Shown piece after piece: positions 1 to 64,000 of a DNA stretch of 64,000 nt. The notes under the pieces are model-generated. The model saw only the letters and a program-made list of their open reading frames with translations, searched no databases and was not told the DNA's origin. Numbering within the stretch: position 1 is the first letter of the stretch; every line of letters starts with the position of its first letter. A program made the position numbers and the translations under genes. This DNA is from Rhodoplanes sp. Z2-YC6860 (GTDB taxonomy: Bacteria > Pseudomonadota > Alphaproteobacteria > Rhizobiales > Xanthobacteraceae): positions 3,060,029-3,124,028 of the forward strand of contig NZ_CP007440.1 in the NCBI RefSeq assembly GCF_001579845.1, written 5' to 3'.

Positions 1-420
1 GTCCGAGCCATACGCGTTGAGCGCTTCGGCGGCACCCATAGTCAGCACCGGGCCGATGCCAAAGGCCATCGAGGCTGAATTCCACATCTCGATGCAGGCG
101 GCGTTCAGCGCGTTCGGCAGGCCTTGTCCGTTCCACTGTTCCGGCAGCGACACCGCGTTCCAGCCGGCCTTGAACCAGCTTTGATAGGCCTCTTTCCAGC
201 CCGGCGGCATGGTGACCTTGCCGTCCTTGAACGGCGTGCCGAACTTGTCGCCCACGGTGTTGAGCGGCGCGATGATTTCGGTCGCGAACTTTCCCGCCTC
301 GTCCAGCACCGCGTCGACGTCGTCCGCACCGAGCGTGCTGCCTTGCGCGAGGGCGGGCGCGAGCCCCGCGCCGTGTTTGAGCGTGAAGGCGATGTCGGCG
401 ACCGGGGCGCGGTATGTCAT
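1..420 (-). CDS. Acyl-CoA dehydrogenase, N-terminal part (cut by window edge)
   Basis: The first 140 residues are visible, starting at an ATG at position 420 (MTYRAPVADI). They contain the helical N-terminal stretch typical of the larger acyl-CoA dehydrogenases: a GADDVDAVLDEAGKF helix, then a segment with LPEQWNGQGLP and a further helix with EMWNSASMAFGIGP. The FAD- and substrate-binding domains and the catalytic base lie beyond the left edge. Family knowledge says such enzymes do the first alpha,beta-dehydrogenation of acyl-CoA esters, passing electrons to ETF. It is followed on the same strand, upstream, by a separate Bug-protein gene, so it may be the downstream member of that transcription unit. 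The substrate cannot be inferred. Confidence 0.8.
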   Translation of the reverse strand, partial: MTYRAPVADIAFTLKHGAGLAPALAQGSTLGADDVDAVLDEAGKFATEIIAPLNTVGDKFGTPFKDGKVTMPPGWKEAYQSWFKAGWNAVSLPEQWNGQGLPNALNAACIEMWNSASMAFGIGPVLTMGAAEALNAYGSD

Positions 421-588
421 AGCGTGATCCTAGTCTTGGAGGCTGCGTCGTCAATCATGGTGGGCAGCGCTATGGTTGCCGTCCTGGATCTCAAGACGAG
501 GCCATCGCCGGCCGAATTCGGCGCCTGTATGCCTGCGGACATGAAATGGCAGCGCGTCGTGAAGGATGGCTGCATCAAATCGGAATAG

Positions 589-1560
589 TCATTTCGACGG
601 CGGCAGCGTCGCCAGCAACGCCTTCCACTTGTCGGATTCGGTGTGGAGGAGTTCGCCGAACTTGGTTTCGTTCTCGTAGGCCGGCTCGACCGAGAGCAGC
701 GCCACCTTGGCTTGCACGTCGGGTCGTGCCCAGGCGGCGCCGACCGCCCGCGAAATCTCCTTGATCTTGTCGGGCGGCGTGGCGGCCGGCGCGAGGAGGC
801 CGATGAAGCTCGCCGAACCGCCGAAGCCCGGCACGCCGGCTTCCGTGATGCTCGGAATGTCTGGCGCCATCTTGGAACGGGTTGCGCTCGTGACGCCGAG
901 GCCCACGAGATTGCCGGCCTTGATGTGCTCATGAGCGGACGTGAGATCAACCGACGCCATCGGGATCTGGCCGCCGAGCACGTCAGTCACCGCGGGCGCG
1001 CTGCCTCGATAAGGCACGTGGACGAAATTCCCGCCGGTCGCCTTCTTCAGGAGTTCGACCGCGAGATGCTGGCTCGAATTCACGCCGGTGGTGCCGTAGC
1101 TGACGCCCTCGGGGGCGGTTTTGGCGCGTTCGATCACGGCCTTCAGCGTCTTCAGTTCGCCTTTTGAACTCGACACCAACACAATCGGGATCTCGATCAG
1201 CTTGGCGACTGGTGCAAGCTCCTTCAGCGTATCGAATGCGTTCGAGGTGGGCAGATGCGGATTGATTACCAGGGCGCCGACGGCCGCGATGGCGAGCGTG
1301 TCGCCGTCCGGCGCCGCCTTCGACGCCGTGATCAGCCCTATGGTGCCGCCGGCGCCAGGCTGGTTGATCACCACCACCTGGCGGTTGAGGCTTGCGCCCA
1401 GTTCAGTCGCTACGATGCGGGCAATGCCGTCGGCCGAGCCGCCGGGTGCAAACGGCACGTAGATCTGCATGACCTTCGAGGACGCCGGTTGGGCCGCGGC
1501 GGAGCCTGTTCCCAGTGGCAGCGCCAGTGCTGCGAGCAACGCCAAAGGCCTCAGACGCAT
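589..1560 (-). CDS. Bug-family tripartite tricarboxylate transporter substrate-binding protein
   Basis: A 323-residue periplasmic solute receptor. A signal peptide (MRLRPLALLAALALPLG, ending near AAAQP) is followed by the Bug signature: VPFAPGGSADGIAR, then NQPGAGGTIG, then APDGDTL, and HVPYRGSAPAVTDVLGG near residue 185. Bug proteins bind carboxylates or amides with two bridging waters and normally deliver them to TctA/TctB membrane subunits. No TctA or TctB gene lies in this window, so this is an orphan receptor, one of five here. The acyl-CoA dehydrogenase gene starts 168 bp downstream on the same strand, which may hint at a carboxylic-acid ligand. Confidence 0.93.
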   Translation of the reverse strand: MRLRPLALLAALALPLGTGSAAAQPASSKVMQIYVPFAPGGSADGIARIVATELGASLNRQVVVINQPGAGGTIGLITASKAAPDGDTLAIAAVGALVINPHLPTSNAFDTLKELAPVAKLIEIPIVLVSSSKGELKTLKAVIERAKTAPEGVSYGTTGVNSSQHLAVELLKKATGGNFVHVPYRGSAPAVTDVLGGQIPMASVDLTSAHEHIKAGNLVGLGVTSATRSKMAPDIPSITEAGVPGFGGSASFIGLLAPAATPPDKIKEISRAVGAAWARPDVQAKVALLSVEPAYENETKFGELLHTESDKWKALLATLPPSK

Positions 1561-1716
1561 CCGTCACCCCCGCGATTTTTCCGATAGGAGCGTAGCCGCG
1601 GGGCAGATTTCTATAAAGAGCATCCACCGCCTCCCACAGCTTGCATTGATTGGAAGCAGGTGCGCCGCTATACGGTGCGGGCAAAGATATCGGCCAATGA
1701 CGCAACGCCGCGGCAT

Positions 1717-1791
1717 TGGGGCGTAGCCAAGTGGTAAGGCAGCGGATTTTGATTCCGCCATCCCCTGGTTCGAATCCAGGCGCCCCAGCCA
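1717..1791 (+). tRNA. tRNA-Gln (anticodon TTG)
   Basis: A full cloverleaf can be drawn. Acceptor arms are TGGGGCG (1717-1723) and CGCCCCA (1781-1787). The D-arm has GCC/GGC around AAGTGGTAA. The anticodon stem GCGGA/TCCGC encloses loop TTTTGAT with anticodon TTG at 1749-1751. The T-arm is CCTGG-TTCGAAT-CCAGG, and G plus an encoded CCA follow. The 3' half from 1743 onward is the left attachment site of the adjacent element, and integration has kept the tRNA gene intact. Confidence 0.97.
1743..1791 (+). repeat. attL: 49-bp direct repeat, 3' half of tRNA-Gln
   Basis: This stretch runs from the anticodon stem to the CCA end of the tRNA. It is identical over 49 bp to 11590-11638. The identity stops at once on both sides (g versus a before it, a versus t after it), which marks the crossover segment of site-specific integration. 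Confidence 0.93.
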
Positions 1792-1887
1792 ATTTCCCGC
1801 GATTTTTCAGCCATTTTCAGCATCGATAGATCGGAACATTGGGAACGGAGAGCGAATATTCGCCGCCACAAAAACCGGCACAGTCGA

Positions 1888-3051
1888 TCATGCCGTTCTA
1901 TTTGTGTTCGTTCGAGAATTCGCCTTTTGGTCTTTTGCGGCGGCGGGCCGCTCCGACTCATGACCGGCACGATTGTCGGCACGCGCGAGACGCTGTTCGA
2001 CTTCGAGGAAGGCGTAAGCCTTTTCCGTCTGCTTGATGCTCTGATGGCCGAGCTGCGCCTGCACCATCTCCATCGACCATCCGTGATCCTGGAGGAGTCG
2101 GCAACCGTGCGTGCGGCGCAGATCGTGCCAGCGCACATCTTTGATGCCGGCGCGCGTGGCGGCCGCCTTGAAGCCTCGATCCAGGTGACGGAAGCGGGCG
2201 CCGTCGCGATGCCAGAACACGAGCTTGGAGCGGAAGTGGCGCGGCAGGGCGCTCAGGGCCTCGACTGCGGAATCGAGCAGCACCACATCACGCGATCTCT
2301 TGCCCTTGGCGCGCTCGCCCGGAATCCGGATCAGGCGTCCAGGCAGGTCGACATAGTCCCAGGTCAGGTCGAACTGCTCGCGAAGGCGAAGGCCCGATCC
2401 GATGGCCACGACAATGGCGGCCTCGAGCATGGCGTCGTTGCGCGGGCCTTTGTGCTTCTTCTTTGCGCGACGCCGGATCGTCTCATCCGTCTCGGTGCGC
2501 CTGGGCGAGGCTGCGGCGACCAGCTTGGTTTCTTCGGGCTTCTTGAGATAGCGGGTGCGCGCCTCGTTCTCGCGAAGTCCGCGCTTCTTGGCGCGCTTCA
2601 GGAACGCCGAGACCGGGTTGCTGTCGACGATCTCGCGCTCGATTGCGAAACCATACATCGAAGACAGGCACGCCAGATCCCTGCGGATCGTCGGCGCGGC
2701 GGCGCCATCGGCGCGGCGCGACGTCTCGAAAGCGATGAGTTCTGCCGAGCCGATGGAGTCGAGCATCAGGTGCCCCAGCTCGCGGTCGAGGTGGATGAGC
2801 GAAACGCCATAGCGCCGGGCCGACTGATGCCGGATGTTCGGAAGGTGCTCGTTCGTGAAGCGGTCGGCGATCTCATTGAGTGTGACCCTTGGTTTCTCGC
2901 CCCATGCAGCGGCATCTAGCCGGTCGATCCATTGCGTAAGACGTTTGCGAGCGACGCTTTGAGATCGCGTTTCGAGTGGTTCCCGGTATTCCTTGTTGCC
3001 TCTTTGAATGCGGCCCCACCACGTCTTGCCGCGGCGATAGATACTGGCCAT
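1888..3051 (-). CDS. Tyrosine recombinase (integrase) of the tRNA-Gln element
   Basis: A 387-residue phage-type integrase that should catalyse recombination between the 49-bp att repeats. The N-terminus (MASIYRRGKTWWGRI) is the usual arm-binding start, followed by a SAM-like core-binding domain (about 55-150) and a catalytic domain (about 165-350). The full catalytic set is visible: Arg222 in SGLRLRE, His309 and Arg312 in WHDLRRT, His336 in LGHQS and Tyr346 in KAYAFL. A basic insert lies at about 185-205. Its 3' end lies 96 bp from the tRNA, and its start overlaps the excisionase-like gene by 136 bp. The gene appears intact. Confidence 0.96.
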   Translation of the reverse strand: MASIYRRGKTWWGRIQRGNKEYREPLETRSQSVARKRLTQWIDRLDAAAWGEKPRVTLNEIADRFTNEHLPNIRHQSARRYGVSLIHLDRELGHLMLDSIGSAELIAFETSRRADGAAAPTIRRDLACLSSMYGFAIEREIVDSNPVSAFLKRAKKRGLRENEARTRYLKKPEETKLVAAASPRRTETDETIRRRAKKKHKGPRNDAMLEAAIVVAIGSGLRLREQFDLTWDYVDLPGRLIRIPGERAKGKRSRDVVLLDSAVEALSALPRHFRSKLVFWHRDGARFRHLDRGFKAAATRAGIKDVRWHDLRRTHGCRLLQDHGWSMEMVQAQLGHQSIKQTEKAYAFLEVEQRLARADNRAGHESERPAAAKDQKANSRTNTNRTA

Positions 3052-3242
3052 CGGGCTTTCTCCCCCTGCTCACGCGAGGCCCACCACAAACGAAACTCAC
3101 GCAGGTCAAACACCCAGCAGCCGCCCGGGCCTGAAGGCTGGCGTGCGCCGGGTATCTTGCCTGCCGCTGCCATCTTGATCCAGTGGCGGCTGGTGAAGCC
3201 GAACTCGTCGGCGATCTCGGAGGCTTTGACGGGAGGGCTCAT
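2916..3242 (-). CDS. Helix-turn-helix, excisionase-like protein
   Basis: A 108-residue protein whose first 55 residues look like a winged HTH_17/AlpA-type DNA-binding domain: ASEIADEFGFTSRHWIKMA, then IPGARQP and a WVFDLREFRLWW strand-helix. This arrangement is typical of recombination directionality factors and prophage regulators. It starts with an ATGA overlap on the upstream winged-helix gene and overlaps the integrase start. Position next to the integrase supports an excisionase role, but this is inference. The C-terminal half, which overlaps the integrase reading frame, is basic and featureless. Confidence 0.75.
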   Translation of the reverse strand: MSPPVKASEIADEFGFTSRHWIKMAAAGKIPGARQPSGPGGCWVFDLREFRLWWASREQGEKARWPVSIAAARRGGAAFKEATRNTGNHSKRDLKASLANVLRNGSTG

Positions 3243-3526
3243 TGTCCATCCACCTCCTCGGTCATGCGATCAGCAAGCCGGACATCACCGCGCCACTGCG
3301 CCCGCGTCTCTTCGGCCGGCGGCTTCAGCCGGTAGCGATATTCAAACCTGCGGGATGAATGGACGACTTCGGCGCGGTCGAGCACGCCAGCGAAAAACAG
3401 GATGCCCAGCCGCTGGCTGGTCCGGGTCGGATGCCAGTCGAGTGTTTGGCCGAGCTCCTTGGCGGTAGCCCCGTTGGGGTGAAGGGCCAGACCATCCAAG
3501 ATCGCTTGCTTCGTGGCGTCGAGCAT
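3239..3526 (-). CDS. Small winged-helix DNA-binding protein of the element
   Basis: A 95-residue protein starting at MLDATKQAILDGLALHPNG. The ATG at 3526 is chosen because it overlaps the upstream stop (TGATG) and is preceded by GGGAGG. Residues about 5-70 fit a winged helix-turn-helix: ATKQAILDGL, then ATAKELGQTLDWHPTRTSQRLG as the recognition region and a RFEYRYRLK wing. It could regulate the element. No family assignment beyond the fold is possible. Confidence 0.7.
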   Translation of the reverse strand: MLDATKQAILDGLALHPNGATAKELGQTLDWHPTRTSQRLGILFFAGVLDRAEVVHSSRRFEYRYRLKPPAEETRAQWRGDVRLADRMTEEVDGQ

Positions 3527-3909
3527 CAGCGAGCCCTCCCGACACGCTTGATGCCGCCACTGACACGCCAAGCGGTGATGGAGCGGTCGTTGCGGATGCC
3601 GCGGGCGCCATCGGCGACGCGGTTGTTCTTCGCGATCACCGGCAGATCGATGGTGTCGGTCTTTTCGCGCCAGCAGTTGCGGGCGAGGACGGCGCAGTTC
3701 TCAAGGCTGTTATCGCCGCCAAGGGCGTCCTGAAATACGTGCTCATAGTTGATGTGGCCGACACGGAGGATGACGCCGCAGCCTTGCGGCCGGCCGAGCT
3801 CTGGAATCCGATGACATTCGCAAATGCCGTTCGAGCGAGCGAAGGCTTCGCGCTTCGTCTCTTTGGTGAACTCGGATCGGCGGGAGCGGATCATCTGATT
3901 TTCCGCCAT
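3526..3909 (-). CDS. HNH endonuclease-like protein
   Basis: A 127-residue protein of the kind common in rhizobial prophages. The N-terminus is basic (IRSRRSEFTKETKREAF). A cysteine pair (Cys30, Cys32) precedes the core, in which NYEHVFQDALGGDNSLENC gives the His57 and Asn residues of a beta-beta-alpha-metal fold. The usual terminal CH..KT knuckle reads CWREKT here, so the last His is replaced by Trp, which could weaken or change metal binding. In phages such proteins nick DNA near packaging sites or act with modification enzymes. Upstream of a winged-helix gene with a TGATG overlap. Confidence 0.82.
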   Translation of the reverse strand: MAENQMIRSRRSEFTKETKREAFARSNGICECHRIPELGRPQGCGVILRVGHINYEHVFQDALGGDNSLENCAVLARNCWREKTDTIDLPVIAKNNRVADGARGIRNDRSITAWRVSGGIKRVGRAR

Positions 3910-4079
3910 TGGCCGTTGGCGTCTTGCTCAACGCCGTGGAGCGCGCGCATGTGGTCTCGTGCATACTTCTCCGCGTCGCGCCACGCTTTGCGCTTGTGCC
4001 AGTTGTCGAGCCATTGGAAGCCGCAAAGGAATGCGAGTAGGCATCCAATGAAAATCGCGAGAACGGCTAGTTCTTTCAT
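3891..4079 (-). CDS. Small single-pass membrane protein
   Basis: A 62-residue protein (start MKELAVLAIFIGCLLAFLCG) with one hydrophobic segment at residues about 3-20 followed by a charged, probably cytoplasmic tail rich in Lys, Arg and Asp. The ATG at 4079 forms an ATGA overlap with the preceding gene, and its 3' end overlaps the HNH gene by 19 bp. The family is not recognised. In a phage context such proteins can be holin-like or superinfection-related, but nothing here proves that. Confidence 0.6.
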   Translation of the reverse strand: MKELAVLAIFIGCLLAFLCGFQWLDNWHKRKAWRDAEKYARDHMRALHGVEQDANGQWRKIR

Positions 4080-4354
4080 CGATCCAACCCGCTTCGTTGA
4101 CCGCAATAAACGCAATGCCTGTCATTCGGGCCGCCGAAGACATGATCTCCAACCGGATTGCGTTGATCAGGGCAGGGATCGGGGATGTCACAGAACAGCG
4201 GTGCGTCGTCGTTGCGTGGGTCGTAGTTGAGAATGCAGTCGTCGATGTCGGTTTCGACCGGGGCGGGTTCGATGATCTCGAATGCCCATACCGGCATTCC
4301 TGCCAGATGAGATTGAATGGCTTGGGTGAGAGCGAGGGATTGGTTACGGGACAT
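4076..4354 (-). CDS. Small acidic hypothetical protein with a CxxC pair
   Basis: A 92-residue protein starting MSRNQSLALTQAIQSH. The N-terminal 30 residues are helical and mildly hydrophobic (HLAGMPVWAFEII). The middle is acidic (VETDIDDCILNYDPRNDD). The end has several cysteines finishing with HCVYCGQ, suggestive of a zinc knuckle. It shares an ATGA junction with the following membrane-protein gene. The start is the first Met after the upstream stop; no strong ribosome-binding site is seen. Family unknown. Confidence 0.6.
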   Translation of the reverse strand: MSRNQSLALTQAIQSHLAGMPVWAFEIIEPAPVETDIDDCILNYDPRNDDAPLFCDIPDPCPDQRNPVGDHVFGGPNDRHCVYCGQRSGLDR

Positions 4355-4413
4355 TTTGGAGAACCACGTTGCTCTTGCTGCGGAGTCGAGCTGATGAAGT
4401 CTTTCCTCAACGG

Positions 4414-4968
4414 CTAGGCGGCCTTTCGCTCCTTCATGTCGGCCTTGATGATGGCGATCTGCTCGGGCGCGACGGGAGCGGTCAGTTCGCGGGCCGGAAG
4501 GAGTGCTGCGGCCTCGGGCCACACTTCGGCAACGTCCTCTACGTATGAGACAGAGCGCACGAGCGAGCTGAACGCGTCGAGGCGCTTCTGGCGCTCCTTC
4601 TTGAAAGCGTCGCTTGCCGCCGACCACGCGACCACGGCAGCAAATGCGCGGGCGTCGGCCAGATAAATCTGCCGATACTCCGTGTTGTACGGCGTGAGCG
4701 GCCGGTCGTCCTTTTCGAACGTGAACTGATCGACCGTTCCGTCCGGCGATTGCAGCTTGAACTCGGTGTAGCCGGATACGGAGCGGTAGCGTTCCAGCAC
4801 GCGCATGTCGCGCGGCGGGTACTTCTTCTCGATGATGGGCTTCACGAGCGCGACTGCCTTCAGGTATGCGCTCGCGAGCGCGGCTTTCTCTGCCGCCGGC
4901 TGCACGACCGTATTGGCGTGCTGCAGCAGCTTGTCGCGCATCCAGGCTCGCAGTGGTCGCTTCGTCAT
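4414..4968 (-). CDS. Phage-type hypothetical protein (184 aa)
   Basis: A 184-residue protein beginning MTKRPLRAWMRDKLLQHAN. The ATG at 4968 has a strong upstream GGGAGGAGC at good spacing. The sequence is helical at first, has a KPIIEKKYPPRDMRVLERY stretch (about 42-60), then a segment describing an RQIYLADARAFAAVVAWSAA helix and a long charged helix near the end. It vaguely recalls phage proteins of the Nmad5 type, but I cannot confirm this. The reading frame stays open upstream to an ATG at 5283 (289 residues in total), so either an N-terminal extension exists or a separate upstream gene has fused in frame. Confidence 0.65.
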   Translation of the reverse strand: MTKRPLRAWMRDKLLQHANTVVQPAAEKAALASAYLKAVALVKPIIEKKYPPRDMRVLERYRSVSGYTEFKLQSPDGTVDQFTFEKDDRPLTPYNTEYRQIYLADARAFAAVVAWSAASDAFKKERQKRLDAFSSLVRSVSYVEDVAEVWPEAAALLPARELTAPVAPEQIAIIKADMKERKAA

Positions 4969-5383
4969 GTTCAGCTCCTCCCTGTTGTGTTGACCGACGC
5001 CACCACCAGCCCGAGCGATTGAAATTCCCACCGCGACAAGGTCCGGGAAATCCTTGCCTTCGTGCCAATTGAGCGTGGCCTTGGTGACCGACTGCTTGAT
5101 CGTGGCCGCTAGGGTATTGTCAAACAACAGATCGGATAGTTGTCCGATTTGCTGGGCGGTAAACTGCCAAGTTGAAACCTCGGTCTGTTTGACTACCCAC
5201 CATCCGCCGGGCAGATCAATCGCAATTAGACGCGTGTCGTTGATCGAGTGGCTATCGTCGCCGCCGATTGCAAGGTGAATCACACTCTTTCCGGAAACCG
5301 AGAATTCAAAACAACAGACCTCGTAGGGAGGGTGAGGCGCAGGCCCCGACCGGAAGCATGCGCTCCGAGGTCAACAATTACCA

Positions 5384-5722
5384 ATGCGCCTTGGTCGAGG
5401 CGTTCGGGAGCCGCAGCGCCAAGACGACCTGCACGGCGGTCGCCCCGACTACCACATCTATGCCGGCGAGCAGATGGTGGGCCGCATCTACAAGACGATG
5501 ATGGCCGGCAACACCGAAGCCTGGTTCTGGGGCGTCAATGGCCTGACTGCCGATCTCTCGATCGGGCCAATGTACGGGCACACCGAAACCCTGGAAGAGG
5601 CTCGGGCAAAACTGCGAGAGACGTTCGACCGCTGGCTCGCGTGGGCGCGGTCGGTTTCAAAAGACGATTTGAAATATCGCGATATCACAACGGAGCTTTG
5701 GCGGATGGGAGAGAGGCCTTAG
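5384..5722 (+). CDS. Small conserved hypothetical protein, opposite strand to the element
   Basis: A 112-residue protein and the only plus-strand gene inside the element. Residues from about 22 onward look natural: GRPDYHIYAGEQMVGRIYK, then EAWFWGVNG and a LEEARAKLRETFDRWLAWA helix. This pattern occurs in short hypothetical proteins of Bradyrhizobium-type genomes. The first 20 residues are Arg/Gln-rich and less protein-like, so the true start is uncertain and the original N-terminus may be frameshifted. No function is known. It may be a late acquisition or a cargo gene. Confidence 0.6.
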   Translation: MRLGRGVREPQRQDDLHGGRPDYHIYAGEQMVGRIYKTMMAGNTEAWFWGVNGLTADLSIGPMYGHTETLEEARAKLRETFDRWLAWARSVSKDDLKYRDITTELWRMGERP

Positions 5723-5875
5723 CTTTCGTTACGTTGGTTCGCCGATCTCTTGAGTGCGAGCAACCGCCCCTTTGATGGCCTAGCTGGGCATGTGTTTCGG
5801 CAGGGCGGTGCTCTTCTGCGAGGTTGATGTTGAGTGCCCACAACCGATCCCTCGCAAATCATCTATGTGCGCCGG

Positions 5876-6172
5876 TCAGAACGGAAGTTCGTCATCGATT
5901 GATGTCGGCTTCCGCCAGCGTCGCCAGAACGCGAGCTTGCCTACGTAGTATTCGATCTTCGCACGGCGCTCCATGCGTTGGCAGTGCTTGTCGTATTCGA
6001 CAGTGAGAAACCTATGGTGCGCCACTTCCGCATCGCTCGGCCACCAGCGGTAATCGCAACGGGCGCAATGCCACACACCTTCGCTGGTTTCCTCGTAGTC
6101 CTCATGGAAGCATTCTTCCGCCTCTGGCTCGTACTCGCGCGGGTCGGTGCATTTCCATTGGTCGTAGGTCAT
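5876..6172 (-). CDS. Small zinc-ribbon-like hypothetical protein
   Basis: A 98-residue protein starting MTYDQWKCTDPREYEP. The ATG at 6172 forms an ATGA overlap with the upstream gene and follows GGGGAAGG. Residues about 20-45 hold CFHEDYEETSEGVWHC and ARCDYRWWP, a possible zinc ribbon with two Cys/His knuckles. The rest is a charged helix ending DDELPF, a motif resembling the beta-clamp or SSB-tail style acidic tips, though that likeness may be chance. Function unknown. Confidence 0.65.
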   Translation of the reverse strand: MTYDQWKCTDPREYEPEAEECFHEDYEETSEGVWHCARCDYRWWPSDAEVAHHRFLTVEYDKHCQRMERRAKIEYYVGKLAFWRRWRKPTSIDDELPF

Positions 6173-6420
6173 TTGCCTTCCCCGTTTTGTGGCGCAGATT
6201 GCCCATGTGCGGCCCGGCACTTCGGGCATTGCTCAAAATCCAACTCGCCGTGCTCGCACCGCGCTGTCATGCCGCGTACCCACGACTGGCGTTGAGCCTC
6301 GATCTCGGCCGGCGTCATCTGGTGGACCTGCGCAGCATCAAGCATCTCCTGCAGGGTTGGCTTGCGCCCCAGGGCCTTGGTGAGATTGGCGATGCGATCA
6401 GCCCAGGTTATGTCTGCCAC
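6169..6420 (-). CDS. Small hypothetical protein with Cys/His knuckle
   Basis: An 83-residue protein: a helical N-terminus (WADRIANLTKALGRKPTLQE), a middle segment MTPAEIEAQRQSW, and CEHGELDFEQCPKC, which has the spacing of a single zinc knuckle. It overlaps the next gene by ATGA. It is one of a set of short Cys-rich proteins encoded in series by this element. No family is recognised. Confidence 0.65.
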   Translation of the reverse strand: MADITWADRIANLTKALGRKPTLQEMLDAAQVHQMTPAEIEAQRQSWVRGMTARCEHGELDFEQCPKCRAAHGQSAPQNGEGK

Positions 6421-6435
6421 TTGTTGCGTCCTCGC

Positions 6436-6678
6436 TTATGACCGCACGGGAGCCATGCCGGGCACCGTGCCGCCGTTCATCATGGCGTGATAGGCGCGGC
6501 AGGCGTCTCTCAGGGTTTGGAATCGCTCACGGTCCAGATCGTCAAGGTCGCCCTCCCAGGGCAACGCGATCTCGATACCATGTTCCTGGAAGATCATTGC
6601 GGCATCCAATAGAGCGTGCTTTTCGCGGGTCGAAAACTCTGCCATCCCACTCTCCGTTTTCGGGCGGTCTGTGGTCAT
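6436..6678 (-). CDS. Small hypothetical phage-type protein
   Basis: An 80-residue acidic, helical protein (STREKHALLDAAMIFQEHG, then WEGDLDDLDRERFQTLRDA). It starts at the ATG at 6678, which coincides with the stop of the upstream gene, so the two are translationally coupled. No motif gives a function. Confidence 0.65.
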   Translation of the reverse strand: MTTDRPKTESGMAEFSTREKHALLDAAMIFQEHGIEIALPWEGDLDDLDRERFQTLRDACRAYHAMMNGGTVPGMAPVRS

Positions 6679-6881
6679 CAGTAGTCGCCGTCTTGAAGGA
6701 CGAACGCCTTGGGCGCGTCCGCATTAATGCGGCGCAGAGTGAAAGGTTTGGTCTGGTCGAGACCGTGCGTCGCCAGTTCGGCGACAAGAAGATCGCGAGC
6801 CTGGTCCTCGGTCTCAGCCACGATCACGGACGCCACCCCGACCCAATGCCCATCGTGGTCGACGCAGGTATAGATATTCAT
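6678..6881 (-). CDS. Small conserved phage-type hypothetical protein
   Basis: A 67-residue alpha/beta protein: MNIYTCVDHDGHWVGVASV forms two strands, AETEDQARDLLVAELATHG a helix, then FTLRRIN another strand. This beta-beta-alpha-beta pattern is common among small prophage proteins of unknown function. It has an ATGA overlap with the 56-codon gene upstream. Confidence 0.7.
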   Translation of the reverse strand: MNIYTCVDHDGHWVGVASVIVAETEDQARDLLVAELATHGLDQTKPFTLRRINADAPKAFVLQDGDY

Positions 6882-7048
6882 GATTTCTCCTTGCTGGCGC
6901 TAGCACACTCACCGTCACGAAGCGCTGGCTTCGCAAATTGAAAGCCAAGGCATCCGCAGCCCTCGCACCGATCGGGCTCTATGAAATACTCTTGGCCACA
7001 TTGGCAGCAAAAAACATTCTGGCCGCGCGGTGCTGATAGGTAAGTCAT
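6878..7048 (-). CDS. 56-residue Cys-rich mini-protein
   Basis: A short open frame beginning MTYLSAPRGQNVFCCQCGQE and ending ASKEKS. Four cysteines in two knuckles (CCQCG and CEGCGC, about 13 residues apart) fit a rubredoxin-like zinc ribbon. Its stop overlaps the ATG of the next gene by ATGA, and it fills an otherwise empty gap between two coupled genes, which supports it as real. Function unknown. Confidence 0.65.
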   Translation of the reverse strand: MTYLSAPRGQNVFCCQCGQEYFIEPDRCEGCGCLGFQFAKPALRDGECASASKEKS

Positions 7049-7060
7049 CGTCACGGGCCT

Positions 7061-7435
7061 CTAGCGCTCGAACGTCTTGACCATTGGGTTGATCTTGCTG
7101 CGGACGTGCTCGATCGCCTTGGTTGGGTCAGCCGTGCGCCAGTCCGGCCACTGACGACCTTCGTTCCTGGTCTGCTTTCCGATGATCATATTGCAGGCGA
7201 TCTCAGCGACGGACTGAGGGTCGTTCCGCTCGCCGTTGCAGAAGGCGAGGCGGCGCGTCAGTCCATCCAGGGCGAGGATTACAACGTCAACCCACTCGGC
7301 GGCATCGCCGTGAGCGTCATGAACCTCGATCAACTCTTTCTTGATGTGATTGATTACGCCATCGGTCCGCTCGCCGGGACCAAAGGTGGCGTGGCTGAAG
7401 GCCATTTGCCGGATTAGGTGCTGTTTCAAATCCAT
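7061..7435 (-). CDS. MazG-like dATP/dGTP diphosphohydrolase (DUF550 type)
   Basis: A 124-residue protein with the DUF550 N-terminal pattern: LIRQMAFSHATFGPGERTDG, then VINHIKKELIEVHDA and the EWVDVVILALDGL helix, which carry the metal-binding Glu and Asp residues of all-alpha NTP pyrophosphatases. The second half (RNEGRQWPDWRTADPTKAI) is the usual C-terminal extension. Family members hydrolyse dATP and dGTP and adjust phage nucleotide pools; some serve phages that make 2-aminoadenine DNA. No PurZ-type synthetase is present, so a general role in nucleotide clean-up is more likely here. Confidence 0.8.
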   Translation of the reverse strand: MDLKQHLIRQMAFSHATFGPGERTDGVINHIKKELIEVHDAHGDAAEWVDVVILALDGLTRRLAFCNGERNDPQSVAEIACNMIIGKQTRNEGRQWPDWRTADPTKAIEHVRSKINPMVKTFER

Positions 7436-7476
7436 CGATGTCTCCTATGTTTTGTGAAGCAGATGTGATGTGTGCG

Positions 7477-7869
7477 TCACTCTGCGCTGACGCAGGCGAT
7501 CTTTTCGGCGCCGATGCCCGGCCGCATGACATTCTCATCGCCGCTGATCTGCGCGGCCCAATGCGCCAAGACGGCGGCGGTTGAGACTGTATGGTGGTGG
7601 GCCTTATTCAGGTCACCGGCCTTGTGCGCGGCCAATGCCTTGCCGGCGAGATAACCGACCAGCCAGAACCAATCCTCGGGCGCCTTGCCAGTGTCGTGCT
7701 CGGCGCCCCATCGGTCGCGCTGGTGCGCGGCCTCGACCAAGATTTCATCAAGCCACGCGCCAACGTATGGCCGGGCGATTAGCCCGCTAAGGTGCTCGAT
7801 CTCGGCGCGCATGTCGGCCACTTCGCCCTCGGAAACTCTGGCACGCTTGAAATCTTCGGCTCTTGCCAT
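7477..7869 (-). CDS. Phage-type hypothetical protein
   Basis: A 130-residue protein. The stretch VEAAHQRDRWGAEHDTGKAP followed by EDWFWLVGYLAGKALAAH and HHHTVSTAAVLAHWAAQ is a pattern I associate with short, widespread prophage proteins of unknown function. His and Asp residues on amphipathic helices could bind metal in a MazG-like way, but this is only suggestive. The next gene upstream ends only 1 bp before it starts. Confidence 0.7.
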   Translation of the reverse strand: MARAEDFKRARVSEGEVADMRAEIEHLSGLIARPYVGAWLDEILVEAAHQRDRWGAEHDTGKAPEDWFWLVGYLAGKALAAHKAGDLNKAHHHTVSTAAVLAHWAAQISGDENVMRPGIGAEKIACVSAE

Positions 7870-7870
7870 G

Positions 7871-8134
7871 TCATTCGCTCCGTGACTGCTGATGACCTGA
7901 CGGCAGCGCGGGCAAAAGCTCCAAATCTTCGACGCGCCCGATTACTCGCCTGTATCGCCAAATCTCGCCGTCGATGACGTGAGCGAACGAGTCGGACGAG
8001 AAGGCATCTTCGATATTCACATGGCCGTCGCTGTCGATATGGCTGGTGTAGGCCAGCGCGCCAGAACCGTCATCGTTCTTCAGCCAGATGAACTCCTGAT
8101 CTTTGAATCGAACCCGGATATTTTCATCGGCCAT
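7871..8134 (-). CDS. Small hypothetical protein
   Basis: An 87-residue protein starting MADENIRVRFKDQEFIWLK; the ATG at 8134 is preceded by GGAGAGCAGCG. The sequence is mainly beta (IRVRFKDQEFIWLKNDDGSG, then YTSHIDSDGHVNIEDA). It overlaps the upstream gene by 11 bp and abuts the following gene. No family is recognised. Confidence 0.62.
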   Translation of the reverse strand: MADENIRVRFKDQEFIWLKNDDGSGALAYTSHIDSDGHVNIEDAFSSDSFAHVIDGEIWRYRRVIGRVEDLELLPALPSGHQQSRSE

Positions 8135-8369
8135 CGCTGCTCTCCGTCGCTCTACTGCTGTTTCCGAACAGGAAGCCGAGCGCGGCGTGCTGTTCATCCG
8201 ACAAAAACCAATCGCGCTGCCGTCCGCGCCGATAGCGCGACTGCGAGCAGATCAGGCCTTCGTTTTCCATTGCCGTGAGCTGCTTCACGTTTCCGCCGAG
8301 TTGCATCGTGCGGAATATGCGTCGCGATATCTGAGCGTGCATTGTCAGGAGGATTTCGGTGCGAGTCAT
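8124..8369 (-). CDS. Small putative winged-helix protein
   Basis: An 81-residue protein. IFRTMQLGGNVKQLTAMENEG with a following RYRRGRQRDWFLSDEQ looks like the recognition helix and wing of a small winged-helix protein. The basic patch (RYRRGRQR) suits nucleic-acid binding. It overlaps the next gene by 11 bp. The assignment rests on pattern only. Confidence 0.55.
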   Translation of the reverse strand: MTRTEILLTMHAQISRRIFRTMQLGGNVKQLTAMENEGLICSQSRYRRGRQRDWFLSDEQHAALGFLFGNSSRATESSDGR

Positions 8370-8375
8370 CGCAGC

Positions 8376-8579
8376 CTACCTATATGCGGCCCTTCGCCGC
8401 CGTTTCGGGATGTCGTAGCGCTGCTTGCCGGTGACGTTCATCCAATCGAGCACGCAGCCGGTCCACAGATCCCAGACCTCTTGCTTCGGATTGGCTCCGG
8501 CCGTCATCAGATGGCGCGAGGCCTGCGCGACCTTCTCCGCGCGCCGGTAGCTCTCAAGTCGTCGTTTCGAAAGCTTCAT
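8376..8579 (-). CDS. Small basic helical protein
   Basis: A 67-residue protein starting MKLSKRRLESYRRAEKVAQ at the ATG at 8579. It is very basic at both ends (finishing DIPKRRRRAAYR) with a helical middle containing EVWDLWTGCVLDWMN. Upstream in-frame Met codons are possible but lack a ribosome-binding site. Probably a nucleic-acid-associated phage protein; function unknown. Confidence 0.58.
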   Translation of the reverse strand: MKLSKRRLESYRRAEKVAQASRHLMTAGANPKQEVWDLWTGCVLDWMNVTGKQRYDIPKRRRRAAYR

Positions 8580-8602
8580 GCCTGTCTCGACACGTATCTG
8601 AT

Positions 8603-8809
8603 CTAGTCGCAGTAGTCCGCGAAGCTTCGATACACGATGGTGCCGCCAACGCCGGTCCATCGACGCGGCGGGTCGCCTTCGCCAAGCCATTTGGTGCCGT
8701 CGCTATAGTCAGCGGCGTCATACTCGTAGGCGCAGCTCCCTTGCTCGCTGCGGTGCTTGCACTGTTCTTTGCTCGGGCACTTCAGGGTGCAGAACCATTC
8801 GACAGGCAT
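8603..8809 (-). CDS. Small Cys-rich hypothetical protein
   Basis: A 68-residue protein starting MPVEWFCTLKCPSKEQCKH; the ATG at 8809 follows GGAGACGCAGCG at good spacing. Five cysteines (CTLKC, EQC, GSC and a near-terminal YCD) suggest metal binding. It is another of the short Cys-rich proteins of the element. No family is recognised. Confidence 0.62.
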   Translation of the reverse strand: MPVEWFCTLKCPSKEQCKHRSEQGSCAYEYDAADYSDGTKWLGEGDPPRRWTGVGGTIVYRSFADYCD

Positions 8810-8837
8810 CGCTGCGTCTCCGTGTCTAGCCATCACG

Positions 8838-9017
8838 TCACTTTAGCGTGCGCGTGACGCCGAATTTGTAGGAGCGATTGATCGTGTACACGCTGACCTC
8901 GGCGCCATCGTAGTCTTCCGGGATTTCGTTGACATTGCGTGCCACAGCGTAGACGGGCTCGCCGTCAGCTTCGTCGCATTGATAGACCAGAATTTCCTTC
9001 GGCAGTTTCTTAGCCAT
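8838..9017 (-). CDS. Small hypothetical protein
   Basis: A 59-residue protein starting MAKKLPKEILVYQCDEADG, with ATG 9017 preceded by GGAGACAGG. A predicted three-strand beta fold: ILVYQCD, VYAVARNV and VSVYTINRSYKFG. Such short sheets are common in prophage early regions. Function unknown. Confidence 0.65.
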   Translation of the reverse strand: MAKKLPKEILVYQCDEADGEPVYAVARNVNEIPEDYDGAEVSVYTINRSYKFGVTRTLK

Positions 9018-9056
9018 TTCCTGTCTCCTTCCTTGCAATAGGCCGCAAAGCGGCGG

Positions 9057-9716
9057 TCACCGACGCGCGGCGAGCTGCTTGGCCAATTTCTGGCACTCGG
9101 CGGTGACGTAATCGATGTCCCGATAGACCTCGCCGTAGTCGCCGCTCATCGAGCGAAGGCCCAGGCGGCTCATGCTGGGGCAGATATCGCCAGCATGGGC
9201 GCAATCGAACCCAAACCACCAAGTGTTGTCGGGCTCACCCGGCCCCGGCGTATGGCAGATGAAGCGAGCGTGTCCGCGCTCGGCCCAGGCTTCGTAATTG
9301 TCGAAGCAGCCGGTCCACTCCTTGAGGGATTGGGCTGCATCCCCGGAGGGATATTTTTTCGCATCGCGCTCAAGCTCTGGCTTTCGAGAACGCCACTTCT
9401 CCCATCTGTCGCGGCTCAGGTCTGAGCAGCCAGAAGCGAACGTGATGCCGCCATGGGCGTCCAGGCTGCTTTCCGGCCGATGATCGCAGTAGTCGCCGCC
9501 GCAAGACTGCGGGCACGAGCCATAGTCCAAACCGTGGAAGGGATGGCCGGCCGGGACACCGACGTAGCCACATAGAGCCCCAACAGGCCCGCGCACGATC
9601 AGGCATGCCAGTCCGGTTTCGGCGTCCTGCCATTGGATTTTGTCGGGCTCATCGTTCCACGGACCGCGCTTCCAATCGGTCTTGTCGATCACGTTGCGGT
9701 ATTCAATTCGTTCCAT
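9057..9716 (-). CDS. Conserved phage hypothetical protein (219 aa)
   Basis: A 219-residue protein starting MERIEYRNVIDKTDWKRGPW. The early stretch GPWNDEPDKIQWQDAETGL, LIVRGPVGALCGYVGV and then HGGITFASGCS is a pattern I have seen in many phage and prophage genomes of unknown function. It is rich in Trp, Cys and His. The ATG at 9716 is preferred to one 21 bp upstream because the encoded MERIEY start matches the family. No enzymatic role can be named. Confidence 0.75.
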   Translation of the reverse strand: MERIEYRNVIDKTDWKRGPWNDEPDKIQWQDAETGLACLIVRGPVGALCGYVGVPAGHPFHGLDYGSCPQSCGGDYCDHRPESSLDAHGGITFASGCSDLSRDRWEKWRSRKPELERDAKKYPSGDAAQSLKEWTGCFDNYEAWAERGHARFICHTPGPGEPDNTWWFGFDCAHAGDICPSMSRLGLRSMSGDYGEVYRDIDYVTAECQKLAKQLAARR

Positions 9717-9762
9717 TTTTCCCTCCGTTTGTTGCAAGCGTTTCGTCAGGGCGCATCACTGT

Positions 9763-9993
9763 TCACCAATCCATGCCGCCAAGCTGTTCTGGCTGCCTCG
9801 CGCCGGACTGTTTGTCGGCTTCTGTGCGGAGCCCATCAATGATCGCGCGGCGTTGATTGTGGTCTAGGTCGGAGAGCTGGTGGTACTCACTGCCGTAGAA
9901 ATAGCCGATAGACCACCCGGAGGACCGTTCAAGCTTGCTCGCCAAAGCGCGCATTGCCTCAGACGTTATTCTGCGCGGCGGTTCATTGCTCAT
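9763..9993 (-). CDS. Small hypothetical protein
   Basis: A 76-residue, mostly helical protein (ITSEAMRALASKLERSSGWS, then LDHNQRRAIIDGLRTEADK). It is preceded by AGAGGAG-like purines upstream of ATG 9993. It has no recognisable domain and is placed between two conserved phage-type genes on the same strand. Confidence 0.6.
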   Translation of the reverse strand: MSNEPPRRITSEAMRALASKLERSSGWSIGYFYGSEYHQLSDLDHNQRRAIIDGLRTEADKQSGARQPEQLGGMDW

Positions 9994-10017
9994 GCTCGCA
10001 GACCTCTCCTCTGGGGC

Positions 10018-10425
10018 TCAAAGCAGGCATTCGACCCAGCAAGCGCTATCGGCGCGCTCCTGGTCGGAGAATTCCTTGCGCCCGACGCGGCCGGCGTGCA
10101 GGTTTGCCAACAGAGCCCGCTCGGTGATCTTGTTGCTCCATTGATTGCAGCGCCGAAGAAATTCCTTCGCCAGCGGCAAGCTCATGAAGCGCAGCACGTC
10201 GAGTTCTACGTGGCGCCGGATCGACTGTTCGAATCGCGCACACTCAACGCAACGCCGTGTGCAATCCTCACAGCCAACTTCCGCGTCCTGGCAGAACCCA
10301 TCGATGCAGTCATGGACGTAACCTTCGTCGCCGCAATCCGGGCATGAGTCCTGGTCTGGGTTGAGGTCGAAGTGCGCCTCGTCGAAAAGCCTATCGAGCA
10401 GGGCGTTTTCTTTCGATATCTTCAT
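10018..10425 (-). CDS. Cys-rich phage-type protein with multiple zinc knuckles
   Basis: A 135-residue protein. Residues about 28-62 carry CPDCGDEGYVHDC, FCQDAEVGCEDC and RRCVECARFE: nine cysteines in CxxC-like pairs, enough for two zinc sites. The remainder is a basic helical region (ALPLAKEFLRRCNQW style) ending in another Cys pair. Function unknown; DNA or RNA binding is plausible. Confidence 0.68.
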   Translation of the reverse strand: MKISKENALLDRLFDEAHFDLNPDQDSCPDCGDEGYVHDCIDGFCQDAEVGCEDCTRRCVECARFEQSIRRHVELDVLRFMSLPLAKEFLRRCNQWSNKITERALLANLHAGRVGRKEFSDQERADSACWVECLL

Positions 10426-10454
10426 GACTTAATCCCTCAGACGGCCCATCACCG

Positions 10455-11171
10455 TCACTCTGCAGCTTCTTTGAATGGTTTTTCCCAAAGGCTTGCGAAT
10501 GTCGGCCGCTGGAGATCGTCTTCGATTTCTGCGCCACGGCGCTCGATATCGACGAACATGTCTGGACGGCGCGTGGCATCGTCGATGCGGCGGCAGGCGA
10601 TATCGAAATACTTGGGTTCGATCTCTATCCCGATGAATCGGCGCCCAATCTGCACAGCGGCGACTCCGGTCGTGCCGCTGCCCATGAATGGATCAAGGAT
10701 CAGCGATGCTGCACCGATTTCAGCAAGGGTGAACTTCATGACCGCGAGCGGCTTCTGCGTAGGGTGGCCTACGCGCTCGGCGTTCGTGGCTCCAATGGAG
10801 CAGTTAATCTGGCGTGAGTTCTGGTTGAGGTTGGTCCAAGCAAACTCGACGTTGCCCATGCTGGGAGGCGCGTCGGGCTTGAACCAAGAAAGCCAACCGC
10901 GAGACGGCGGCAGGCTGTAATAGTTGCCACCCCAGACCACCTGCTTTTTGCCGCAGGCAAGAAGATCGGTCAGCCCATCAACCGTAATATCATCCCACGA
11001 CTCGGCAGTTTTCCCAGCTCGGCGCTGCCATTTGGTAGGCTGAGCTGCAAAGCCAATGCCATAGGGCGGGTCGGTCACCACGGCATCAACCGGCCCGAGT
11101 GTCGGGACGATCTCGCGGCAGTCTCCGAGGTAGATGGTCACGCCATCAGCTATGGTTTCGATTTTTGGCAT
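10455..11171 (-). CDS. Beta-class DNA methyltransferase (N6-adenine or N4-cytosine)
   Basis: A 238-residue enzyme starting MPKIETIADG, with ATG 11171 preceded by AGGAAACC. Motif IV is DPPYG (34-38) and motif I is DPFMGSGTT (160-168), with the target-recognition region between them; this order defines the beta class. HPTQKPLAVM (136-145) is the usual segment just before motif I. It transfers methyl from AdoMet to the exocyclic amine of A or C. No cognate restriction enzyme is adjacent, so it is probably an orphan phage methylase used for self-protection. The N-terminus overlaps the upstream small gene. Confidence 0.92.
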   Translation of the reverse strand: MPKIETIADGVTIYLGDCREIVPTLGPVDAVVTDPPYGIGFAAQPTKWQRRAGKTAESWDDITVDGLTDLLACGKKQVVWGGNYYSLPPSRGWLSWFKPDAPPSMGNVEFAWTNLNQNSRQINCSIGATNAERVGHPTQKPLAVMKFTLAEIGAASLILDPFMGSGTTGVAAVQIGRRFIGIEIEPKYFDIACRRIDDATRRPDMFVDIERRGAEIEDDLQRPTFASLWEKPFKEAAE

Positions 11172-11568
11172 GGTTTCCTGCCTGTTGTTCGGACACGCCG
11201 CGTGTGCTGGCCGCTGCGCTTGAAAGGGGTGCCGGTCGATGATCTGGGCAGGATCTTCGATCCGGCCGCGCCGATGCCCTGGGGGATTGGGGAACAAGAG
11301 GCGAGGGCGCGTTTTCTATTTCGGTGATGTCAGGGGCGTTGAAGGGCTTCGGCTCTTGCCGCCAGTCGCCTTCAGCGAAGATCACGATGTCGTCGGGGCC
11401 GATCTCGCGTTGAGCCCGCTTGTCCCACCAGCGATGGATGATTCGCGGACCGCCCCAGATCCGATAGGCGTTCCAGAAGCGATCGTCGCGGAAGCCGACG
11501 TAATGGACGGCCGGCACAATTGTCGGCACAGCGTTGGCGGATTGATGGTTATTCGGAAGCTCAATCAA
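11146..11568 (-). CDS. Hypothetical protein at the right end of the element
   Basis: A 140-residue protein, the most upstream gene of the element, starting 22 bp inside attR. The first 90 residues look genuine: VPAVHYVGFRDDRFWNAYR, IWGGPRIIHRWWDKRAQRE, then DDIVIFAEGDWRQEP. The last 45 residues are Ser/Pro/Arg-rich and overlap the methyltransferase start, so the real end may be shortened or altered. No function is recognised. Confidence 0.65.
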   Translation of the reverse strand: MIELPNNHQSANAVPTIVPAVHYVGFRDDRFWNAYRIWGGPRIIHRWWDKRAQREIGPDDIVIFAEGDWRQEPKPFNAPDITEIENAPSPLVPQSPRASARPDRRSCPDHRPAPLSSAAASTRGVSEQQAGNHAKNRNHS

Positions 11569-11589
11569 CGCGATGCGCGAAGTGTCCGA

Positions 11590-11638
11590 CGGATTTTGAT
11601 TCCGCCATCCCCTGGTTCGAATCCAGGCGCCCCAGCCA
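11590..11638 (+). repeat. attR: 49-bp copy of the tRNA-Gln 3' half
   Basis: Identical to 1743-1791, beginning at the second base pair of the anticodon stem and ending with CCA. The 5' half of a tRNA is missing here (the sequence before it is unrelated), so this is an attachment site and not a second tRNA gene. Confidence 0.93.
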
Positions 11639-11655
11639 TCACCAACGCATTGAAA

Positions 11656-11913
11656 CTAAAACAGTTCTGCCGCTGTGTCGTTTTGTTCTTCTGGGATTTT
11701 CTGCAAATCAGAATCCGCCATTTTCTGCAAATTTGTTGCTTGCCTGTTCTCCAGCAAATGCGCGTAGCGTTTGCGCGTCGCAGGGAGCGCGCGTTCGAGC
11801 GACTTCTTCGCGTAACCTTTGTACGCCTGCACTTTCTTGTGACCGGAGAGAGCGCGATCTTGACCGTCGGTGAGCTCGGCAACCTCGATCTCGGTCAGCT
11901 GTTGATTACGACC
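11656..11913 (-). pseudogene. 3' remnant of another tyrosine recombinase
   Basis: An open stretch of about 85 codons reads AELTDGQDRALSGHKKVQAY followed by KGYAKKSLERALPATRKRYA. This matches the end of many rhizobial integrases: the LSGHK box with the last catalytic His, then the tyrosine in the AYKGYAKKS segment, then a basic helix and a long tail. The upstream catalytic boxes (Arg and HxxR) are gone. It starts 18 bp beyond attR and points the same way as the active integrase relative to the tRNA, so it is best read as a relic of an earlier element. The assignment is from pattern memory. Confidence 0.55.
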
Positions 11914-12183
11914 AGCGTACCGAGCCTGCGAGCATCTTGCCGGTGCTGGCTGAACTCGGGTTGGCCGGCAAATCACGCGACGAACAGGGTACGGCAGAGG
12001 ATATTTAAGGTTCGCAGCGCAGCTGTCCAACGCCGCTCCAGGAACACAATGGCTACGCGCAACCTCCTTTCGGAGAAAGTTGCTGCGCGTCAGAAAGAGC
12101 TTGGGGAAGAGGTAGTGCGGATCAATGCCCGGACTCCGTCAACAGGAATCCCGCCAAAGACCAAGCCGAAGTATCGGCGGCCA

Positions 12184-13314
12184 CTACGGCGTGTAAGCTC
12201 CGAGCGGAATCGTCGCCGCGTCGTAACCGAAAACCCAGCTCGGGTCGGTTGGCAGGCGCAGAAAAGTGTTTTCCGCCGATATTTGTTGCACTTTTCGAAC
12301 GCGCGGCTTCCGCGTGGCCTCATACAATCCGAAGGCCGTGGCTTGATCACCGGATTGCACCAGACATCGCACCAGCACCGCGGCATCCTCGATCGCCATC
12401 GCGGCCCCCGACGCCATGTACGGCGTCATCGCGTGGCAGGCGTCGCCTATCAGAACCAGCGGTCCCTCAGTCCACTTTTCCAGCGGCTCGACATCGAGGA
12501 TCGGCCACTTGGTGAGCTGTGGCGCCCGTTCGATCACGGTGCGAACCTCGGGGTGAAAGCCGTCAAACGCACGCAAGACCTCGTCACGATCGCAATACTC
12601 CCAGGAGGCCGGTGAACGCCATTCGCCCTTGGCGCTGGTGACGAGGTAGATCTCATTTCGCGATTGCTCGATGAAATAGATTAGGATGTGGCTGTTCGGC
12701 CCCCACCACTTGGTGCAGTTGCGAACTTCCAAACCATCGAGCAGCGACGAAGGATAAATCGCCCGATGCGCGACCGCTCCAATGAAGCGCGCTTTCCGCG
12801 GGCCAACCACCGCCTCGCGAAGCCTTGAATTCACGCCATCGGCTCCGATGACGATATCCGCCTCCGCGGAGGAGCCGTCCGCGAACGAGAGCTGCGCGAT
12901 CCCGCGATCGATTTTCACATCGGCCAGTCTTTTGCCGAACTCGACACTGTCCGGCAGCACCTTCTCCAGAATCGCCGCGTGCAAGTCGCTGCGATGAACG
13001 GTGATATAGCTTGCTCCGTATTGCCGTTCTCCTAACGAGCCGAGTGGCAGCTCGAACAGGATTTCCCCGGTGTCCCACTTGCGGCTGGTGAAAGTGTCCG
13101 GGTGGATGCCGATGCTGCTGAGCCGCTTTTCGGCCTCAAGCAAGCGAAGCACTTTCATGACATTTGCCGAGACATGAATGCCGGCGCCGATACGCTCGAA
13201 CGTCTGCGCCTGCTCGTAAAGCCGGACTTCGAATCCCGCGCGTTGCAGGAGCGCGCCTGCAGTCGCGCCGCCAAGTCCTGCACCGATGATGGCTATCCGG
13301 GAGGAGCGTGTCAT
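12184..13314 (-). CDS. nicC: FAD-dependent monooxygenase, 6-hydroxynicotinate 3-monooxygenase-like
   Basis: A 376-residue class A flavin hydroxylase. It has GxGxxG (IIGAGLGGATAG, 9-20), the DG motif (ADIVIGADGVNSR, 152-164) and the GD motif (LIGDACHAMTPYM, 288-300). Residues His47, Cys200, His209, Tyr213 and His294 fall where NicC of Pseudomonas has its active-site His47, Cys202, His211, Tyr215 and His302. NicC oxidatively decarboxylates 6-hydroxynicotinate to 2,5-dihydroxypyridine with NADH and O2. Its start abuts the stop of the TPR gene, and the block further upstream holds a MarR regulator and an ABC importer. A salicylate-hydroxylase-type activity on another pyridine acid remains possible. 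Confidence 0.83.
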   Translation of the reverse strand: MTRSSRIAIIGAGLGGATAGALLQRAGFEVRLYEQAQTFERIGAGIHVSANVMKVLRLLEAEKRLSSIGIHPDTFTSRKWDTGEILFELPLGSLGERQYGASYITVHRSDLHAAILEKVLPDSVEFGKRLADVKIDRGIAQLSFADGSSAEADIVIGADGVNSRLREAVVGPRKARFIGAVAHRAIYPSSLLDGLEVRNCTKWWGPNSHILIYFIEQSRNEIYLVTSAKGEWRSPASWEYCDRDEVLRAFDGFHPEVRTVIERAPQLTKWPILDVEPLEKWTEGPLVLIGDACHAMTPYMASGAAMAIEDAAVLVRCLVQSGDQATAFGLYEATRKPRVRKVQQISAENTFLRLPTDPSWVFGYDAATIPLGAYTP

Positions 13315-15006
13315 TTAATGGCAGCAGTGGGCTGGTTGGTGATCGCTGACGGTCGTGCGGCACATGCACGAGGATGTAATCGGCACGTCCGCCGCGGCCA
13401 GTGCCGTGGCAAGCTTCCTCTCCAGCGCCGGCAATTCCGCCTGATCGGGTTTCCGCTTCAGGCATTCGACCAATCCATGAAGCGCCCAGACGTTGTCGGG
13501 ATGCTGGGCGCAGCGCTGGATTTGGCCGCTCAAGCCGAGATCGTCGCGGTAGACCTGTTCGGCCTCGTCGAAATGGCCTTGCTCCATCAGCAGCGCCGCC
13601 AGCGCATGCCTCGGCGGATGCATCCAGGCCCACGGCTCGATGTATTCGAGATTGTCGTCGCGGCGCACGCTTTCTCGCAGATGGTCGAAAGCGGCTGCGT
13701 GGTTGCCTTTGTGGTATTCCAACTCGCCCTCCAACATCTTCTCGCCGACCGCCAGGATGGCATGCGCGTCGTTGTTGAAGAATCTGCGGTCGGATGGAAT
13801 GCGCTGCAGGCTCTGATGAAAGCGCCGGCGCTCCTCGTCGGCTTCTTCGAAATGCCTGAGCGTGGCGTGTGCAATGCCCTTGGCGTAGTGAAGCATCGCC
13901 GTGGAGACCAGATAGAGATCGGGATCGTCCGGCAGAGGCTCCTCGATGATCTCCTGCCAGCGTCCAAAACGCACCATCACATGGCTTTTCATCGAATAGT
14001 AGCCCTCGAGGCTCATCGCGAATTTGGGACGGCCCTTGACGCTGAGGACGTCCTTGCTCAGCAGGCGGCACATCTTGTCTGCGGTGTCGATCGAGTCCCG
14101 ATACCGGCCCATGAACATGCACGTATACATCATCAGATGAAGGTCGTGTGAGCAGGCGACAGTATAGAACGTCAAGGGACCAGCGTAGGCGAGATACATG
14201 TCGTCGGCGACGAGCGCCCTTTCGCTCGCGGTCTTCGCCTTTTCATAGTCGCCGCACAGCATGTAGACATGGCCCGGCATGTGGTTCAGGTGGCCGGCAT
14301 CGGGACACATGGTGGCGAGCAGATCCGCCGAGCGCATGGCGCGTTGGGGTTCGTTGGACATCTCAAGGGCATGAATGTGCAGGTGCAGGATCGCCGGATG
14401 CGGCTTGATGCCCTGCCGGTCGGCCAGTTCGACGGCGCGGTCGCACACCCGTAGCGCCTCGATCACGTCCGAATTCTGCGCGGGCTTGCCGGTCTTGACG
14501 TTCCAGAGGCGCCGCGGCGTCCGCGTGATCAGCGCCTCGACCAGCAGCGCCATGACGTCGTGATCGTCCGGATGGCTGTGGTGGACGCGGCGCATCTCAG
14601 CCGCGTAATCGTCATCCCAACGGTCGAACTCCTCGGGAGGGACCGAATGCGGCTTCTGGATCCTGCGGGCGATCGCCTCCACCAGCCGGTTTTCCAGGTC
14701 CGTGGCCTTGGCTGATGCCGCACGCGCGGCCTCGATATGCTCGAAGCCGGTCCTGGTGGCGGCGTTCGCCTCTGCCTCGCCATGCTCGCGCCAGGTCAGG
14801 TTGTAGAAAGGCCCGCTGCCGAATGCGATTCCCCAATGCGCCATGACGCAATCGGGATCGAACTCGAGCGCCTTGCGGAAGCACTTGATGCCTTCGTTCT
14901 TGTTGAAGCCGAAGCACCAGTTCAGCCCCAGATCGAACCAGCGCCGCGCCTGCGGCGATGTCGTCGAGATCGCCAGCGAATGCGTGCCGAGGTTGAAGCG
15001 GTCCAT
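13315..15006 (-). CDS. Tetratricopeptide-repeat protein (563 aa)
   Basis: A 563-residue soluble protein without signal peptide. TPR-like helices recur: ARRWFDLGLNWCFGFNKNEG at the N-terminus, CFRKALEFDPDCVMAHWGIA (about 62-81), repeats around PDAGHLNHMPGHVYMLCGDY (about 235-255) and again toward residue 500 (EQGHFDEAEQVYRDDLG). It ends with a Cys/His-rich tail (CMCR and HCCH). Such proteins are usually annotated only by the repeat. It lies between a MarR gene (38 bp upstream) and the NicC-like gene (immediately downstream), so it should be co-expressed with pyridine catabolism. Its role is unknown. Confidence 0.85.
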   Translation of the reverse strand: MDRFNLGTHSLAISTTSPQARRWFDLGLNWCFGFNKNEGIKCFRKALEFDPDCVMAHWGIAFGSGPFYNLTWREHGEAEANAATRTGFEHIEAARAASAKATDLENRLVEAIARRIQKPHSVPPEEFDRWDDDYAAEMRRVHHSHPDDHDVMALLVEALITRTPRRLWNVKTGKPAQNSDVIEALRVCDRAVELADRQGIKPHPAILHLHIHALEMSNEPQRAMRSADLLATMCPDAGHLNHMPGHVYMLCGDYEKAKTASERALVADDMYLAYAGPLTFYTVACSHDLHLMMYTCMFMGRYRDSIDTADKMCRLLSKDVLSVKGRPKFAMSLEGYYSMKSHVMVRFGRWQEIIEEPLPDDPDLYLVSTAMLHYAKGIAHATLRHFEEADEERRRFHQSLQRIPSDRRFFNNDAHAILAVGEKMLEGELEYHKGNHAAAFDHLRESVRRDDNLEYIEPWAWMHPPRHALAALLMEQGHFDEAEQVYRDDLGLSGQIQRCAQHPDNVWALHGLVECLKRKPDQAELPALERKLATALAAADVPITSSCMCRTTVSDHQPAHCCH

Positions 15007-15045
15007 GTGTCGTTCCCGGTCTCTGCATCTTCACGAAAGCAACAC

Positions 15046-15543
15046 CTACTTCAAGCGGAGCGGCGAGCGGCCGAGCGAATTCTGCTCCTGCACGAGATGC
15101 CGCAACAGCGCGGCAAACACCTTGCGGTCCGGTCCGGCCAGCGCCGCAATGGTCCGCTCCTGGGCGCGTTGCGCGCAGCGGTCGGCTTTCTTCAGAAAGG
15201 CGATACCCTCAGCGGTGAGCCCGATCAGGCGCCTGCGGCCGTGCTCCGGGTTGACGCGGACCGTCATATAGCCGCGCTCCAGAAGCCTGCGCACCACGTC
15301 CGAGACGTTGGTCCGATCCATGCCCACATGCACGGCAAGCTCGCTCTGGTCGATTTCGCCGCGCTGATGGACCACCGACAATGCGGTGAACTGGATCGTC
15401 GTGATGTCGAGCTCGGCGGCCTCCTGCACGAACAGCGCCACATGGATCTGGTGCAGCCTGCGGATCAGAAAGCCAACCCGTTCCGTCAGCGGCGTGTCGG
15501 CAAACAGCGGAGCCGGCAGGTGCGCCTTGCCCTTGGCCTTCAC
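15046..15543 (-). CDS. MarR-family transcriptional regulator
   Basis: A 165-residue winged-helix regulator. The start is a GTG at 15543 that overlaps the permease stop (GTGA); no ATG fits. IQFTALSVVHQRGEIDQSEL, then VGMDRTNVSDVVRRLLERGY as recognition helix and VRVNPEHGRRRLIGLTAEG as wing are classic MarR features. MarR repressors usually release DNA on binding an aromatic acid; in Pseudomonas the nic genes are controlled by the MarR-type NicR that senses 6-hydroxynicotinate. Its place inside the importer/NicC-like block supports the same logic here, as inference. Confidence 0.92.
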   Translation of the reverse strand: MKAKGKAHLPAPLFADTPLTERVGFLIRRLHQIHVALFVQEAAELDITTIQFTALSVVHQRGEIDQSELAVHVGMDRTNVSDVVRRLLERGYMTVRVNPEHGRRRLIGLTAEGIAFLKKADRCAQRAQERTIAALAGPDRKVFAALLRHLVQEQNSLGRSPLRLK

Positions 15544-16343
15544 GGCACGGCTTCCCCCGGCAGTGAAAGGCCGCCGGTCATCGGAGCGCCGAGGCGCCAC
15601 TGGATGAGACGCTCCAGCAACAGCACCGCTCCGTAAGACAGCAAGCCGATCAGCGACACCCATCCGAGCGCCGCGAACAACAGGTCGATCTGCAGATTCG
15701 AAGAAGCAAACAGGATGATGTAGCCGAGCCCGCTCTGGGCCGTGACGAACTCGCTGACGATCACGCCGGTGATCGACAGCGTCATCCCGACCTTGAGCCC
15801 GCTCATGATCAGCGGAACCGCGTAAGGCAGCCGCACTTGCCAGAAGATCTGCGCCGGCGACGCCCGCACCGATTTGCAGAGCTTGAGCACCAGAGGATCC
15901 GTTGCGCGAAGGCCGGCCAGCGTCGCCAGCACGATCGGAAAGAACGAAATGAATCCGGCAAACGACAGCCGCGAGATCAGGTTGACGCCGAACCAGACGA
16001 CAAACAGCGGCGCCAAGGCAATTTTCGGCAGCAACTGGAACATGACCAGGCTTGGATAGACCGCGAGGCGGAAGATGCGTCCGTGCATGAGCAGCGCGCC
16101 CAGCAGCATGCCGCCGATCGATGACAGCGCGAAGGTCAATACGGTCGCGTAGGCGGTCGCCATGATGTGAGGCCACATGACATCGATGCTGGCAACGGCC
16201 ACCTTAACGGCCTCCCATGGCGCGGCGAGGCTGAGCGAACTGATCCATCCATTGCTCACGGACAGCTGCCAGAGCAGCACAATGCTGCAGCAGGTGAGGA
16301 GGGGCAGGAGGATGCGCTGGGCCTTGCTGGACGGCTTCCGCAT
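15540..16343 (-). CDS. ABC transporter permease (SsuC/TauC type), second subunit
   Basis: A 267-residue membrane protein with about six hydrophobic segments. The EAA loop is recognisable: LATLAGLRATDPLVLKLCKS then VRLPYAVPLIMSGLKVG, the site that docks with the ATPase. The pattern is that of sulfonate/nitrate/taurine-type importers, which transport many aromatic and heterocyclic acids. It lies 5 bp downstream of the first permease, implying a heterodimeric channel. The ATG at 16343 follows the upstream stop closely. Confidence 0.93.
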   Translation of the reverse strand: MRKPSSKAQRILLPLLTCCSIVLLWQLSVSNGWISSLSLAAPWEAVKVAVASIDVMWPHIMATAYATVLTFALSSIGGMLLGALLMHGRIFRLAVYPSLVMFQLLPKIALAPLFVVWFGVNLISRLSFAGFISFFPIVLATLAGLRATDPLVLKLCKSVRASPAQIFWQVRLPYAVPLIMSGLKVGMTLSITGVIVSEFVTAQSGLGYIILFASSNLQIDLLFAALGWVSLIGLLSYGAVLLLERLIQWRLGAPMTGGLSLPGEAVP

Positions 16344-16348
16344 TTGCG

Positions 16349-17158
16349 TCACCCGAACATCCGGCGCCGGACCATGATCTCGCCGGCGGCGACCAGGCCA
16401 TAGACCAGGAGGCCGAACAGGCTCAGCACGACGAGCGCGGCGAGGATGTTGGTGGTCTGCGACAGTGCGGCCGCCTGCACGATGTACCAGCCGATGCCGG
16501 CCTGGGCGGAGACGAACTCTCCGAGCACGACGCCGATGATGCACAGCGTCGTGCTGACCTTGGCGCCCACAAACAACTGGGGCAGCGCCATCGGCAGCTG
16601 CACGTGGAACAGCGTCTGCCAGCGGCTCGCGCGCAGCGCATGGCACAGCCGCACCGCGTCTGCGCTGGTCTCTTCGAAACCGGCGCGGGCGCCGGCCAGG
16701 ATCGGGAAAAAGCTGAGACAGACCGCAAAGGTGAGATGCGATACGACGCCGGGTCCGGACCAGACGACAAACAAGGGCGCCAGCGCGATCTTCGGGACGA
16801 TCTGCAGCACGACGAACAACGGCGCAAACATGTCCTCGATGACACGCGACAGCGTGAAGACGGCCGCAATCAGGACGCCGACAGCCAGCGACACCACGAG
16901 CGCGGCCAGCACTTGCAGGATCGTCAGCGCGGCATGGTAGCCCAGCGTCGGGGCATTGACGACGAGGGCGGTTGCGACGCGGCTCGGCGCGGGGAACAGC
17001 ACCTCGGGAATGGCAAACGCACGCGCAAGAATTTCGAACGCCGCGATGCAGGCCAGGATGAAGCCTGTCGGCAGCGCGACCTCGCCGGCGAGGCGCCGCA
17101 AGCCGCTGGTCCACGGCGGCGCCCGAAGACCGGCATTGGCAACCGCCTCAGCCGACAT
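16349..17158 (-). CDS. ABC transporter permease (SsuC/TauC type), first subunit
   Basis: A 269-residue integral membrane protein homologous to the neighbouring permease. About six membrane segments are visible (for example LPTGFILACIAAFEILARAF and LQVLAALVVSLAVGVLIAAV). The EAA-type loop contains ADAVRLCHALRASRWQTLF followed by VQLPMALPQLFVGAK. Its start overlaps the end of the ATPase gene by 11 bp, showing translational coupling. It forms the membrane pore for the importer with the second permease. Confidence 0.93.
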   Translation of the reverse strand: MSAEAVANAGLRAPPWTSGLRRLAGEVALPTGFILACIAAFEILARAFAIPEVLFPAPSRVATALVVNAPTLGYHAALTILQVLAALVVSLAVGVLIAAVFTLSRVIEDMFAPLFVVLQIVPKIALAPLFVVWSGPGVVSHLTFAVCLSFFPILAGARAGFEETSADAVRLCHALRASRWQTLFHVQLPMALPQLFVGAKVSTTLCIIGVVLGEFVSAQAGIGWYIVQAAALSQTTNILAALVVLSLFGLLVYGLVAAGEIMVRRRMFG

Positions 17159-17915
17159 GGCTCTCCTCGATCATGCCGCGCAGCCGTCCGCACAACTGGT
17201 TGAATTCCGCGGTCTCCGCCAGTTCCGGACTGCGCGGCCTTGGAAACGGCACGACGACATCCTGCACGATGGTGGCGGGGCGCTTGGTCATCACCAGGAT
17301 CCGGTCGGACAACAGGACGGCCTCGCGGATGCTGTGGGTGATGAACAGCGCGGTCCGCGCCACCTGCTGCTGCCAGAGATCCAGCAGCAGCACGTTCATC
17401 TGGTCGCGGGTGATGGCATCGAGCGCGCTGAACGGCTCGTCCATCAGCAGGATGCTCGGATCGTTGATCAGCGCCCGGCAGATCGAAACGCGTTGCCGCA
17501 TCCCGCCGGAAAGCTGATGCGGGCGATGCTCCTCGAAGGATTGCAGGCCGACCGAACGCAACAGCGTCTTCGCCCGCTCGCGAAGCGGATCGAGCGGCAA
17601 CCGGGCGATGCGCGCCGGAAACAGCACGTTCTCGGTGACGGTCTTCCACGGCAGCAGCGTGGGATCCTGAAACATGATGCCGACGTCGGCGCGCGGGCCG
17701 CTCATCGGCTCGCCTGCGACGGTGAGCGCGCCGTCGGTGATGTCTTCCAGACCCGCGGAGATCATCAGGAGCGTGCTCTTGCCGCACCCGCTCGGACCCA
17801 GGATCGAGACGAACTCGCCCTGTTCGACGCGAAAGTTGACGTTGTGCAGCGCCTCGACGGCCTTGCCGTCGGGGTCGTAGACCTTGCGCACTCCGTCGCC
17901 GCGGATGAACGACAT
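17148..17915 (-). CDS. ABC transporter ATP-binding protein (SsuB/TauB type)
   Basis: A 255-residue ATPase with Walker A GPSGCGKST (40-48), Q-loop in IMFQDPTLLPWKTV, signature LSGGMRQRV and Walker B ILLMDEPFSALD, followed by the switch His in FITHSIREA. It powers import by the two permeases encoded downstream. It follows the substrate-binding protein gene by 28 bp. All catalytic motifs are intact. Confidence 0.95.
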   Translation of the reverse strand: MSFIRGDGVRKVYDPDGKAVEALHNVNFRVEQGEFVSILGPSGCGKSTLLMISAGLEDITDGALTVAGEPMSGPRADVGIMFQDPTLLPWKTVTENVLFPARIARLPLDPLRERAKTLLRSVGLQSFEEHRPHQLSGGMRQRVSICRALINDPSILLMDEPFSALDAITRDQMNVLLLDLWQQQVARTALFITHSIREAVLLSDRILVMTKRPATIVQDVVVPFPRPRSPELAETAEFNQLCGRLRGMIEESHVG

Positions 17916-17943
17916 CAGTGTCAGCGGCCTTCTGCCGGCTTCT

Positions 17944-19041
17944 TCAGCTCAGCAACTTGGTGACGTCCGAACAGGACGCCTTCACGGTCTCCCACTCCGC
18001 GGCGGTGAGTTTGACGCCGCCTGCGTATTTGTTGGAGACGACCTTCTCCAGATCGGGCTGCTTGCCCTCGGGCGCCACGTATTTCATCACGAGGTCCATC
18101 ATAGTCTTGTAGTCGGCCGGCGGCGCGTAGCCGATGCCGTTCTGCTTCGACGCATCGTGCATCACGGAATAGCGGAAGAAATCGAGCGCCAATTTGTTCA
18201 GCTCGCGCGCGCCTTTGGCGAGCGCCATTTCGGGATTGGCCTTGAAGAAGATGTCGAGCGACTCTTCCGGCTTGAGCAGCACGAATTTGATGGCCTCGTT
18301 CAGGCCCTCGGCGATCGCGCCGCAGAACCCGGGCTCCTTCTCCAGCAGTGCCTGCTGGGTGAACAGGCAATTGCCAAAGAGCGGGAGGTTGTATTGGCTG
18401 AACAACATGATTTTCGGCGAGAAGCCGTTGGCGAGATAGCCCGGCACGACCGAAGGCGCGAATGCCGAGATCGCCGACACCTGCTTTTCAATCAAGAGCC
18501 GCTGCCTGACGTTGAGGTCGACCTGCAAAATTTCGACCTTGCTCAGGTCCACGCCCGCATTCGCCGCAAACACCGGAAGGAAAGGAAAGTCGCCCGATTT
18601 CGCGGTGCAGGCTATTTTCTTGCCTTCGAGATCCTTTGGTTTCGCCACGCCGCTGTCGCTCATGGTGACGACCGCCATGAAGGCGTCGTAGGAGCAGCAG
18701 GAAATCTGCGCGATGGGCAGCCCAAGCGCCGCCTGTTGCAGTCCGGCTGTGGCGGCGGAGACACCAAACTGGAACTGGCCATTGCCGACGGCTTGTGCAG
18801 CGCCGACCGAACCGGTGCCCTTGGCGATATCGACGTTCAGCTTTTCCTTCGACCAATAGCCGTTCGCCTTGGCGACGAAGGTCATGAGATTGGGCCCTTC
18901 CGGCACCCAGGGCAGCGTCAAGGTCACATTGCGGGTTTGCGCGATGGCCGGCCGAGCCAGACCACCGGCTGCCAGCGCTCCGATTGCTGCACCGCGCAAC
19001 ACGTCGCGCCGCGTCGGCCGCGCCCCGAAATGCTTCCCCAT
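17944..19041 (-). CDS. ABC transporter substrate-binding protein, NMT1/THI5 type, Tat-exported
   Basis: A 365-residue periplasmic receptor starting MGKHFGARPTRRDVLRGAA. The twin-arginine motif TRRDVLRG and a following hydrophobic stretch ending near AIAQT indicate Tat export. The mature part has the NMT1/THI5 fold: LTLPWVPEGPNLMTFVAKAN then VDIAKGTGSVGAAQAVGNGQ. Family members bind pyrimidines, sulfonates or aromatic acids. ATG 19041 is preceded by GAGGAC. It is the first gene of the block that ends in the NicC-like enzyme, so a pyridine carboxylate is the simplest ligand guess. Confidence 0.92.
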   Translation of the reverse strand: MGKHFGARPTRRDVLRGAAIGALAAGGLARPAIAQTRNVTLTLPWVPEGPNLMTFVAKANGYWSKEKLNVDIAKGTGSVGAAQAVGNGQFQFGVSAATAGLQQAALGLPIAQISCCSYDAFMAVVTMSDSGVAKPKDLEGKKIACTAKSGDFPFLPVFAANAGVDLSKVEILQVDLNVRQRLLIEKQVSAISAFAPSVVPGYLANGFSPKIMLFSQYNLPLFGNCLFTQQALLEKEPGFCGAIAEGLNEAIKFVLLKPEESLDIFFKANPEMALAKGARELNKLALDFFRYSVMHDASKQNGIGYAPPADYKTMMDLVMKYVAPEGKQPDLEKVVSNKYAGGVKLTAAEWETVKASCSDVTKLLS

Positions 19042-19197
19042 GCCGTCCTCCTGACTGCTGCAATGCAAGTACACTGACGTTGAGCAAAAAGCGGGCCAGT
19101 TGGCGTTGCGGTTTGTTGGCGATACCAATGACGGCTGAATTTATGGTCACGGACGCCTGACCGCTTGTTGCGCACGTGATTGAAAATTAGTCGCGGA

Positions 19198-19539
19198 TCA
19201 TTTTTCACGCCGCCGGCGCCGGCCACGGCTTCGCTTGGAATAAATGTCCGGATACAGCTTCTCGAAGCCATCCTCGCGCGCGATCAATGTCGACAAATTG
19301 TCGGGCAATTCGCTCCGGTCTACCAAAACAAATCCTGGGAATTGCGTCTGCAGCATTCCCTTGTCAGGCAAGCATAGGTAGACGTCGTTGAGTAACGACT
19401 GCTCGGCCGGTGCAATGAACATCATGACGTCGTGAGGTGTCCCAAGCGACTGCATGAGGCGCGCTGCGCGGACCTTTATCGGAGCCCATTCGGTGACGCT
19501 AACGCCTCGACGCCGTGCAAACGCGACCATGTGCTGCAC
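19198..19539 (-). CDS. Small hypothetical protein
   Basis: A 113-residue protein: VAFARRRGVSVTEWAPIKV, then PHDVMMFIAPAEQSLLNDVY and LPDKGMLQTQFPGFVLVDRS, ending in a basic tail (SKRSRGRRRRREK). The alternation of strands and helices looks protein-like, and codon use resembles a true gene. No domain is recognised. It is 157 bp upstream of the importer block on the same strand and probably has its own promoter. Confidence 0.5.
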   Translation of the reverse strand: MQHMVAFARRRGVSVTEWAPIKVRAARLMQSLGTPHDVMMFIAPAEQSLLNDVYLCLPDKGMLQTQFPGFVLVDRSELPDNLSTLIAREDGFEKLYPDIYSKRSRGRRRRREK

Positions 19540-20430
19540 TTTCTAAAGAGCAGCCATCCGGGCATCTGGAGCAGATTTTCAATAAAATCGGTGTGGAAAA
19601 CCGCACTTCGGCAGCAGCTCTTGCGGTCCGCGCGCTGGGTGCACGGTGACCGAGTCCGAAGCTAGCCCACCGGTGACGAGTTCTTACTGGTATCGATTCC
19701 TTCCAGTTTCGAACTGACAAGAGGTTCGAAGAAATTTATCAAAGCTGACCATTGATGCAGACTTTGAATTTCAGGATGTGCCCTATTCAAGAGAGATCGA
19801 GTCAACTCAGACGCTTGAAAAGCCAACTGGCTTCATTTGCGAATAACATCGGGATGTCGGTCGGACCCGCCGGACGCGACAAACGACCAAGCAGCGCCGC
19901 CGCTGCAGGATGACGACGACCTGATCCTCTCCGCCATCCGCTCGGCAAAAAGGGTCTGGAGTGGGCATCGCTATTTCGTCCTCAACACAATGGACGGCTG
20001 CATCCCGTTGGATCTCGGGGCTGGCGTCACCCAAGAAATGCAGGAACAGCGTTGCCTGCCGTATGTCGCCATGACAATGTGAGTTAATCAGAAGCCGCTC
20101 ACGCGTCCGATACGACCATGCGATCCGCACAGGTCGCGTGCGGTGATGGGCTGCGTCCTCGAAGCGCTGTCCCATCAACGGAGAAGCAGAGCAAGATTGA
20201 GCTCGGCAGACCAGCCAGCAGCGCTCAATGCGGACCATTCGTCGTATCGACGAAATCTTGCCATTGCTCGGCGGTCGCGGAAGGATATCAAGAAGTAGGG
20301 TGAGCTGGCGAGACACGCTGAGATCCAGCCGCAAATAGGCGGCTGCGCAGTGGTGTGCGCGGCTGCACAAACCCGTGAATGGCCCGTAGATTGCATATTT
20401 TATCGGCTCGTTGATCAAGTTGGAGACACC
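19540..20430. other. Stretch without a confident gene
   Basis: About 890 bp between the small hypothetical gene and the UbiD gene. Short open frames exist on both strands (for example 19837-20082 on the plus strand) but none has a convincing start, motif or composition. The part near 19680-19860 is visibly more AT-rich than its surroundings. It may be a decayed gene or old mobile DNA plus the promoter of the UbiD operon just before 20431. Confidence 0.5.
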
Positions 20431-21834
20431 ATGACGGCGCTAGCCAATATCGACAACCAGAGCCTGCGTGGCTTCCTGCGCATGGTGGAATCCGATCATC
20501 CCGACGAATTCCTGCGTATCCAGCAGGAAATCGATCCGAAGTTCGAGTCGACCGCGATGCTGTTCGAGCTCGACAAAGTCGGCCGCAGTCCGGTGATCAT
20601 GTTCGAAAAGTTCAAGGGCCACTCAACGCCGGTGGTTACCAATATCGCCGGGAACCGTAAACTCCTGGCCGCTTGTCTCGGCGTCAAACCAGCCGAGTTG
20701 CCGACAGCTTTCCGTGAACGCTGTCAGAAGTACATTCCCTGTGAGGTTGTCAGCAACGCTGCCTGGGATGAGGTCGTCATCGAAGGCGATGACATCGACC
20801 TGTGGAAGCTCCCGGTACCGCTGCAGTTCACCGTCGACGCCGCGCCTTACATCACTGCCGGCCAGCTCACGGCGCGCGATCCGGTGACCGGTGTCGACAC
20901 GACGGGCTTTCACCGCCTGATGCTGAAGGACAAGAACCGGCTCGGCGTGTCGCTGCATTCACGGCGGCGGCTTTACGAATTCCATCGCCGCGCCGAGGAG
21001 AAAGGCCAATCGCTGCCCGTTGCGATCACCATCGGCGTGCATCCGCTGCATTATATGGGTTCGATGGTCTACGCTTATCCGCAGAGCGTGCGGAAGTTCG
21101 AAATCATCGGGGGGCTGTTCGGCGAGCCTTATCGGCTGGCGCGCTGTGGCGTCGCCGACCTGGAGGTGCCGGCCGGCGCCGAGATCGTCATCGAGGGCGA
21201 GATTCTTGCGGGTGTGCACGAGCCGGAAGGCCCATTCGGCGAGTTCACCGGCTACGCGTCCTATCGCAGCACGCAGAACATCTTTGTCGCCAAGCGCATC
21301 CGCATGCGTCGCGATGCGATCTATCACAGCGTCGTCTCGGGCATGTCGCAGGATCACATTCTGGTGTCGTGCATCACCCGCGAGGGCGAAATCCTCAATG
21401 CGCTGAAGCGCAACCTGCCGAATGTGCGCGCGGTGCATGTGCCGCACACCACGTGCGGCGCCTTCATGGCGATCGTTTCGATGAAGAAGATCGCTGAGGG
21501 CGAGCCGCAGATGGCCATGATGGCCACCTTCGGCACCGAGCTCTATACCAAGCAGGTCATCGTGGTCGACGAGGACGTCGACATCTACAGCATGAACGAC
21601 GTGATGTGGGCGATCGCGACGCGCGTGCGCGCCGAGAAGGACGTGCTGTTGGTGCCGAACTGCAAGAGCGCGATTCTCGATCCGACCTCCGATCCCAAGA
21701 CCTTCACGGTCACCAAGATGGGCATCGATGCGACACGGCCGTCCGGCCAGGATTTCGCCGAGCGGCTCGTCATCTCCGATGAGCAGCGGGCGCGGGCGCG
21801 CCAGCTCCTCGAAAGTGCCGGCGTGAAACTCTGA
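20431..21834 (+). CDS. UbiD-family prenylated-FMN-dependent decarboxylase
   Basis: A 467-residue enzyme starting MTALANIDNQSLRGFLRMVE; ATG 20431 follows TTGGAGACACC. UbiD signatures are seen: YITAGQLTARDPVTGVDTTG with HRLMLKDKNRLG (prFMN/metal-binding region), then EGPFGEFTGYASYR, which carries the catalytic Glu residues, and KSAILDPTSDP near the end. UbiD enzymes reversibly decarboxylate aromatic, heteroaromatic or unsaturated acids using prFMN made by UbiX; no ubiX gene is in the window. It overlaps the following amidohydrolase (TGATG). Substrates such as pyrrole or hydroxybenzoate-type acids are possible. Confidence 0.92.
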   Translation: MTALANIDNQSLRGFLRMVESDHPDEFLRIQQEIDPKFESTAMLFELDKVGRSPVIMFEKFKGHSTPVVTNIAGNRKLLAACLGVKPAELPTAFRERCQKYIPCEVVSNAAWDEVVIEGDDIDLWKLPVPLQFTVDAAPYITAGQLTARDPVTGVDTTGFHRLMLKDKNRLGVSLHSRRRLYEFHRRAEEKGQSLPVAITIGVHPLHYMGSMVYAYPQSVRKFEIIGGLFGEPYRLARCGVADLEVPAGAEIVIEGEILAGVHEPEGPFGEFTGYASYRSTQNIFVAKRIRMRRDAIYHSVVSGMSQDHILVSCITREGEILNALKRNLPNVRAVHVPHTTCGAFMAIVSMKKIAEGEPQMAMMATFGTELYTKQVIVVDEDVDIYSMNDVMWAIATRVRAEKDVLLVPNCKSAILDPTSDPKTFTVTKMGIDATRPSGQDFAERLVISDEQRARARQLLESAGVKL

Positions 21835-23321
21835 TGCGTACCCGGATCAAATGTGGCTGGCTCGTTGGTCATGCCAACGGCCATCACACACTCTGGCGCA
21901 ATGCGGAGCTTGTCTATGAAGGCAATTCGGTGCTCTTCGTCGGCGAACGCTTCGAGGGCCAAGTCGACAGGGAAATCGACGCCAGCGGCAAGTTTGTCGC
22001 GCCGGGCTTCATCGACACCCATGTGCATTCCGGCCACCGCGCTTCGCATCGGCTGATTTCCGACATCGGCCGCGGCGATTACTTCGGTCAGCCGTTCCTG
22101 GAAATCAGCGTGCCGCGCGAGGGTACGCGGGTTGGCGGCGACGTGCGCTATGTGCGGCCGGACGACAATGCGGCGACCGATGAGCTGACGCTGAACGCGC
22201 GCTTCACCATTGCCGAGCTTTTGCGCAACGGCATCACCACATTTGTTGAGTTCGGCAGCCAGCTTCGCGTGCAGCAGGCGCTTCTCGAAGTGGTCGGCGA
22301 ACTCGGCATCCGCGCCTATCTCGGCCCGGGTTTCGACAGTGGGCGCTGGGTCGGCGGCGAGGGCGGCAAGCTCGTCCGCGTCTTGAACGAAGCGTCGGGC
22401 GACCGTGAGTTCGATCTCGCGATCGAGTTCATCGAGCGCTATCAGGGCGAGCATGCGGACCGGGTGCGCGGCATTCTGGTGCCGCGCGAGATCGAGACCT
22501 GCACGGTGGCGCTGATGACCAAGGCCGCAGAGGCCGCGCAGGAGCGCAATCTGCCGGTCGCGATCCACGCGGCTTACAACATCCACGAAGTCTACGACAT
22601 CATCCGTGAGCACCAGATGACGTCGATCGAGCTGCTGCAGAAGATCGGCCTGATGTCGGACAAGCTTAATGTCGGCCACGGCAACTTCACTTGCGACAAT
22701 CCGCTGGTGAACTATTCCGACTCCCACGATCTCGATATCATGGGTTCGCACCGCTGCTCGATCTCGCACTGTCCGGTCAACGTCGCGAGGCGCGGGCGCT
22801 TCCTCGATAACTGGGAGAGCTATCGTAAGGCCGGCGTCAACGTTGCGCTCGGCACCGACACCTATCCGCGCGACATGATCCTGCAGATGCGCAATGCGTC
22901 GTACTTCGGCAAGGTCGCGAGCGGCAATCTCAAGTCTGCGACGGCCGCGCAGGTGTTCGAAGCGGCGACGCTGGGCGGAGCCCATTCGGTCGGCCGCGAT
23001 GACATCGGGCGGCTCGCGCCCGGCGCCAAGGCGGACATCATCATCATCGGACTCACCGGCAACGACACGCTGCGCATGGGACCGGTGCGCGATCCGATCA
23101 AGAGTCTGATCGATTGCGGCATCGGCGACGATGTCGAGACGGTGATCGTCGATGGCATCGTCCGGATGGAGAACGGAAATATCCCCGGCATCGATTTCGC
23201 CGAGCTTCGCCGGCAGGCTCAGGCTGCAGGCGAGCGGGTCTGGAGCCGCTGGCAGGAATGGGACCCCAATGGCCGCACTGCGGACGAGATGAGTCCGTAT
23301 TCGTTCCCGAAGCAGAATTGA
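21834..23321 (+). CDS. Metal-dependent amidohydrolase (cytosine deaminase/chlorohydrolase type)
   Basis: A 495-residue TIM-barrel hydrolase. The first metal pair is GFIDTHVHSGHRASHRL; later ligands are in AIHAAYNIHE and VGHGNFTCDNP, and the catalytic Asp is in ALGTDTYPRDM. The C-terminal small domain reforms at RLAPGAKADIIIIGL. This subgroup deaminates or dechlorinates N-heterocycles or opens cyclic amides. It overlaps the UbiD gene by one base, so the two steps are likely sequential: decarboxylation and C-N hydrolysis of the same compound. Longer than the usual 440-470 residues because of an insert after the HxH. Confidence 0.88.
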   Translation: MRTRIKCGWLVGHANGHHTLWRNAELVYEGNSVLFVGERFEGQVDREIDASGKFVAPGFIDTHVHSGHRASHRLISDIGRGDYFGQPFLEISVPREGTRVGGDVRYVRPDDNAATDELTLNARFTIAELLRNGITTFVEFGSQLRVQQALLEVVGELGIRAYLGPGFDSGRWVGGEGGKLVRVLNEASGDREFDLAIEFIERYQGEHADRVRGILVPREIETCTVALMTKAAEAAQERNLPVAIHAAYNIHEVYDIIREHQMTSIELLQKIGLMSDKLNVGHGNFTCDNPLVNYSDSHDLDIMGSHRCSISHCPVNVARRGRFLDNWESYRKAGVNVALGTDTYPRDMILQMRNASYFGKVASGNLKSATAAQVFEAATLGGAHSVGRDDIGRLAPGAKADIIIIGLTGNDTLRMGPVRDPIKSLIDCGIGDDVETVIVDGIVRMENGNIPGIDFAELRRQAQAAGERVWSRWQEWDPNGRTADEMSPYSFPKQN

Positions 23322-23474
23322 GCTGGGGGCGCTCGCGCTGGACTCCGCTGTCGTGCCCGGGCTTGACCCGCGCATCTCGCTTAGGGAGGTACAGTGTCGC
23401 CTCGGCGAGATGGCTGGGACAACTGTTCAGTCCGGGGACATGATGGCTACGTTGGCTGCGAGAACACGACGCGG

Positions 23475-24467
23475 CTACTTCGCCGCCTGCGCCTTTTCCT
23501 TCGCAGCTTCCTTCGCCATGATCTCCGCGACCATCGGCTTCCACTGAGCCATTTCCTGCGCAATCTGGTCGCGGAACTGAGCCGGTGTGGTTCTGACAGT
23601 GTTGGCGCCGGCTTTGCGCATCTGTTCCTTGATCTCCGGATCGTCAGCCATTTTGAGCAGCACGTCCGACAGCTTGTTGATGATCGCGTCGGGCGTCTTC
23701 GCCGGCGCCATGATGGCATTCCAGGTCTCGACCAGGAAGTTCGGTGCTACCGTTTCGTTCAGCGATGGCACGTCCGGCAAATAGGGGCTGCGCCCGAGCG
23801 AGGTGACGCCGATGCCGCGCACGGTGCCAGCTTCGATCTGCGGCAGCGCGTCGGTCATGTTGGCGAAGGAGAAGTCGACATCGCCGGATATCACGGCTGC
23901 CGTCGAAGGGGCACCGCCCTTGAACGGGATGTGCACCACGTGCGTGCCGGTGCGGGCCTCGAACAGCTCCACCGAATAGTGCGTCAGACCGCCAACACCG
24001 CTCGATCCGTAATTCAGCTTGCCGGGGTTTGCTTTCGCATAGGCGACCAGCTCGGCCATCGATTTGACCGGCAAGTCCTTCTTGACGATGACCGCCTGCA
24101 CGATGCTGCTGACGATGCCGACCGGCGCCAGGTCCTTCACTGGGTCATAGGGGATCTTTTGCGCAAAAGGCGCGATCGAGATCGCGCCAATGCTGCAAAC
24201 GCAGAATGTGTAACCGTCGGGTGCCGAAGTGACGACCGCCTGGGTTCCGACAATGCCACCGGCGCCGGCACGGTTCTCGACGATGACCGGCTTGCCCAGC
24301 GTCTTTTCCATGTAGCGGGCGGTCAGCCGGCCGACCAGATCGGTGTAGCCGCCGGGCGCGTAAGGCACGAGCAGCGTGATGGTCCGATCCGGCCAGTCCT
24401 GCGCGTGGAGCGCGGTTGGTGCTGCGAGCAAGCCAAGCGCGAGCAGCATCCGTCCCAGAACGTTCAT
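23475..24467 (-). CDS. Bug-family tripartite tricarboxylate transporter substrate-binding protein
   Basis: A 330-residue receptor starting MNVLGRMLLALGLLAAPT; ATG 24467 follows GGAGG closely and is preferred to an ATG 12 bp upstream. After the signal peptide (ending HAQDWP) the Bug pattern is clear: VPYAPGGYTDLVGR, ENRAGAGGIVG, SAPDGYTFCV and VHIPFKGGAPSTAAVISGDV. The C-terminus is an unusual Ala/Lys-rich helix (KEAAKEKAQAAK). It follows the deacetylase-type amidohydrolase on the same strand after a hairpin, so it may be expressed separately. No membrane partner is nearby. Confidence 0.92.
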   Translation of the reverse strand: MNVLGRMLLALGLLAAPTALHAQDWPDRTITLLVPYAPGGYTDLVGRLTARYMEKTLGKPVIVENRAGAGGIVGTQAVVTSAPDGYTFCVCSIGAISIAPFAQKIPYDPVKDLAPVGIVSSIVQAVIVKKDLPVKSMAELVAYAKANPGKLNYGSSGVGGLTHYSVELFEARTGTHVVHIPFKGGAPSTAAVISGDVDFSFANMTDALPQIEAGTVRGIGVTSLGRSPYLPDVPSLNETVAPNFLVETWNAIMAPAKTPDAIINKLSDVLLKMADDPEIKEQMRKAGANTVRTTPAQFRDQIAQEMAQWKPMVAEIMAKEAAKEKAQAAK

Positions 24468-24598
24468 GGCAACCTCCATTCTATTCTGGGGTTGCGAGAA
24501 GCAAGTTCTTTGCCGCGACAGAATCCTATCGTTTCAAGGGCTTGGCGGACGTCGCGACATTTGGTCCCGCCATTGCCAAGGAAATGACCAAACGAAAC

Positions 24599-24623
24599 GG
24601 GCGCGCGATCATCTCGCGCGCCC
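24599..24623 (-). terminator. Likely rho-independent terminator after the molybdenum-hydroxylase/amidohydrolase operon
   Basis: A 10-bp perfect GC-rich stem (24599-24608 with 24614-24623) with a 5-nt loop TCATC lies 26 bp after the stop of the minus-strand amidohydrolase. On that strand it is followed by CGTTTCGTTTGG, a moderate T-rich tail. It would separate the operon from the Bug gene downstream. Confidence 0.6.
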
Positions 24624-24649
24624 GGGCTGTTGCCAATCCGTGGCGGGCG

Positions 24650-25927
24650 TCAGGCGGCGATCGCCTCCGGCAGAATCGAGGCGGTGGCGTCGTAGCGCAG
24701 GCCTGCGCGCAGGCAGAACAGCGGCTGTAGCAGGCGCTCGGCCAGCACCTGGTTCTTCTCGTTGTCGCGCAGCAGGAACTTGCCGCGCTGGTCGGCAAGC
24801 ACCGACACGTCGGCGTCGAGCCCAGGCTTCAGCGAGCCGATTTCGTCCTGTTTGCCGATCATCGCTGCTGCATTGGTGGTCACCATCGGCACAACCTGTT
24901 CAAGTGTCAGCCCCAGAGCCAGCATCGAGCTCATGGCCTGGGAGAGGCTGAACTTGGCCTGACCGAAGAACGGATTGGCCTCATCGTCAGCATGCTCGGC
25001 GGGTGTGCCGGGCGGTGGCGGCACATGAGTGTTGTAGCCGTGCATGTCGGCGCCGAGTGTGTCCGGCACGATCCCGGCATCGAGCGCCTTGCGCGCCAGA
25101 CGGTAGGAGAAGTGGCTGCCGTGGCCGACGTCGACCTTCAAGCCGCGCGCCAGCGCAGCCTTGATCACCTCGTGCACCTCGCCCTCGCGGTTGACGAAAC
25201 CGCCCGGATGCCGCGTGAACGGGTGCGCCAGGATGTCGCCCGGCCGCAGCTCGGGAATGACGCGCTCGAGAATCGTGTCGGCGTCCTCGCCGTTGGCGCC
25301 GCTCTTCGGCAGGCCCCAGAGCTGGCCGAAGTGCACGTAAAGCGGCAGGTTGGTCTTGCGTCCGATCTCGGCCGACATCTGCAGCACCTTGATGCCCCAG
25401 CGCGCGAAGCCGCCGATTTCTGCATGGCCCTTGATGCCGCGCACCAGATCGAGGTTGGACTTCGCGGCGTCGACAGCCGCCTGGATGTTGATGCCGTCCG
25501 GACTATAAAGGGTCGGATAGAGATGACCTTCGAGGCCGCCGACCAGATAGGACGACAGGAAAGCGTAGACGCGGGTCTTGGCTGTCTTGGCGATGAATTC
25601 CCGGAAGCCCGGCAGCGTCATGCAGGACGGGCCGCCCTGATCGATCACGGTGGTCACGCCCGATTGCACGCCGACCAGATCGGGGTCCATGCCGAAGCGG
25701 CCGCTGACATAGCGATAGACATGCGCGTGGGTGTCGATCATGCCCGGGATGACGATGCGGCCGCGGACGTCGATGGATTCCTTGGCGCTGGTCGGCAGGA
25801 TGTCCTTCTGCACGGCCGCGATCTTGCCGTCGCGCACCGCGACGTCCATCACGCCGTTGATGCTTGAAGCAGGATCGATGACATGGCCGCCGCGCAGCAG
25901 CAGGTCATAGGGTTTGTTGTCGGACAT
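24650..25927 (-). CDS. Amidohydrolase/deacetylase-family metallohydrolase (EF0837/Atu3266 type)
   Basis: A 425-residue enzyme. The opening LLLRGGHVIDPASSINGVMD and metal motif GMIDTHAHVYRYVSGRFGMD, then VQSGVTTVIDQGGPSC, are typical of the EF0837/Atu3266 group, members of which cleave N-acyl or O-acyl substrates such as acetyl-(R)-mandelate. Further ligands are in LYVHFGQL, ILAHPFTRHPGG and the Asp in TLGADMHGYNTH. It is the last gene of the minus-strand block that begins with the Mo-binding subunit (32532), 131 bp after the Fe-S subunit. It could open a lactam or remove an acyl group formed upstream in the pathway. Confidence 0.88.
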   Translation of the reverse strand: MSDNKPYDLLLRGGHVIDPASSINGVMDVAVRDGKIAAVQKDILPTSAKESIDVRGRIVIPGMIDTHAHVYRYVSGRFGMDPDLVGVQSGVTTVIDQGGPSCMTLPGFREFIAKTAKTRVYAFLSSYLVGGLEGHLYPTLYSPDGINIQAAVDAAKSNLDLVRGIKGHAEIGGFARWGIKVLQMSAEIGRKTNLPLYVHFGQLWGLPKSGANGEDADTILERVIPELRPGDILAHPFTRHPGGFVNREGEVHEVIKAALARGLKVDVGHGSHFSYRLARKALDAGIVPDTLGADMHGYNTHVPPPPGTPAEHADDEANPFFGQAKFSLSQAMSSMLALGLTLEQVVPMVTTNAAAMIGKQDEIGSLKPGLDADVSVLADQRGKFLLRDNEKNQVLAERLLQPLFCLRAGLRYDATASILPEAIAA

Positions 25928-26058
25928 GGCAGATCTCCGGGTCAGCGGTGCTGGTGGGTTGACGAATTATAGGGGAGGGCGTCCGGCCTTTTCGAGCATC
26001 TGCCGGAGCAGATATTGCCTGAATGCGAGGCACCGAATGCGAATTCCGCATGGCGCGC

Positions 26059-27255
26059 TCAGCCGCTCCAAAATCGGCGCACGAAGCCGGTAATCCGGGT
26101 CCATAGCGCCGACCGAGCGATGGCGGCGGCGTCGAGCGTTTCCGCGGTCTCGGCGGCGGCTGGCCGGCCGGACATCCGGGCTTCGAGGTTTTGCGTGAAC
26201 ACGCGGGTGAGGTGATCGGCGACGTCCTTGACCAGCCCGGAGCGGCTGAACTGGGCCAGTACGCCGGAGAGGAGGAACCTCACCGCGACCTCGACCTGCG
26301 ATGCCGATGCGCCGCTCGATTGCACCGCATAGGTGATGATGGCGCGCGCGCTCGACGGGCTTTTGGCGTCGCGGCCGGCGCCGCGCACGGTGCCGCGGAA
26401 CTGGCTGTCATCGCGGGAGACATCAAGCACGCCGTGAAACGCGCTGACGATCGGGCCGAGCTTGACGTTGACCTCCCCCTCGGCGCGGCTTCCTTGCATC
26501 GGCCGCGTCAGCCGCGCACCGGGCATGCAGCGCGTCACCTGATCGAGATCGGCGAAGAAACGCCAGACCTGATCGCGCCCGAAGGGCACCGCGAAGGACT
26601 GGCGCAACTCGACACCTTGCTGCTCGACCGCGGCCCAGTCGATAACGTCGAAATTTTCCGTAAGCGAGAGCGCCGCCGGTTTTGCCGCGGTGTTCGAAGC
26701 CGGTCTTTGCGAGAAATCCTGCCTTGTCGTCGGCGCGTGCGAGCCGACCGGCCCGATGCGGCCGTTGGCTGCGGGCTTGGCGTAACCCGCAGCCTTCGCC
26801 GCGGCCTGCGCGCTCTGGATCGCTTTGACGATGCCGACATAGCCGGTGCAGCGACAGAGATTGCCGGAAAGCTCCAGGCGAATGCGCTTCTCGTCGGCAT
26901 CGGGCAGCCGCGTAATGATGTCGCGCGCCGTCATCAGCATGCCGGGCGTACAGAAGCCGCATTGCAGGCCGTGATTGTCGGCAAAGGCCTCGCGCAGCAG
27001 CCCCATTACAGGGTCCTTCTCGAAGCCTTCCAGCGTGGTGATCTCCGCGCCATTCGCTGCGGCCGCAAAGGTGATGCACGAGCGCGCCGGTGCGCCGTCG
27101 ATCCACACCGTGCAGGCGCCGCAGACACCGTGCTCACAGCCCACATGCGTGGCGGTCAGCGCCTGATGTTCCCGCAGAAAGTCGGCAAGGTTCAGCCGCG
27201 GCTCGACCTGAGCCTGCACGCCGCAGCCGTTGATGGTGAGAGACAGCGGTTTCAC
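26059..27255 (-). CDS. Fusion of 2Fe-2S subunit (CoxS-like) with CoxG-like SRPBCC domain
   Basis: A 398-residue protein with a GTG start at 27255 overlapping the stop of the FAD subunit gene (GTGA). Residues 1-155 are the two-cluster ferredoxin subunit of molybdenum hydroxylases: Cys40, Cys45, Cys48, Cys60 for one cluster and Cys99, Cys102, Cys134, Cys136 for the other. A linker at 160-205 leads to a CoxG-like SRPBCC domain (about 215-360: [36 protein letters not shown]). The tail ends [14 protein letters not shown]. CoxG proteins are thought to anchor or assemble the dehydrogenase at the membrane; here this function is covalently tied to the electron-transfer subunit. Confidence 0.9.
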
Positions 27256-28091
27256 AACACGCTCGCCTGATTGGCCGCACGCTTCAAAGCGACAACGGCG
27301 AGGCTTCGGATGTATTCGTCCTTCACGTTCTTTCCATCGAGAAGCTTGAGCACAGTCTGTTGATCGAGGCGCTCGGCGATGCCTGGCTCGAATTTTCCGC
27401 CAAACAGCGACGTGGCGTCGGCAACCACGATCGGCGCGGTTTCGATCGCGCCGATCACTGCGCGGAACCTGCCGCGCGCCGGATCGTGCAGCACGCCGCC
27501 GATCGTATGGGCGAATTCGCCGGCCTTCTGGCTGAACTTGTAGAACCCCCAGCGCGCGCCAGCCGAAAGCTTCGGCACACGGACCGCCCGGATCAGTTCT
27601 TGCGGCTTGATCACCGTGGTGAACGACGACACCGTAAGCTCGGCCACTGCGATGGAGCGGCTCCCTTGCGGCGTCCAGACGATGGCCTCGGCGTCGAGCA
27701 GCGACAGCGCCGACAGCCAATCCGCTGCCGGATCGGCATGCGCCAGACTGCCGCCGATCGTGCCGCGATTGCGCACCGCGCGATAGGCGATGCGGCCGGC
27801 GACGCGCTGCATCAGGCCGGCGAAATGATCCGGCACGCGTCCGTCCTCGATATTGGCGTGGGTGATGCACGCGCCGATCTCAAGGTGATCGGCCGTCTCG
27901 CTGATCGCGGCCAGTCCGGCGATCGCGGTGATGTCGACCAGCAGATCGGGCTGCGCGAGCCGCAGATTGAGCATCGGCCCGAGCGATTGCCCGCCGGCCA
28001 GAACCTTGGAGAAGCCGTTGGCCTGGCCGAGCAGCATCGCGGCATCGGCGAGCGTCGAAGGCCGCTCGTAGTCGAACGCGACAGGTTTCAT
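27252..28091 (-). CDS. Molybdenum hydroxylase FAD-binding subunit (CoxM-like)
   Basis: A 279-residue medium subunit. The FAD pyrophosphate motifs are AGGQSLGPMLNLRL (32-45) and TIGGSLAHADPAADW (111-125), followed by the CoxM C-terminal domain (SAGARWGFYKFSQKAGEF). It receives electrons from the 2Fe-2S clusters and passes them to an acceptor. It lies between the lone 2Fe-2S protein gene (19 bp upstream) and the CoxS-CoxG fusion (overlapping). Size is normal for the family. Confidence 0.93.
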   Translation of the reverse strand: MKPVAFDYERPSTLADAAMLLGQANGFSKVLAGGQSLGPMLNLRLAQPDLLVDITAIAGLAAISETADHLEIGACITHANIEDGRVPDHFAGLMQRVAGRIAYRAVRNRGTIGGSLAHADPAADWLSALSLLDAEAIVWTPQGSRSIAVAELTVSSFTTVIKPQELIRAVRVPKLSAGARWGFYKFSQKAGEFAHTIGGVLHDPARGRFRAVIGAIETAPIVVADATSLFGGKFEPGIAERLDQQTVLKLLDGKNVKDEYIRSLAVVALKRAANQASVL

Positions 28092-28110
28092 GATCGCCGT
28101 GCCTCAAGCA

Positions 28111-28461
28111 TCAGAACCGTTCCTTGCGCGCCAGCGTGTTGGTCACGAGATCGCGGATGACCGGGACATTCGGCAGCGGATCGAGCTGGATCACCCGCTC
28201 ATGGAGCTTGGCGATGCAGGCGTATTCGACATTGCCGTCGATCAGCATCGTGCATTCCTTGCAGACATTGGCATTGAAGCAGCTGAAACGCACGGCGAGG
28301 CCTGGATCGTCGTTGAGGCGGATGCGGACCAGGCCATCCAGCACCGAATCGCCGTCCTCAAAGGCGACGCTGAACTCCTCATAGCGGCCGTGCTCGCGGT
28401 CGGTGCCGCGCCAGATGCGCAGCCGCGCGGTTTTGGTCGGCGTGGCGCCGTCAGGTGTCAT
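28111..28461 (-). CDS. Stand-alone 2Fe-2S protein, fumarate-reductase iron-sulfur subunit-like
   Basis: A 116-residue protein like only the N-terminal ferredoxin domain of SdhB/FrdB: RLRIWRGTDREHG strand, SVLDGLVRIRLNDDPGLA, then the cluster ligands Cys61, Cys67, Cys70 (FSCFNANVCKEC) and Cys82 (VEYAC). The second domain with the 3Fe-4S and 4Fe-4S clusters is absent. Its ATG overlaps the flavoprotein stop (ATGA), so the two proteins are made in step and probably form a two-subunit flavin reductase or dehydrogenase. Truncation looks genuine because the reading frame ends cleanly (TLARKERF) with normal spacing to the next gene. Confidence 0.85.
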   Translation of the reverse strand: MTPDGATPTKTARLRIWRGTDREHGRYEEFSVAFEDGDSVLDGLVRIRLNDDPGLAVRFSCFNANVCKECTMLIDGNVEYACIAKLHERVIQLDPLPNVPVIRDLVTNTLARKERF

Positions 28462-30152
28462 GCACCCACCCGTTTGAATGCCGAGACGATCTCGCCGCTC
28501 TCCAGCATCAGGCGCTGGTTGGCGAGGAAGCGTTCGTCGGCCTTGGGGAAATCATCGCGCTGATGCGCGCCGCGGCTTTCTTGCCGGTTCAGCGCCGCGG
28601 TCGCGACGGCTTCCGCTGCGAGAAGTCCGTTGCGCAGCTCGAACCACTCGACCACGCTGGTGTTGAAGTCGGCTTCGGGCGCAATCGACAACTCGTCGAG
28701 CTCGCTCTGCCGCATGGCGTGGATGCGGTCGCGTGCAGCTTCGAGATCGGCGGCGTTGCGGAAGGCGCCGACCTTGCTCCACATCAGCGCCTTGACCTCG
28801 GCCATCAATTGCCCGGGCGAGCGCGTGCCGCTGATGTTGCGTCCGGAGACCTTGCGGACGAGTTCAAGATGCGGCTGCGCCGCCTTGTCGTCCCAGCGCG
28901 AGGTTTTGTTGCGCGTGGCATATTTCGCGGCACTCTCGCCGGCGCGCTCGCCAAACACCAGCGCTTCGGGAAGCGCGTTGCCGGACAGCCGGTTGGCGCC
29001 GTTCGCGCCGCCGGCGATCTCGCCCGCCGCATAAAGCCCTGGCACGGTGGAGGCCATTTCGGTGTCCACCTCGATCCCGCCCATCTGGTAATGCGCGATC
29101 GGGAAGATCTCGACGGGCTGCCGGGTGAGATTGATGTTGTTGCGCGCGAAGATCTCGGTCACCGGACCGAGCGCATCCTTTAGCTTCTGCTCGTCGATGT
29201 GCTGGAACGACAGATAGACGCCGCCATGTGGCGAGCCCCGGCCGGCCTCGACCTCCTTGTAAATCGCATAGGTCAGGATATCGCGGGCGGTGTCATAAGA
29301 GCCGCCATCGGCCTCCCCGTAGCGGTGCAGGAACTCCTCGCCGAGCCCGTTGAGCAGGCGCCCGCCGAGCTTCACTCGCGTCGGCTCCCAAGTAGTCGGG
29401 TCGAGCCCGACCATGCGCGGCGCCAGATGGCCGTTTGGGTAGAACTGCAAAAACTCGATGTCGATGACGCGCGCGCCGCTGCGCAGCGCAAGGCCCACGC
29501 CTTCGCCGGCCAGATTGTTCGATGCGGTCGTGCGCTGGAACATCTTGGTCATGCCGCCGGTACACAAGATCACCGCGCTGCATTTGATTTTCACCGGCGC
29601 CGAGGTCGGCACATCGATGCCGACCGCGCCCGCAACCTCGCCGTCGCGCACCACGATATCCGTGATGGTGACGTTGCTGAGCCTGCGGATGCCCGCATCG
29701 CGGCTGGTCTTGTTGCGGAGCGCCGCGCAGATCGCGGCGCCCGTGCTGAGAAAATCGACATAGACGCAGCGCTTGCGGCTGTGGCCGGGAGCCTTGACCT
29801 GGTTGATCTTGCCGTCGTCGCTGCGCGCCCAGTTGACCTTCCAGCCTTCGAGTTCGCGAATGCGTTTTGGGCTGCCTTCGCAGAGCAATGCCGCGAGCTT
29901 CTCGTTGCAGAGCCCGCGTCCGGCGTCGAGCGTGTCCTTGAGATGCAGCTCCGGATTGTCCGGCTCGGATTCGCCGAGCGCCGAGGCGCAGGTCATCTGC
30001 GCCATGATGGTCGCACCGCCGCGTCCGACCACGTTCTTGTCGATCAGGATCACGCGGGCGCCGTTGCGCGCTGCCGCGACCGCAGCAAACATGCCGGCGC
30101 CGCCGCCGCCGACCACCATAACGTCGCTCTCCAATGCAATATCATCGACCAT
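28458..30152 (-). CDS. FAD-dependent fumarate reductase/succinate dehydrogenase-like flavoprotein
   Basis: A 564-residue flavoprotein starting MVDDIALESDVMVVGGGGAG (ATG 30152). The Rossmann motif GGGGAGMFAAVAAARNG is followed by GGATIMAQMTCA; the covalent-FAD His of SdhA is absent there, so FAD should be non-covalent. QFYPNGHLAPRM and HYQMGGIEVDTEM (the HxxGG-like catalytic region) and the capping domain follow. The C-terminal helices (VEWFELRNGLLAAEAVATAA, then ESRGAHQRDDFPK) are typical of FrdA. It sits between the Mo-subunit gene and a matching 2Fe-2S gene. It may reduce or desaturate the ring product of the molybdenum hydroxylase; substrate unknown. Confidence 0.9.
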   Translation of the reverse strand: MVDDIALESDVMVVGGGGAGMFAAVAAARNGARVILIDKNVVGRGGATIMAQMTCASALGESEPDNPELHLKDTLDAGRGLCNEKLAALLCEGSPKRIRELEGWKVNWARSDDGKINQVKAPGHSRKRCVYVDFLSTGAAICAALRNKTSRDAGIRRLSNVTITDIVVRDGEVAGAVGIDVPTSAPVKIKCSAVILCTGGMTKMFQRTTASNNLAGEGVGLALRSGARVIDIEFLQFYPNGHLAPRMVGLDPTTWEPTRVKLGGRLLNGLGEEFLHRYGEADGGSYDTARDILTYAIYKEVEAGRGSPHGGVYLSFQHIDEQKLKDALGPVTEIFARNNINLTRQPVEIFPIAHYQMGGIEVDTEMASTVPGLYAAGEIAGGANGANRLSGNALPEALVFGERAGESAAKYATRNKTSRWDDKAAQPHLELVRKVSGRNISGTRSPGQLMAEVKALMWSKVGAFRNAADLEAARDRIHAMRQSELDELSIAPEADFNTSVVEWFELRNGLLAAEAVATAALNRQESRGAHQRDDFPKADERFLANQRLMLESGEIVSAFKRVGA

Positions 30153-30177
30153 GCAAAATGCCTGATGGGTGGCGGCC

Positions 30178-32532
30178 TTACGCCGCGGGTCTGGTTTTGG
30201 CGAGAGCTTCGAGAATGCGTCGCGGCGTGATCGGGATTTCGCAGATCTCGACGCCGAGCTTCGACAGCGCATCGTTGACCGCGTTGGCAACCGCGGCGCC
30301 CGGGCCGATCGCGCCGCCTTCGCCGACGCCCTTCTGGCCGAATTCGGTGTAGGGCGACGGCGTCTCCATGTGAAAGACGCGCACATCCGGCATCTCGGCG
30401 CTGCCGGGCAGGAGATAATCGGCGAGCGTCGAGGCGAGCGGCTGGCCTTGCGCGTCGAACGGCATCTCCTCGAACAAAGCGGCGCCGATGCCTTGCGCGG
30501 TGCCGCCGTGAATCTGACCATCGACGATCATCGGGTTGATCAGGACACCGGCGTCTTCGACCACGACGTAGTCGAGAATCTCGACGCCGCCGGTTTCGGG
30601 ATCGACCGCAACGACAGTTGCGTGCGCGGAGCCGGTGTGCACGCCAGTGAGACGCCCCGGCGCGTAGCCGCCGGTGACCTCGAGGCCGTGAGGATCGATG
30701 TCGCCGGGCAGATCGGCTGGTGTGAGGTAGTAGGAACGGGCGATGTCGGCGAGCGAGACGTTGCCGTGCGGTCCGTAGACGCCGCCGTCACGCACCTGCA
30801 CCGAATTGACGTCGGTCTGCAGCATCGCGGCGCCAATCACGGCGAGGCGCTTCGCCAGTTCGTTGCAGGCGCGCGACGTTGAGCCGCCAGCCCAGACGAT
30901 GGCCCGCGAGCCCCAGGCACCGCTGGAATAGGGCGAATTCTCGGTGTCGCCGAGCTTGACGACGATGTTGGAGGTGTCAACGCCCAGGCATTCGCTCGCG
31001 ATCTGCGCGAGCGTGGTTTCGAGTCCCTGGCCGATGGCCTGGATCCCGTTGCGAACTTCGAGCCGGCCGTCGGGCGTGATGCGGGCGAAGGTCTGCTCGT
31101 AGAACACGCGACGCTTGCCGTCGGCCGTGGTGCCGTGGGCGGTCTGCTCCGAGAAGATCGAGATGCCGAGCCCGATCAAGCGGCCGTCCGGTTCGCCGCG
31201 TTTTTGCCGGACGCGCACGGCGGGAACGTCGATCGCTTCGACAGCCTTGTTGAGCAGTCCGGGATAGTCGCCGCTGTCGAAATGCTTGTCGGTGACGTTG
31301 TCGAACGGCATCTGGTCGGCGCGCACCAGATTGGCGAGCCGCACCTCGTAAGGCTCCTTGCCGATCTGGCGCGCAATTGCATCAATGACCAGCTCCATCG
31401 CATAGCAGACGTTCGGGCGCGCGACGCCGCGATACGGCAGCTGCGGGCATTTATTGGTGACGACGCCCGTGGATTTGCAGCGATAGACCGGAATGTCATA
31501 GGGGCCGGGGAGGATGGCCGCGACCTGCGACGGCTCGATCGCCGACGTGAACGGGTAGGCCGAGTAGGCGCCGGAATCGACCGCGGCCTTGGCGTCGAAG
31601 GCGATGAACTTGCCGCTCTGATCGGTGTAAGCCGTGATCGCGTAATGGTGCTCGCGGCAATTGGCGTTTGCGGTGAGCTGCTCGCGCCGGTCTTCCAGCC
31701 AGCGAACCGGCTGTCCGAGCTGCATCGCGAGCCAGCACAGGCAGATTTCCTCGCCGGCCATGATCGCCTTGTAGCCGAAGCCGCCACCGACATCGGCCGA
31801 AACCACGCGCACCTGAAGCTCGGGAATTCCCAGCACCTGTGCGAGGCCGGTGCGCACGACGTGGGGAAACTGTGTCGCGCCGTGCAACGTCAATTGCTGC
31901 TGGCCCGGCTCCCATGTCGCGACAAAGCCGCGGCATTCGATCGGCGACATCACCTGCCGCGCGGTGCGCAATTCACGCGTGACCTTCACCGGTGCGTTTT
32001 TCGCCGCGGCCTCCACCGGCCCGTCGTAGCCGACTTCGAGAAAGACGTTTCGCTTGATGGTGTCGTGCACCTGCGCGCTGTCTGGCTCTATGGCCTTCAG
32101 CATGTCAACGACGGCCGGCAACTCGTCGTATTCGAGCACCACCTGTGCAGCGATATCTTCGGCTTGCGCGCGGGTATCGGCGACGCACATCGCGATCAGC
32201 TCGCCCACATGGCGCAGCTTGTCGGTGGCGAGCGGCGGCTGTTCGGAAACCTGGAAGCCCGGCAAACCAGACACCGCGCGGATATTGTTCACGCCGGTCA
32301 GGTCCTTGGCGACATAAACCTGAGACCGCAGATGCTCCGGGATGCGGATACCGGTGAGGCGCGCATGCGCCACCGGGCTCCGGACGAACGCCACCTCGCG
32401 CATCCGCGCAAAACGAAGATCAGCGATGTATTGTCCGCGGCCGTGCAGGAAGCGATTGTCCTCCTTGCGGCGAAGCCTGACACCAATCCCGGTCTTGTTC
32501 AAAGTTCGGGCCTCCGCTAGGCGCTGCTTCAA
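30178..32532 (-). CDS. Molybdenum hydroxylase large subunit (CoxL/xanthine dehydrogenase family)
   Basis: A 784-residue molybdopterin-binding subunit. The N-terminal a/b hammerhead domain starts TGIGVRLRRKEDNRFLHGRG. Cofactor motifs are GGGFGYKA (about 250), AVDSGAYSAYPF, QLPYRGVARPN (the AYRGAGRP-type loop) and GQKGVGEGGAIGPGAA near 745, whose Glu is the catalytic base. The CO-dehydrogenase CSFR loop is not present, so it is an N-heterocycle or aldehyde hydroxylase rather than a CO dehydrogenase. First gene of a block with the flavoprotein, 2Fe-2S, CoxM-like and CoxS-CoxG genes, divergent from the Liv importer. Confidence 0.94.
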   Translation of the reverse strand: MKQRLAEARTLNKTGIGVRLRRKEDNRFLHGRGQYIADLRFARMREVAFVRSPVAHARLTGIRIPEHLRSQVYVAKDLTGVNNIRAVSGLPGFQVSEQPPLATDKLRHVGELIAMCVADTRAQAEDIAAQVVLEYDELPAVVDMLKAIEPDSAQVHDTIKRNVFLEVGYDGPVEAAAKNAPVKVTRELRTARQVMSPIECRGFVATWEPGQQQLTLHGATQFPHVVRTGLAQVLGIPELQVRVVSADVGGGFGYKAIMAGEEICLCWLAMQLGQPVRWLEDRREQLTANANCREHHYAITAYTDQSGKFIAFDAKAAVDSGAYSAYPFTSAIEPSQVAAILPGPYDIPVYRCKSTGVVTNKCPQLPYRGVARPNVCYAMELVIDAIARQIGKEPYEVRLANLVRADQMPFDNVTDKHFDSGDYPGLLNKAVEAIDVPAVRVRQKRGEPDGRLIGLGISIFSEQTAHGTTADGKRRVFYEQTFARITPDGRLEVRNGIQAIGQGLETTLAQIASECLGVDTSNIVVKLGDTENSPYSSGAWGSRAIVWAGGSTSRACNELAKRLAVIGAAMLQTDVNSVQVRDGGVYGPHGNVSLADIARSYYLTPADLPGDIDPHGLEVTGGYAPGRLTGVHTGSAHATVVAVDPETGGVEILDYVVVEDAGVLINPMIVDGQIHGGTAQGIGAALFEEMPFDAQGQPLASTLADYLLPGSAEMPDVRVFHMETPSPYTEFGQKGVGEGGAIGPGAAVANAVNDALSKLGVEICEIPITPRRILEALAKTRPAA

Positions 32533-32778
32533 ATGCGCCGCACAAAGCTACTTTAGCGCCACCGCTTCGAGCCTAAAGAAGATTCCGTTCGCTGCGTTGC
32601 ATCATTCATGATCACGTTGCACGCAGTTTCGCCCAAATCTTCATCGTCGCGGTTCATTTGCGTGCGCTAGCATGCGTCAGCCCTGCCGGGGGCGAGGGGG
32701 AATTTGCGGGTTTGGGCTTGAGCCAAGCCGCGATCCTCCGTCGGACTTTGACCGAACGCGTTCAACCCGGAGGCCTTT
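32533..32778. promoter_or_regulatory. Divergent promoter region between the Mo-hydroxylase and Liv operons
   Basis: 246 bp separating two operons that read outward. It must contain both promoters. A good ribosome-binding site (GGAGG) precedes the importer ATG at 32779. I see no clear long inverted repeat or consensus sigma-70 element. Shared control of importer and catabolic enzyme is the simple inference from the arrangement. Confidence 0.5.
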
Positions 32779-33984
32779 ATGCCGTCGTTTTCCTCGAAGT
32801 TTTCCAGCGCGCTGCTTCTGACCGCTGGTATTGCAGCGGGCGCGCTGACGTCCGCGGCGCATGCTGCAGAGATCAAGATCGGAGCGCCTCTCGGCCTCAC
32901 CGGCTCGGTCGCGGATGAGGCCAAGAAGCAGGAAGTCACATTCAAGATGTGGCTCAACAAGGTCAATGCCGCGGGCGGCATCGATGTCGGTGGCACCAAG
33001 ATGAAGGTGCAGCTCGTTCAGTACGACTATCAGTCGGATGGCCAGCGCGCAGCCCAACTCGCCGAGAAGCTGATCACCGATGACAAGGTCGACGTGCTAT
33101 TCGCGCCGTTCGGCTCGGGCCATACCAAGATCGTTGCCACCATCGCGGCGCGCTACGAGATGCCGACCATCGCCTGCGCGGCGTCGTCGGAATCGGTGTT
33201 CGATCAGAACTCCGGCTATCTGTTCGGCACGCTGTCGCCGAATGCCGCCCTGTTCGCGCCGATGATCGCGCTCTTCAAAGAAAAGCTGCCGACGCTGAAG
33301 ACACTGGCGGTGCTCGGCCGCGATGACGTGTTTCCGAAAGCGACCGCGCAAGGCATCGCAGCCGCCGCCAAGGCCGCCGGCCTGAACGTGGCCTACGAGC
33401 AGCTTTATCCGCTCGGCACGATGGATCATTCGGCGTCGCTGTCGGCGATCAAGGCGACCAATCCGGACTGGATCTACATCACCGGCTACACCCAGGACCT
33501 AGTGCTGGCGCGCAAGCAGATGTCGGATCTCGGTGTGAAGGCGCCGATCATCACCATGGTCGCGGGCCCGGCCTACAAGGAATATGTCGATGGTCTTGGC
33601 GACCTCGCCAACGGCATCACCAGCTCGAGCTGGTGGCACAGCGCGACGAGCTACAAGGGCGTCGGCGTGTGGCCGACCACCGAGGACTTCGTCAAGGAGT
33701 TCGTCGCCCAGGAGAAGTCTGACCCGGACTATGTCCACGCCTCCTGCGCCGCAACCGGCGTGCTCTACCAGAACGCCGTCGAGCGCGCCGGCTCGATCGA
33801 CAAGAAGAAGGTCCGCGATGCGCTGGCCGCGACCGACATCAGCACCTTCTACGGTCCGATCAAGTTCAGCCCGAACGGCATGAATCAGGTGCGCGGGCTT
33901 CCCATCATCCAGGTGCAGGACAAGGCCATCAAAGTGCTGGGCCCTGCCGAAATCAAGAACGCCGATCTGATGCTGCTCAAGTGA
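32779..33984 (+). CDS. Branched-chain-amino-acid-type ABC substrate-binding protein
   Basis: A 401-residue periplasmic receptor with signal peptide (FSSALLLTAGIAAGALTSAAHA). The mature part begins EIKIGAPLGLTGSVADEAKK, the usual LivJ/K first strand, and has NAAGGIDVGGTKMKVQLV and VLFAPFGSGHTKIV. Periplasmic LivK-like receptors in such catabolic clusters often bind aromatic or amide compounds, not amino acids. GGAGG precedes the ATG. It heads the operon with two permeases and two ATPases and is divergent from the Mo-hydroxylase genes, which suggests that it captures the hydroxylase substrate. Confidence 0.93.
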   Translation: MPSFSSKFSSALLLTAGIAAGALTSAAHAAEIKIGAPLGLTGSVADEAKKQEVTFKMWLNKVNAAGGIDVGGTKMKVQLVQYDYQSDGQRAAQLAEKLITDDKVDVLFAPFGSGHTKIVATIAARYEMPTIACAASSESVFDQNSGYLFGTLSPNAALFAPMIALFKEKLPTLKTLAVLGRDDVFPKATAQGIAAAAKAAGLNVAYEQLYPLGTMDHSASLSAIKATNPDWIYITGYTQDLVLARKQMSDLGVKAPIITMVAGPAYKEYVDGLGDLANGITSSSWWHSATSYKGVGVWPTTEDFVKEFVAQEKSDPDYVHASCAATGVLYQNAVERAGSIDKKKVRDALAATDISTFYGPIKFSPNGMNQVRGLPIIQVQDKAIKVLGPAEIKNADLMLLK

Positions 33985-34002
33985 CTGCGACACATTCTCC
34001 CG

Positions 34003-34037
34003 GCCCGCGGGCCTCGTCGCCCGCGGGCACGTTTTTT
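34003..34037 (+). terminator. Hairpin and T-run between the receptor and permease genes
   Basis: A 10-bp GC stem (34003-34012 with 34019-34028, loop CTCGTC) is followed by TTTTTT at 34032-34037. It begins 18 bp after the receptor stop. It should end most transcripts there, giving more receptor than channel, a common design in ABC operons. Confidence 0.7.
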
Positions 34038-34113
34038 GCGAACGGTGTTTCGGCATGACTGACGGAGAGGAAAGAAAGACCGGACGGAGCGAACGCCGCG
34101 TGGCGGGCCGTAT

Positions 34114-34983
34114 ATGAACGCGATGGGGCATCTGCAAACCCTGGTGAACGGCATTGTGCTCGGCGCGCTCTACGCGAGCCTTGCGGTCGGATTCTCGTTG
34201 GTCTGGGGCGTGCTCAACATCGTCAACATGCTGCACGGCTCGCTGATCATCCTCGGCGGCTACATCACCTATTTCGCCTGGCACAGCTACGGCATCCATC
34301 CGCTGCTGGCGCTGCCCGCCGTCGCGCTGCTGATGTATGCGCTGGGTTACGTGACCCAGCTTCTGGTCATCAATCGCGTGGTGCATCAGCCAGTGCTGGT
34401 CACGATGACGCTGACCTTCGGGCTCGACCTCATCCTCTACAATTTCATGACGGTCTATTACACGGCGACTCCGCGGCGGGTGACGCTCGATCTCGGCGCC
34501 ACCAGCGTCGGCGGCATCGCGATCCCGTTCGACCGGCTGCTCGGCATGGTGCTGGCGCTGGTGCTGACGGGCCTGCTCTATGTGGTGATGCGGCGCTCAC
34601 GCGTCGGCAGGGCCATCGTCGCCGTTCGCATGGACAGCGCCGCCGCGGCGCTGATGGGCATCAAGGTCAATCGCATCTACGCCATCACCTTCGGCATCGG
34701 CGCGCTGATGGCGGGAGCCACCGGCGTGATCTTTGCGATGGTCTATCCGGTGACCACCAATCTCACCGGCATCTATCTCGGCAAGGCCTTCGTGATCTGC
34801 GTCATCGGCGGGCTTGGCAGCGTGCAGGGCGCGCTTGTCGGCGGCATCGTGCTGGGTGTGATCGAAAGCTTCGCCGGCCAGTTCGTAGGTCCCCAGCACG
34901 CGCTCACGGTCGGATTCGTGCTGATGCTGTTTCTCCTGGTGGTCAAGCCGACCGGCCTCACCGGCATCAAGGGTTACGAGTGA
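34114..34983 (+). CDS. livH: Branched-chain-type ABC permease LivH
   Basis: A 289-residue membrane protein, MNAMGHLQTLVNGIVLGALY at the start, with about eight hydrophobic segments. The LivH core is seen in SLAVGFSLVWGVLNIVNMLH and in the C-terminal GKAFVICVIGGLGSVQGALV, which holds the Gly-rich coupling loop. It forms the channel with the LivM-like subunit, whose start overlaps its stop (TGATG). Confidence 0.94.
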   Translation: MNAMGHLQTLVNGIVLGALYASLAVGFSLVWGVLNIVNMLHGSLIILGGYITYFAWHSYGIHPLLALPAVALLMYALGYVTQLLVINRVVHQPVLVTMTLTFGLDLILYNFMTVYYTATPRRVTLDLGATSVGGIAIPFDRLLGMVLALVLTGLLYVVMRRSRVGRAIVAVRMDSAAAALMGIKVNRIYAITFGIGALMAGATGVIFAMVYPVTTNLTGIYLGKAFVICVIGGLGSVQGALVGGIVLGVIESFAGQFVGPQHALTVGFVLMLFLLVVKPTGLTGIKGYE

Positions 34984-35945
34984 TGGACCGGCGGCTGCAA
35001 TACATCCTGTTTGCGGTCTGGGTGCTGGCGCTGGCCTCGACGCCATTCTGGGCCAGCAACTACATCGTCCGCCTCGCGGTCGTCGTCGCGATGTATTCGA
35101 CGCTGACGCTGTCGTGGAATTTCATCGGCGGCTTCGCCGGCTATCCGTCGTTCTCGACCGCGGCGTTCTTCGGTCTCGGCTGTTATGCCGGTGCGCTGGC
35201 GCAACGCTCCGGCATCCCGATGGTGCTGGCCTGGGGCGTGGCAACGCTGTTCGTCGGCGCTTTTGCGGCGGCGCTGGGCGGGATCATCCTGCGGCTGCGC
35301 GGTCATTATTTCGCGATCGGCTCGATCGGCATCGTCGAAGTGGTGCGGCTCCTCATTTCGTCGTGGGGGAGCCTGACGGGCGGTGGCGACGGGCTGAATT
35401 TACCGCTGCTCAGCGGGGGTCCGAACGCGGTGGCGCGGATTTTTCTGATCGTCATGGTCACGCTGATGATCGTGACGTTCCTGATCACCGTTTACGTCGA
35501 CCGCAGCCGGCTGGGCTTCGGGCTGCGCTGCATCCAGCAGAACGAGGACGCCGCCAACATGGCCGGCGTCAACATCACGCTCTACAAGGTTATCGCCTAT
35601 ACGCTCTCGGCGCTGTTCTGCGGCACCGTCGGCGCGGCCTATTCGTCCTGGACCGGCTACATCGATCCGACGGATTCATTCTCCATCATCATGACCGTCA
35701 AGGTGCCGGTGATGTGCCTCTTGGGCGGGCCCGGCACCGTGCTCGGTCCGGTGATCGGGACCGCGGCCTTCACGCTGCTCGAAGAGGTGTTTTGGGCCAA
35801 TTTCCTTGACTACAACCGCGCCATCCTCGGCACGGTCATCGTCATCCTGATCTTCTTCCTGCCGGGCGGCTTGCTGGCGATCTCCTATCGCGACATCGGC
35901 GGGCGCCTTGCCAGGATGTTCCGCGGTCCGAAGGCCGCAGCATGA
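34983..35945 (+). CDS. livM: Branched-chain-type ABC permease LivM
   Basis: A 320-residue membrane protein starting MDRRLQYILFAVWVLALAST (ATG 34983; a GTG directly before it is also possible). YPSFSTAAFFGLGCYAGALA and CLLGGPGTVLGPVIGTAAFT are LivM hallmarks. It pairs with LivH. Its stop overlaps the LivG start by ATGA. Confidence 0.94.
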   Translation: MDRRLQYILFAVWVLALASTPFWASNYIVRLAVVVAMYSTLTLSWNFIGGFAGYPSFSTAAFFGLGCYAGALAQRSGIPMVLAWGVATLFVGAFAAALGGIILRLRGHYFAIGSIGIVEVVRLLISSWGSLTGGGDGLNLPLLSGGPNAVARIFLIVMVTLMIVTFLITVYVDRSRLGFGLRCIQQNEDAANMAGVNITLYKVIAYTLSALFCGTVGAAYSSWTGYIDPTDSFSIIMTVKVPVMCLLGGPGTVLGPVIGTAAFTLLEEVFWANFLDYNRAILGTVIVILIFFLPGGLLAISYRDIGGRLARMFRGPKAAA

Positions 35946-36689
35946 CGATCCTGGTGGCCGAGCGGGTGAGCAGAAACTTTGGCGGCATCCGCGCCATCGA
36001 CGACCTGAGTTTTGCGCTCAACCAAGGCGAGATCGTCGCCCTGATCGGCCCGAACGGCGCCGGCAAGACCACGCTGGTCAACCTTCTGACCGGCGTGCTG
36101 CGGCCGTCGTCCGGCCACATTCGCTTCGAAGGCTTTGACGTCACGGCGCAACGGCCGTTCGAGGCCGCGCGCCGCGGGCTCGCCCGCACGTTCCAGATCG
36201 TGCAGCCGTTTCCGCGCATGAGCGTGCTTGAGAACGTCGCTGCGGCGGCGCTGTTCGGCGGCAAGCAGGAGAGCGTCGCGGCCGCGATGGACGTGGCGCG
36301 CCAGCAGCTCGAGTTCACGGGGCTGACGGCTTTCGCCGACCGGCCGGCTTCGGCGTTGACGCTGGCCGGCCGCAAGCGGCTGGAGCTTGCAAAAAGCATG
36401 GCGACGAATCCGAAAGTGCTGATGCTCGACGAGGTCAATGCCGGGCTCAATTCCGGCGAGATCGACGGCGCGCTCAAGCTGATCCGGCAGATCGCCGAGC
36501 GCGGCGTGACGATCCTGATCATCGAGCATCTGATGAAGGTCGTGCTTTCGCTCGCGCAGCGCGTGCTGGTGCTGCATCACGGCCAGTTGATTGCCGAGGG
36601 CAGCGCTCAGGACATGGTGCGCGATCCCCGCGTCATCGAGGCCTATCTCGGCGAGAAATTCGCCAAGCGGTTCACGGTGGAGGCAGCGA

Positions 36690-36697
<8 letters not shown>
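35942..36697 (+). CDS. livG: Branched-chain-type ABC ATP-binding protein LivG
   Basis: A 251-residue ATPase with Walker A GPNGAGKTT, signature-region LTLAGRKRLELAKSMATNP (LAGR in place of LSGG, as often in LivG), Walker B VLMLDEVNAGL and switch His in IIEHLMKVV. The substitution of the usual Pro by Val after the Walker B Glu (DEVN) is common in this subfamily. Overlaps livM and the next ATPase. Confidence 0.94.
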
Positions 36698-37406
<709 letters not shown>

Positions 37407-37412
37407 CGGGTC

Positions 37413-38159
37413 TCAGTGCTCGGCCAACAGCGAGCCGAAGCCTTCGATGCGATCTTCGACGCCGTTCGCCCGCAACGCCGACCAATAGGTCGCGACGTTG
37501 ATGGCTATCACCGGAATGCCGAGCCAGCGTTCGCCTTCGCCCGTGAGGTCGGCCATCGCCAGGTCCGTGCCGGCCTGCACGATCGCGTCGACGCCCCTGT
37601 CCGCGAGCGTCTTCAGACCGTCGCGGAGGTCCGCCGTCGTGGCGTGGCTGATCAGCACCTCGCTCGGCCGCTTCAGGCTGTGCACGGCGCCGACCGTCCA
37701 GCCGTTCTCCTCGAAGAAGCCCGCAACCTGCCGGTCGCCGACCGGCTGATAGGGCGTGAGAATGCCGATGCTGCGCACCGTCGGAAATTTCCGCAGCGCC
37801 TCGGCACAGGCGAGCGAGCCGAGCGACACTGCGACGCCGGCACGTTTTTCGAGCCGCGTCTGCAGATCCTTAGCGCCGGCCAAGCCGCCCCAGAAGGTCG
37901 GGATCGACATCGCCATGATCAGATGCGCCGGCTTGCACGACATCACGCGGTCGACCGCGCCATAGAGGTCCGGGCCGATCGCCGTCATGATCTGTTCGAA
38001 TTCGGAGTTGTTGGTCAGCGGCAGATCGGGAATGTGGATGCGGCCGATGTGGTTGGTCACCCCGCGCGGCCGCATGTCGTCGGTTTCCGGCTGCACCGTG
38101 GTGTTGGTCGAGGGGATCACGATGCCGAGCTTGAGGCGGTGGCCGAGTCGGTCGGTCAT
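37413..38159 (-). CDS. Asp/Glu racemase-fold protein, maleate isomerase/arylmalonate decarboxylase-like, lacking the usual cysteines
   Basis: A 248-residue protein. LKLGIVIPSTNTTVQPETDD and the later SIGILTPYQPVGDRQVAGFF plus GIPVIAINVATYWSALR identify the maleate isomerase/arylmalonate decarboxylase family. Family catalysis uses cysteines in two symmetry-related loops; here the first loop reads IMAMSIPTFWGG (81-92) and the second VQAGTDLAM (194-202), with no Cys in either. The only cysteines are Cys75 and Cys118. It may use another mechanism or act on a different substrate. Convergent with the Liv operon and divergent from the alpha/beta hydrolase gene. In nicotinate catabolism a maleate isomerase is the last step, but the missing Cys argues against simple transfer of that role. 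Confidence 0.85.
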   Translation of the reverse strand: MTDRLGHRLKLGIVIPSTNTTVQPETDDMRPRGVTNHIGRIHIPDLPLTNNSEFEQIMTAIGPDLYGAVDRVMSCKPAHLIMAMSIPTFWGGLAGAKDLQTRLEKRAGVAVSLGSLACAEALRKFPTVRSIGILTPYQPVGDRQVAGFFEENGWTVGAVHSLKRPSEVLISHATTADLRDGLKTLADRGVDAIVQAGTDLAMADLTGEGERWLGIPVIAINVATYWSALRANGVEDRIEGFGSLLAEH

Positions 38160-38265
38160 TCTGCATTACCTCTCCGGCCTGCATTGGCACGCGGCTTGCT
38201 GACCTGTCTGTGAAACGCCATGATATCGGGCCCGGAGCCAAGACGTCCATGCCGACGATGCAAGC

Positions 38266-39105
38266 ATGGTGCCGCCCATGACCGGCTGGTTTCCCAAACC
38301 GGCGGGTGCCCCCGAGCGCCGTGTCGCGACCGGTCGCCTGACAATCAATATGGTCGAAATGGGCAGCGGTCCGGCCGTCCTGCTGATCCACGGGCTTGGC
38401 TGGGACCACTCGCTGTGGAATCCGACGATCGCTTATTTTGCACCGCGCTACCGCATGATTGCTGCCGACACCCGTGGCCATGGCGCGACCGACAAGCCCG
38501 ACGGTCCCTACGACATGGAGATGTTCGCGCGAGACTACGCCGCGCTGATCGATGCGCTCGGCTTGAAGCGCCTCTGCGTGATCGGCTTGTCGCAAGGCGG
38601 CATGGTGGCGCAGAAGCTCGCGCTGGTGCGGCCCGACCTCGTCTCGGCCCTGGTGCTGGTCTCGACCTCTTGCAAGTCCGATCCATCGCTGCGCGACAAC
38701 ATGGAGGCGCGGATCGCGGCGATGGATACGGCCGGGCCGGAGGCGGCGGCCAAGATCGCGGCGGAAAGCATCTTCTCGCCGGCCTGGCGCGCAGCGAACA
38801 CCGCGGCGCTGGCGCGCTTCTTCGAATGGCGCGCCGCCATGCCCATGGCGCCACTCAATTCCGCCACGCGCGCCCTCTACGATTTCAACCTGTCCGGCGA
38901 TCTTCCGAACATTGCCGTGCCGACGTTGGTCATCGCCGGCCAGGAGGATGTGCTGACCAGGCCCAAGGGCATGGAGGAGGTCGCGGCGCTCATCCCCGGC
39001 GCGACCTATCGAATGATTCCCGAGACCGGCCACATGATCCCGGTCGAGCAGCCCGAGGCGCTGACTGCGCTTCTCGCCGAGTTTCTGAAGGCGCATGTCC
39101 ACTGA
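38266..39105 (+). CDS. Alpha/beta-fold hydrolase
   Basis: A 279-residue hydrolase (the true start may be the ATG at 38278, MTGWFPKPAG). HG oxyanion motif IHGLGWDHSLW (41-51), nucleophile Ser109 in IGLSQGGM, acid Asp228 in AGQEDVL and His256 in ETGHMIP form a complete triad. The cap region is 140-210. Relatives include 3-oxoadipate enol-lactonase and N-formylmaleamate deformylase (NicD). It diverges from the racemase-fold gene across 106 bp, so the two are probably co-regulated. Substrate not assignable from sequence. Confidence 0.9.
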   Translation: MVPPMTGWFPKPAGAPERRVATGRLTINMVEMGSGPAVLLIHGLGWDHSLWNPTIAYFAPRYRMIAADTRGHGATDKPDGPYDMEMFARDYAALIDALGLKRLCVIGLSQGGMVAQKLALVRPDLVSALVLVSTSCKSDPSLRDNMEARIAAMDTAGPEAAAKIAAESIFSPAWRAANTAALARFFEWRAAMPMAPLNSATRALYDFNLSGDLPNIAVPTLVIAGQEDVLTRPKGMEEVAALIPGATYRMIPETGHMIPVEQPEALTALLAEFLKAHVH

Positions 39106-39120
39106 TGACGTTGTCGTGCG

Positions 39121-39148
39121 TCATGAGTCATGAGTCATGAGTCATGAG
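39121..39148 (+). repeat. Four tandem copies of the heptamer TCATGAG
   Basis: Exactly 28 bp of perfect 7-bp units, containing the palindrome TCATGA four times. It lies 15 bp after the alpha/beta hydrolase stop, in a short gap between convergent genes. Likely a slippage-prone microsatellite. Confidence 0.9.
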
Positions 39149-39272
39149 TGACGGAAAGACGGCATGCTCGTAGGACTCTAGTCTCACAGATTCAGCGGCA
39201 GCAGCTTTCGCTGTGCGGAAGGTCGGCGCAAAGGAGCTGCGCCGTGTCATGGGAGGTGAATGGTTGGTGTCT

Positions 39273-40820
39273 TCACGTCAACGGTTTGCTAGAGCCGAAT
39301 GGCAAACGTTCAAGATCGAGCTCTGCCGTCATGATTTTTTGATGCGCGAGGTCGAGCCACGGCTGCAATTTGGCTACGCGCGCCGAAATGGCCGCGAAGT
39401 CGTTGCGGAATTCCGGCATCACGGCCTCCACGGCATCGTAGATCGTCGATTCGTCCACTGTCGTCAGTCTGCGATCGCGGACTACGATGTTGCCGTCGAC
39501 GATCACGTGCCGTAAGCCGCGTCCGGCTTCGACATGCACCAACTGGCGGACCGCGCTGTTCATCGGCGACCAGCTCGGGTCCTGCATGTCGATCAGTGAA
39601 ATGTCGGCTTTGTAGCCTGGAGCGATACGGCCGAGCTCATGGCCGAGCCGGGCGCCGTCGGCGCCTGCTTCGGTCGCAGCCTTCAGTGCCGCCGTGGTCT
39701 GCGGCGGCCCGGGGATCGGATCGCTTACCGCGGCGAGCAGCGCGAACAGTTTCATGGCGACGAACATGTTCTGCGCATCCGAGCAGCTGCAATTATCGCA
39801 GCCGAGTCCGATCCGCACTCCCGCATCTTGCAGCATTCGGATCGGCGGAATACCACATTTCATTTTCAGATTGCCCTGCGGATTGAGAACCACACCGGCA
39901 CCGTGCTGCGCGAGCAGTTCGATCTCGGGCTTGGCCAGCCAGACGCTGTGAGCGAGATTCAGCCTCGGATCGAGCACGCCTTCCTTGGCGAGCCGCTCGA
40001 TCAGCAATCCGCTGTATTCCGGCACCGAGAGGCGTGCCTGCAGCGCCATGCCGCGCGACTCGTAGATGTGTGAATAGACCGGAATGTCGTAACGACGCGC
40101 GAGCTCCATCGTACGCTGCATCAGCGCGGTCGAGCAGCGCTCAGGCGCCGACGGACCGAGCGCCCACGAGACCAGCGGCCGCGGCTTGGCCTTCAGCCGC
40201 GTGGTCTCGAAATGGCCGAGCAGATCGAGGTTACGTTCCGGCTCCGCTGCGGTGGACAGGAGCTTATGAAGTTCCGGCGGAAACGTGTCTTTCCAGAACG
40301 GGATGGTCTCAAGACCCTTGCGGTCGGCGTATTGCAGCGCGAACACCACGCGCACGCCGACCTTGGCATAGGCGTCCATCACCGCATCCATGTGACGATC
40401 TTCGTAAGGATAGAGCGTCAGCATGTCTTGTACGGTGGTCATGCCGGAGCGCAGGCATTCGAGCGCGCCGAGCAGTGTGCGGGCGTAGACCTCCTCGGTC
40501 GAACGCGGTGGATATTGCGGAGGCAGCGCATAGAGCCGCCAGCTTTCCAGCGGGACCTCTTCCAGCGTGCCCTTCGCTAGAACGTCGTGCGAATGGTAAT
40601 GGGCGTTGATGAAGCCCGGCAGCACGAGATGGCCGCGCGCGTCGATCGTCTGGATGCTCGATCCGATCGCGCTTGTGAAGCCCGGCGAAACGGCGGCGAT
40701 ACGGTCGCCGGCGATGGCGACGTCAAGCTGCGGCGGCTTGTGCCAGTCGGAATCCGGCGTGAGCACCTGGCCTCCCTTGAGAAGCAGCGTGGTGCCGGCG
40801 GGGAGGGGCTGTTCAGTCAT
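39273..40820 (-). CDS. Amidohydrolase, AtzA/TrzN/guanine-deaminase type
   Basis: A 515-residue metallohydrolase starting MTEQPLPAGTTLLLKGGQVL. The HxH pair is GFINAHYHSHDVLAKGTLEE; other ligands are in VYSHIYESRGMAL, LNLAHSVWL and GLGCDNCSCSDAQNMF (catalytic Asp). The small domain closes at RIAPGYKADISLIDM. A longer N-terminus is open but out of character and lacks a start signal. Family members deaminate, dechlorinate or hydrolyse N-heterocycles. It diverges from the next amidohydrolase across a palindromic operator-like site, so it may share regulation with that operon. Confidence 0.88.
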   Translation of the reverse strand: MTEQPLPAGTTLLLKGGQVLTPDSDWHKPPQLDVAIAGDRIAAVSPGFTSAIGSSIQTIDARGHLVLPGFINAHYHSHDVLAKGTLEEVPLESWRLYALPPQYPPRSTEEVYARTLLGALECLRSGMTTVQDMLTLYPYEDRHMDAVMDAYAKVGVRVVFALQYADRKGLETIPFWKDTFPPELHKLLSTAAEPERNLDLLGHFETTRLKAKPRPLVSWALGPSAPERCSTALMQRTMELARRYDIPVYSHIYESRGMALQARLSVPEYSGLLIERLAKEGVLDPRLNLAHSVWLAKPEIELLAQHGAGVVLNPQGNLKMKCGIPPIRMLQDAGVRIGLGCDNCSCSDAQNMFVAMKLFALLAAVSDPIPGPPQTTAALKAATEAGADGARLGHELGRIAPGYKADISLIDMQDPSWSPMNSAVRQLVHVEAGRGLRHVIVDGNIVVRDRRLTTVDESTIYDAVEAVMPEFRNDFAAISARVAKLQPWLDLAHQKIMTAELDLERLPFGSSKPLT

Positions 40821-40865
40821 TTTCTGATCTCGTTGCTTTAGCCAGGGTGTCGTCCGGCTTTGAAA

Positions 40866-40916
40866 GCAATCACCGTGCCCAATTCGCTGGCACGGTGATT
40901 GCCTACACGGTGATTG
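40866..40916. promoter_or_regulatory. Operator-like site: 14-bp inverted repeat plus a third half-site
   Basis: Arms 40866-40879 and 40889-40902 are a perfect 14-bp inverted repeat (GCAATCACCGTGCC and its complement) around a 9-nt spacer. A further CACGGTGATTG copy at 40906-40916 lies in direct orientation to the right arm. It sits in the 133-bp gap between divergent amidohydrolase genes. The GntR regulator at 42505 is the nearest candidate ligand. The same CCGTGCC-N9-GGCACGG core recurs at 63524-63546. Confidence 0.7.
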
Positions 40917-40953
40917 TCGAAGTGTAGACACGTCAAGCCGGGATGCCGACACC

Positions 40954-42381
40954 ATGTCCAACAAGATTGTCATCAAGGATGCTCTGCTCCTCGATCCAGC
41001 CGTGGCTGGGCCCGCCCGCCGCGGCGATGTGGTTATCGAAAACGGGGCGATTGCCGCCATAACCGAGCCGAATGCGGCCGATCTGACGAATGCCCGCACG
41101 ATTGACGGGCGCGAACGCCTTCTGCTGCCTGGGCTCATCAATTCTCACACGCACTCGCCGACCAATGTGCTGAAGGGGACCGGCGACATTCTCAGCCATC
41201 CGGCCTTCATGTGGCGCAATCAGGCCGATACCGCGGGCCGCACTCCGGACGAAATTCGCCTCAGCGCATTGTTGGGCTGTATCGAGCACCTGCTCGGCGG
41301 CACGACCGCCATCCTCGATCATTTTCCCGAGCAGGGATTCTCCGATGCGGACGTGGACGCCGTGGTGGATGCCTATCGGGTGGCTGGAATCCGGGCGCTG
41401 GTTGCGCTTCGCATCTTCGATGAGCCTTATACCGACATCGAGCCGCCCGGCGGCTATCCGGAGGGCTTTTCCATCGAGAATCCGTTGGTTCCTCCGTCCC
41501 TTGATGAAAGCATCGCGCTGGTCGAAACCGCCATCGCGCGGCATCACAAGATCGCTGACGGCCGCATCGAGATCTGTCCAGCGCCATCCAATCCGATGCG
41601 CTGCAGCGATGAACTGCTGTCATTGGTCGTGGACTTGGCCAAGCGCCACGACACCGCGATCCACATGCATCTTCTTGAAACCGCGGTCCAGGCGAAGATC
41701 GCGCGCGACAAATATGGACGTTCCATGGTGGCGCAGCTCGACAGGTTGGGTGTGCTCAATGAGCGGCTGTCCACCGCGCATACCATCTGGCTGGACGACG
41801 CTGATATCGAGCTGTTCGCGGAGCGCCGCGCCATGCCGGTGCACAACCCGGAAAGCAACCTTAAGCTCGGCACGGGCCTCTCGCCGGTGGCAAAAATGCT
41901 GCGGGCCGGCGTCATAGTTGCGCTTGGAAGCGATGGGGCCAGCACCAACGACAACCTCGACATGCACGAAGTGATGCGGCTCGCGTTGATGCTGCAGCGG
42001 CCGGGCGAGCTGGACCGCCGTCGCTGGCCGACGGCTTCGCAAGGGCTTGCGATGGCGACGGTTTCCGGCGGAAAGGTGCTGCGCCGCCCGGGGTTGGGAA
42101 CACTTGCGGTGGGCGCGCCGGCCGATCTCGTGTTGCACGATCTCACAGCGCCGTCGTGGGTTCCGCTGAACGATCCGTTGGCGCAGATCGTGTTCGGCGC
42201 CTCCGGCGCGACCGTCGATACCGTCATCGTGGACGGCCGCGTCGTTGTCGAGAACGGCAAGATCACGGCTTTCGACATGCAGCCGGTCCTGGACGAGGTG
42301 CGCGACCTGGTCCGCCGTCAGCGTGCCCGCAATAGTGGCTTGCAAGGTTGGGCGGCGCGGATGGAAGAGCTTGTACCGTGA
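40954..42381 (+). CDS. Amidohydrolase, deaminase type (paralogue of the one at 47755)
   Basis: A 475-residue enzyme. The HxH is in GLINSHTHSPTNVLKG, followed by GTTAILDHFPEQGFSD; later ligands are AIHMHLLETAV, STAHTIWLDD and ALGSDGASTND. It is closely related to the amidohydrolase at 47755-49191: both share HP(A/S)FMW, RTPDEIRLS and DHFP blocks. Likely a zinc or iron hydrolase for a heterocyclic amine or cyclic amide. It is the first plus-strand gene of the 40954-50555 group and follows the palindromic operator. Confidence 0.9.
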   Translation: MSNKIVIKDALLLDPAVAGPARRGDVVIENGAIAAITEPNAADLTNARTIDGRERLLLPGLINSHTHSPTNVLKGTGDILSHPAFMWRNQADTAGRTPDEIRLSALLGCIEHLLGGTTAILDHFPEQGFSDADVDAVVDAYRVAGIRALVALRIFDEPYTDIEPPGGYPEGFSIENPLVPPSLDESIALVETAIARHHKIADGRIEICPAPSNPMRCSDELLSLVVDLAKRHDTAIHMHLLETAVQAKIARDKYGRSMVAQLDRLGVLNERLSTAHTIWLDDADIELFAERRAMPVHNPESNLKLGTGLSPVAKMLRAGVIVALGSDGASTNDNLDMHEVMRLALMLQRPGELDRRRWPTASQGLAMATVSGGKVLRRPGLGTLAVGAPADLVLHDLTAPSWVPLNDPLAQIVFGASGATVDTVIVDGRVVVENGKITAFDMQPVLDEVRDLVRRQRARNSGLQGWAARMEELVP

Positions 42382-42405
42382 TCAGAATTTCGAAATTTTC
42401 GCTCT

Positions 42406-42434
42406 TTGCACAAATCTGGGCGGGTTGCACAAAT
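42406..42434. promoter_or_regulatory. Two direct repeats TTGCACAAAT upstream of the GntR gene
   Basis: TTGCACAAAT occurs at 42406-42415 and 42425-42434, start-to-start distance 19 bp (nearly two helical turns). The stretch just before them is AT-rich (TTTCGAAATTTTCG). The placement 70-100 bp before the GntR start suggests an operator for that regulator or its operon. Confidence 0.55.
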
Positions 42435-42504
42435 TTTGGCCTGAGCAGGCCCAGCGCCGCCATGCCACTGTCTGTCGCGAAGAGGAAGAGAGAGACTTGG
42501 CCGC

Positions 42505-43191
42505 ATGGATGAGTCCCGCACATTCGCCCAGGCGGTTCAGGCGCGGCTCGCAACCGATATCCTCAACGGCAAGCTCCGGCCCGGTAGCCGGTTGCGGCTG
42601 CAGTTGCTTTGTGACGAGTACCAAGTGAGCATGAGTCCGTTGCGTGAGGCGCTCGCGGGGCTCGCGGGCCGCGGCCTCGTCGCGCAGGAAGGCCAGAAGG
42701 GATTTCGCGTGGCACCTGCTTCGGCGGAGGACTTGCGCGACGTGACCGAGACGCGCGTGCGGCTCGAGACAACAGCGCTGCGGATGTCCATCGAGCAGGG
42801 CGGCGACGCGTGGGAGGCCGATGTTCTTTCGGCTCATCATAGGCTTAGCCGTAGCCCGCGACGGGAATCGCTGCTCGTTGACGAGCACTGGGAGGCGCTG
42901 CATCGCGGCTATCATACCTCGCTGATTTCGGCATGCGGCCTGCCTCGCCTGATCGGCTTCTGCACCATGCTGCACGATCATTTCGATCGCTATAGGCGGC
43001 TTGCGGTGCTGCGGGGCGGCCGGCATCCCGCTCTCAAGTCCAGCCACGGCGCGATCGTGAAGGCTGCGCTCTCGAAAGATGTTCCGCGCGCCGAGCGTCT
43101 GCTTGCCGCCCACGTCCGTGAAAGCACTGCGCAATTTGTCGCACTGCTCGATAAGGAGGGATTGGCAGAATTGTCGGCACCTGCTGACTGA
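42505..43191 (+). CDS. GntR-family regulator (FadR/FCD subgroup)
   Basis: A 228-residue regulator. The N-terminal winged helix (about 8-75) has ILNGKLRPGSRLRLQLLCDE, VSMSPLREALAGLAGRGLVA and QKGFRVAPAS, all canonical. The C-terminal FCD domain (about 80-215) has the metal-binding His/Asp pattern in HRGYHTSLISACG, LHDHFDRYR and SSHGAIVKAAL. FCD regulators bind small carboxylates and usually repress the adjacent operon. It lies between the first amidohydrolase and the ABC importer, suggesting local control. Confidence 0.94.
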   Translation: MDESRTFAQAVQARLATDILNGKLRPGSRLRLQLLCDEYQVSMSPLREALAGLAGRGLVAQEGQKGFRVAPASAEDLRDVTETRVRLETTALRMSIEQGGDAWEADVLSAHHRLSRSPRRESLLVDEHWEALHRGYHTSLISACGLPRLIGFCTMLHDHFDRYRRLAVLRGGRHPALKSSHGAIVKAALSKDVPRAERLLAAHVRESTAQFVALLDKEGLAELSAPAD

Positions 43192-43248
43192 GATGGCACA
43201 TCGCTTGCTAACCGTTGCCTGAACACTGTTTCAGTGACGGAGAACGTG

Positions 43249-44283
43249 ATGCCATTTGAATTCGATCCCTCCCGCCGCCGCCTGCTCAAGACCGGTGCGT
43301 CCGGTGCTGCGCTCGCCGCGCTGACTTCGCTGCCTGGAATTGGCATCGCTCATGCGCAGGCAGTTAAGCCGCTCTCCTTCCAGCTCTCATGGATCAAGAG
43401 CATCCAATACGGTGGGTATTTCGCTGGCATCGAGAATGGCAGCTTCAAGAAATACGGCGTCGAGCCGACCTTCGTTTCGGGCGGGCCGAACATGGACCCG
43501 GTCGCCAACGTTGCGAGCGGCCAGTCGCAGATTGGTGACCGCCCGATCGGATCGATCATCGTGGCGAAGGAGAAGGGCATTCCGGTCAAGGTGATCGGCA
43601 ACGTGTTCCAGAAAAGCCCCTATAGCGTGCTGAGCCTCGCGAAGACGCCGATCAAGACGCCGAAGGACCTCAAGGGCAAGACTGTTGCGGTGTCGACCTC
43701 TGGCAAGCCGCTGCTTCTCAACCTGATCATCGATGCCGGGCTGAAGCCGGACGACGTCAACATCGTGCCGTCTGCGCCCGATCCGGCCGCGCTGGTGAGC
43801 GGGCAGATCGACGGCTACTGCGGCTATGTGACCAACCAGGGCGTCATGCTCAAGACGCGCGGCGTCGACATTTACGCTATGAACGCCCAGGAGTTCGGCC
43901 TGCCGGAGACCACCGGAACGATCTACGGGCGCGAGGACTTCCTCGTCGCCAACAAGGACCTCGTCGTCGCGTTTCTCAAGGGCGCCGTCGAGGCGTGGCG
44001 GTGGTCGCTCGCCAATCCCGAGCCCACGACCAAGCTCATGGTCGAGAAGTACGGCGCGCCAGGCCTCAACTATCAGGCGCAACTCACCGAGATCGTCGAG
44101 AGCAAGCCTTACATCGAAGCCGGGGCCGGGTCGGCCAAGGGCATGCTCGCGCTCGATATGCCGCTCTACCAGGACATCATTGATGTCTATCGCAAGGTCG
44201 GAATGGTCAAGACCGCCATGACTGCGAAGGAGCTTTGCGATCCGAGCTACATCGAAGCTGCACTCGCCGGCCTGAAGTCCTGA
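43249..44283 (+). CDS. ABC substrate-binding protein, NMT1/THI5 type, Tat-exported
   Basis: A 344-residue receptor starting MPFEFDPSRRRLLKTGASG; ATG 43249 follows GGAGAACG and is preferred to a GTG 15 bp upstream. The twin-arginine SRRRLLKTG and cleavage near AHAQA indicate Tat export. LSFQLSWIKSIQYGGYFAGI with ENGSFKKYGVEPTFVSGGPN is the THI5-type ligand cleft; many relatives bind pyrimidines. Following ATPase and permease genes complete the importer. The neighbouring cyclic-amide hydrolases suggest a pyrimidine- or hydantoin-like ligand, by inference. Confidence 0.92.
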   Translation: MPFEFDPSRRRLLKTGASGAALAALTSLPGIGIAHAQAVKPLSFQLSWIKSIQYGGYFAGIENGSFKKYGVEPTFVSGGPNMDPVANVASGQSQIGDRPIGSIIVAKEKGIPVKVIGNVFQKSPYSVLSLAKTPIKTPKDLKGKTVAVSTSGKPLLLNLIIDAGLKPDDVNIVPSAPDPAALVSGQIDGYCGYVTNQGVMLKTRGVDIYAMNAQEFGLPETTGTIYGREDFLVANKDLVVAFLKGAVEAWRWSLANPEPTTKLMVEKYGAPGLNYQAQLTEIVESKPYIEAGAGSAKGMLALDMPLYQDIIDVYRKVGMVKTAMTAKELCDPSYIEAALAGLKS

Positions 44284-44314
44284 TCGCGAACGGCGCCGGG
44301 CCAAGTAGCAGAAC

Positions 44315-45127
44315 ATGTCGCGAGATATCAGCATCGATCAGGTCTCCATGGTCTTTTACGGCCGTGGCGAACCGGTCATCGCGCTCGACAAAGTGGACAT
44401 GCATGTTTCGGCGGGTCAGTTCGCCGCGATCATCGGTCCGAGCGGGTGCGGCAAGTCAACTTTGCTGCGGCTGGTCGCCGACGTGATGCGGCCCTTCGCG
44501 GGCACAATCACGCTCGGCGGCGAAAGCCCCGCGGCGGCGCGACACGCGCATTCGCTGGGTTTCGTATTCCAGGCGCCGACCCTGCTGCCGTGGCGGTCGG
44601 TGACGCAGAACATCGAGTTGCCGCTCGACGTGGTCGGGCGCAGGAGCGCCAAGCGCTCGGCCCGCACCACCGCCGAGTTGATCGAACTCGTGGGCCTGCG
44701 CGGGTTCGAGCAGGCGCTGCCGCACACGCTGTCCGGCGGTATGCAGCAGCGCGTGGCGATCGCGCGGGCGCTGATGCTGACGCCTGATATCCTGCTGCTC
44801 GACGAGCCGTTCGGCGCACTCGACGAGATCACCCGGCAGCGGATGAATCTGGAGCTGCTTCGCATCTGGTCGGAATCCGGCACCTCGGCTTTGCTCGTGA
44901 CCCACTCCATCGCTGAAGCGGTGTTCATGTCGGATCGTGTCTACGTCATGAGCGCGCGGCCCGGCCGGATCAGCGCGGTGATCGACATCCCGTTGGAACG
45001 TCCGCGCAAGCTTGAGATGATGCGCACGCCGGCGTTCTTCGAATGCGTCAACCGCGTGCGCGACGGCCTGTTTGGCCATGAGATGGCGCAGGGCGCTGAA
45101 TCCGGTCAGCCGGTCGAGGCCTATTGA
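44315..45127 (+). CDS. ABC transporter ATP-binding protein (SsuB/TauB/ThiZ type)
   Basis: A 270-residue ATPase: Walker A GPSGCGKST, Q-loop FVFQAPTLLPW, signature LSGGMQQRVAIARAL, Walker B ILLLDEPFGALD, switch His in LVTHSIAEAV. All motifs are intact. Its stop overlaps the next permease start (TGATG). Confidence 0.95.
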   Translation: MSRDISIDQVSMVFYGRGEPVIALDKVDMHVSAGQFAAIIGPSGCGKSTLLRLVADVMRPFAGTITLGGESPAAARHAHSLGFVFQAPTLLPWRSVTQNIELPLDVVGRRSAKRSARTTAELIELVGLRGFEQALPHTLSGGMQQRVAIARALMLTPDILLLDEPFGALDEITRQRMNLELLRIWSESGTSALLVTHSIAEAVFMSDRVYVMSARPGRISAVIDIPLERPRKLEMMRTPAFFECVNRVRDGLFGHEMAQGAESGQPVEAY

Positions 45128-45918
45128 TGGCTGCTCCTGCCACGCCATCGGCGCTTCAGGGGGCACTTCAATCTGCTTGGCGTCCGCTTTTGACCGCAGT
45201 CGCCCTGATCGGGCTGGCCGAAGCTGCGAAGCGCGGTCATCTGCTTCCGGTGTTCGTTCCGGCACCCTCCGAAGTCTTCATGGAGGTCTGGAACATCCCG
45301 CGGCTCGTCACCGAGAATCTCGGGCCGACCGCGTGGAAGGCATTCGTCGGCTATTGTATTGCGGCGGCCGTTGCGATCGCGGCAGGTTCGGTCGCGGTGT
45401 CGGTGCGTGTGTTCTATGGCTCGATCTACAATTTCGGCGTGGTCATCCACAGCATCCCGATCATTGCGACTGCGCCGCTGCTGGCGCTGTGGCTCGGCAC
45501 CGGTCCCCAGGTACAGATCGCGATCGCTGCGCTGGCAAGCCAATTCCCGATGCTGGTCGGAACCATCCAGGGCCTCCAGGCCGCGGACTCGCGCCAGCGC
45601 GAGATGATGCATGTTCTGGCCGCGTCGAGATTGCAGACACTGCGCTATCTCTTGATCCCCAGCGCGCTGCCGTATCTGTTCGCGGGGGTCAAGATCGCGG
45701 CGCCGTCGGCAGTGCTCGGCGCGATCACCGCCGAATGGGCGGGGGCGGAGCGCGGCGTCGGCGCGATGATGCTGTATGCGTTGTTCTCCTACGACACCCC
45801 CAAGGTCTGGCTGTCAGTGGTGCTGACCTGCCTGCTCGCGGGCGGAGGATTTGGCATTTGGGCATTGATCGAGCGCTTCTCAATCTATTGGCAGCGCGAT
45901 GTCGAGATTGTGGACTGA
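45127..45918 (+). CDS. ABC transporter permease (SsuC/ThiX type), first subunit
   Basis: A 263-residue membrane protein starting MAAPATPSALQGALQSAWRP, with about six hydrophobic segments. The coupling loop shows MLVGTIQGLQAADSRQREMM then YLLIPSALPYLFAGVKIAAP. Two different permeases in this operon imply a heterodimeric channel, as in the other NMT1-type importer of this window. Confidence 0.93.
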   Translation: MAAPATPSALQGALQSAWRPLLTAVALIGLAEAAKRGHLLPVFVPAPSEVFMEVWNIPRLVTENLGPTAWKAFVGYCIAAAVAIAAGSVAVSVRVFYGSIYNFGVVIHSIPIIATAPLLALWLGTGPQVQIAIAALASQFPMLVGTIQGLQAADSRQREMMHVLAASRLQTLRYLLIPSALPYLFAGVKIAAPSAVLGAITAEWAGAERGVGAMMLYALFSYDTPKVWLSVVLTCLLAGGGFGIWALIERFSIYWQRDVEIVD

Positions 45919-45922
45919 TGCC

Positions 45923-46690
45923 ATGACAGCGGATGCCGGCCATCTTGCGGTCAAGCGCGTCACCCAGGTCATGCTTGGCGCGGCTTTCGTGTTTGCGATC
46001 TGGCATATAACGGTGCGCGGCCTGGGTATCCCGAAATACTTGGTGCCGGTGCCGCTCGATGTTGCCGCCGCTCTTCAGGAGCATTGGCGCAAGATCGCGA
46101 TGCAGGCCTGGTTCACGCTCTCGGCCGCAGCCTGCGGCCTGACGGTCAGCATGGTGCTGGCGACGAGCCTGGCGATGGCCTTCACGATGAGCCGGAAATT
46201 CGAGCAGACCACGCTGCCGGTGATCCTCGTGTTTCGCTCCACGCCGATCGCGGCCGTGGCGCCGATCATGATGCTGATTTTCGGCCGCGGCATGAGCACC
46301 AGCATGGCGGTGGTCGGCGTCGTTTCGTTCTTTCCCATGCTGGTGAACATGATGCGTGGGCTTCAAACTGCCGACCGCAACGCCGCCGAGCTTCTTTATG
46401 TTTATGGCGCGTCACGCTGGCAGCAGCTCCGGATGGTGAGGATTCCTTACGCGCTGCCGTATCTCTTCACGGGCCTGCGTGTGGCTGGATCGAGCGCCAT
46501 CCTTGGGGCGATGCTTTCGGAGTGGATCACCGGCAGCAAGGGGCTCGGCAACCTCATTCTGGAGGCTGGCGAGCTTCGTGAGACCGAGCTTCTTTGGGCC
46601 GCGGTTCTGATCTCGGTCGCGGTCGCCCTCACCGTGTTTTGGTCCACGTCGGCAGCCGAAAAGCGGCTGCTGCGCTGGACCCAGCGTTGA
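45923..46690 (+). CDS. ABC transporter permease (SsuC/ThiX type), second subunit
   Basis: A 255-residue membrane protein. The start MTADAGHLAVKRVTQVM (45923) is chosen; an ATG at 45899 would overlap the upstream gene by 20 bp. The coupling loop reads MLVNMMRGLQTADRNAAELL and MVRIPYALPYLFTGLRVAG. Hydrophobic segments fit six membrane spans. It completes the importer encoded from 43249. Confidence 0.92.
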   Translation: MTADAGHLAVKRVTQVMLGAAFVFAIWHITVRGLGIPKYLVPVPLDVAAALQEHWRKIAMQAWFTLSAAACGLTVSMVLATSLAMAFTMSRKFEQTTLPVILVFRSTPIAAVAPIMMLIFGRGMSTSMAVVGVVSFFPMLVNMMRGLQTADRNAAELLYVYGASRWQQLRMVRIPYALPYLFTGLRVAGSSAILGAMLSEWITGSKGLGNLILEAGELRETELLWAAVLISVAVALTVFWSTSAAEKRLLRWTQR

Positions 46691-46699
46691 GGCCTCCGC

Positions 46700-47758
46700 A
46701 TGCGCATTCTCTGCGAAGCCGACGTCGAACGCCTGATCGAGCCCGCGGCCGCGGTCGCGGCCATGCGTGACGCCTACCGTCGTCACGCGGTGGGCGCGAT
46801 GCCCGCGCCCGGGCGCCTCGACCTCGGGCGCAGTACGCCGAAGGGCAGCGTTCTGCTACTCGCGGGGCACAGCGACGGCGCGTCGTTCGCCATGAAGGCG
46901 AATATGCACGTCTATCCCGATCCGGGATCGCGGCAGCGGCTTGCCGCAAGCATGATGCTGCTCTGGGACGCGGTGCGGTGCGTGCCTGAGGCCATGATCG
47001 CGACCACGCGGTTCAACAACCATAGGACCGCAGCCGGGCTTGCTGCTGCTGTCGATGCGCTGGCGCCTGCGCGGGTGCGGAAGCTTGCGCTGTTCGGAGC
47101 GGGAAAGATTGCACCGGCTGCCATCCGCTATCTTTTGTCAGTCCGAGGCTTCAAAGCGATTGACATTGTCGGCAAGGGCTCGGCGCGCGCCTCGGCGCTC
47201 GCCGATGCGCTCCGGCAGCAGTCGAGTTTTTCCGGCGTTGATATCCGAGCGTCACTTGATGCGGAGGCTTGCGCCGCAGATGCTGATGTAATTGTCACGC
47301 TGACCACGTCGGACACGCCGGTGTTTCCCGGCCGGGTGGTGCGGAATGGCGCCCTTGTCGTCTTGGCCGGTGCCAACCGGCCAAGCGCGCGCGAGGCCGA
47401 CGACGACCTCATCAGTCGCGCGATGGTGTTTGTTGATCACCGCGAGAGCTGTGTCCAGCGCGCCGGCGATCTTTGCATTCCGTTGCAATCGGGAGTGCTC
47501 TCGCCGGATCGCATCGCTGGCGAGATCGGCAGTCTGCTTCAGCCGGCTACTCCGGCGCGCTTGGATGCAAACGCGGTCACGGTATTCAAGTCGATGGGTG
47601 TGATCGGGCAGGATATTGCGCTCGCTGAGCTGGTCGTTTCACGCGCGGAGGAATCCGGCGTCGGCATCGAGTTCGATCCCGTTACAGGGCACTGCGAGAT
47701 GCTTCAGGCAATCCAATCGTCCGGCTCGACGGATGCCGTCATGGCAGGTGCAAAATGA
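46700..47758 (+). CDS. Ornithine cyclodeaminase/mu-crystallin family protein
   Basis: A 352-residue Rossmann protein. The N-terminal dimerisation part (EADVERLIEPAAAVAAMRDA) precedes SFAMKANMHVYPD, which has the Lys that contacts substrate, and the NAD(P)-binding segment LALFGAGKIAPAAIRYLLS. GKMGVIG-like text near the end (FKSMGVIGQDIALAELV) is also typical. Relatives are ornithine cyclodeaminases, ketimine reductases and amino-acid dehydrogenases. Among cyclic-amide hydrolases it may reduce or form a cyclic imine. It overlaps the next amidohydrolase by ATGA. Confidence 0.9.
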   Translation: MRILCEADVERLIEPAAAVAAMRDAYRRHAVGAMPAPGRLDLGRSTPKGSVLLLAGHSDGASFAMKANMHVYPDPGSRQRLAASMMLLWDAVRCVPEAMIATTRFNNHRTAAGLAAAVDALAPARVRKLALFGAGKIAPAAIRYLLSVRGFKAIDIVGKGSARASALADALRQQSSFSGVDIRASLDAEACAADADVIVTLTTSDTPVFPGRVVRNGALVVLAGANRPSAREADDDLISRAMVFVDHRESCVQRAGDLCIPLQSGVLSPDRIAGEIGSLLQPATPARLDANAVTVFKSMGVIGQDIALAELVVSRAEESGVGIEFDPVTGHCEMLQAIQSSGSTDAVMAGAK

Positions 47759-49191
47759 CGCTGACGCTGCTTTACGATGCGATGATCCTCACGCTCGATC
47801 CTGCCAATCCGCAGATCGAGCAAGGTTATGTTCTGGTCCGCGATAACCGCATCGATGCGGTTGCGGCGGGCGGGTACCGTGGAACGGAGCTGCCGGACCA
47901 GCGTATCGATTGCAGCAACAAGCTGATCGCGCCCGGCTTGATCAATTCGCACACTCACTCCCAGTCCAGCACGATGGCGGGCTTCGGCGATCGCCTGAAC
48001 CACCCCTCGTTCATGTGGCTCACGCAGGCACACACCTCGCGCCGGACGCCCGACGAGATCCGCTTGAGCGTGCTGCTCACGGCTTATGGCCTGCTCAGCT
48101 GCGGCACCACCGGGGCTATCGACCATTTTCCGGGCCAGCGCTTCACGCTCGACGACATGGACGCCGTGCTGTCCGCATGGAGCGAGACCGGCATGCGGAT
48201 CGCGCTGGGCATGCGGTTCTTCGACGGGCCGTTCAGCGACATCTTCCCGTCGGTGCCGTTGCCGGACGATCTTAAGTCGCGGATGAGCTCAGTGGAGATT
48301 CTCAAGCCGCAGCCGACCGAGGAACTGTCCGCCCTAATGGAGGCGACCATCAAGGCGTGGCACGGCAAGCCGAGGCTGTCGGTCTATCCGGCGCCATCCA
48401 ACCCCGAGCGCTGTACCGACCGTGCGCTCGAGATTTGCGCCGAGCTGGCGCAGCGCTACGACACCGGCATTCATACCCACCTGCTGGAAACCAGGAAGCA
48501 GGCGGAACTGGCGCAAGCGAGGCTTGGCAAGACCGTCGTCGCCCATCTCGACGCGTTGGGTGTTCTGTCCGACCGCTGGTCCTGCGCGCACAGCATCTGG
48601 CTCGCCGATGACGACATCGGCATCATGGCGTCGCGCGGTATGACCGCCGTGCTCAACCCCGAAAGCAACGACCGTCTCGGGACCGGCCTGGCACGAGCGC
48701 CCGAAATGCTCCGGCGCGGGGTGCGGCTTGCAATCGGCACCGACGGCTCGAGCGCCAACGACAATCTCGTATTACATGAGACCATGCGTGCGGTCGCGAT
48801 GGCCCACCGTTCGCGCGAGCCCGATCGTTCGCGCTGGATCACGACAGGCGATGTGCTGCACATGGCCACGGCCGGAGGGGCAGGAGCGCTGCGCAACGAC
48901 AAGCTTGGGCGGATCGCGCCGGGATTCGCTGCCGATCTCGCGGTGTACGGGCTTGACGCCCCGTGGTGGGTGCCGGTCAATGACGTCGTCAACCAGATGG
49001 TGTTTGCCGAAACTGGCGCCAGCGTCGAGACCGTGATGGTCGATGGGCGCATCCTCGTCCAGAATCGCAAGATTCTGAGCTTCGACGTTGACGGGTTGTT
49101 GCGGGAGGTGCGGGCGATGACCAAGAGCCTCCGCAAGCGCAACGACGATCTGTTCCGGGTCGCAAACGAACTAACCGAGCTCGTGCCGTGA
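47755..49191 (+). CDS. Amidohydrolase, deaminase type (paralogue of the one at 40954)
   Basis: A 478-residue metallohydrolase. GLINSHTHSQSSTMAGFGDR holds the HxH; later ligands are in IHTHLLETRKQAEL, SCAHSIWLADD and AIGTDGSSANDN. Blocks shared with 40954-42381 (HPSFMW, RTPDEIRLS, DHFPGQRF) show the two arose by duplication. They now flank the importer and could act on successive or related substrates. ATGA and GTGA overlaps join it to both neighbours. Confidence 0.9.
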   Translation: MTLTLLYDAMILTLDPANPQIEQGYVLVRDNRIDAVAAGGYRGTELPDQRIDCSNKLIAPGLINSHTHSQSSTMAGFGDRLNHPSFMWLTQAHTSRRTPDEIRLSVLLTAYGLLSCGTTGAIDHFPGQRFTLDDMDAVLSAWSETGMRIALGMRFFDGPFSDIFPSVPLPDDLKSRMSSVEILKPQPTEELSALMEATIKAWHGKPRLSVYPAPSNPERCTDRALEICAELAQRYDTGIHTHLLETRKQAELAQARLGKTVVAHLDALGVLSDRWSCAHSIWLADDDIGIMASRGMTAVLNPESNDRLGTGLARAPEMLRRGVRLAIGTDGSSANDNLVLHETMRAVAMAHRSREPDRSRWITTGDVLHMATAGGAGALRNDKLGRIAPGFAADLAVYGLDAPWWVPVNDVVNQMVFAETGASVETVMVDGRILVQNRKILSFDVDGLLREVRAMTKSLRKRNDDLFRVANELTELVP

Positions 49192-50555
49192 CCGCGGCGC
49201 TGAAGCAGGTCGATCTTGTTATTTCCGGCGGCCTGCTGGTTGATCCGGAACGCATCGTGCGCAATTCCATTGCGGTGAACAACGGCAGGATCGCCGCGAT
49301 CGGTCCCGCGGACGAAATGCCGCCAGCGAAGGAAAGTCTCGACGCAAGCGGTCTCTACGTTCTGCCGGGTGCCATCGACGTCCATGTGCACTTCCGCGAG
49401 CCAGGCTTTTCCCACAAGGAGACCTGGACCACCGCAACACAGGCAGCGGCGGTGGGCGGCGTGACCACGGTGTTCGACATGCCGAACACCAATCCGCCGA
49501 CGTCGACGCCCGAAGCCGTGGCGCAGAAAATCGAAATCGCGCAGCGGCAAGCCATCGTCGATTTCGGCGTCTACGGCAACATCGGCGAGCATAACACCGA
49601 CCAGCTTCGCGCCATGGCTGAGGCCGGCGCGGTTTCATTCAAACTCTACATGGGCAGCGAGAATCCGCTGGTGCCGTGCCCGCCCGACGGCGCGATCCTC
49701 GACGCGTTCGAGGTGCTCGCCGATCTCGGCATCCGCTGCACCGTGCATGCCGAGAGCACGCCGATCCTCACTTGGCGCGGCGAGCGGCTATTGAAATCCG
49801 GTCGCACCGATGCGGCGGCGCATTTGGAGCAGCACAGCGACATCGCCACGGTGGAGGGCGTGAGCCGCACCGGCATCTTTGCGGAATGGACCGGCTGCAA
49901 GGTCCATATCGCCCATGAAAGTACGCGCCATTCGCTGCCGCACATCCGTTTCGCCAAGGAACGCGGCGTCGACATGACGGTTGAGACCTGCCCGCACTAT
50001 TTGTTGCTATCGACAGACGACGGCGCGCGGCTCGGGCCGAACTTCCTGCGGGTGAAACCGCCGGTGCGCGAGTCTGGTCACCGCGAGCCGCTTTGGCAGG
50101 CGCTGCTCGATGGCACGATCGATATCCTCTCGACCGACCATGCACCGCATCTACAAGCCGAAAAGAAGCGGCCGTCGATCTGGGATTGCGCGCCAGGTTT
50201 TCCAGGTGTGGAAACTTCGATGATGCTGATGCTGGCCGAGGTGTCACGCGGTCGGCTCACGCTGCCTCAATATGTCCGCATGGCAAGTGCTGCGCCGGCC
50301 AAGGCGTTCGGACTCTATCCTCGCAAGGGAGCCCTGAGCGTCGACTCCGATGCGGACATTGTGTTGGTCGATATGAAGCGGCAGGGATTTATCCGCGCCG
50401 AAGCGCTGCATTCGATCGGCAATGCAACCCCATTCGAAAACTTCCCGATCCTTGGGGCGCCAGTCCGGACATTGGTTCGCGGGCGCACGGTTGCGCTTGA
50501 TGGAAAACCGGTCGGCCACCCGGGATGGGGACGCAACGTCGTAGCCGCCGGTTGA
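49188..50555 (+). CDS. Dihydroorotase/allantoinase/hydantoinase-type cyclic amidohydrolase
   Basis: A 455-residue enzyme with a GTG start overlapping the upstream stop (GTGA). All binuclear-centre residues are visible: His66 and His68 in DVHVHFREPG, carboxylated Lys152 in VSFKLYMG, His187 in TVHAES, His243 in HIAHES and Asp317 in STDHAPH. The DVHVHFREPGFSHKE block is typical of class I dihydroorotases and allantoinases. It opens a cyclic ureide or imide ring (dihydropyrimidine, hydantoin or allantoin-like). As the last gene of the operon it probably does the ring-opening of the imported compound. Not a housekeeping pyrC by context. Confidence 0.92.
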   Translation: MTAALKQVDLVISGGLLVDPERIVRNSIAVNNGRIAAIGPADEMPPAKESLDASGLYVLPGAIDVHVHFREPGFSHKETWTTATQAAAVGGVTTVFDMPNTNPPTSTPEAVAQKIEIAQRQAIVDFGVYGNIGEHNTDQLRAMAEAGAVSFKLYMGSENPLVPCPPDGAILDAFEVLADLGIRCTVHAESTPILTWRGERLLKSGRTDAAAHLEQHSDIATVEGVSRTGIFAEWTGCKVHIAHESTRHSLPHIRFAKERGVDMTVETCPHYLLLSTDDGARLGPNFLRVKPPVRESGHREPLWQALLDGTIDILSTDHAPHLQAEKKRPSIWDCAPGFPGVETSMMLMLAEVSRGRLTLPQYVRMASAAPAKAFGLYPRKGALSVDSDADIVLVDMKRQGFIRAEALHSIGNATPFENFPILGAPVRTLVRGRTVALDGKPVGHPGWGRNVVAAG

Positions 50556-50639
50556 ATTCGGGTCGACGCCGAGCGCGACCGACATCGACGGCAAACTCGT
50601 CGGGGTGGGCGACCTCGAGGCGCAGTGCCAGCAGGTTTA

Positions 50640-50872
50640 CGCCAATATCGAAGCCGCGCTCCAGTCGGTTGGCGCCCGCGACGATGCGCAGGAACGTTGT
50701 CTTGCCGCAGCCCGACGGGCCGACGATCGAAACAAACTCGCTCTGCCCCACATCGACGGAGATGTCGTTGAGAACCTTCAGGTCGTTGAACGTCTTGCTG
50801 CAGACCGAATTGCTCCGGGTTTGGGAAGAGGGTCGTAAAATCGTTCGCTGCGAGCCGTTCGCCGTCCGGCAA
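50640..50872 (-). pseudogene. Remnant of an ABC transporter ATPase (N-terminal part)
   Basis: On the minus strand LKVLNDISVDVGQSEFVSIV followed by GPSGCGKTTFLRIVAG is an unmistakable Walker A region (about 50796 down to 50670). A plausible start (MPDGERLAANDF, 50872) lies in a different frame, so a frameshift near 50800 separates the two. Everything after the Walker A region is lost. It resembles the sulfonate/nitrate-type ATPases elsewhere in the window. Confidence 0.75.
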
Positions 50873-50880
50873 GGAGACGA

Positions 50881-51317
50881 TTGCAAAGTTCTGCGATCAT
50901 TGAGTTTGTGCCGGACTGTCAGGATTATTGTCGCTTCGACGACACCATCGCGCTGGTCGAGAAAGAGATCGCTGAGATGAACGACCGCGTCGCTCGCCAC
51001 GGCCGCGCACTCGGCTACGGGATCAGCGGCCATGTCATCTGCTGCGAGACGCGGGGGGAGGCCGAGGCTCGCGCGAACTCTTTCGAGGATACGGTAAGCT
51101 CGCGCGTTATAACAAAAGCGCCACGGCGGCCTTGGGCGCCTGTCTGGTTGGCACGCCCGACATGATCATCGAGCGCATCCACCGCTATGAGGATGCGGGC
51201 GTTCAACTCATGCTTCTTCACTTCAGCCCGATGATCGAGGGCTTCGAACGCTTCGTCGAAAAGGTACTGCCCTTCGTGAATCATATCCCGCTCAAGGCTA
51301 GCTCGACGATCGATTAG
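50881..51317 (+). pseudogene. Remnant of a luciferase-like flavin monooxygenase (C-terminal part)
   Basis: The first part (50881 to about 51088) reads IALVEKEIAEMNDRVARHGR and LGYGISGHVICCETRGEAEA. The second part, in another frame, reads YGKLARYNKSATAALGACLV then GTPDMIIERIHRYEDAGV. Together they are the C-terminal third of an SsuD/SfnG-type monooxygenase with a one-base frameshift near 51085-51090. The N-terminal two thirds are missing. It lies back-to-back with the ABC ATPase remnant, which suggests a deleted sulfonate- or sulfone-type locus. Confidence 0.78.
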
Positions 51318-51488
51318 CGAACCTCCCGCGAAGCGGTCTGCTTGCTGTGTTCTGCAGCGCCCGCGGCATTTCGCGTTCTTCAAAATAATGGGGCAGCTCG
51401 AAACATCGGCCGTGAAACCCCGCCGACGTGACTGCGGACTGGCACAAATCTTGATTGCCAGTCGCATCTGGCAAGACGGAGAAAAGCC

Positions 51489-52460
51489 ATGCTGCGACGT
51501 CGCGATTTGTTGGCCAGTGCAATTGGGGTATGCCTTGCGCCAACGCTCTCTCGTGCGCAAGACGACTGGCCACAAAGGCCGATTTCTCTGGTCGTCCCAT
51601 TCAGCGCGGGCGGATCAGCCGATCTCGTGGCGCGCATGTTTGCCCAGTACTTTCAGGCCAAGTATGGCGTGTCGGTGGTGATCGACAACAAAGGTGGAGC
51701 GGGTGGGAGCATCGGGTCGGGCTTCGTCGCGAAGGCGGCGCCGGACGGGTATACACTCGGGCTCGGTACTGTCAGTACGCATGCGATCAACCCAGCCCTT
51801 TATGCCAAGCTGCCGTTTGACGTCGAAACAGATTTTGAGCCGATTTCACCACTAGTCCGGCTGCCAAATCTGCTCGTGGTCAACAACAAGGTCCCGGTCA
51901 AGACCGTGTCCGAATTGGTGGCTTATCTGAAAGCCAACGATGGCAAATTGAACTATGGGTCGGGGGGCAATGGGACCTCGGGGCATCTCTCCACCGTGAT
52001 GTTCATGAAGGCCCTCGGCGTCACGATGACTCATATCCCGTATCGCGGAACGTCAGAGGAAGCGACGGCGTTGATCAATGGGACGATCGACCTCGCGATT
52101 GACAGCATGACCACGATCTGGCCGTTCGCTTCGGCCGGTCAAATTCGTCCGCTTGCTGTGACCACACCTGCGCGTGTGGCGGCAGCACCGGACCTGCCCA
52201 CAATTGGAGAGACTGTCAGCGGTTTCGAGGCTGTCGGATGGCAAGGCTTGTTCGCGCCCGCCCGAACACCGCGCCCGATCGTGGAGACGCTGGCTGCGGA
52301 AGTGAAGCGAATCTTCCTGCAGCCCGACTTGGTTGCTGCCTTGCAGAAGGTGGGCGGCGAGCCGATGCCGATGTCACCAGGAGAGTTCGCTCGCTTTGCC
52401 CAGTCCGAAAGGGTCAAATGGGGCTCTGTGGTAAGGGAGGCAGGCATTCGGATCGAATGA
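51489..52460 (+). CDS. Bug-family tripartite tricarboxylate transporter substrate-binding protein
   Basis: A 323-residue receptor with a short signal (MLRRRDLLASAIGVCLAPTL, possibly Tat because of RRRDLLAS). VPFSAGGSADLVARMFAQYF, DNKGGAGGSIGSG, AAPDGYTLGLG and HIPYRGTSEEATALINGTI are the Bug hallmarks. It precedes the NtaA/SnaA-type monooxygenase gene on the same strand with a 167-bp gap. No TctA/TctB partner is seen. Ligand unknown; a substrate of the downstream monooxygenase is a fair guess. Confidence 0.92.
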   Translation: MLRRRDLLASAIGVCLAPTLSRAQDDWPQRPISLVVPFSAGGSADLVARMFAQYFQAKYGVSVVIDNKGGAGGSIGSGFVAKAAPDGYTLGLGTVSTHAINPALYAKLPFDVETDFEPISPLVRLPNLLVVNNKVPVKTVSELVAYLKANDGKLNYGSGGNGTSGHLSTVMFMKALGVTMTHIPYRGTSEEATALINGTIDLAIDSMTTIWPFASAGQIRPLAVTTPARVAAAPDLPTIGETVSGFEAVGWQGLFAPARTPRPIVETLAAEVKRIFLQPDLVAALQKVGGEPMPMSPGEFARFAQSERVKWGSVVREAGIRIE

Positions 52461-52627
52461 TGGTCGTGCTTCAAGCTCTCCATGCGATGCCTTCGAACAT
52501 CGCTTGCGCAGTTCGTAAACAATCTGTCTCAAGTCGACGAACGTCGCAGAGCAGCTGATTCTGAAATCTTGTCTTTTGAAGCCGGGGCGACAAAACCGGC
52601 GTGACACTTGCTGTGGGAGGAATGCCC

Positions 52628-53971
52628 GTGCCTAAGAAGATCCATCTGGCCTTCGATATCTCGTACACCCATCTTGACGGCCGCTGGCGGATGCCAGGGT
52701 CATGGACGGGCAGCACTTACCCCAATCTCGACGTTTACGAAGAGATCGCGCGGATTTCTGAGCGCGGCTGCATCGACATGCTATTTTTTGGTGACGGCAC
52801 AGGTATTCCGCACACGTGGGCCGGGTCGCGCGACGAAGCTGTCCGTTGGGGCATCGGCTGGCCACGCCATGACATGAGTCCGGTGATTACCGCGATGTCG
52901 CGGGTGACCAAGCACGTTGGGTTTGGGCTGACTTACGCCTCGACTTTCATGCATCCGTTCTATGTCGCCCGGTTGTTCAACTCACTCGACCACGTCACCA
53001 ACGGCCGTATCGCCTTCAACGTCATCGCCTCGAGTCGCGGCGCCGACGCGGCCAACTACGGGTTCGACGAGTTGATGGAACACGGTCTGCGGTACGAGCG
53101 TATGGAAGAATTCATCAAGGTCTGCCGCATGCTGTGGGACAGCGTGGCGCCGGACGCCTTCGTCTGGGATCGCGAAAGCGGAGTGGTGGTGGACGATCCG
53201 AGCAAGGTGCACGCGATCGACCACGTCGGGAAATTCTTCAAGGTGCGCGGACCGCTCAATTGTATGCCGTCACCGCAGCGCCATCCTGTCCTGATTCAGG
53301 CTGGCAGTTCGCCACGAGGCATCAAGGCGTCGGCTTATATCTCCGATGCGATCTTCGCGCGTTGGCCGCCAAAGGCCGAGAAAGCCAAGCACCGCGCGCT
53401 GCTGGATCAGGAGTTGGCGGCCATCGGCCGCGATGCCTCCAAGATCGGTGTGCTCTGGGGCTGCGGCTTGATCGTGGCCGAAACCAAACACGAGGCCGAA
53501 GCGCGCCGCGAGCAGCTGTTGAAGATGATTCCAAAGGAGGCCGTTGGACCTTATCTTTCGCACAATTCGGGCTATGACTTCTCCAAATTGCCGGCGCGCT
53601 TCAAGCTGACCGACCTCAATAAAGAGATTGCCGCGGCCAACGCCTCACCGGTTGGTTTCGTTTACAAGCTGGCCAACGCGCTTGGCGGCGATCCGGAGGT
53701 CACGCGCGAGGATTTTTTCGAGTATGGCTTGCGTACCGCGACCAACTACGACCGGACTTTCGCCGATACGGCGCCAAAGCTCGCCGATATGTTGGAAGAT
53801 GAGTTTGAAGCTGGCGGCAGCCGCGGCGGCTTCATGGTGGTGCATCCGCAGGCCGTGCCGCGCGATCTGTTGAATGTCGTCGATCTTCTGGTTCCGGAGC
53901 TGCAGCGGCGTGGCCGTTTCCGCAAGGAATATCAGGGAAAGACGCTCCGGGAAAATCTCTACGAAGATTGA
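52628..53971 (+). CDS. Flavin-dependent monooxygenase of the NtaA/SnaA/DszA family (LLM class)
   Basis: A 447-residue FMNH2-dependent enzyme. A GTG start at 52628 is chosen because GGGAGG lies 7 bp before it; the ATG at 52622 is only 1 bp from that site. The text IHLAFDISYTHLDGRWRMPG, FFGDGTGIPHTWAG, FGLTYASTFMHPFYVARLFN, DHVTNGRIAFNVIASS and NYGFDELMEHGLRYERMEEF is typical of NtaA/DszA enzymes, which oxidise nitrilotriacetate, sulfones or similar compounds using reduced flavin from a partner reductase. No reductase gene is adjacent. A 3' fragment of a sister gene lies just downstream in inverted orientation. Confidence 0.92.
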   Translation: MPKKIHLAFDISYTHLDGRWRMPGSWTGSTYPNLDVYEEIARISERGCIDMLFFGDGTGIPHTWAGSRDEAVRWGIGWPRHDMSPVITAMSRVTKHVGFGLTYASTFMHPFYVARLFNSLDHVTNGRIAFNVIASSRGADAANYGFDELMEHGLRYERMEEFIKVCRMLWDSVAPDAFVWDRESGVVVDDPSKVHAIDHVGKFFKVRGPLNCMPSPQRHPVLIQAGSSPRGIKASAYISDAIFARWPPKAEKAKHRALLDQELAAIGRDASKIGVLWGCGLIVAETKHEAEARREQLLKMIPKEAVGPYLSHNSGYDFSKLPARFKLTDLNKEIAAANASPVGFVYKLANALGGDPEVTREDFFEYGLRTATNYDRTFADTAPKLADMLEDEFEAGGSRGGFMVVHPQAVPRDLLNVVDLLVPELQRRGRFRKEYQGKTLRENLYED

Positions 53972-54113
53972 CGCCCTTCGTGTCGGATGTTGGCCGAAAG
54001 CCTGGGGCTGATTCCCTGCGGCTAGGCCGCTAAGTTTTCCATTGCGTCGTGCCTTCGTATGCACGGTGGAAGCGGCCACGGCGCTGCAGCTCCGGAACCA
54101 GAAGATCGACGAC
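53876..54113. repeat. 32-bp perfect inverted repeat (53876-53907 and 54082-54113)
   Basis: The two arms are reverse complements without a mismatch and end abruptly on both sides. Each encodes the same VVDLLVPELQ stretch at the C-terminus of an NtaA-type monooxygenase: one in the intact plus-strand gene, one in the minus-strand fragment. The repeat is therefore coding homology placed tail to tail, separated by 174 bp. Confidence 0.9.
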
Positions 54114-54162
54114 GCTGAGCAAATCGCCCGGCGTCGTGACAGAGGGGCCCGTGGCGTTCCCG
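54030..54162 (-). pseudogene. 3' fragment of a second NtaA-type monooxygenase gene
   Basis: Reading the minus strand gives PGDLLSVVDLLVPELQRRGR then FHRAYEGTTQWKT and a TAG stop at 54030-54032. This matches the end of the intact monooxygenase (PRDLLNVVDLLVPELQRRGR). Only about 40 codons are left; the rest has been lost upstream, where the Bug gene now ends. It shows a former sister gene in opposite orientation. Confidence 0.8.
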
Positions 54163-54174
54163 ATTGCTCAAAAT

Positions 54175-55158
54175 TCAACGTTGAAGCGCGATGTCGCCTT
54201 TTTCGACCGCTCGTTTGAACATGGCGATCTCGATGGCGTTGTCCTCGCCAAAGGCTTTTGATCCTTTGAAAAGCATGTCGTTTCCGAGCGTGTGCATCTT
54301 ATCCACCATCGGCGGCTCTCTCATGATGGAAAGGATCTCGGTTTCCAGACGGGCCACGATCTCCGGAGGAGTGCCCGCCGGGGCGAAGAAGCCGTACCAA
54401 GTCGGAAACCCATCCATATCGAGGCCAGTCGCCTCCCGAACGGTTGGGATGTCCCGGAGAATCGACGATCGTTCTGCGGAGACCACGGCGAGCCCGCGCA
54501 CCTTGCCTTCCTGGATTTGCGTAACGAACGCCGGGACGGCCGCAGCTCCGGCAGGGATCTGATTGCCGAGCATGTCGCTGAGGATGAAGGTGGCTCCTCG
54601 ATAGGGAGCCGTGGCGATGTTCGAGCCGGAAAGGCCGTTCAGGATGGCAAGTTCGACCTGCGGCGCGGAGCCGATGCCCGGCACGCCGACCAGAACTTTG
54701 TTTGCCGGATCGCGACCGGCCTGCACCAGATCCTTCAACGTACGAAAAGGCGATGCAGCCGGCACGCTGATGACGGTCGGCGCCACCGCAACCTTTGCGA
54801 TCGGAACGAGATCTCGAACGGGGTCGTAATTGACCTTGGACAGGAACGGAATGAACGTGATCGACGGGCCGGCCGTGATCAGGATGGTGTGACCATCCGA
54901 AGGAGCGTGAGCGACAAACGCGGTGCCGATGGTCCCGGTCGCCCCGGGCTTGCTGTCGACGATGACCGGCTTGACCCATCGCGAGGACAATTCAGCGGCG
55001 ACGAGACGGGCGACGATGTCGACTCCGCCCGCCGGCGGGACGTTGGAAACGATGGTAACGGTGCGCAGCGGATAAGTCTGCGCCCGAGCAGCGCCGGCGA
55101 AGCAGCCTAGCATCAAGGCGATCGAGAGACTCAAGACGCGTGTGGTTTGCATCGTCAT
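54175..55158 (-). CDS. Bug-family tripartite tricarboxylate transporter substrate-binding protein
   Basis: A 327-residue receptor with signal peptide (VLSLSIALMLGCFAGAARAQ). VSNVPPAGGVDIVARLVAAE, DSKPGATGTIG, HAPSDGHTILI and TAPYRGATFILSDMLGNQIP mark the Bug family, with some departures: VPPAGG replaces the usual PFPAGG and APYRG the usual VPYKG. These are ligand-cleft loops, so specificity may be unusual. It is the last gene of the 54175-60157 cluster, 12 bp after the transthyretin-like gene. Confidence 0.9.
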   Translation of the reverse strand: MTMQTTRVLSLSIALMLGCFAGAARAQTYPLRTVTIVSNVPPAGGVDIVARLVAAELSSRWVKPVIVDSKPGATGTIGTAFVAHAPSDGHTILITAGPSITFIPFLSKVNYDPVRDLVPIAKVAVAPTVISVPAASPFRTLKDLVQAGRDPANKVLVGVPGIGSAPQVELAILNGLSGSNIATAPYRGATFILSDMLGNQIPAGAAAVPAFVTQIQEGKVRGLAVVSAERSSILRDIPTVREATGLDMDGFPTWYGFFAPAGTPPEIVARLETEILSIMREPPMVDKMHTLGNDMLFKGSKAFGEDNAIEIAMFKRAVEKGDIALQR

Positions 55159-55170
55159 TGTGCGAGATCG

Positions 55171-55527
55171 TCAGCTCGACCACCAGACCGAATGGCTGTT
55201 GGGGGCAATCATCAAGGGGATGTGATAGCTAGCGCTCGGATCCGGCATCGAAAACCGGATCACGACCTCTTTCACAATCTGCCGGGCCGGCTGAGGGAGT
55301 GACTGGCTCGCGAAATATTGGCCGGTCTGGAAGACCAGCTCATATTGCGCTTCGGCATCTTCGTTCGCGATCTCCACGGTCTCGGCGAGACGCCCACCGG
55401 CGTCGGTTGCTCGCTCGAACACGACAGTTCGAACTCCGGACGGCCCGATGCGCAGCAGCGCAATCCCCACGCCGCCGGCATGGGTGCCGAGCACCGAGTT
55501 GAGAAGGTGGGTGGTGATGGTCGCCAT
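55171..55527 (-). CDS. Transthyretin/5-hydroxyisourate hydrolase-like protein with altered C-terminus
   Basis: A 118-residue protein. ITTHLLNSVLGTHAGGVGIA, then VFERATDAGGRLAETVEI, ELVFQTGQYFASQ and SASYHIPLMIAPNSHSVWWS follow the HIU-hydrolase plan. The catalytic His7, Arg46 and His102 positions are kept. The family's C-terminal Tyr-Arg-Gly-Ser signature, which lines the active site, is replaced by Trp-Trp-Ser-Ser. True HIU hydrolases open the 5-hydroxyisourate ring in urate breakdown; this variant may hydrolyse another cyclic compound. It is tightly spaced between the ThDP enzyme and a Bug gene. Confidence 0.85.
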   Translation of the reverse strand: MATITTHLLNSVLGTHAGGVGIALLRIGPSGVRTVVFERATDAGGRLAETVEIANEDAEAQYELVFQTGQYFASQSLPQPARQIVKEVVIRFSMPDPSASYHIPLMIAPNSHSVWWSS

Positions 55528-55530
55528 GGT

Positions 55531-57312
55531 CTACTCGATGGATGCTTTTTCACGCCTGTTCGATACCGCGGCTACGACCGGGCTGATGGCGCCCTTGGCC
55601 CTGACGTTGACGCACGCCGTCTTGCCGCTGGCGAACGCGCGCTGCAGCGCGCCCGCGAGCTGCTCGCGCCGTTCGACCAGCTCGCCGTGACCGCCCAATC
55701 CCTCGAACAGCGTGTGGAACGGAATGTCACGAAGATCGGTGGCGAAGCGCTTGCCGTTGGCGAACAGACGCTCTTGCTGCTGGCCGATGCTGTCGAGCCC
55801 GCCGTTGTTGTCGATCACCACCACGATCGGCAGTTTCTCCTGGAACGCAGCCTCGATCGAAAGCCCGCCACAAAGGAAAGCGCCGTCGCCGCTGATGAGA
55901 ACCACTTTCGATTTGGGATTCTGTTTCTTGGCGGCGAGCGCGAGCGGAACGCCGACGCCGAGCAGGCTGAAGGCCGCCGGATGCATGATGCCGGCGAGCT
56001 TCTGCCCTTTCCATCCGGCAATGTTGACCGCGATCTCCGACCAGAAGTGCGTGTCGCCGCCATCGAACACGAGGTAGTCGTTCTCACCCATCATCGACTG
56101 GACATCGAGCGAGAGCTGCATGGGATGAATATGTTCGCCGGTCTTGACCGCCGCCTCGGTTTCGCGCGTGAGATCGGCAAGCGTCTTCTCCGCCCACTCG
56201 CCGCGCCAGGCCCGATTGGCGTCAAACCATTTGCGCCCCAGCCGCCATTGGCCCTTGGCCTTGAGGTCCATGAGGGCGTCCAAAAACGCACCAGGGTCGC
56301 TCAGCAGAAGGTGGTCGGCAGGCCGGTTGAGGTCGAGCTCTTCATGGGAACCGTTGACGCAGATGAGGCGGGTGGATCGGGGAAAGAACGGCGGATTACC
56401 GAAGTTCAACTGATTGTCCAGCCGGCCACCGACCATGATTGCGACGTCGCATTCCTCCAACGCTCGCTTTGATGGCGGATATTGATGGATATCGGCGAGC
56501 CCCATGTAGGCTTCGCGCTCTTCGCCGAGCAGCTTCTGATGATACGGGATGTTGAAGATCGGAATGCCCAGCGTGCGGCCTGCAGCCTCGAGCTTCAGGT
56601 CGCTGCCGGACCACCACACACCGTGTCCCCCGATCAGGATCGGCCGTTGTGCCTTGGCGATCAAATCGAGAATCGGCGCGAGCGCCTCGGGATCCGGCCA
56701 GGCGCGAGGAACCGGCCCTGGCGTGCGGATGAACGGACGCTCGTCCTGTCCCGCATCCTCGTCGAACGAGGAGAACATGATGTCGACCGGCAGGCTGATG
56801 TGGACGGGACCCGGATAGCCGCTGGTCGCGATCTTGTAGGCACGATCGACGATCTCGGGGATGCGCGTCCCGTCGGTGATGCCGATGCTGGCCTTGGTGA
56901 GCGGCGCCGCGATCGACACGTCGTCGACCTCCTTGTAACCGCCCGAGCCGCGCCGCTTCAGCGTGCTGGAGCCGGTGACGAAGATCACCGGCGAACGCTC
57001 GCCCCAGGCCTCCATCATGGCCGCCACCGCGTTGGCGAAGCCTTCCGGCCCGACCATGCACACGGTCGGCTTGCGCGTGAGACGCGCATGAGCGTCGGCG
57101 AGATGGCCGGCGACCTGCTCGTGCGGGCAGTTCACAACGCGCATCTGGCATTCCATGAAGCCCTCGAGCGCCGGATTGCAAAAGCCGCCGGCCAACGTGA
57201 AGACGTGCTCGATGCCCTTTTCCTTGAACGCTCGGGCGAGCAGATGGCCGCCGCGAATTCTTCTCTTGGCGGTCGTGGCAGTCACGGCAGTCATGGCACT
57301 CATCGCAGTCAT
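55531..57312 (-). CDS. Thiamine-diphosphate enzyme, acetolactate synthase/benzoylformate decarboxylase-like
   Basis: A 593-residue enzyme starting at ATG 57312, preceded by GAGGAGCACGACC. Three domains are visible. The N-terminal PYR domain has the activating Glu65 (CPHEQVAGHLADAHARL). The middle domain spans about 205-355. The C-terminal PP domain has the ThDP-Mg motif from GDG (475-477) to DNN (501-503). Relatives include acetolactate synthase, oxalyl-CoA decarboxylase, sulfoacetaldehyde acetyltransferase and 2-oxoacid decarboxylases. The CoA- or FAD-binding loops are not obvious. The first 15 residues are a five-fold MTA-like repeat. Cluster partners suggest cleavage of a 2-oxo acid or carboligation. 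Confidence 0.9.
   Translation of the reverse strand: MTAMSAMTAVTATTAKRRIRGGHLLARAFKEKGIEHVFTLAGGFCNPALEGFMECQMRVVNCPHEQVAGHLADAHARLTRKPTVCMVGPEGFANAVAAMMEAWGERSPVIFVTGSSTLKRRGSGGYKEVDDVSIAAPLTKASIGITDGTRIPEIVDRAYKIATSGYPGPVHISLPVDIMFSSFDEDAGQDERPFIRTPGPVPRAWPDPEALAPILDLIAKAQRPILIGGHGVWWSGSDLKLEAAGRTLGIPIFNIPYHQKLLGEEREAYMGLADIHQYPPSKRALEECDVAIMVGGRLDNQLNFGNPPFFPRSTRLICVNGSHEELDLNRPADHLLLSDPGAFLDALMDLKAKGQWRLGRKWFDANRAWRGEWAEKTLADLTRETEAAVKTGEHIHPMQLSLDVQSMMGENDYLVFDGGDTHFWSEIAVNIAGWKGQKLAGIMHPAAFSLLGVGVPLALAAKKQNPKSKVVLISGDGAFLCGGLSIEAAFQEKLPIVVVIDNNGGLDSIGQQQERLFANGKRFATDLRDIPFHTLFEGLGGHGELVERREQLAGALQRAFASGKTACVNVRAKGAISPVVAAVSNRREKASIE
57268..57312 (-). repeat. Five 9-bp tandem units at the start of the ThDP-enzyme gene
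   Basis: On the coding strand the units are variants of ATGACTGCC and encode MTA, MSA, MTA, VTA, TTA. Three of the five give in-frame ATG codons at the start of the protein. The unit length keeps the frame, so copy-number change would only shift the N-terminus. Confidence 0.85.
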
Positions 57313-57323
57313 GGTCGTGCTCC

Positions 57324-58301
57324 TCACTGGGGTGCGATTCCGGCTGTCTTGACGATCTGCGCCTGCTTCTCGATGTCGGCTTTGACGAACGCGTCGAAGT
57401 CCTTGAGTTGCATGAAGCGCATGATCACAGCGGACTTCAGGAATTTTTCCTTGAGATCGGCCTCCTCGGTTGCCGCGTGAAGGGCGGCCGCGAGCCTGTT
57501 GAGAATGGCCGCCGAGGTGCGCGACGGCGCGAAGAAGCCGAACCAGGTGCTGTATTCGTAGCCGGGGATCGCAGCCTCGCTCACGCTCGGCGCCTTGATC
57601 GGCTCGGTCATGCCTTGGCGCGATGTGACCGCCAGTGCCAACAGATCCCCGGACTGGATTTGACCCAGCAGGAATCCCGGCGGGGCGAATGTCGCGTGGG
57701 TGCGCCCCGCGATCATGTCCGCGATGATCGAGCCGGTGTTGCGATAGGGCAAATGCACCAGATTGATGTCGGCCTGGCTGGAGAAGTACGCGGCAGCGAG
57801 ATGCGTTTGACTGCCGGTGCCGGCCGACGCGTAGACAAAAGCTTCCGGCTGTGACCTGGCGGCGTGGATGAACTCCTTCAGTGTCTTGACGCCCATCTTT
57901 GGCGACACGATCACCGCAGACGGCGACTCTGCAACCATGGCAATTCCGGCAAGGTCGGCGAGCGGGTCGTAGCCGAGCGACTTGTAGACGGCTGGCGCGA
58001 TTGCATATTGCGAGTTGGTAAAGAGCAGCGTGTAGCCGTCCGGATCGGCGGTCGCCACGGACTTGACACCGAGCGCTCCACCCGCGCCGGGCTTGTTCTC
58101 GATGAGGACCGGCTTGCCGAGCTGCGTCGAAAGCTTGTCGGCGAATGTGCGCGCCACGAAGTCCGTCAGCACGCCCGCGGGAAACGGCACGACGAGCTTG
58201 ACGGGACGAGATGGATATTGATCCGGCTCGGGCTGTGCGCATGCTGGCGCGGTGCCAGCGACCGCGAGCATGGCCGCAACGAGCGCCACGGCTCTCATCA
58301 T
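57324..58301 (-). CDS. Bug-family tripartite tricarboxylate transporter substrate-binding protein
   Basis: A 325-residue receptor starting MMRAVALVAAMLAVAGTAPA (ATG 58301 after AGGAAACAAAA). VPFPAGVLTDFVARTFADKL replaces the usual PGG with PAGVL, then ENKPGAGGALG, ADPDGYTLLF and HLPYRNTGSIIADMIAGRT. It is encoded between the TauD-type dioxygenase and the ThDP enzyme, with 11 bp to the latter, so it belongs to the same operon. No membrane component is present. Confidence 0.91.
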   Translation of the reverse strand: MMRAVALVAAMLAVAGTAPACAQPEPDQYPSRPVKLVVPFPAGVLTDFVARTFADKLSTQLGKPVLIENKPGAGGALGVKSVATADPDGYTLLFTNSQYAIAPAVYKSLGYDPLADLAGIAMVAESPSAVIVSPKMGVKTLKEFIHAARSQPEAFVYASAGTGSQTHLAAAYFSSQADINLVHLPYRNTGSIIADMIAGRTHATFAPPGFLLGQIQSGDLLALAVTSRQGMTEPIKAPSVSEAAIPGYEYSTWFGFFAPSRTSAAILNRLAAALHAATEEADLKEKFLKSAVIMRFMQLKDFDAFVKADIEKQAQIVKTAGIAPQ

Positions 58302-58358
58302 TTTTGTTTCCTTTCGATGCGCGCGCAATTCAACTCGTGGCGTGTGACCACGAATTTG

Positions 58359-59162
58359 TCAGGCTGGAATCTCGCCCTTCATCGTGATTCGGTTGAGCAC
58401 GCGATCGGCGTTGCCATAGTCGTGAACCGCGTAGTGCATCGTGCAGCGGTTGTCCCACATCACAACGTCGCCCACGCGCCACATATGGCGATAGAGATTG
58501 TCGGGCTGCGTGGAGTGTGCGTAGAGGAAATCAAGCAACGGCCGGCTCTCTTCCCTCGTCATGCCCTCGATCTGCTGCGCGGTTTCAGGGTGACCGACGT
58601 AGAGCGCCTTGCGGCCTGTCTCGGGATGGGTCCTGACGAGAGGATGGGTGGCGGTCGGCAGCTCCTTGTCGTCGTTGCCCGTCATGCGAGCCAGGCGCAA
58701 CCCGACAAACTTGACACGCAGGCCCTGGATCATGCGCTGCATGGTCGGCGAGAGGCGATCATAGGCTTCATACTGGTTGCACCACATGGTGTCGCCGCCG
58801 CGCGGGACTGTCACGGCTGCCAGGATCGAGATCTTGGGGGGCACCGGCGTATAGCAGGAATCGTAGTGCCACGCCTCGGTTGAGGCCGTCTCCTTCGGGA
58901 TCTTCGTGATCTTGATGATCTCGGGCGTGACGAACAGATCCTTCAGCAGAGGGTTGCCCTGCTGGGCCGGCTCCCCCCACAACTTGCCGAAGGCTGTCTG
59001 TGCTTGCGGGCCGATCCCCTGATCGCGGAAGACGAGCACGCAATGGTCCAGGAAAGCCTTGTGGAGCTGTTCGAAGATTCCCGTGTTGACAGGCTTGTTG
59101 AGGTCGACGCCTTCCACGGCCGCGCCGATCGTTCCGGTCAACGGTGTGACATTCAGGCTCAT
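58359..59162 (-). CDS. TauD/TfdA-family Fe(II)/2-oxoglutarate dioxygenase
   Basis: A 267-residue enzyme. The iron triad is His99 and Asp101 (AWHYDSCYTPVPPK) and His243 (WDNRCTMHYAVHD); Arg254 at +11 from the distal His should bind 2-oxoglutarate. VEGVDLNKPVNTGIFEQLHK and VFRDQGIGPQAQTAFGKLWG are the usual TauD beginnings. It hydroxylates a C-H bond next to a heteroatom, often releasing sulfite, amine or phenol. In this cluster it may create the substrate of the ThDP enzyme. The specific substrate is not deducible. Confidence 0.93.
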   Translation of the reverse strand: MSLNVTPLTGTIGAAVEGVDLNKPVNTGIFEQLHKAFLDHCVLVFRDQGIGPQAQTAFGKLWGEPAQQGNPLLKDLFVTPEIIKITKIPKETASTEAWHYDSCYTPVPPKISILAAVTVPRGGDTMWCNQYEAYDRLSPTMQRMIQGLRVKFVGLRLARMTGNDDKELPTATHPLVRTHPETGRKALYVGHPETAQQIEGMTREESRPLLDFLYAHSTQPDNLYRHMWRVGDVVMWDNRCTMHYAVHDYGNADRVLNRITMKGEIPA

Positions 59163-59185
59163 GACTTCCTCCTCTGCGACGGGTT

Positions 59186-60157
59186 TCAGTCGACGGTGAT
59201 GACGATCTTTCCGAAGTGCTGATCACGCTCCATCTCGGCGTGCGCCTCGGCGAGCTGTTCCAGCGGCCACGTCCGTTCGATCGGCCAGCGCAGCTTGCCT
59301 GCTGCCAGCGGCTCCAACAGGTCGCGCGCGCAGGCTTCGATGCAGGCGAGACGTTCTTCCTCGCTGCGGGTGCGGAATGTGACGCCGATCAGCTTGAGGC
59401 GTTTCAGCCACAACTGCGTGATGTCGAACTGCGCCGTGCTGGACCCAAGCCGGCCGATATTGACCAATCGTCCCTTGACGGCGAGGCTCGCAAGATTGGC
59501 CTCGAAGACCGTTCCGCCGACGCAGTCGATGATGACGTCCACCCCTTTGTGGGACGTCGCGTCCATGACGGCGTCGACTTGTGACTGGCGGGTGGTGTCA
59601 ATCGCGAGATTGGCGCCATACGGCGAAAGCTTCTCGATCTTGGAAGCTGACCGGGTCGTGGCGATGATCGGCTTGGCGCCGAGCAGCGAGGCGATCTGGA
59701 TGGCCGCAAGCCCGATGCCGCTCGACGCAGCATTGACGAGAATCGCCTCTCCGGCGCGCAACTGACCGTTTGTCGCGACGGCATCGTGCGCCGTGATGAA
59801 GACGTTGGGGAACGAGGCCGCCTCGATCCAAGAGAGAGAAGGGGGCACGCGCATCAAGGCGCGCGCGTCGGCCAACGCATACTGTGCCTGCCCGCCGCGA
59901 CCATGTCCCATGACGCGGTCGCCCTTCTGCCAAGCGGTGACGCCTTCGCCGACAGCCGCAACCTCGCCGGCAAACTCGACGCCGATCGGCGATGGGCTGC
60001 CCGTTCGCGAAGCCTTGGCCTGGCCGATCTCGCCGCGGTTGAGGCCGGAAGCTCGGACTCTGACGAGCACCTGACCGGCCGACGGCTCCAGATCGGGCAC
60101 GCTCCGAACCTCGACGTGACCGCCGTTGTCTCCGGGAATGATGAGCGCTGCACGCAT
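59186..60157 (-). CDS. MDR-family NADPH:quinone oxidoreductase-like protein
   Basis: A 323-residue medium-chain dehydrogenase/reductase starting MRAALIIPGDNGGHVEVRSV (ATG 60157 after AGGAAACGC). The catalytic domain has VRVRASGLNRGEIGQAKASR and GVEFAGEVAAVGEGVTAWQK. The Rossmann domain has ILVNAASSGIGLAAIQIASL. Zinc ligands are absent, as in quinone reductases and enoyl reductases. First gene of the six-gene minus-strand cluster, directly next to the divergent operator-like region. Confidence 0.9.
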   Translation of the reverse strand: MRAALIIPGDNGGHVEVRSVPDLEPSAGQVLVRVRASGLNRGEIGQAKASRTGSPSPIGVEFAGEVAAVGEGVTAWQKGDRVMGHGRGGQAQYALADARALMRVPPSLSWIEAASFPNVFITAHDAVATNGQLRAGEAILVNAASSGIGLAAIQIASLLGAKPIIATTRSASKIEKLSPYGANLAIDTTRQSQVDAVMDATSHKGVDVIIDCVGGTVFEANLASLAVKGRLVNIGRLGSSTAQFDITQLWLKRLKLIGVTFRTRSEEERLACIEACARDLLEPLAAGKLRWPIERTWPLEQLAEAHAEMERDQHFGKIVITVD

Positions 60158-60258
60158 GCGTTTCCTGCCGTCCGCGACTTCGTTTGTCGCCACATGCGTG
60201 GCGCCGAGGTCTTTTTATGGTTGGCAGCATACGCGTGGGCTGGTGTCGTCGTCAATAG

Positions 60259-60334
60259 TCCTATATAGGAGTTATTGGAAAAAAATGCAATTTTGTGCTG
60301 TGTTTTGTAATATAATTCATACTCCTACATAGAT
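60259..60334. promoter_or_regulatory. Divergent promoter with two related operator-like sites
   Basis: TCCTATATAGGA (60259-60270) is a perfect 12-bp palindrome. A related TCCTACATAGAT lies at 60323-60334; both share ACTCCTAYATAG when the first is read on the other strand. The intervening region is strongly AT-rich (TTGGAAAAAAATGCAATTTT and TTTTGTAATATAATTCAT), unlike the GC-rich surroundings. It lies between the MDR-led cluster and the phosphotransferase operon. The GntR/HutC protein encoded at 62747 is a natural candidate regulator. Confidence 0.65.
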
Positions 60335-60390
60335 CACGTTGCGTGGAGACGATTTCGTGTTTGCCGGGACCGTGCTTGGAGGTCAGACGC

Positions 60391-61494
60391 ATGAATGACG
60401 GTCATTCTCGGAGTGCAACGAACAACGGGGCATCGAGAAGCACAGAGCCCGTTGAGCCGGGGCGGCAGTTCGGTTCCGGAGTTCTCGAACGATATCTGGC
60501 CGCTCACATCGAGGAACTTCGCGGTCCGCTGCAGATCGAGCAAATGGAAGGCGGACAGTCCAATCCGACTTACCGTCTCACGACGTCTGATGGCCACCGT
60601 TTCGTGCTGCGCCGTAAGCCGCTGGGCTTGCTCCTGCCTTCAGCGCATGCGGTCGATCGCGAGTTTGCGGTGACGCGCGCTCTTTACGCGACGGGCTTTC
60701 CGGTCGCGCGCCCGCGCCTGCTCTGTGAAGACGAGAGCGTGATTGGCAGCTCATTCTTCGTCAGCGACTATGTGGAAGGTCGCGTGTTCTGGGAGCAGTC
60801 TTTGCCAGAACTCGGCAAGGATCGGCGAGCCGCCATCTGGCATGAGATGTGCCGAATCATCGCCGCTCTTCACAAGACGGACTACCGCGCGGCTGGCCTC
60901 GAGACATTCGGCAAACCCAGCAACTACTGCGAGCGCCAGATCGCGCGGTGGTCGAAGCAATACCGTGCGTCGGAGACCGAGCGCATCCCGGCGATGGACC
61001 ATCTCGTCGACTGGCTGCCGCGGAACGTCCCGCCGCAGGGCGCCGACAGCATTGTTCATGGCGACTTTCGTCTCGACAACATGATCTTCCATCCGACCGA
61101 GCCGAAAATACTCGCAGTGCTCGACTGGGAGCTGTCCACGCTCGGAGATCCGCTCGCGGATTTTGCCTACCATTGTCTGAGCTGGCATGTGCCGCCCGTC
61201 CACTTCCGCGGCATTGCAGACCTCGATCTCGAGGCGCTCGGATTGCCGACTGAACAAGACCATGTGGCGCGTTACTGCCAGTTGACCGGCAGGGACGGAA
61301 TCGATCCAGCGCACTGGGATTTCTACATCGCCTACAACCTGTTTCGGATCGCAGCGATCCTGCAGGGGATCATGAAGCGCGTGGTCGATGGCACCGCGGC
61401 CTCCAGGCAGGCGCTCGACGCAGGTCGGCGCGCGAAACCCATGGCCGAGCTCGGCTGGGAATACGTGGAGCGCATGACACGGAGGCGGGCATGA
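60391..61494 (+). CDS. Aminoglycoside-phosphotransferase-fold kinase (ACAD10-associated type)
   Basis: A 367-residue kinase-fold protein starting [23 protein letters not shown] 60391 follows [33 protein letters not shown] and [20 protein letters not shown] give the N-lobe; [17 protein letters not shown] is the catalytic loop with its Asp and [20 protein letters not shown] the metal-binding loop. Such proteins occur next to or fused with acyl-CoA dehydrogenases of the ACAD10/11 group, which act on 4-hydroxyacyl-CoA by phosphorylation and elimination. Overlap with the next acyl-CoA dehydrogenase (ATGA) fits that pairing. Confidence 0.92.
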
Positions 61495-62726
61495 ACTTCG
61501 GATATGGCGACGACATTAAGGCGCTGCGGGCCAAACTGCAGATGTTCATGGTGGACCACATCTACCCCAATGAGAGGGCGTGGTACGCCCACAGCGTGAG
61601 CGAGCGGCGCTGGCAGCCGGTGCCGATCATCGAGGAATTGAAGCTCAAGGCACGGGCCGCCGGCCTGTGGAATTTGTGGCAGCCGAAGTCGCACGGCGGC
61701 ACGCTGTCCAACGCCGAGTACGCGCCGCTCTGCGAAATCATGGGACGGGTGCATTGGGCGCCGGAAGTGTTCAATTGCTCCGCTCCCGACACCGGCAACA
61801 TGGAAACACTGTTGCTTTACGGCACGCCGCAACAAATCCAGACGTGGTGCGAGCCGCTGCTCGAGGGCAAGATCCGCTCGGCCTTCCTCATGACCGAGCC
61901 CGATGTGGCTTCGTCGGACGCGACCAATATTCAGACCAGCATCGTCAGAGACGGCAACGACTATGTCATCAACGGCCGCAAGTGGTGGTCGAGCGGGGCG
62001 GGCGATCCGCGCTGCAAGGTCTTTATCGTGATGGGCAAGACGGACCCCGACAACGCCTCGCGTCACCAGCAGCAATCGATGGTTCTCGTGCCGGCCGATA
62101 CGCCCGGCGTGAAGGTGCTGCGTCATTTGCCCGTGTTCGGCTTCGACGACGCCCCGCACGGGCATATGGAGATCGCACTGGAAAATGTGCGCGTTCCTGC
62201 CTCGAACATGCTGCTGGGGGAGGGGCGCGGGTTCGAGATCGCACAGGGGCGCCTGGGCCCCGGCCGCATTCACCACTGCATGCGCCTGATCGGCCAGGCC
62301 GAGATGGCGCTCGAGAAGATGTGCAAACGAGCAGCGAGCCGTGTCGCGTTCGGCCGCCCCGTTGCCGATCAGGGGGTGACGCGCGAGCGGATCGCAGAGG
62401 CGCGCATCATGATCGACTCGGCGCGTCTGTTGACGCTCGACGCGGCGTGGAAAATGGACACTGTGGGAAACAAGGCGGCCCGCAAGGAGATCGCCATGAT
62501 CAAGGTGCTGGCGCCCAACGTCGCCCTGAAGGTCATCGACTGGGCGATTCAGGCGCACGGAGCCGGTGGCGTGTCGGACGACTTCGGCCTTGCCCACGCT
62601 TATGCCATGGCACGCACGTTGCGGTTTGCCGATGGCCCCGATGAGGTGCATCGCGACCAGATCGCAAGGCTGGAGCTTGGCGAGCAGCTAGCGGCGGTCG
62701 GCAATTCTGTTAAAGCAACCGGTTGA
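61491..62726 (+). CDS. Acyl-CoA dehydrogenase (ACAD10/11-like)
   Basis: A 411-residue flavoenzyme. [20 protein letters not shown] is the flavin-binding region, [20 protein letters not shown] the central beta-domain, [20 protein letters not shown] and [20 protein letters not shown] the C-terminal helices, and [20 protein letters not shown] the loop near the catalytic site. The pairing with the upstream phosphotransferase matches bacterial homologues of ACAD10/11 that degrade 4-hydroxy acids. The start overlaps the kinase stop. Confidence 0.94.
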
Positions 62727-62746
62727 AGCATGGCGGCGAGGAGACG

Positions 62747-63439
62747 ATGACCAAGCTCGAGATGATCGCCAACAGCATCGTCTCCGATATCGAACGGGGA
62801 GCGCTGCGCGAGGGTGACCAGCTCCCCTCCGAGGAGAAGCTCGCGGAGCAGCACGGGGTGAGCGTCGGCACCGTGCAAAAGGCACTGGAGCGGCTTTCCC
62901 AGTCCGGGATCATCTCGCGCCAACACGGACGCGGCACGTTCGTCAGCGGCAGCCGGATGGCGCCGGCCGATCTCCGCTATGTGCGGTTTCAGGATGCCGA
63001 AGGCCGTGACCTGACGTCGTATGTGCATGTGAGATCGGTCCGGCAGATTAAGCAGAAGGGCGCCTGGTCCGATTTTCTTGGTGGTGATGCTTTCGTCAGG
63101 GTGGAGCGTACGGTGGGCTTCGGCTCTCGCCTCGAACTCTACAGTGAGTTCTGGCTGAGAGAAGAAGAGTTCGTTCGACTTCACGGCGTCTCTCACCGCT
63201 CGTTCGAAAAGAGCGTCCGAACACTCCTCGACAAGCAGCTATCGCTGCCGACGCTCCGGGTCGACCAATGGGTCTGCTTTGCGCCATTGACCGCCAGCGC
63301 GGCTCGCGTGCTGGGACTGGAAGCTGGACAGCCAGGGTTTGTGATGGAGATGCGCGGTTACACATTGCGCGATCGGCCGTTGTCCTACCAGCGTCTCTCT
63401 TCCGGACCGTTTTCCGAACGGTTCGTGATCGTGCGTTAG
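62747..63439 (+). CDS. GntR-family regulator (HutC/UTRA subgroup)
   Basis: A 230-residue regulator starting MTKLEMIANSIVSDIERGAL; ATG 62747 follows GAGGAG. The winged helix (about 1-75) has QLPSEEKLAEQHGVSVGTVQ and SGIISRQHGRGTFVSGSR. The UTRA ligand domain (about 90-228) includes RVERTVGFGSRLELYSEFWL and a final PLSYQRLSSGPFSERF. HutC-type proteins usually repress nearby catabolic genes and release on metabolite binding. It is the third gene of the phosphotransferase operon and a candidate for the paired sites at 60259-60334. Confidence 0.94.
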   Translation: MTKLEMIANSIVSDIERGALREGDQLPSEEKLAEQHGVSVGTVQKALERLSQSGIISRQHGRGTFVSGSRMAPADLRYVRFQDAEGRDLTSYVHVRSVRQIKQKGAWSDFLGGDAFVRVERTVGFGSRLELYSEFWLREEEFVRLHGVSHRSFEKSVRTLLDKQLSLPTLRVDQWVCFAPLTASAARVLGLEAGQPGFVMEMRGYTLRDRPLSYQRLSSGPFSERFVIVR

Positions 63440-63784
63440 CCGGCGGCCAAAGCAGACCATGAGCACGCTTTATACGCCGCCACCGAGAATGCCCGAGGCC
63501 GGCGGAATGCTCGAAAAGCAATGCCGTGCCGTGTGATAGGGCACGGTGAACCGGACGGTCAACAAGTGCAACCAGTGTGCTTTAAGTGCAGCGAGGGCAA
63601 TGTTTTTCCACGACGGGGACTTTGGCAATTCGGGGCTTTTCCGCATGGGTCCGGCGCCTCTGCTTGACCCCTACGGTGCGTTGGTCAACTCTTCCGGCGG
63701 CTGCGGTGCGCGGCCGGGGGGTAGATGGCGCAGTTCGATCACGACGCTGGGCTTTGGAGTCGGCTGAAAGGCCGGCTGCGTGTC
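63440..63784. other. Gap without a confident gene
   Basis: 345 bp between the GntR gene and the partial gene at the right edge. Short open frames are present but none is convincing. The stretch contains the palindrome at 63524-63546 and a GC-rich beginning (GCCGGCGGCC with a partial complement about 55 bp on) that could form a weak hairpin. Confidence 0.5.
63524..63546. promoter_or_regulatory. Palindrome CCGTGCC-N9-GGCACGG, shared with 40873-40895
   Basis: Seven-base arms (63524-63530 and 63540-63546) with a 9-nt spacer. The same arms, the same spacer length and the following TGA are found in the operator-like site at 40866-40916. It is about 85 bp after the GntR stop and 240-450 bp upstream of the partial minus-strand gene's visible part. 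A shared regulator is one reading; chance hairpin formation is the other. Confidence 0.45.
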
Positions 63785-64000
63785 CTATGCGGAAGCGATC
63801 GGGCCAGGGAGGCTGACGAAGGTCAGCGGCAGAGCAGGTTTCAGATCGAGCCCCTCGAGCCCCGCATTCTTCTTTCCGGTGATCCCGTCGCGAGTGAACT
63901 CGCTCGCCTTGTCGACGACGCCACGCATGCCACGTTTCTCGATGATCACGCTGCCGTCGTCGAGCAGGTGACGACGGACGTCGTCGCCGATGCTGGACAC
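63785..64000 (-). CDS. C-terminal part of an unidentified protein (cut by window edge)
   Basis: Seventy-one codons are visible, from the window edge to a stop at 63785. The text VRRHLLDDGSVIIEKRGMRG and ASEFTRDGITGKKNAGLEGL, ending LPLTFVSLPGPIASA, looks like a genuine protein end. A GTG codon sits at the very edge, so this may be the start, but more sequence upstream is likely. No family is recognised. Confidence 0.5.
   Translation of the reverse strand: MSSIGDDVRRHLLDDGSVIIEKRGMRGVVDKASEFTRDGITGKKNAGLEGLDLKPALPLTFVSLPGPIASA

Follow-up and report, generated by a model that had tools for sequence, protein, structure and literature searches.

A candidate prophage-derived mini-island in tRNA-Gln with a temperate-phage integration module and no recognised virion genes

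Genomic islands integrated in tRNA genes are recognised, in the Islander-type scheme of PMC4383910, by an intact tDNA, a correctly oriented 3′ fragment of it at the opposite end and an integrase gene inside. PICMI satellites, as described in PMC10803314, are small, carry an integrase and an HTH protein with an ATGA overlap, a primase but no capsid genes, and sit by fis. Incomplete prophages of Hyphomicrobiales are reported in PMC11080155 to be enriched in integrase, with head genes preferentially lost in both of its groups and terminase genes in the non-animal-associated group.

In the 64-kb window (the whole stretch of DNA analysed) we find a 9.9-kb element with all three of the Islander-type features. 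Its ends are the two copies, 100% identical, of a 49-bp direct repeat (1743-1791 and 11590-11638), the only direct repeat longer than 23 nt found within window positions 1-14000; the repeat corresponds to the 3′ end of tRNA-Gln(TTG), starting from the anticodon stem, and the tRNA gene remains intact, bearing out the exact ends given by the first-pass annotation. The 19-bp core, which forms the first 19 bp of the repeat, has two exact copies in the 8.19-Mb genome, both at the element ends. The flanking gene used to seek an empty site belongs to a large paralogous family. Between the repeats there are 25 plausible ORFs (93% coding), and all genes except g08 (5384-5722) run in the same direction (24/25, minus strand). 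The “tight ATGA coupling” claimed earlier does exist but was overstated, as 4-bp overlaps join 4 of the 23 consecutive minus-strand gene pairs, one of the 23 spanning plus-strand g08. Terminator-like hairpins number 13 versus 10.1 in shuffles, and sigma-70-like promoters 0 versus 3.1, so that expression of the genes is only putative. The features of the locus are the following.

1717-1791, plus strand: tRNA-Gln(TTG), intact, the integration target (ARAGORN)
1743-1791, plus: attL, 49-bp repeat copy (repeat search)
1864-1883, plus: P′ arm, paired arm-like sites at +121/+133 from the core start, the first a variant, CGCCACA (site search)
1888-3051, minus: tyrosine integrase, 387 aa (PF00589, 75 bits, above cut-off; phrog_1; residues)
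2916-3242, minus: excisionase-like HTH protein, overlapping the integrase gene (weak HTH_17 and phrog_66; kin before the integrase gene in phage contigs G320-G322)
3239-3526, minus: g03, winged-helix-like small protein (weak HTH_20, E=0.003)
3526-3909, minus: g04, HNH endonuclease-like (phrog_333, E=2.4e-7; Pfam 21.5 versus cut-off 27.5)
3891-4079, minus: g05, small protein with a hydrophobic N-terminal stretch by eye (translation)
4076-4354, minus: g06, no family (Pfam, PHROGs)
4414-5283, minus: g07, Nmad5-like, start GTG 5283 or ATG 4968 (PF18757, 26.2 bits, cut-off 27; phrog_1965, E=1.8e-7)
5384-5722, plus: g08, sole plus-strand gene (phrog_12188, E=8e-4)
5876-7054, minus: g09-g13, five small ORFs of no assigned function (ORF calls, Pfam)
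7061-7435, minus: g14, dATP/dGTP pyrophosphohydrolase (PF04447, 63.1 bits, above cut-off)
7477-7869, minus: g15, domain of phage proteins (phrog_25267, E=3e-27; 48-63% in 4 IMG/VR loci)
7871-9017, minus: g16-g20, five small ORFs of no assigned function (Pfam, PHROGs)
9057-9716, minus: g21, phage-family protein (phrog_2164, E=3.5e-30)
9763-10425, minus: g22 and g23, the latter Cys-rich by eye (Pfam, PHROGs)
10455-11171, minus: g24, DNA N4/N6 methyltransferase (PF01555, 74.5 bits, above cut-off; phrog_67, E=2.4e-41)
11146-11529, minus: g25, phage small-protein domain plus 52-aa tail (41-49% to 4 phage records, residues 1-75)
11512-11531, plus: P arm, paired arm-like sites at -78/-66 from the core start (site search)
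11590-11638, plus: attR, 49-bp repeat copy (repeat search)
11659-11895, minus: C-terminal piece of a second, different integrase, outside the element (homology chain)

The integrase carries R222, K249, K251, H309, R312, H336 and Y346, presumably its catalytic residues, all seven of which are invariant in an alignment of four sequences (two rows being near-duplicates); by sequence, the catalytic set is complete, as had been claimed. The excisionase-like ORF yields only weak family matches (HTH_17, 21.6 bits versus a cut-off of 27; phrog_66, E=0.001) and no relative in the phages collection, and its naming is best supported by the conservation of the int-xis pair in relatives. Indeed, the integrase is 49-54% and the excisionase-like protein 54-57% identical to the int-xis pairs of three phage contigs (G320-G322), in which these pairs are surrounded by phage genes, and among the closest relatives of the module that we found (43-54%) are phage contigs as well as a prophage of 39.8 kb (G629). 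The integrase itself has matches in 175 records of the phages collection, of which the 12 listed are about 30% identical, and in 41 of 61 near genomes, where the best match outside the window element is 31%. Judging from these similarities, the integrase gene and the overlapping excisionase-like gene are a temperate-phage integration module, as a prophage-derived element should possess.

The attachment site points in the same direction. The P-arm pair represents the only [CG]GCACA sites spaced 12 bp apart in 64 kb, with 0 such pairs in 20 Markov shuffles, and the P′ sites lie at +120/+132 in G320 and +121/+133 in G629, so that the arm-site distances (-78/-66, +121/+133) are equal within 1 bp in the window and in both phages. 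Because of this match the attachment site looks functional, and the recombination module probably works: the integrase would bind the paired arm-like sites predicted on both sides and act on the tRNA-Gln core in the anticodon stem, and together with the excisionase-like protein could excise a 9.85-kb circle and reintegrate it, the tRNA staying intact. The earlier statement that the element could still be mobile is thereby supported as a possibility.

We scanned all 25 ORFs with Pfam and PHROGs (E up to 0.1), and none gave a convincing match to a family of capsid, portal, terminase, tail, lysis or replication proteins, confirming the first-pass view that virion genes are missing; nor did the 25 ORFs contain the virion, packaging and lysis genes of a complete prophage. 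Four matches are weak or misleading: phrog_57, terminase small subunit, for the excisionase-like ORF (E=0.003), Phage_TAC_9 for the HNH ORF (E=0.07), a model of a virion protein's N-terminus for g10 (E=0.011) and, for the methyltransferase, a phrog that bears the label DNA helicase (E=3.4e-6) and aligns in the methylase motif region. Among the gene names proposed earlier, the methyltransferase holds (its motifs are DPPY and DPFMGSG), HNH is weaker, being under the Pfam cut-off, as is the weakly matching excisionase-like protein, and “MazG/DUF550-like” reflected a real family match, but to PF04447. Roughly half of the ORFs lack a meaningful family match. In a coding-frame test (g07 taken as 4414-4968) the own frame was the best of six for 19 of 25 ORFs; the failures (xis, g13, g14, g15, g16 and g23) include g14 despite its clear homologues, so we regard the test as weak and kept all ORFs. 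PADLOC, run on 10 of the 25 ORFs to look for known anti-phage defence genes, matched only the methyltransferase; its matches span 64 families, and the 25 listed are all methyltransferase types except for one mads_2.

Relatives of the cargo genes are scattered. The g14 protein is 51-80% identical to 7 IMG/VR loci and below 60% to 100 phage records; the open frames of g15 relatives, inspected for a truncation of g15, measure 230, 256, 378 and 151 aa; and g10 has single relatives in three family genomes. The 52-aa tail of g25 has no match in its phage relatives, three annotated ones being 81, 83 and 127 aa. We found no relative of g21 in 295 other family genomes or the phages collection, of g07 in 396 other order genomes, phages or viral contigs, and of g23 in viral contigs. 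A comparison of cargo DNA with 390 other family genomes (best two candidates per genome) recovered no full set, only single-gene patches in 23 genomes; the lack of a conserved core is one of the outcomes that the first-pass annotation had set against its own reading. A donor prophage carrying this cargo did not turn up among phage contigs, relatives and family genomes, and the examined phage loci have single genes, but no gene order, in common with the cargo.

On balance, we favour a prophage-derived, non-autonomous integrative mini-island, for which we count the PHROG matches of the cargo and the single-gene phage relatives, and we prefer it to a defined satellite family because no conserved cargo core was found. 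Its cargo would comprise phage-type accessory genes (pyrophosphohydrolase, methyltransferase, HNH) and small ORFs without known function. As the ORFs include no recognised gene for virions, packaging or replication, its spread between cells would need outside help, from generalised transduction, a helper phage or a larger replicon. Against this reading count the missing donor prophage, the zero count of sigma-70-like promoters and the large share of ORFs that match no family, and also the orientation of the integrase gene: it lies on the opposite side of the attachment site from that in 6 of 7 relatives, so more than one deletion would be needed. Simple deletion of a G320/G629-type prophage was rejected: relative to the core, the arm-like sites are oriented as in those phages, yet the integrase gene is found on the opposite side, an arrangement that one deletion cannot explain. 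The turned arrangement also occurs in G412, a 44% relative convergent with an adjoining tRNA-Phe (placed by adjacency only, as its far end was not located), and according to PMC2951348 tRNA and integrase genes often form such convergent pairs.

A true phage satellite, which a helper phage induces, which leaves the chromosome by means of its own integrase and excisionase and which the helper's capsids then carry, would resemble the element in its size, exact ends, integrase and HTH protein with an ATGA overlap and lack of virion genes, like the minimalist satellites of PMC10803314, whose model takes HTH_17 as AlpA, the family weakly matched by our excisionase-like ORF. We nevertheless consider it unlikely, given that no primase or other replication gene is recognised in the 25 ORFs, that the cargo was not recovered as a repeated set in 391 family genomes, own included, and that no resident helper was seen in the two structural families searched in the own genome (no large terminase, PF03237; one partial portal gene, PF04860).

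A prophage remnant that can no longer move, retained by chance or on account of a cargo gene, is slightly less likely still. The losses recorded in PMC11080155 are of this kind, assuming a Hyphomicrobiales host as the first-pass annotation did, the tail of g25 is unmatched, and the integrase piece beyond the right repeat speaks of decay at the locus. That piece, from its similarities, would mark an older occupant of the site. Its name comes from a homology chain alone, ending in a phage gene (41% identity over 94%) that one of two near-equal records calls integrase and the other hypothetical; the piece has nothing in Pfam or PHROGs, its full-length relative nothing in Pfam and no PDB match, and hhalign of that relative against the window integrase gives 52% probability. 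Against a remnant, the arm-like sites on both sides and the integrase catalytic residues are kept, no recognisable broken virion gene lies inside, and plain decay would not reach the observed integrase orientation by one deletion from most known relatives.

Still less probable is a minimal element that depends on a helper and has a switch coupled to excision: in the circle, transcription from the integrase end would run through the joined site and on into g25 and the first operon, a read-through impossible in the integrated state; it could arise because the integrase gene is turned round relative to the attachment site and 24 of 25 genes are co-directional. A terminator-like hairpin at 1895-1876, directly after the integrase gene, speaks against such a switch. 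A genomic or mobilizable island with a merely borrowed phage integrase, for which G013 speaks, where tRNA-Gln is followed after 14.4 kb by a second core copy and the genes between are metabolic and transport genes by eye, is highly improbable, as several cargo genes match phage families and no relaxase or transfer family appears among the Pfam matches.

Comparison of the mini-island we favour with known systems shows that G629, which sits in tRNA-Gln(CTG), is alike in the int-xis pair (46-47%), the tRNA-Gln site and the paired arm-like sites at the same distances, but has its own capsid, portal, terminase and tail genes, the integrase gene on the other side and no further common gene. Phage contig G320 (IMGVR_UViG_3300038393_001298, 47.6 kb) has the identical 19-bp core beside the integrase gene, the integrase (54%), xis (57%) and arm-like sites, but carries its own tail, head-tail adaptor, endolysin and primase genes, differs in integrase side and again has no further common gene. 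A virion-bearing relative at the same locus, which the first-pass annotation had set against its own reading, is thus found in part: the module relative with a full virion set occupies CTG rather than TTG, and the TTG core occurs in G320 with its tail and other phage genes. PICMI membership was rejected, as no primase was found in the 25 ORFs and the site is tRNA-Gln, not fis; the integrase is present, while AlpA (PF05930 or PF12728 in PMC10803314) is approached by PF12728 under its cut-off. As in the Hyphomicrobiales incomplete prophages of PMC11080155, the integrase is kept and head and terminase genes are missing; the ends of the window element are exact and its arm-like sites retained. By the description of Islander-type islands with an anticodon-centred subsite in PMC4383910, nothing marks it as a separate class, and it is mostly ordinary, tRNA-Gln being repeatedly used for insertion in the genomes examined and stripped prophages being common. 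Its use lies in an attachment site whose paired arm-like sites have distances conserved across diverged phages; as the integrase gene appears to have changed sides with the site unchanged, the comparison suggests that the two can be rearranged apart, and, if the element excises, it would offer a compact subject for what a helper-dependent element needs.

The element occupies the interval assigned to it by the first-pass annotation, and both copies of its 49-bp repeat were confirmed, each an exact match of the other. The left copy lies within an intact tRNA-Gln gene, as its 3' part, and the first 19 bp of the repeat (the core) occur only twice in the 8.19-Mb single-contig genome, at the two element ends. 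The features of this site are as follows.

1717-1791, intact tRNA-Gln(TTG)
1743-1791, left 49-bp repeat copy (attL)
1888-3051, minus strand, integrase gene
2916-3242, minus strand, excisionase-like gene
11590-11638, right 49-bp repeat copy (attR)
11659-11895, minus strand, open frame directly right of attR, outside the element

Comparison of the integrase with viral contigs yielded four loci, three at 49-54% identity and one at 30%; in the former three, an excisionase-like gene (54-57%) lies directly ahead of the integrase gene. The integration module is, judging from these comparisons, of phage type. One phage contig, IMGVR_UViG_3300038393_001298 (G320; 47,556 bp), has the exact 19-bp core 31 bp past its integrase gene, and a scan of 30 of its 44 ORFs of at least 90 aa gave, among 25 of 77 PHROG families, head-tail adaptor, tail, terminase small subunit, endolysin, primase/helicase and repressor; large terminase and capsid were absent among these 25, a PF03237 search also found none, and this contig may be incomplete. 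Two further phage contigs, G321 and G322, are 94-96% identical across long stretches, and their Pfam matches (28 of 46 and 2 of 43 ORFs scanned, respectively) include phage tail, baseplate, holin and DnaB, plus host-type signalling domains, among 25 of 39 families. Among genome contigs there were 16 integrase loci; three, from Methylobacterium, are 49% identical and have a 3' fragment of tRNA-Gln immediately beyond the integrase gene, and the remainder are lower or short. Three more relatives (G629, G412 and G560; 43-46% identity by tblastn) came from 397 genomes of the order, the element's own included, at E <=1e-50. In G629 a distance of 39.8 kb separates tRNA-Gln(CTG) from a second copy of its 3' end, with the integrase gene in between, and the families found in 29 of 39 ORFs of at least 110 aa comprise capsid, portal, large terminase, prohead protease, head completion, tail and baseplate.

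CGGCACA-like sites flank the core as pairs with 12 bp spacing, which we take, by analogy with lambda-type integrases, to be putative integrase arm sites.

Positions of arm-like sites, numbered from the core start
Window: -78/-66 and +121/+133
G320 (phage contig): -78/-66 and +120/+132
G629 (prophage): -78/-66 (-77/-65 with the anchor one base early relative to the anticodon) and +121/+133
L048 and L050 (compared loci): -78/-66
L049 (compared locus): -66, plus a weaker first site
G560 (genome): single site at -78

Farther out on the integrase side, an additional pair is present in G320, L048 and L049, and in G629 near -371/-359; the window lacks one. Under a strict pattern the window's left pair is unique in 64 kb (0 in 20 shuffles), and its right pair includes one variant site outside that pattern. 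The attachment site appears to be real and kept, the main evidence being the fixed distances across diverged elements.

In six of the seven relatives with a placed site (G320, G629, G560 and the three Methylobacterium loci), the integrase gene is on the -78/-66 side and reads in the same direction as the core; the window has it on the opposite side of the site, facing the tRNA. No attachment site was found for G321 or G322. G412 (G412:C4:20001-40000, about 2430-3580) shares the window's arrangement, with the 44% integrase relative adjoining tRNA-Phe; this suggests that target tRNA and orientation have changed within this integrase group. Plain deletion is ruled out as the origin of the element, because deletion alone cannot turn the integrase gene round. 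The element may instead have arisen by inversion and loss, through an exchange of modules, or from a phage that already had its integrase gene turned; no such phage was found.

The 25 ORFs, set by hand from an ORF list, cover 93% of 1792-11589; the minus strand carries 24 of them and the plus strand the remaining one. Integrase, dATP/dGTP pyrophosphohydrolase and N4/N6 DNA methyltransferase exceed Pfam curated cut-offs; HNH and Nmad5-like proteins fall under them, yet are backed by PHROG, while g15 and g21 have PHROG families alone. NCBIfam, in 10 ORFs scanned, gave general methyltransferase and tyrosine-recombinase matches alone, below its cut-offs. Across all 25 ORFs, Pfam and PHROGs gave some weak matches, yet nothing convincing for a family of capsid, portal, terminase, tail, lysis or replication proteins. 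Elsewhere in the same genome (3600000-3619000, at 10022-10633, minus strand, of that interval) one phage portal gene is incomplete, matching 129 of the 321 positions of the model, with no phage family in three neighbouring ORFs scanned.

Cargo relatives turn up one gene at a time. The pyrophosphohydrolase matches seven viral-contig loci (51-80%) and 100 phage records, every one below 60%; g15 has relatives in four viral-contig loci, g21 partial relatives in two, and g25 relatives in four phage records. Among the 13 viral-contig loci from the pyrophosphohydrolase, g15 and g21 searches, only in L066 do several element genes occur together, namely g15, an integrase at 26% and a weak excisionase match. 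Matches to the cargo DNA (3240-11500) were present in 23 of the 390 other genomes of the family, with the two best candidates per genome scored: the methyltransferase gene in 16, g10 in three, the HNH gene only in three and g15 in one. Of six regions fetched from six of these genomes, five had one element gene each, and that from G316 had two, a 65% methyltransferase and a 33% HNH-like match, separated by about 0.7 kb in an arrangement unlike the window; in the G066 region there were, in addition, three matches with ORFs from the prophage in G629. With 1792-9791 as query, 80% coverage was reached by no phage record (57 matched) or plasmid (2 matched), and the 12 matches listed covered 1-3% of it.

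The open frame right of attR is probably a fragment of a second integrase from a different family, left by a putative earlier occupant. It matches pieces beside tRNA-Gln in G007 (63%, 60 residues) and, over a shorter stretch, G014, a piece adjoining a partial 3' fragment of tRNA-Gln in G012 (71%, 52 residues), and a protein of 440 aa next to tRNA-Cys in G053 (63% over 46 residues). The last in turn shares 41% identity, over 94%, with an integrase-annotated gene of a Synechococcus phage. Seven of 61 genomes, its own included, had matches (E <=0.01). The G012 locus (G012:C39:7000-14000, at 276-3571) is laid out as the window, with tRNA-Gln, a segment of about 2.9 kb, the partial 3' fragment and the second-integrase piece. 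At another locus (G013:C8:98500-116500) the core is present twice at a distance of 14.4 kb, once within tRNA-Gln, and the genes in between are by eye metabolic, transport and transposase-like rather than phage genes. Farther right in the window, two ORFs (12184-15006, minus strand) point toward the element, so that read-through into its first operon is conceivable.

On balance we lean towards a prophage-derived, non-autonomous mini-island, with a recombination module that looks able to work; its mobility, helper dependence and ancestry are what we infer. Among satellites, the PICMI model accepts HTH_17 for AlpA (PMC10803314), and the excisionase-like gene of the element has a weak match to HTH_17. 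PICMI as described there differs in having a primase and a fis site. The odds of the readings are changed neither by this comparison nor by the possible incompleteness of G320, because the element lacks both a primase and the fis site and the G629 prophage carries the virion argument.
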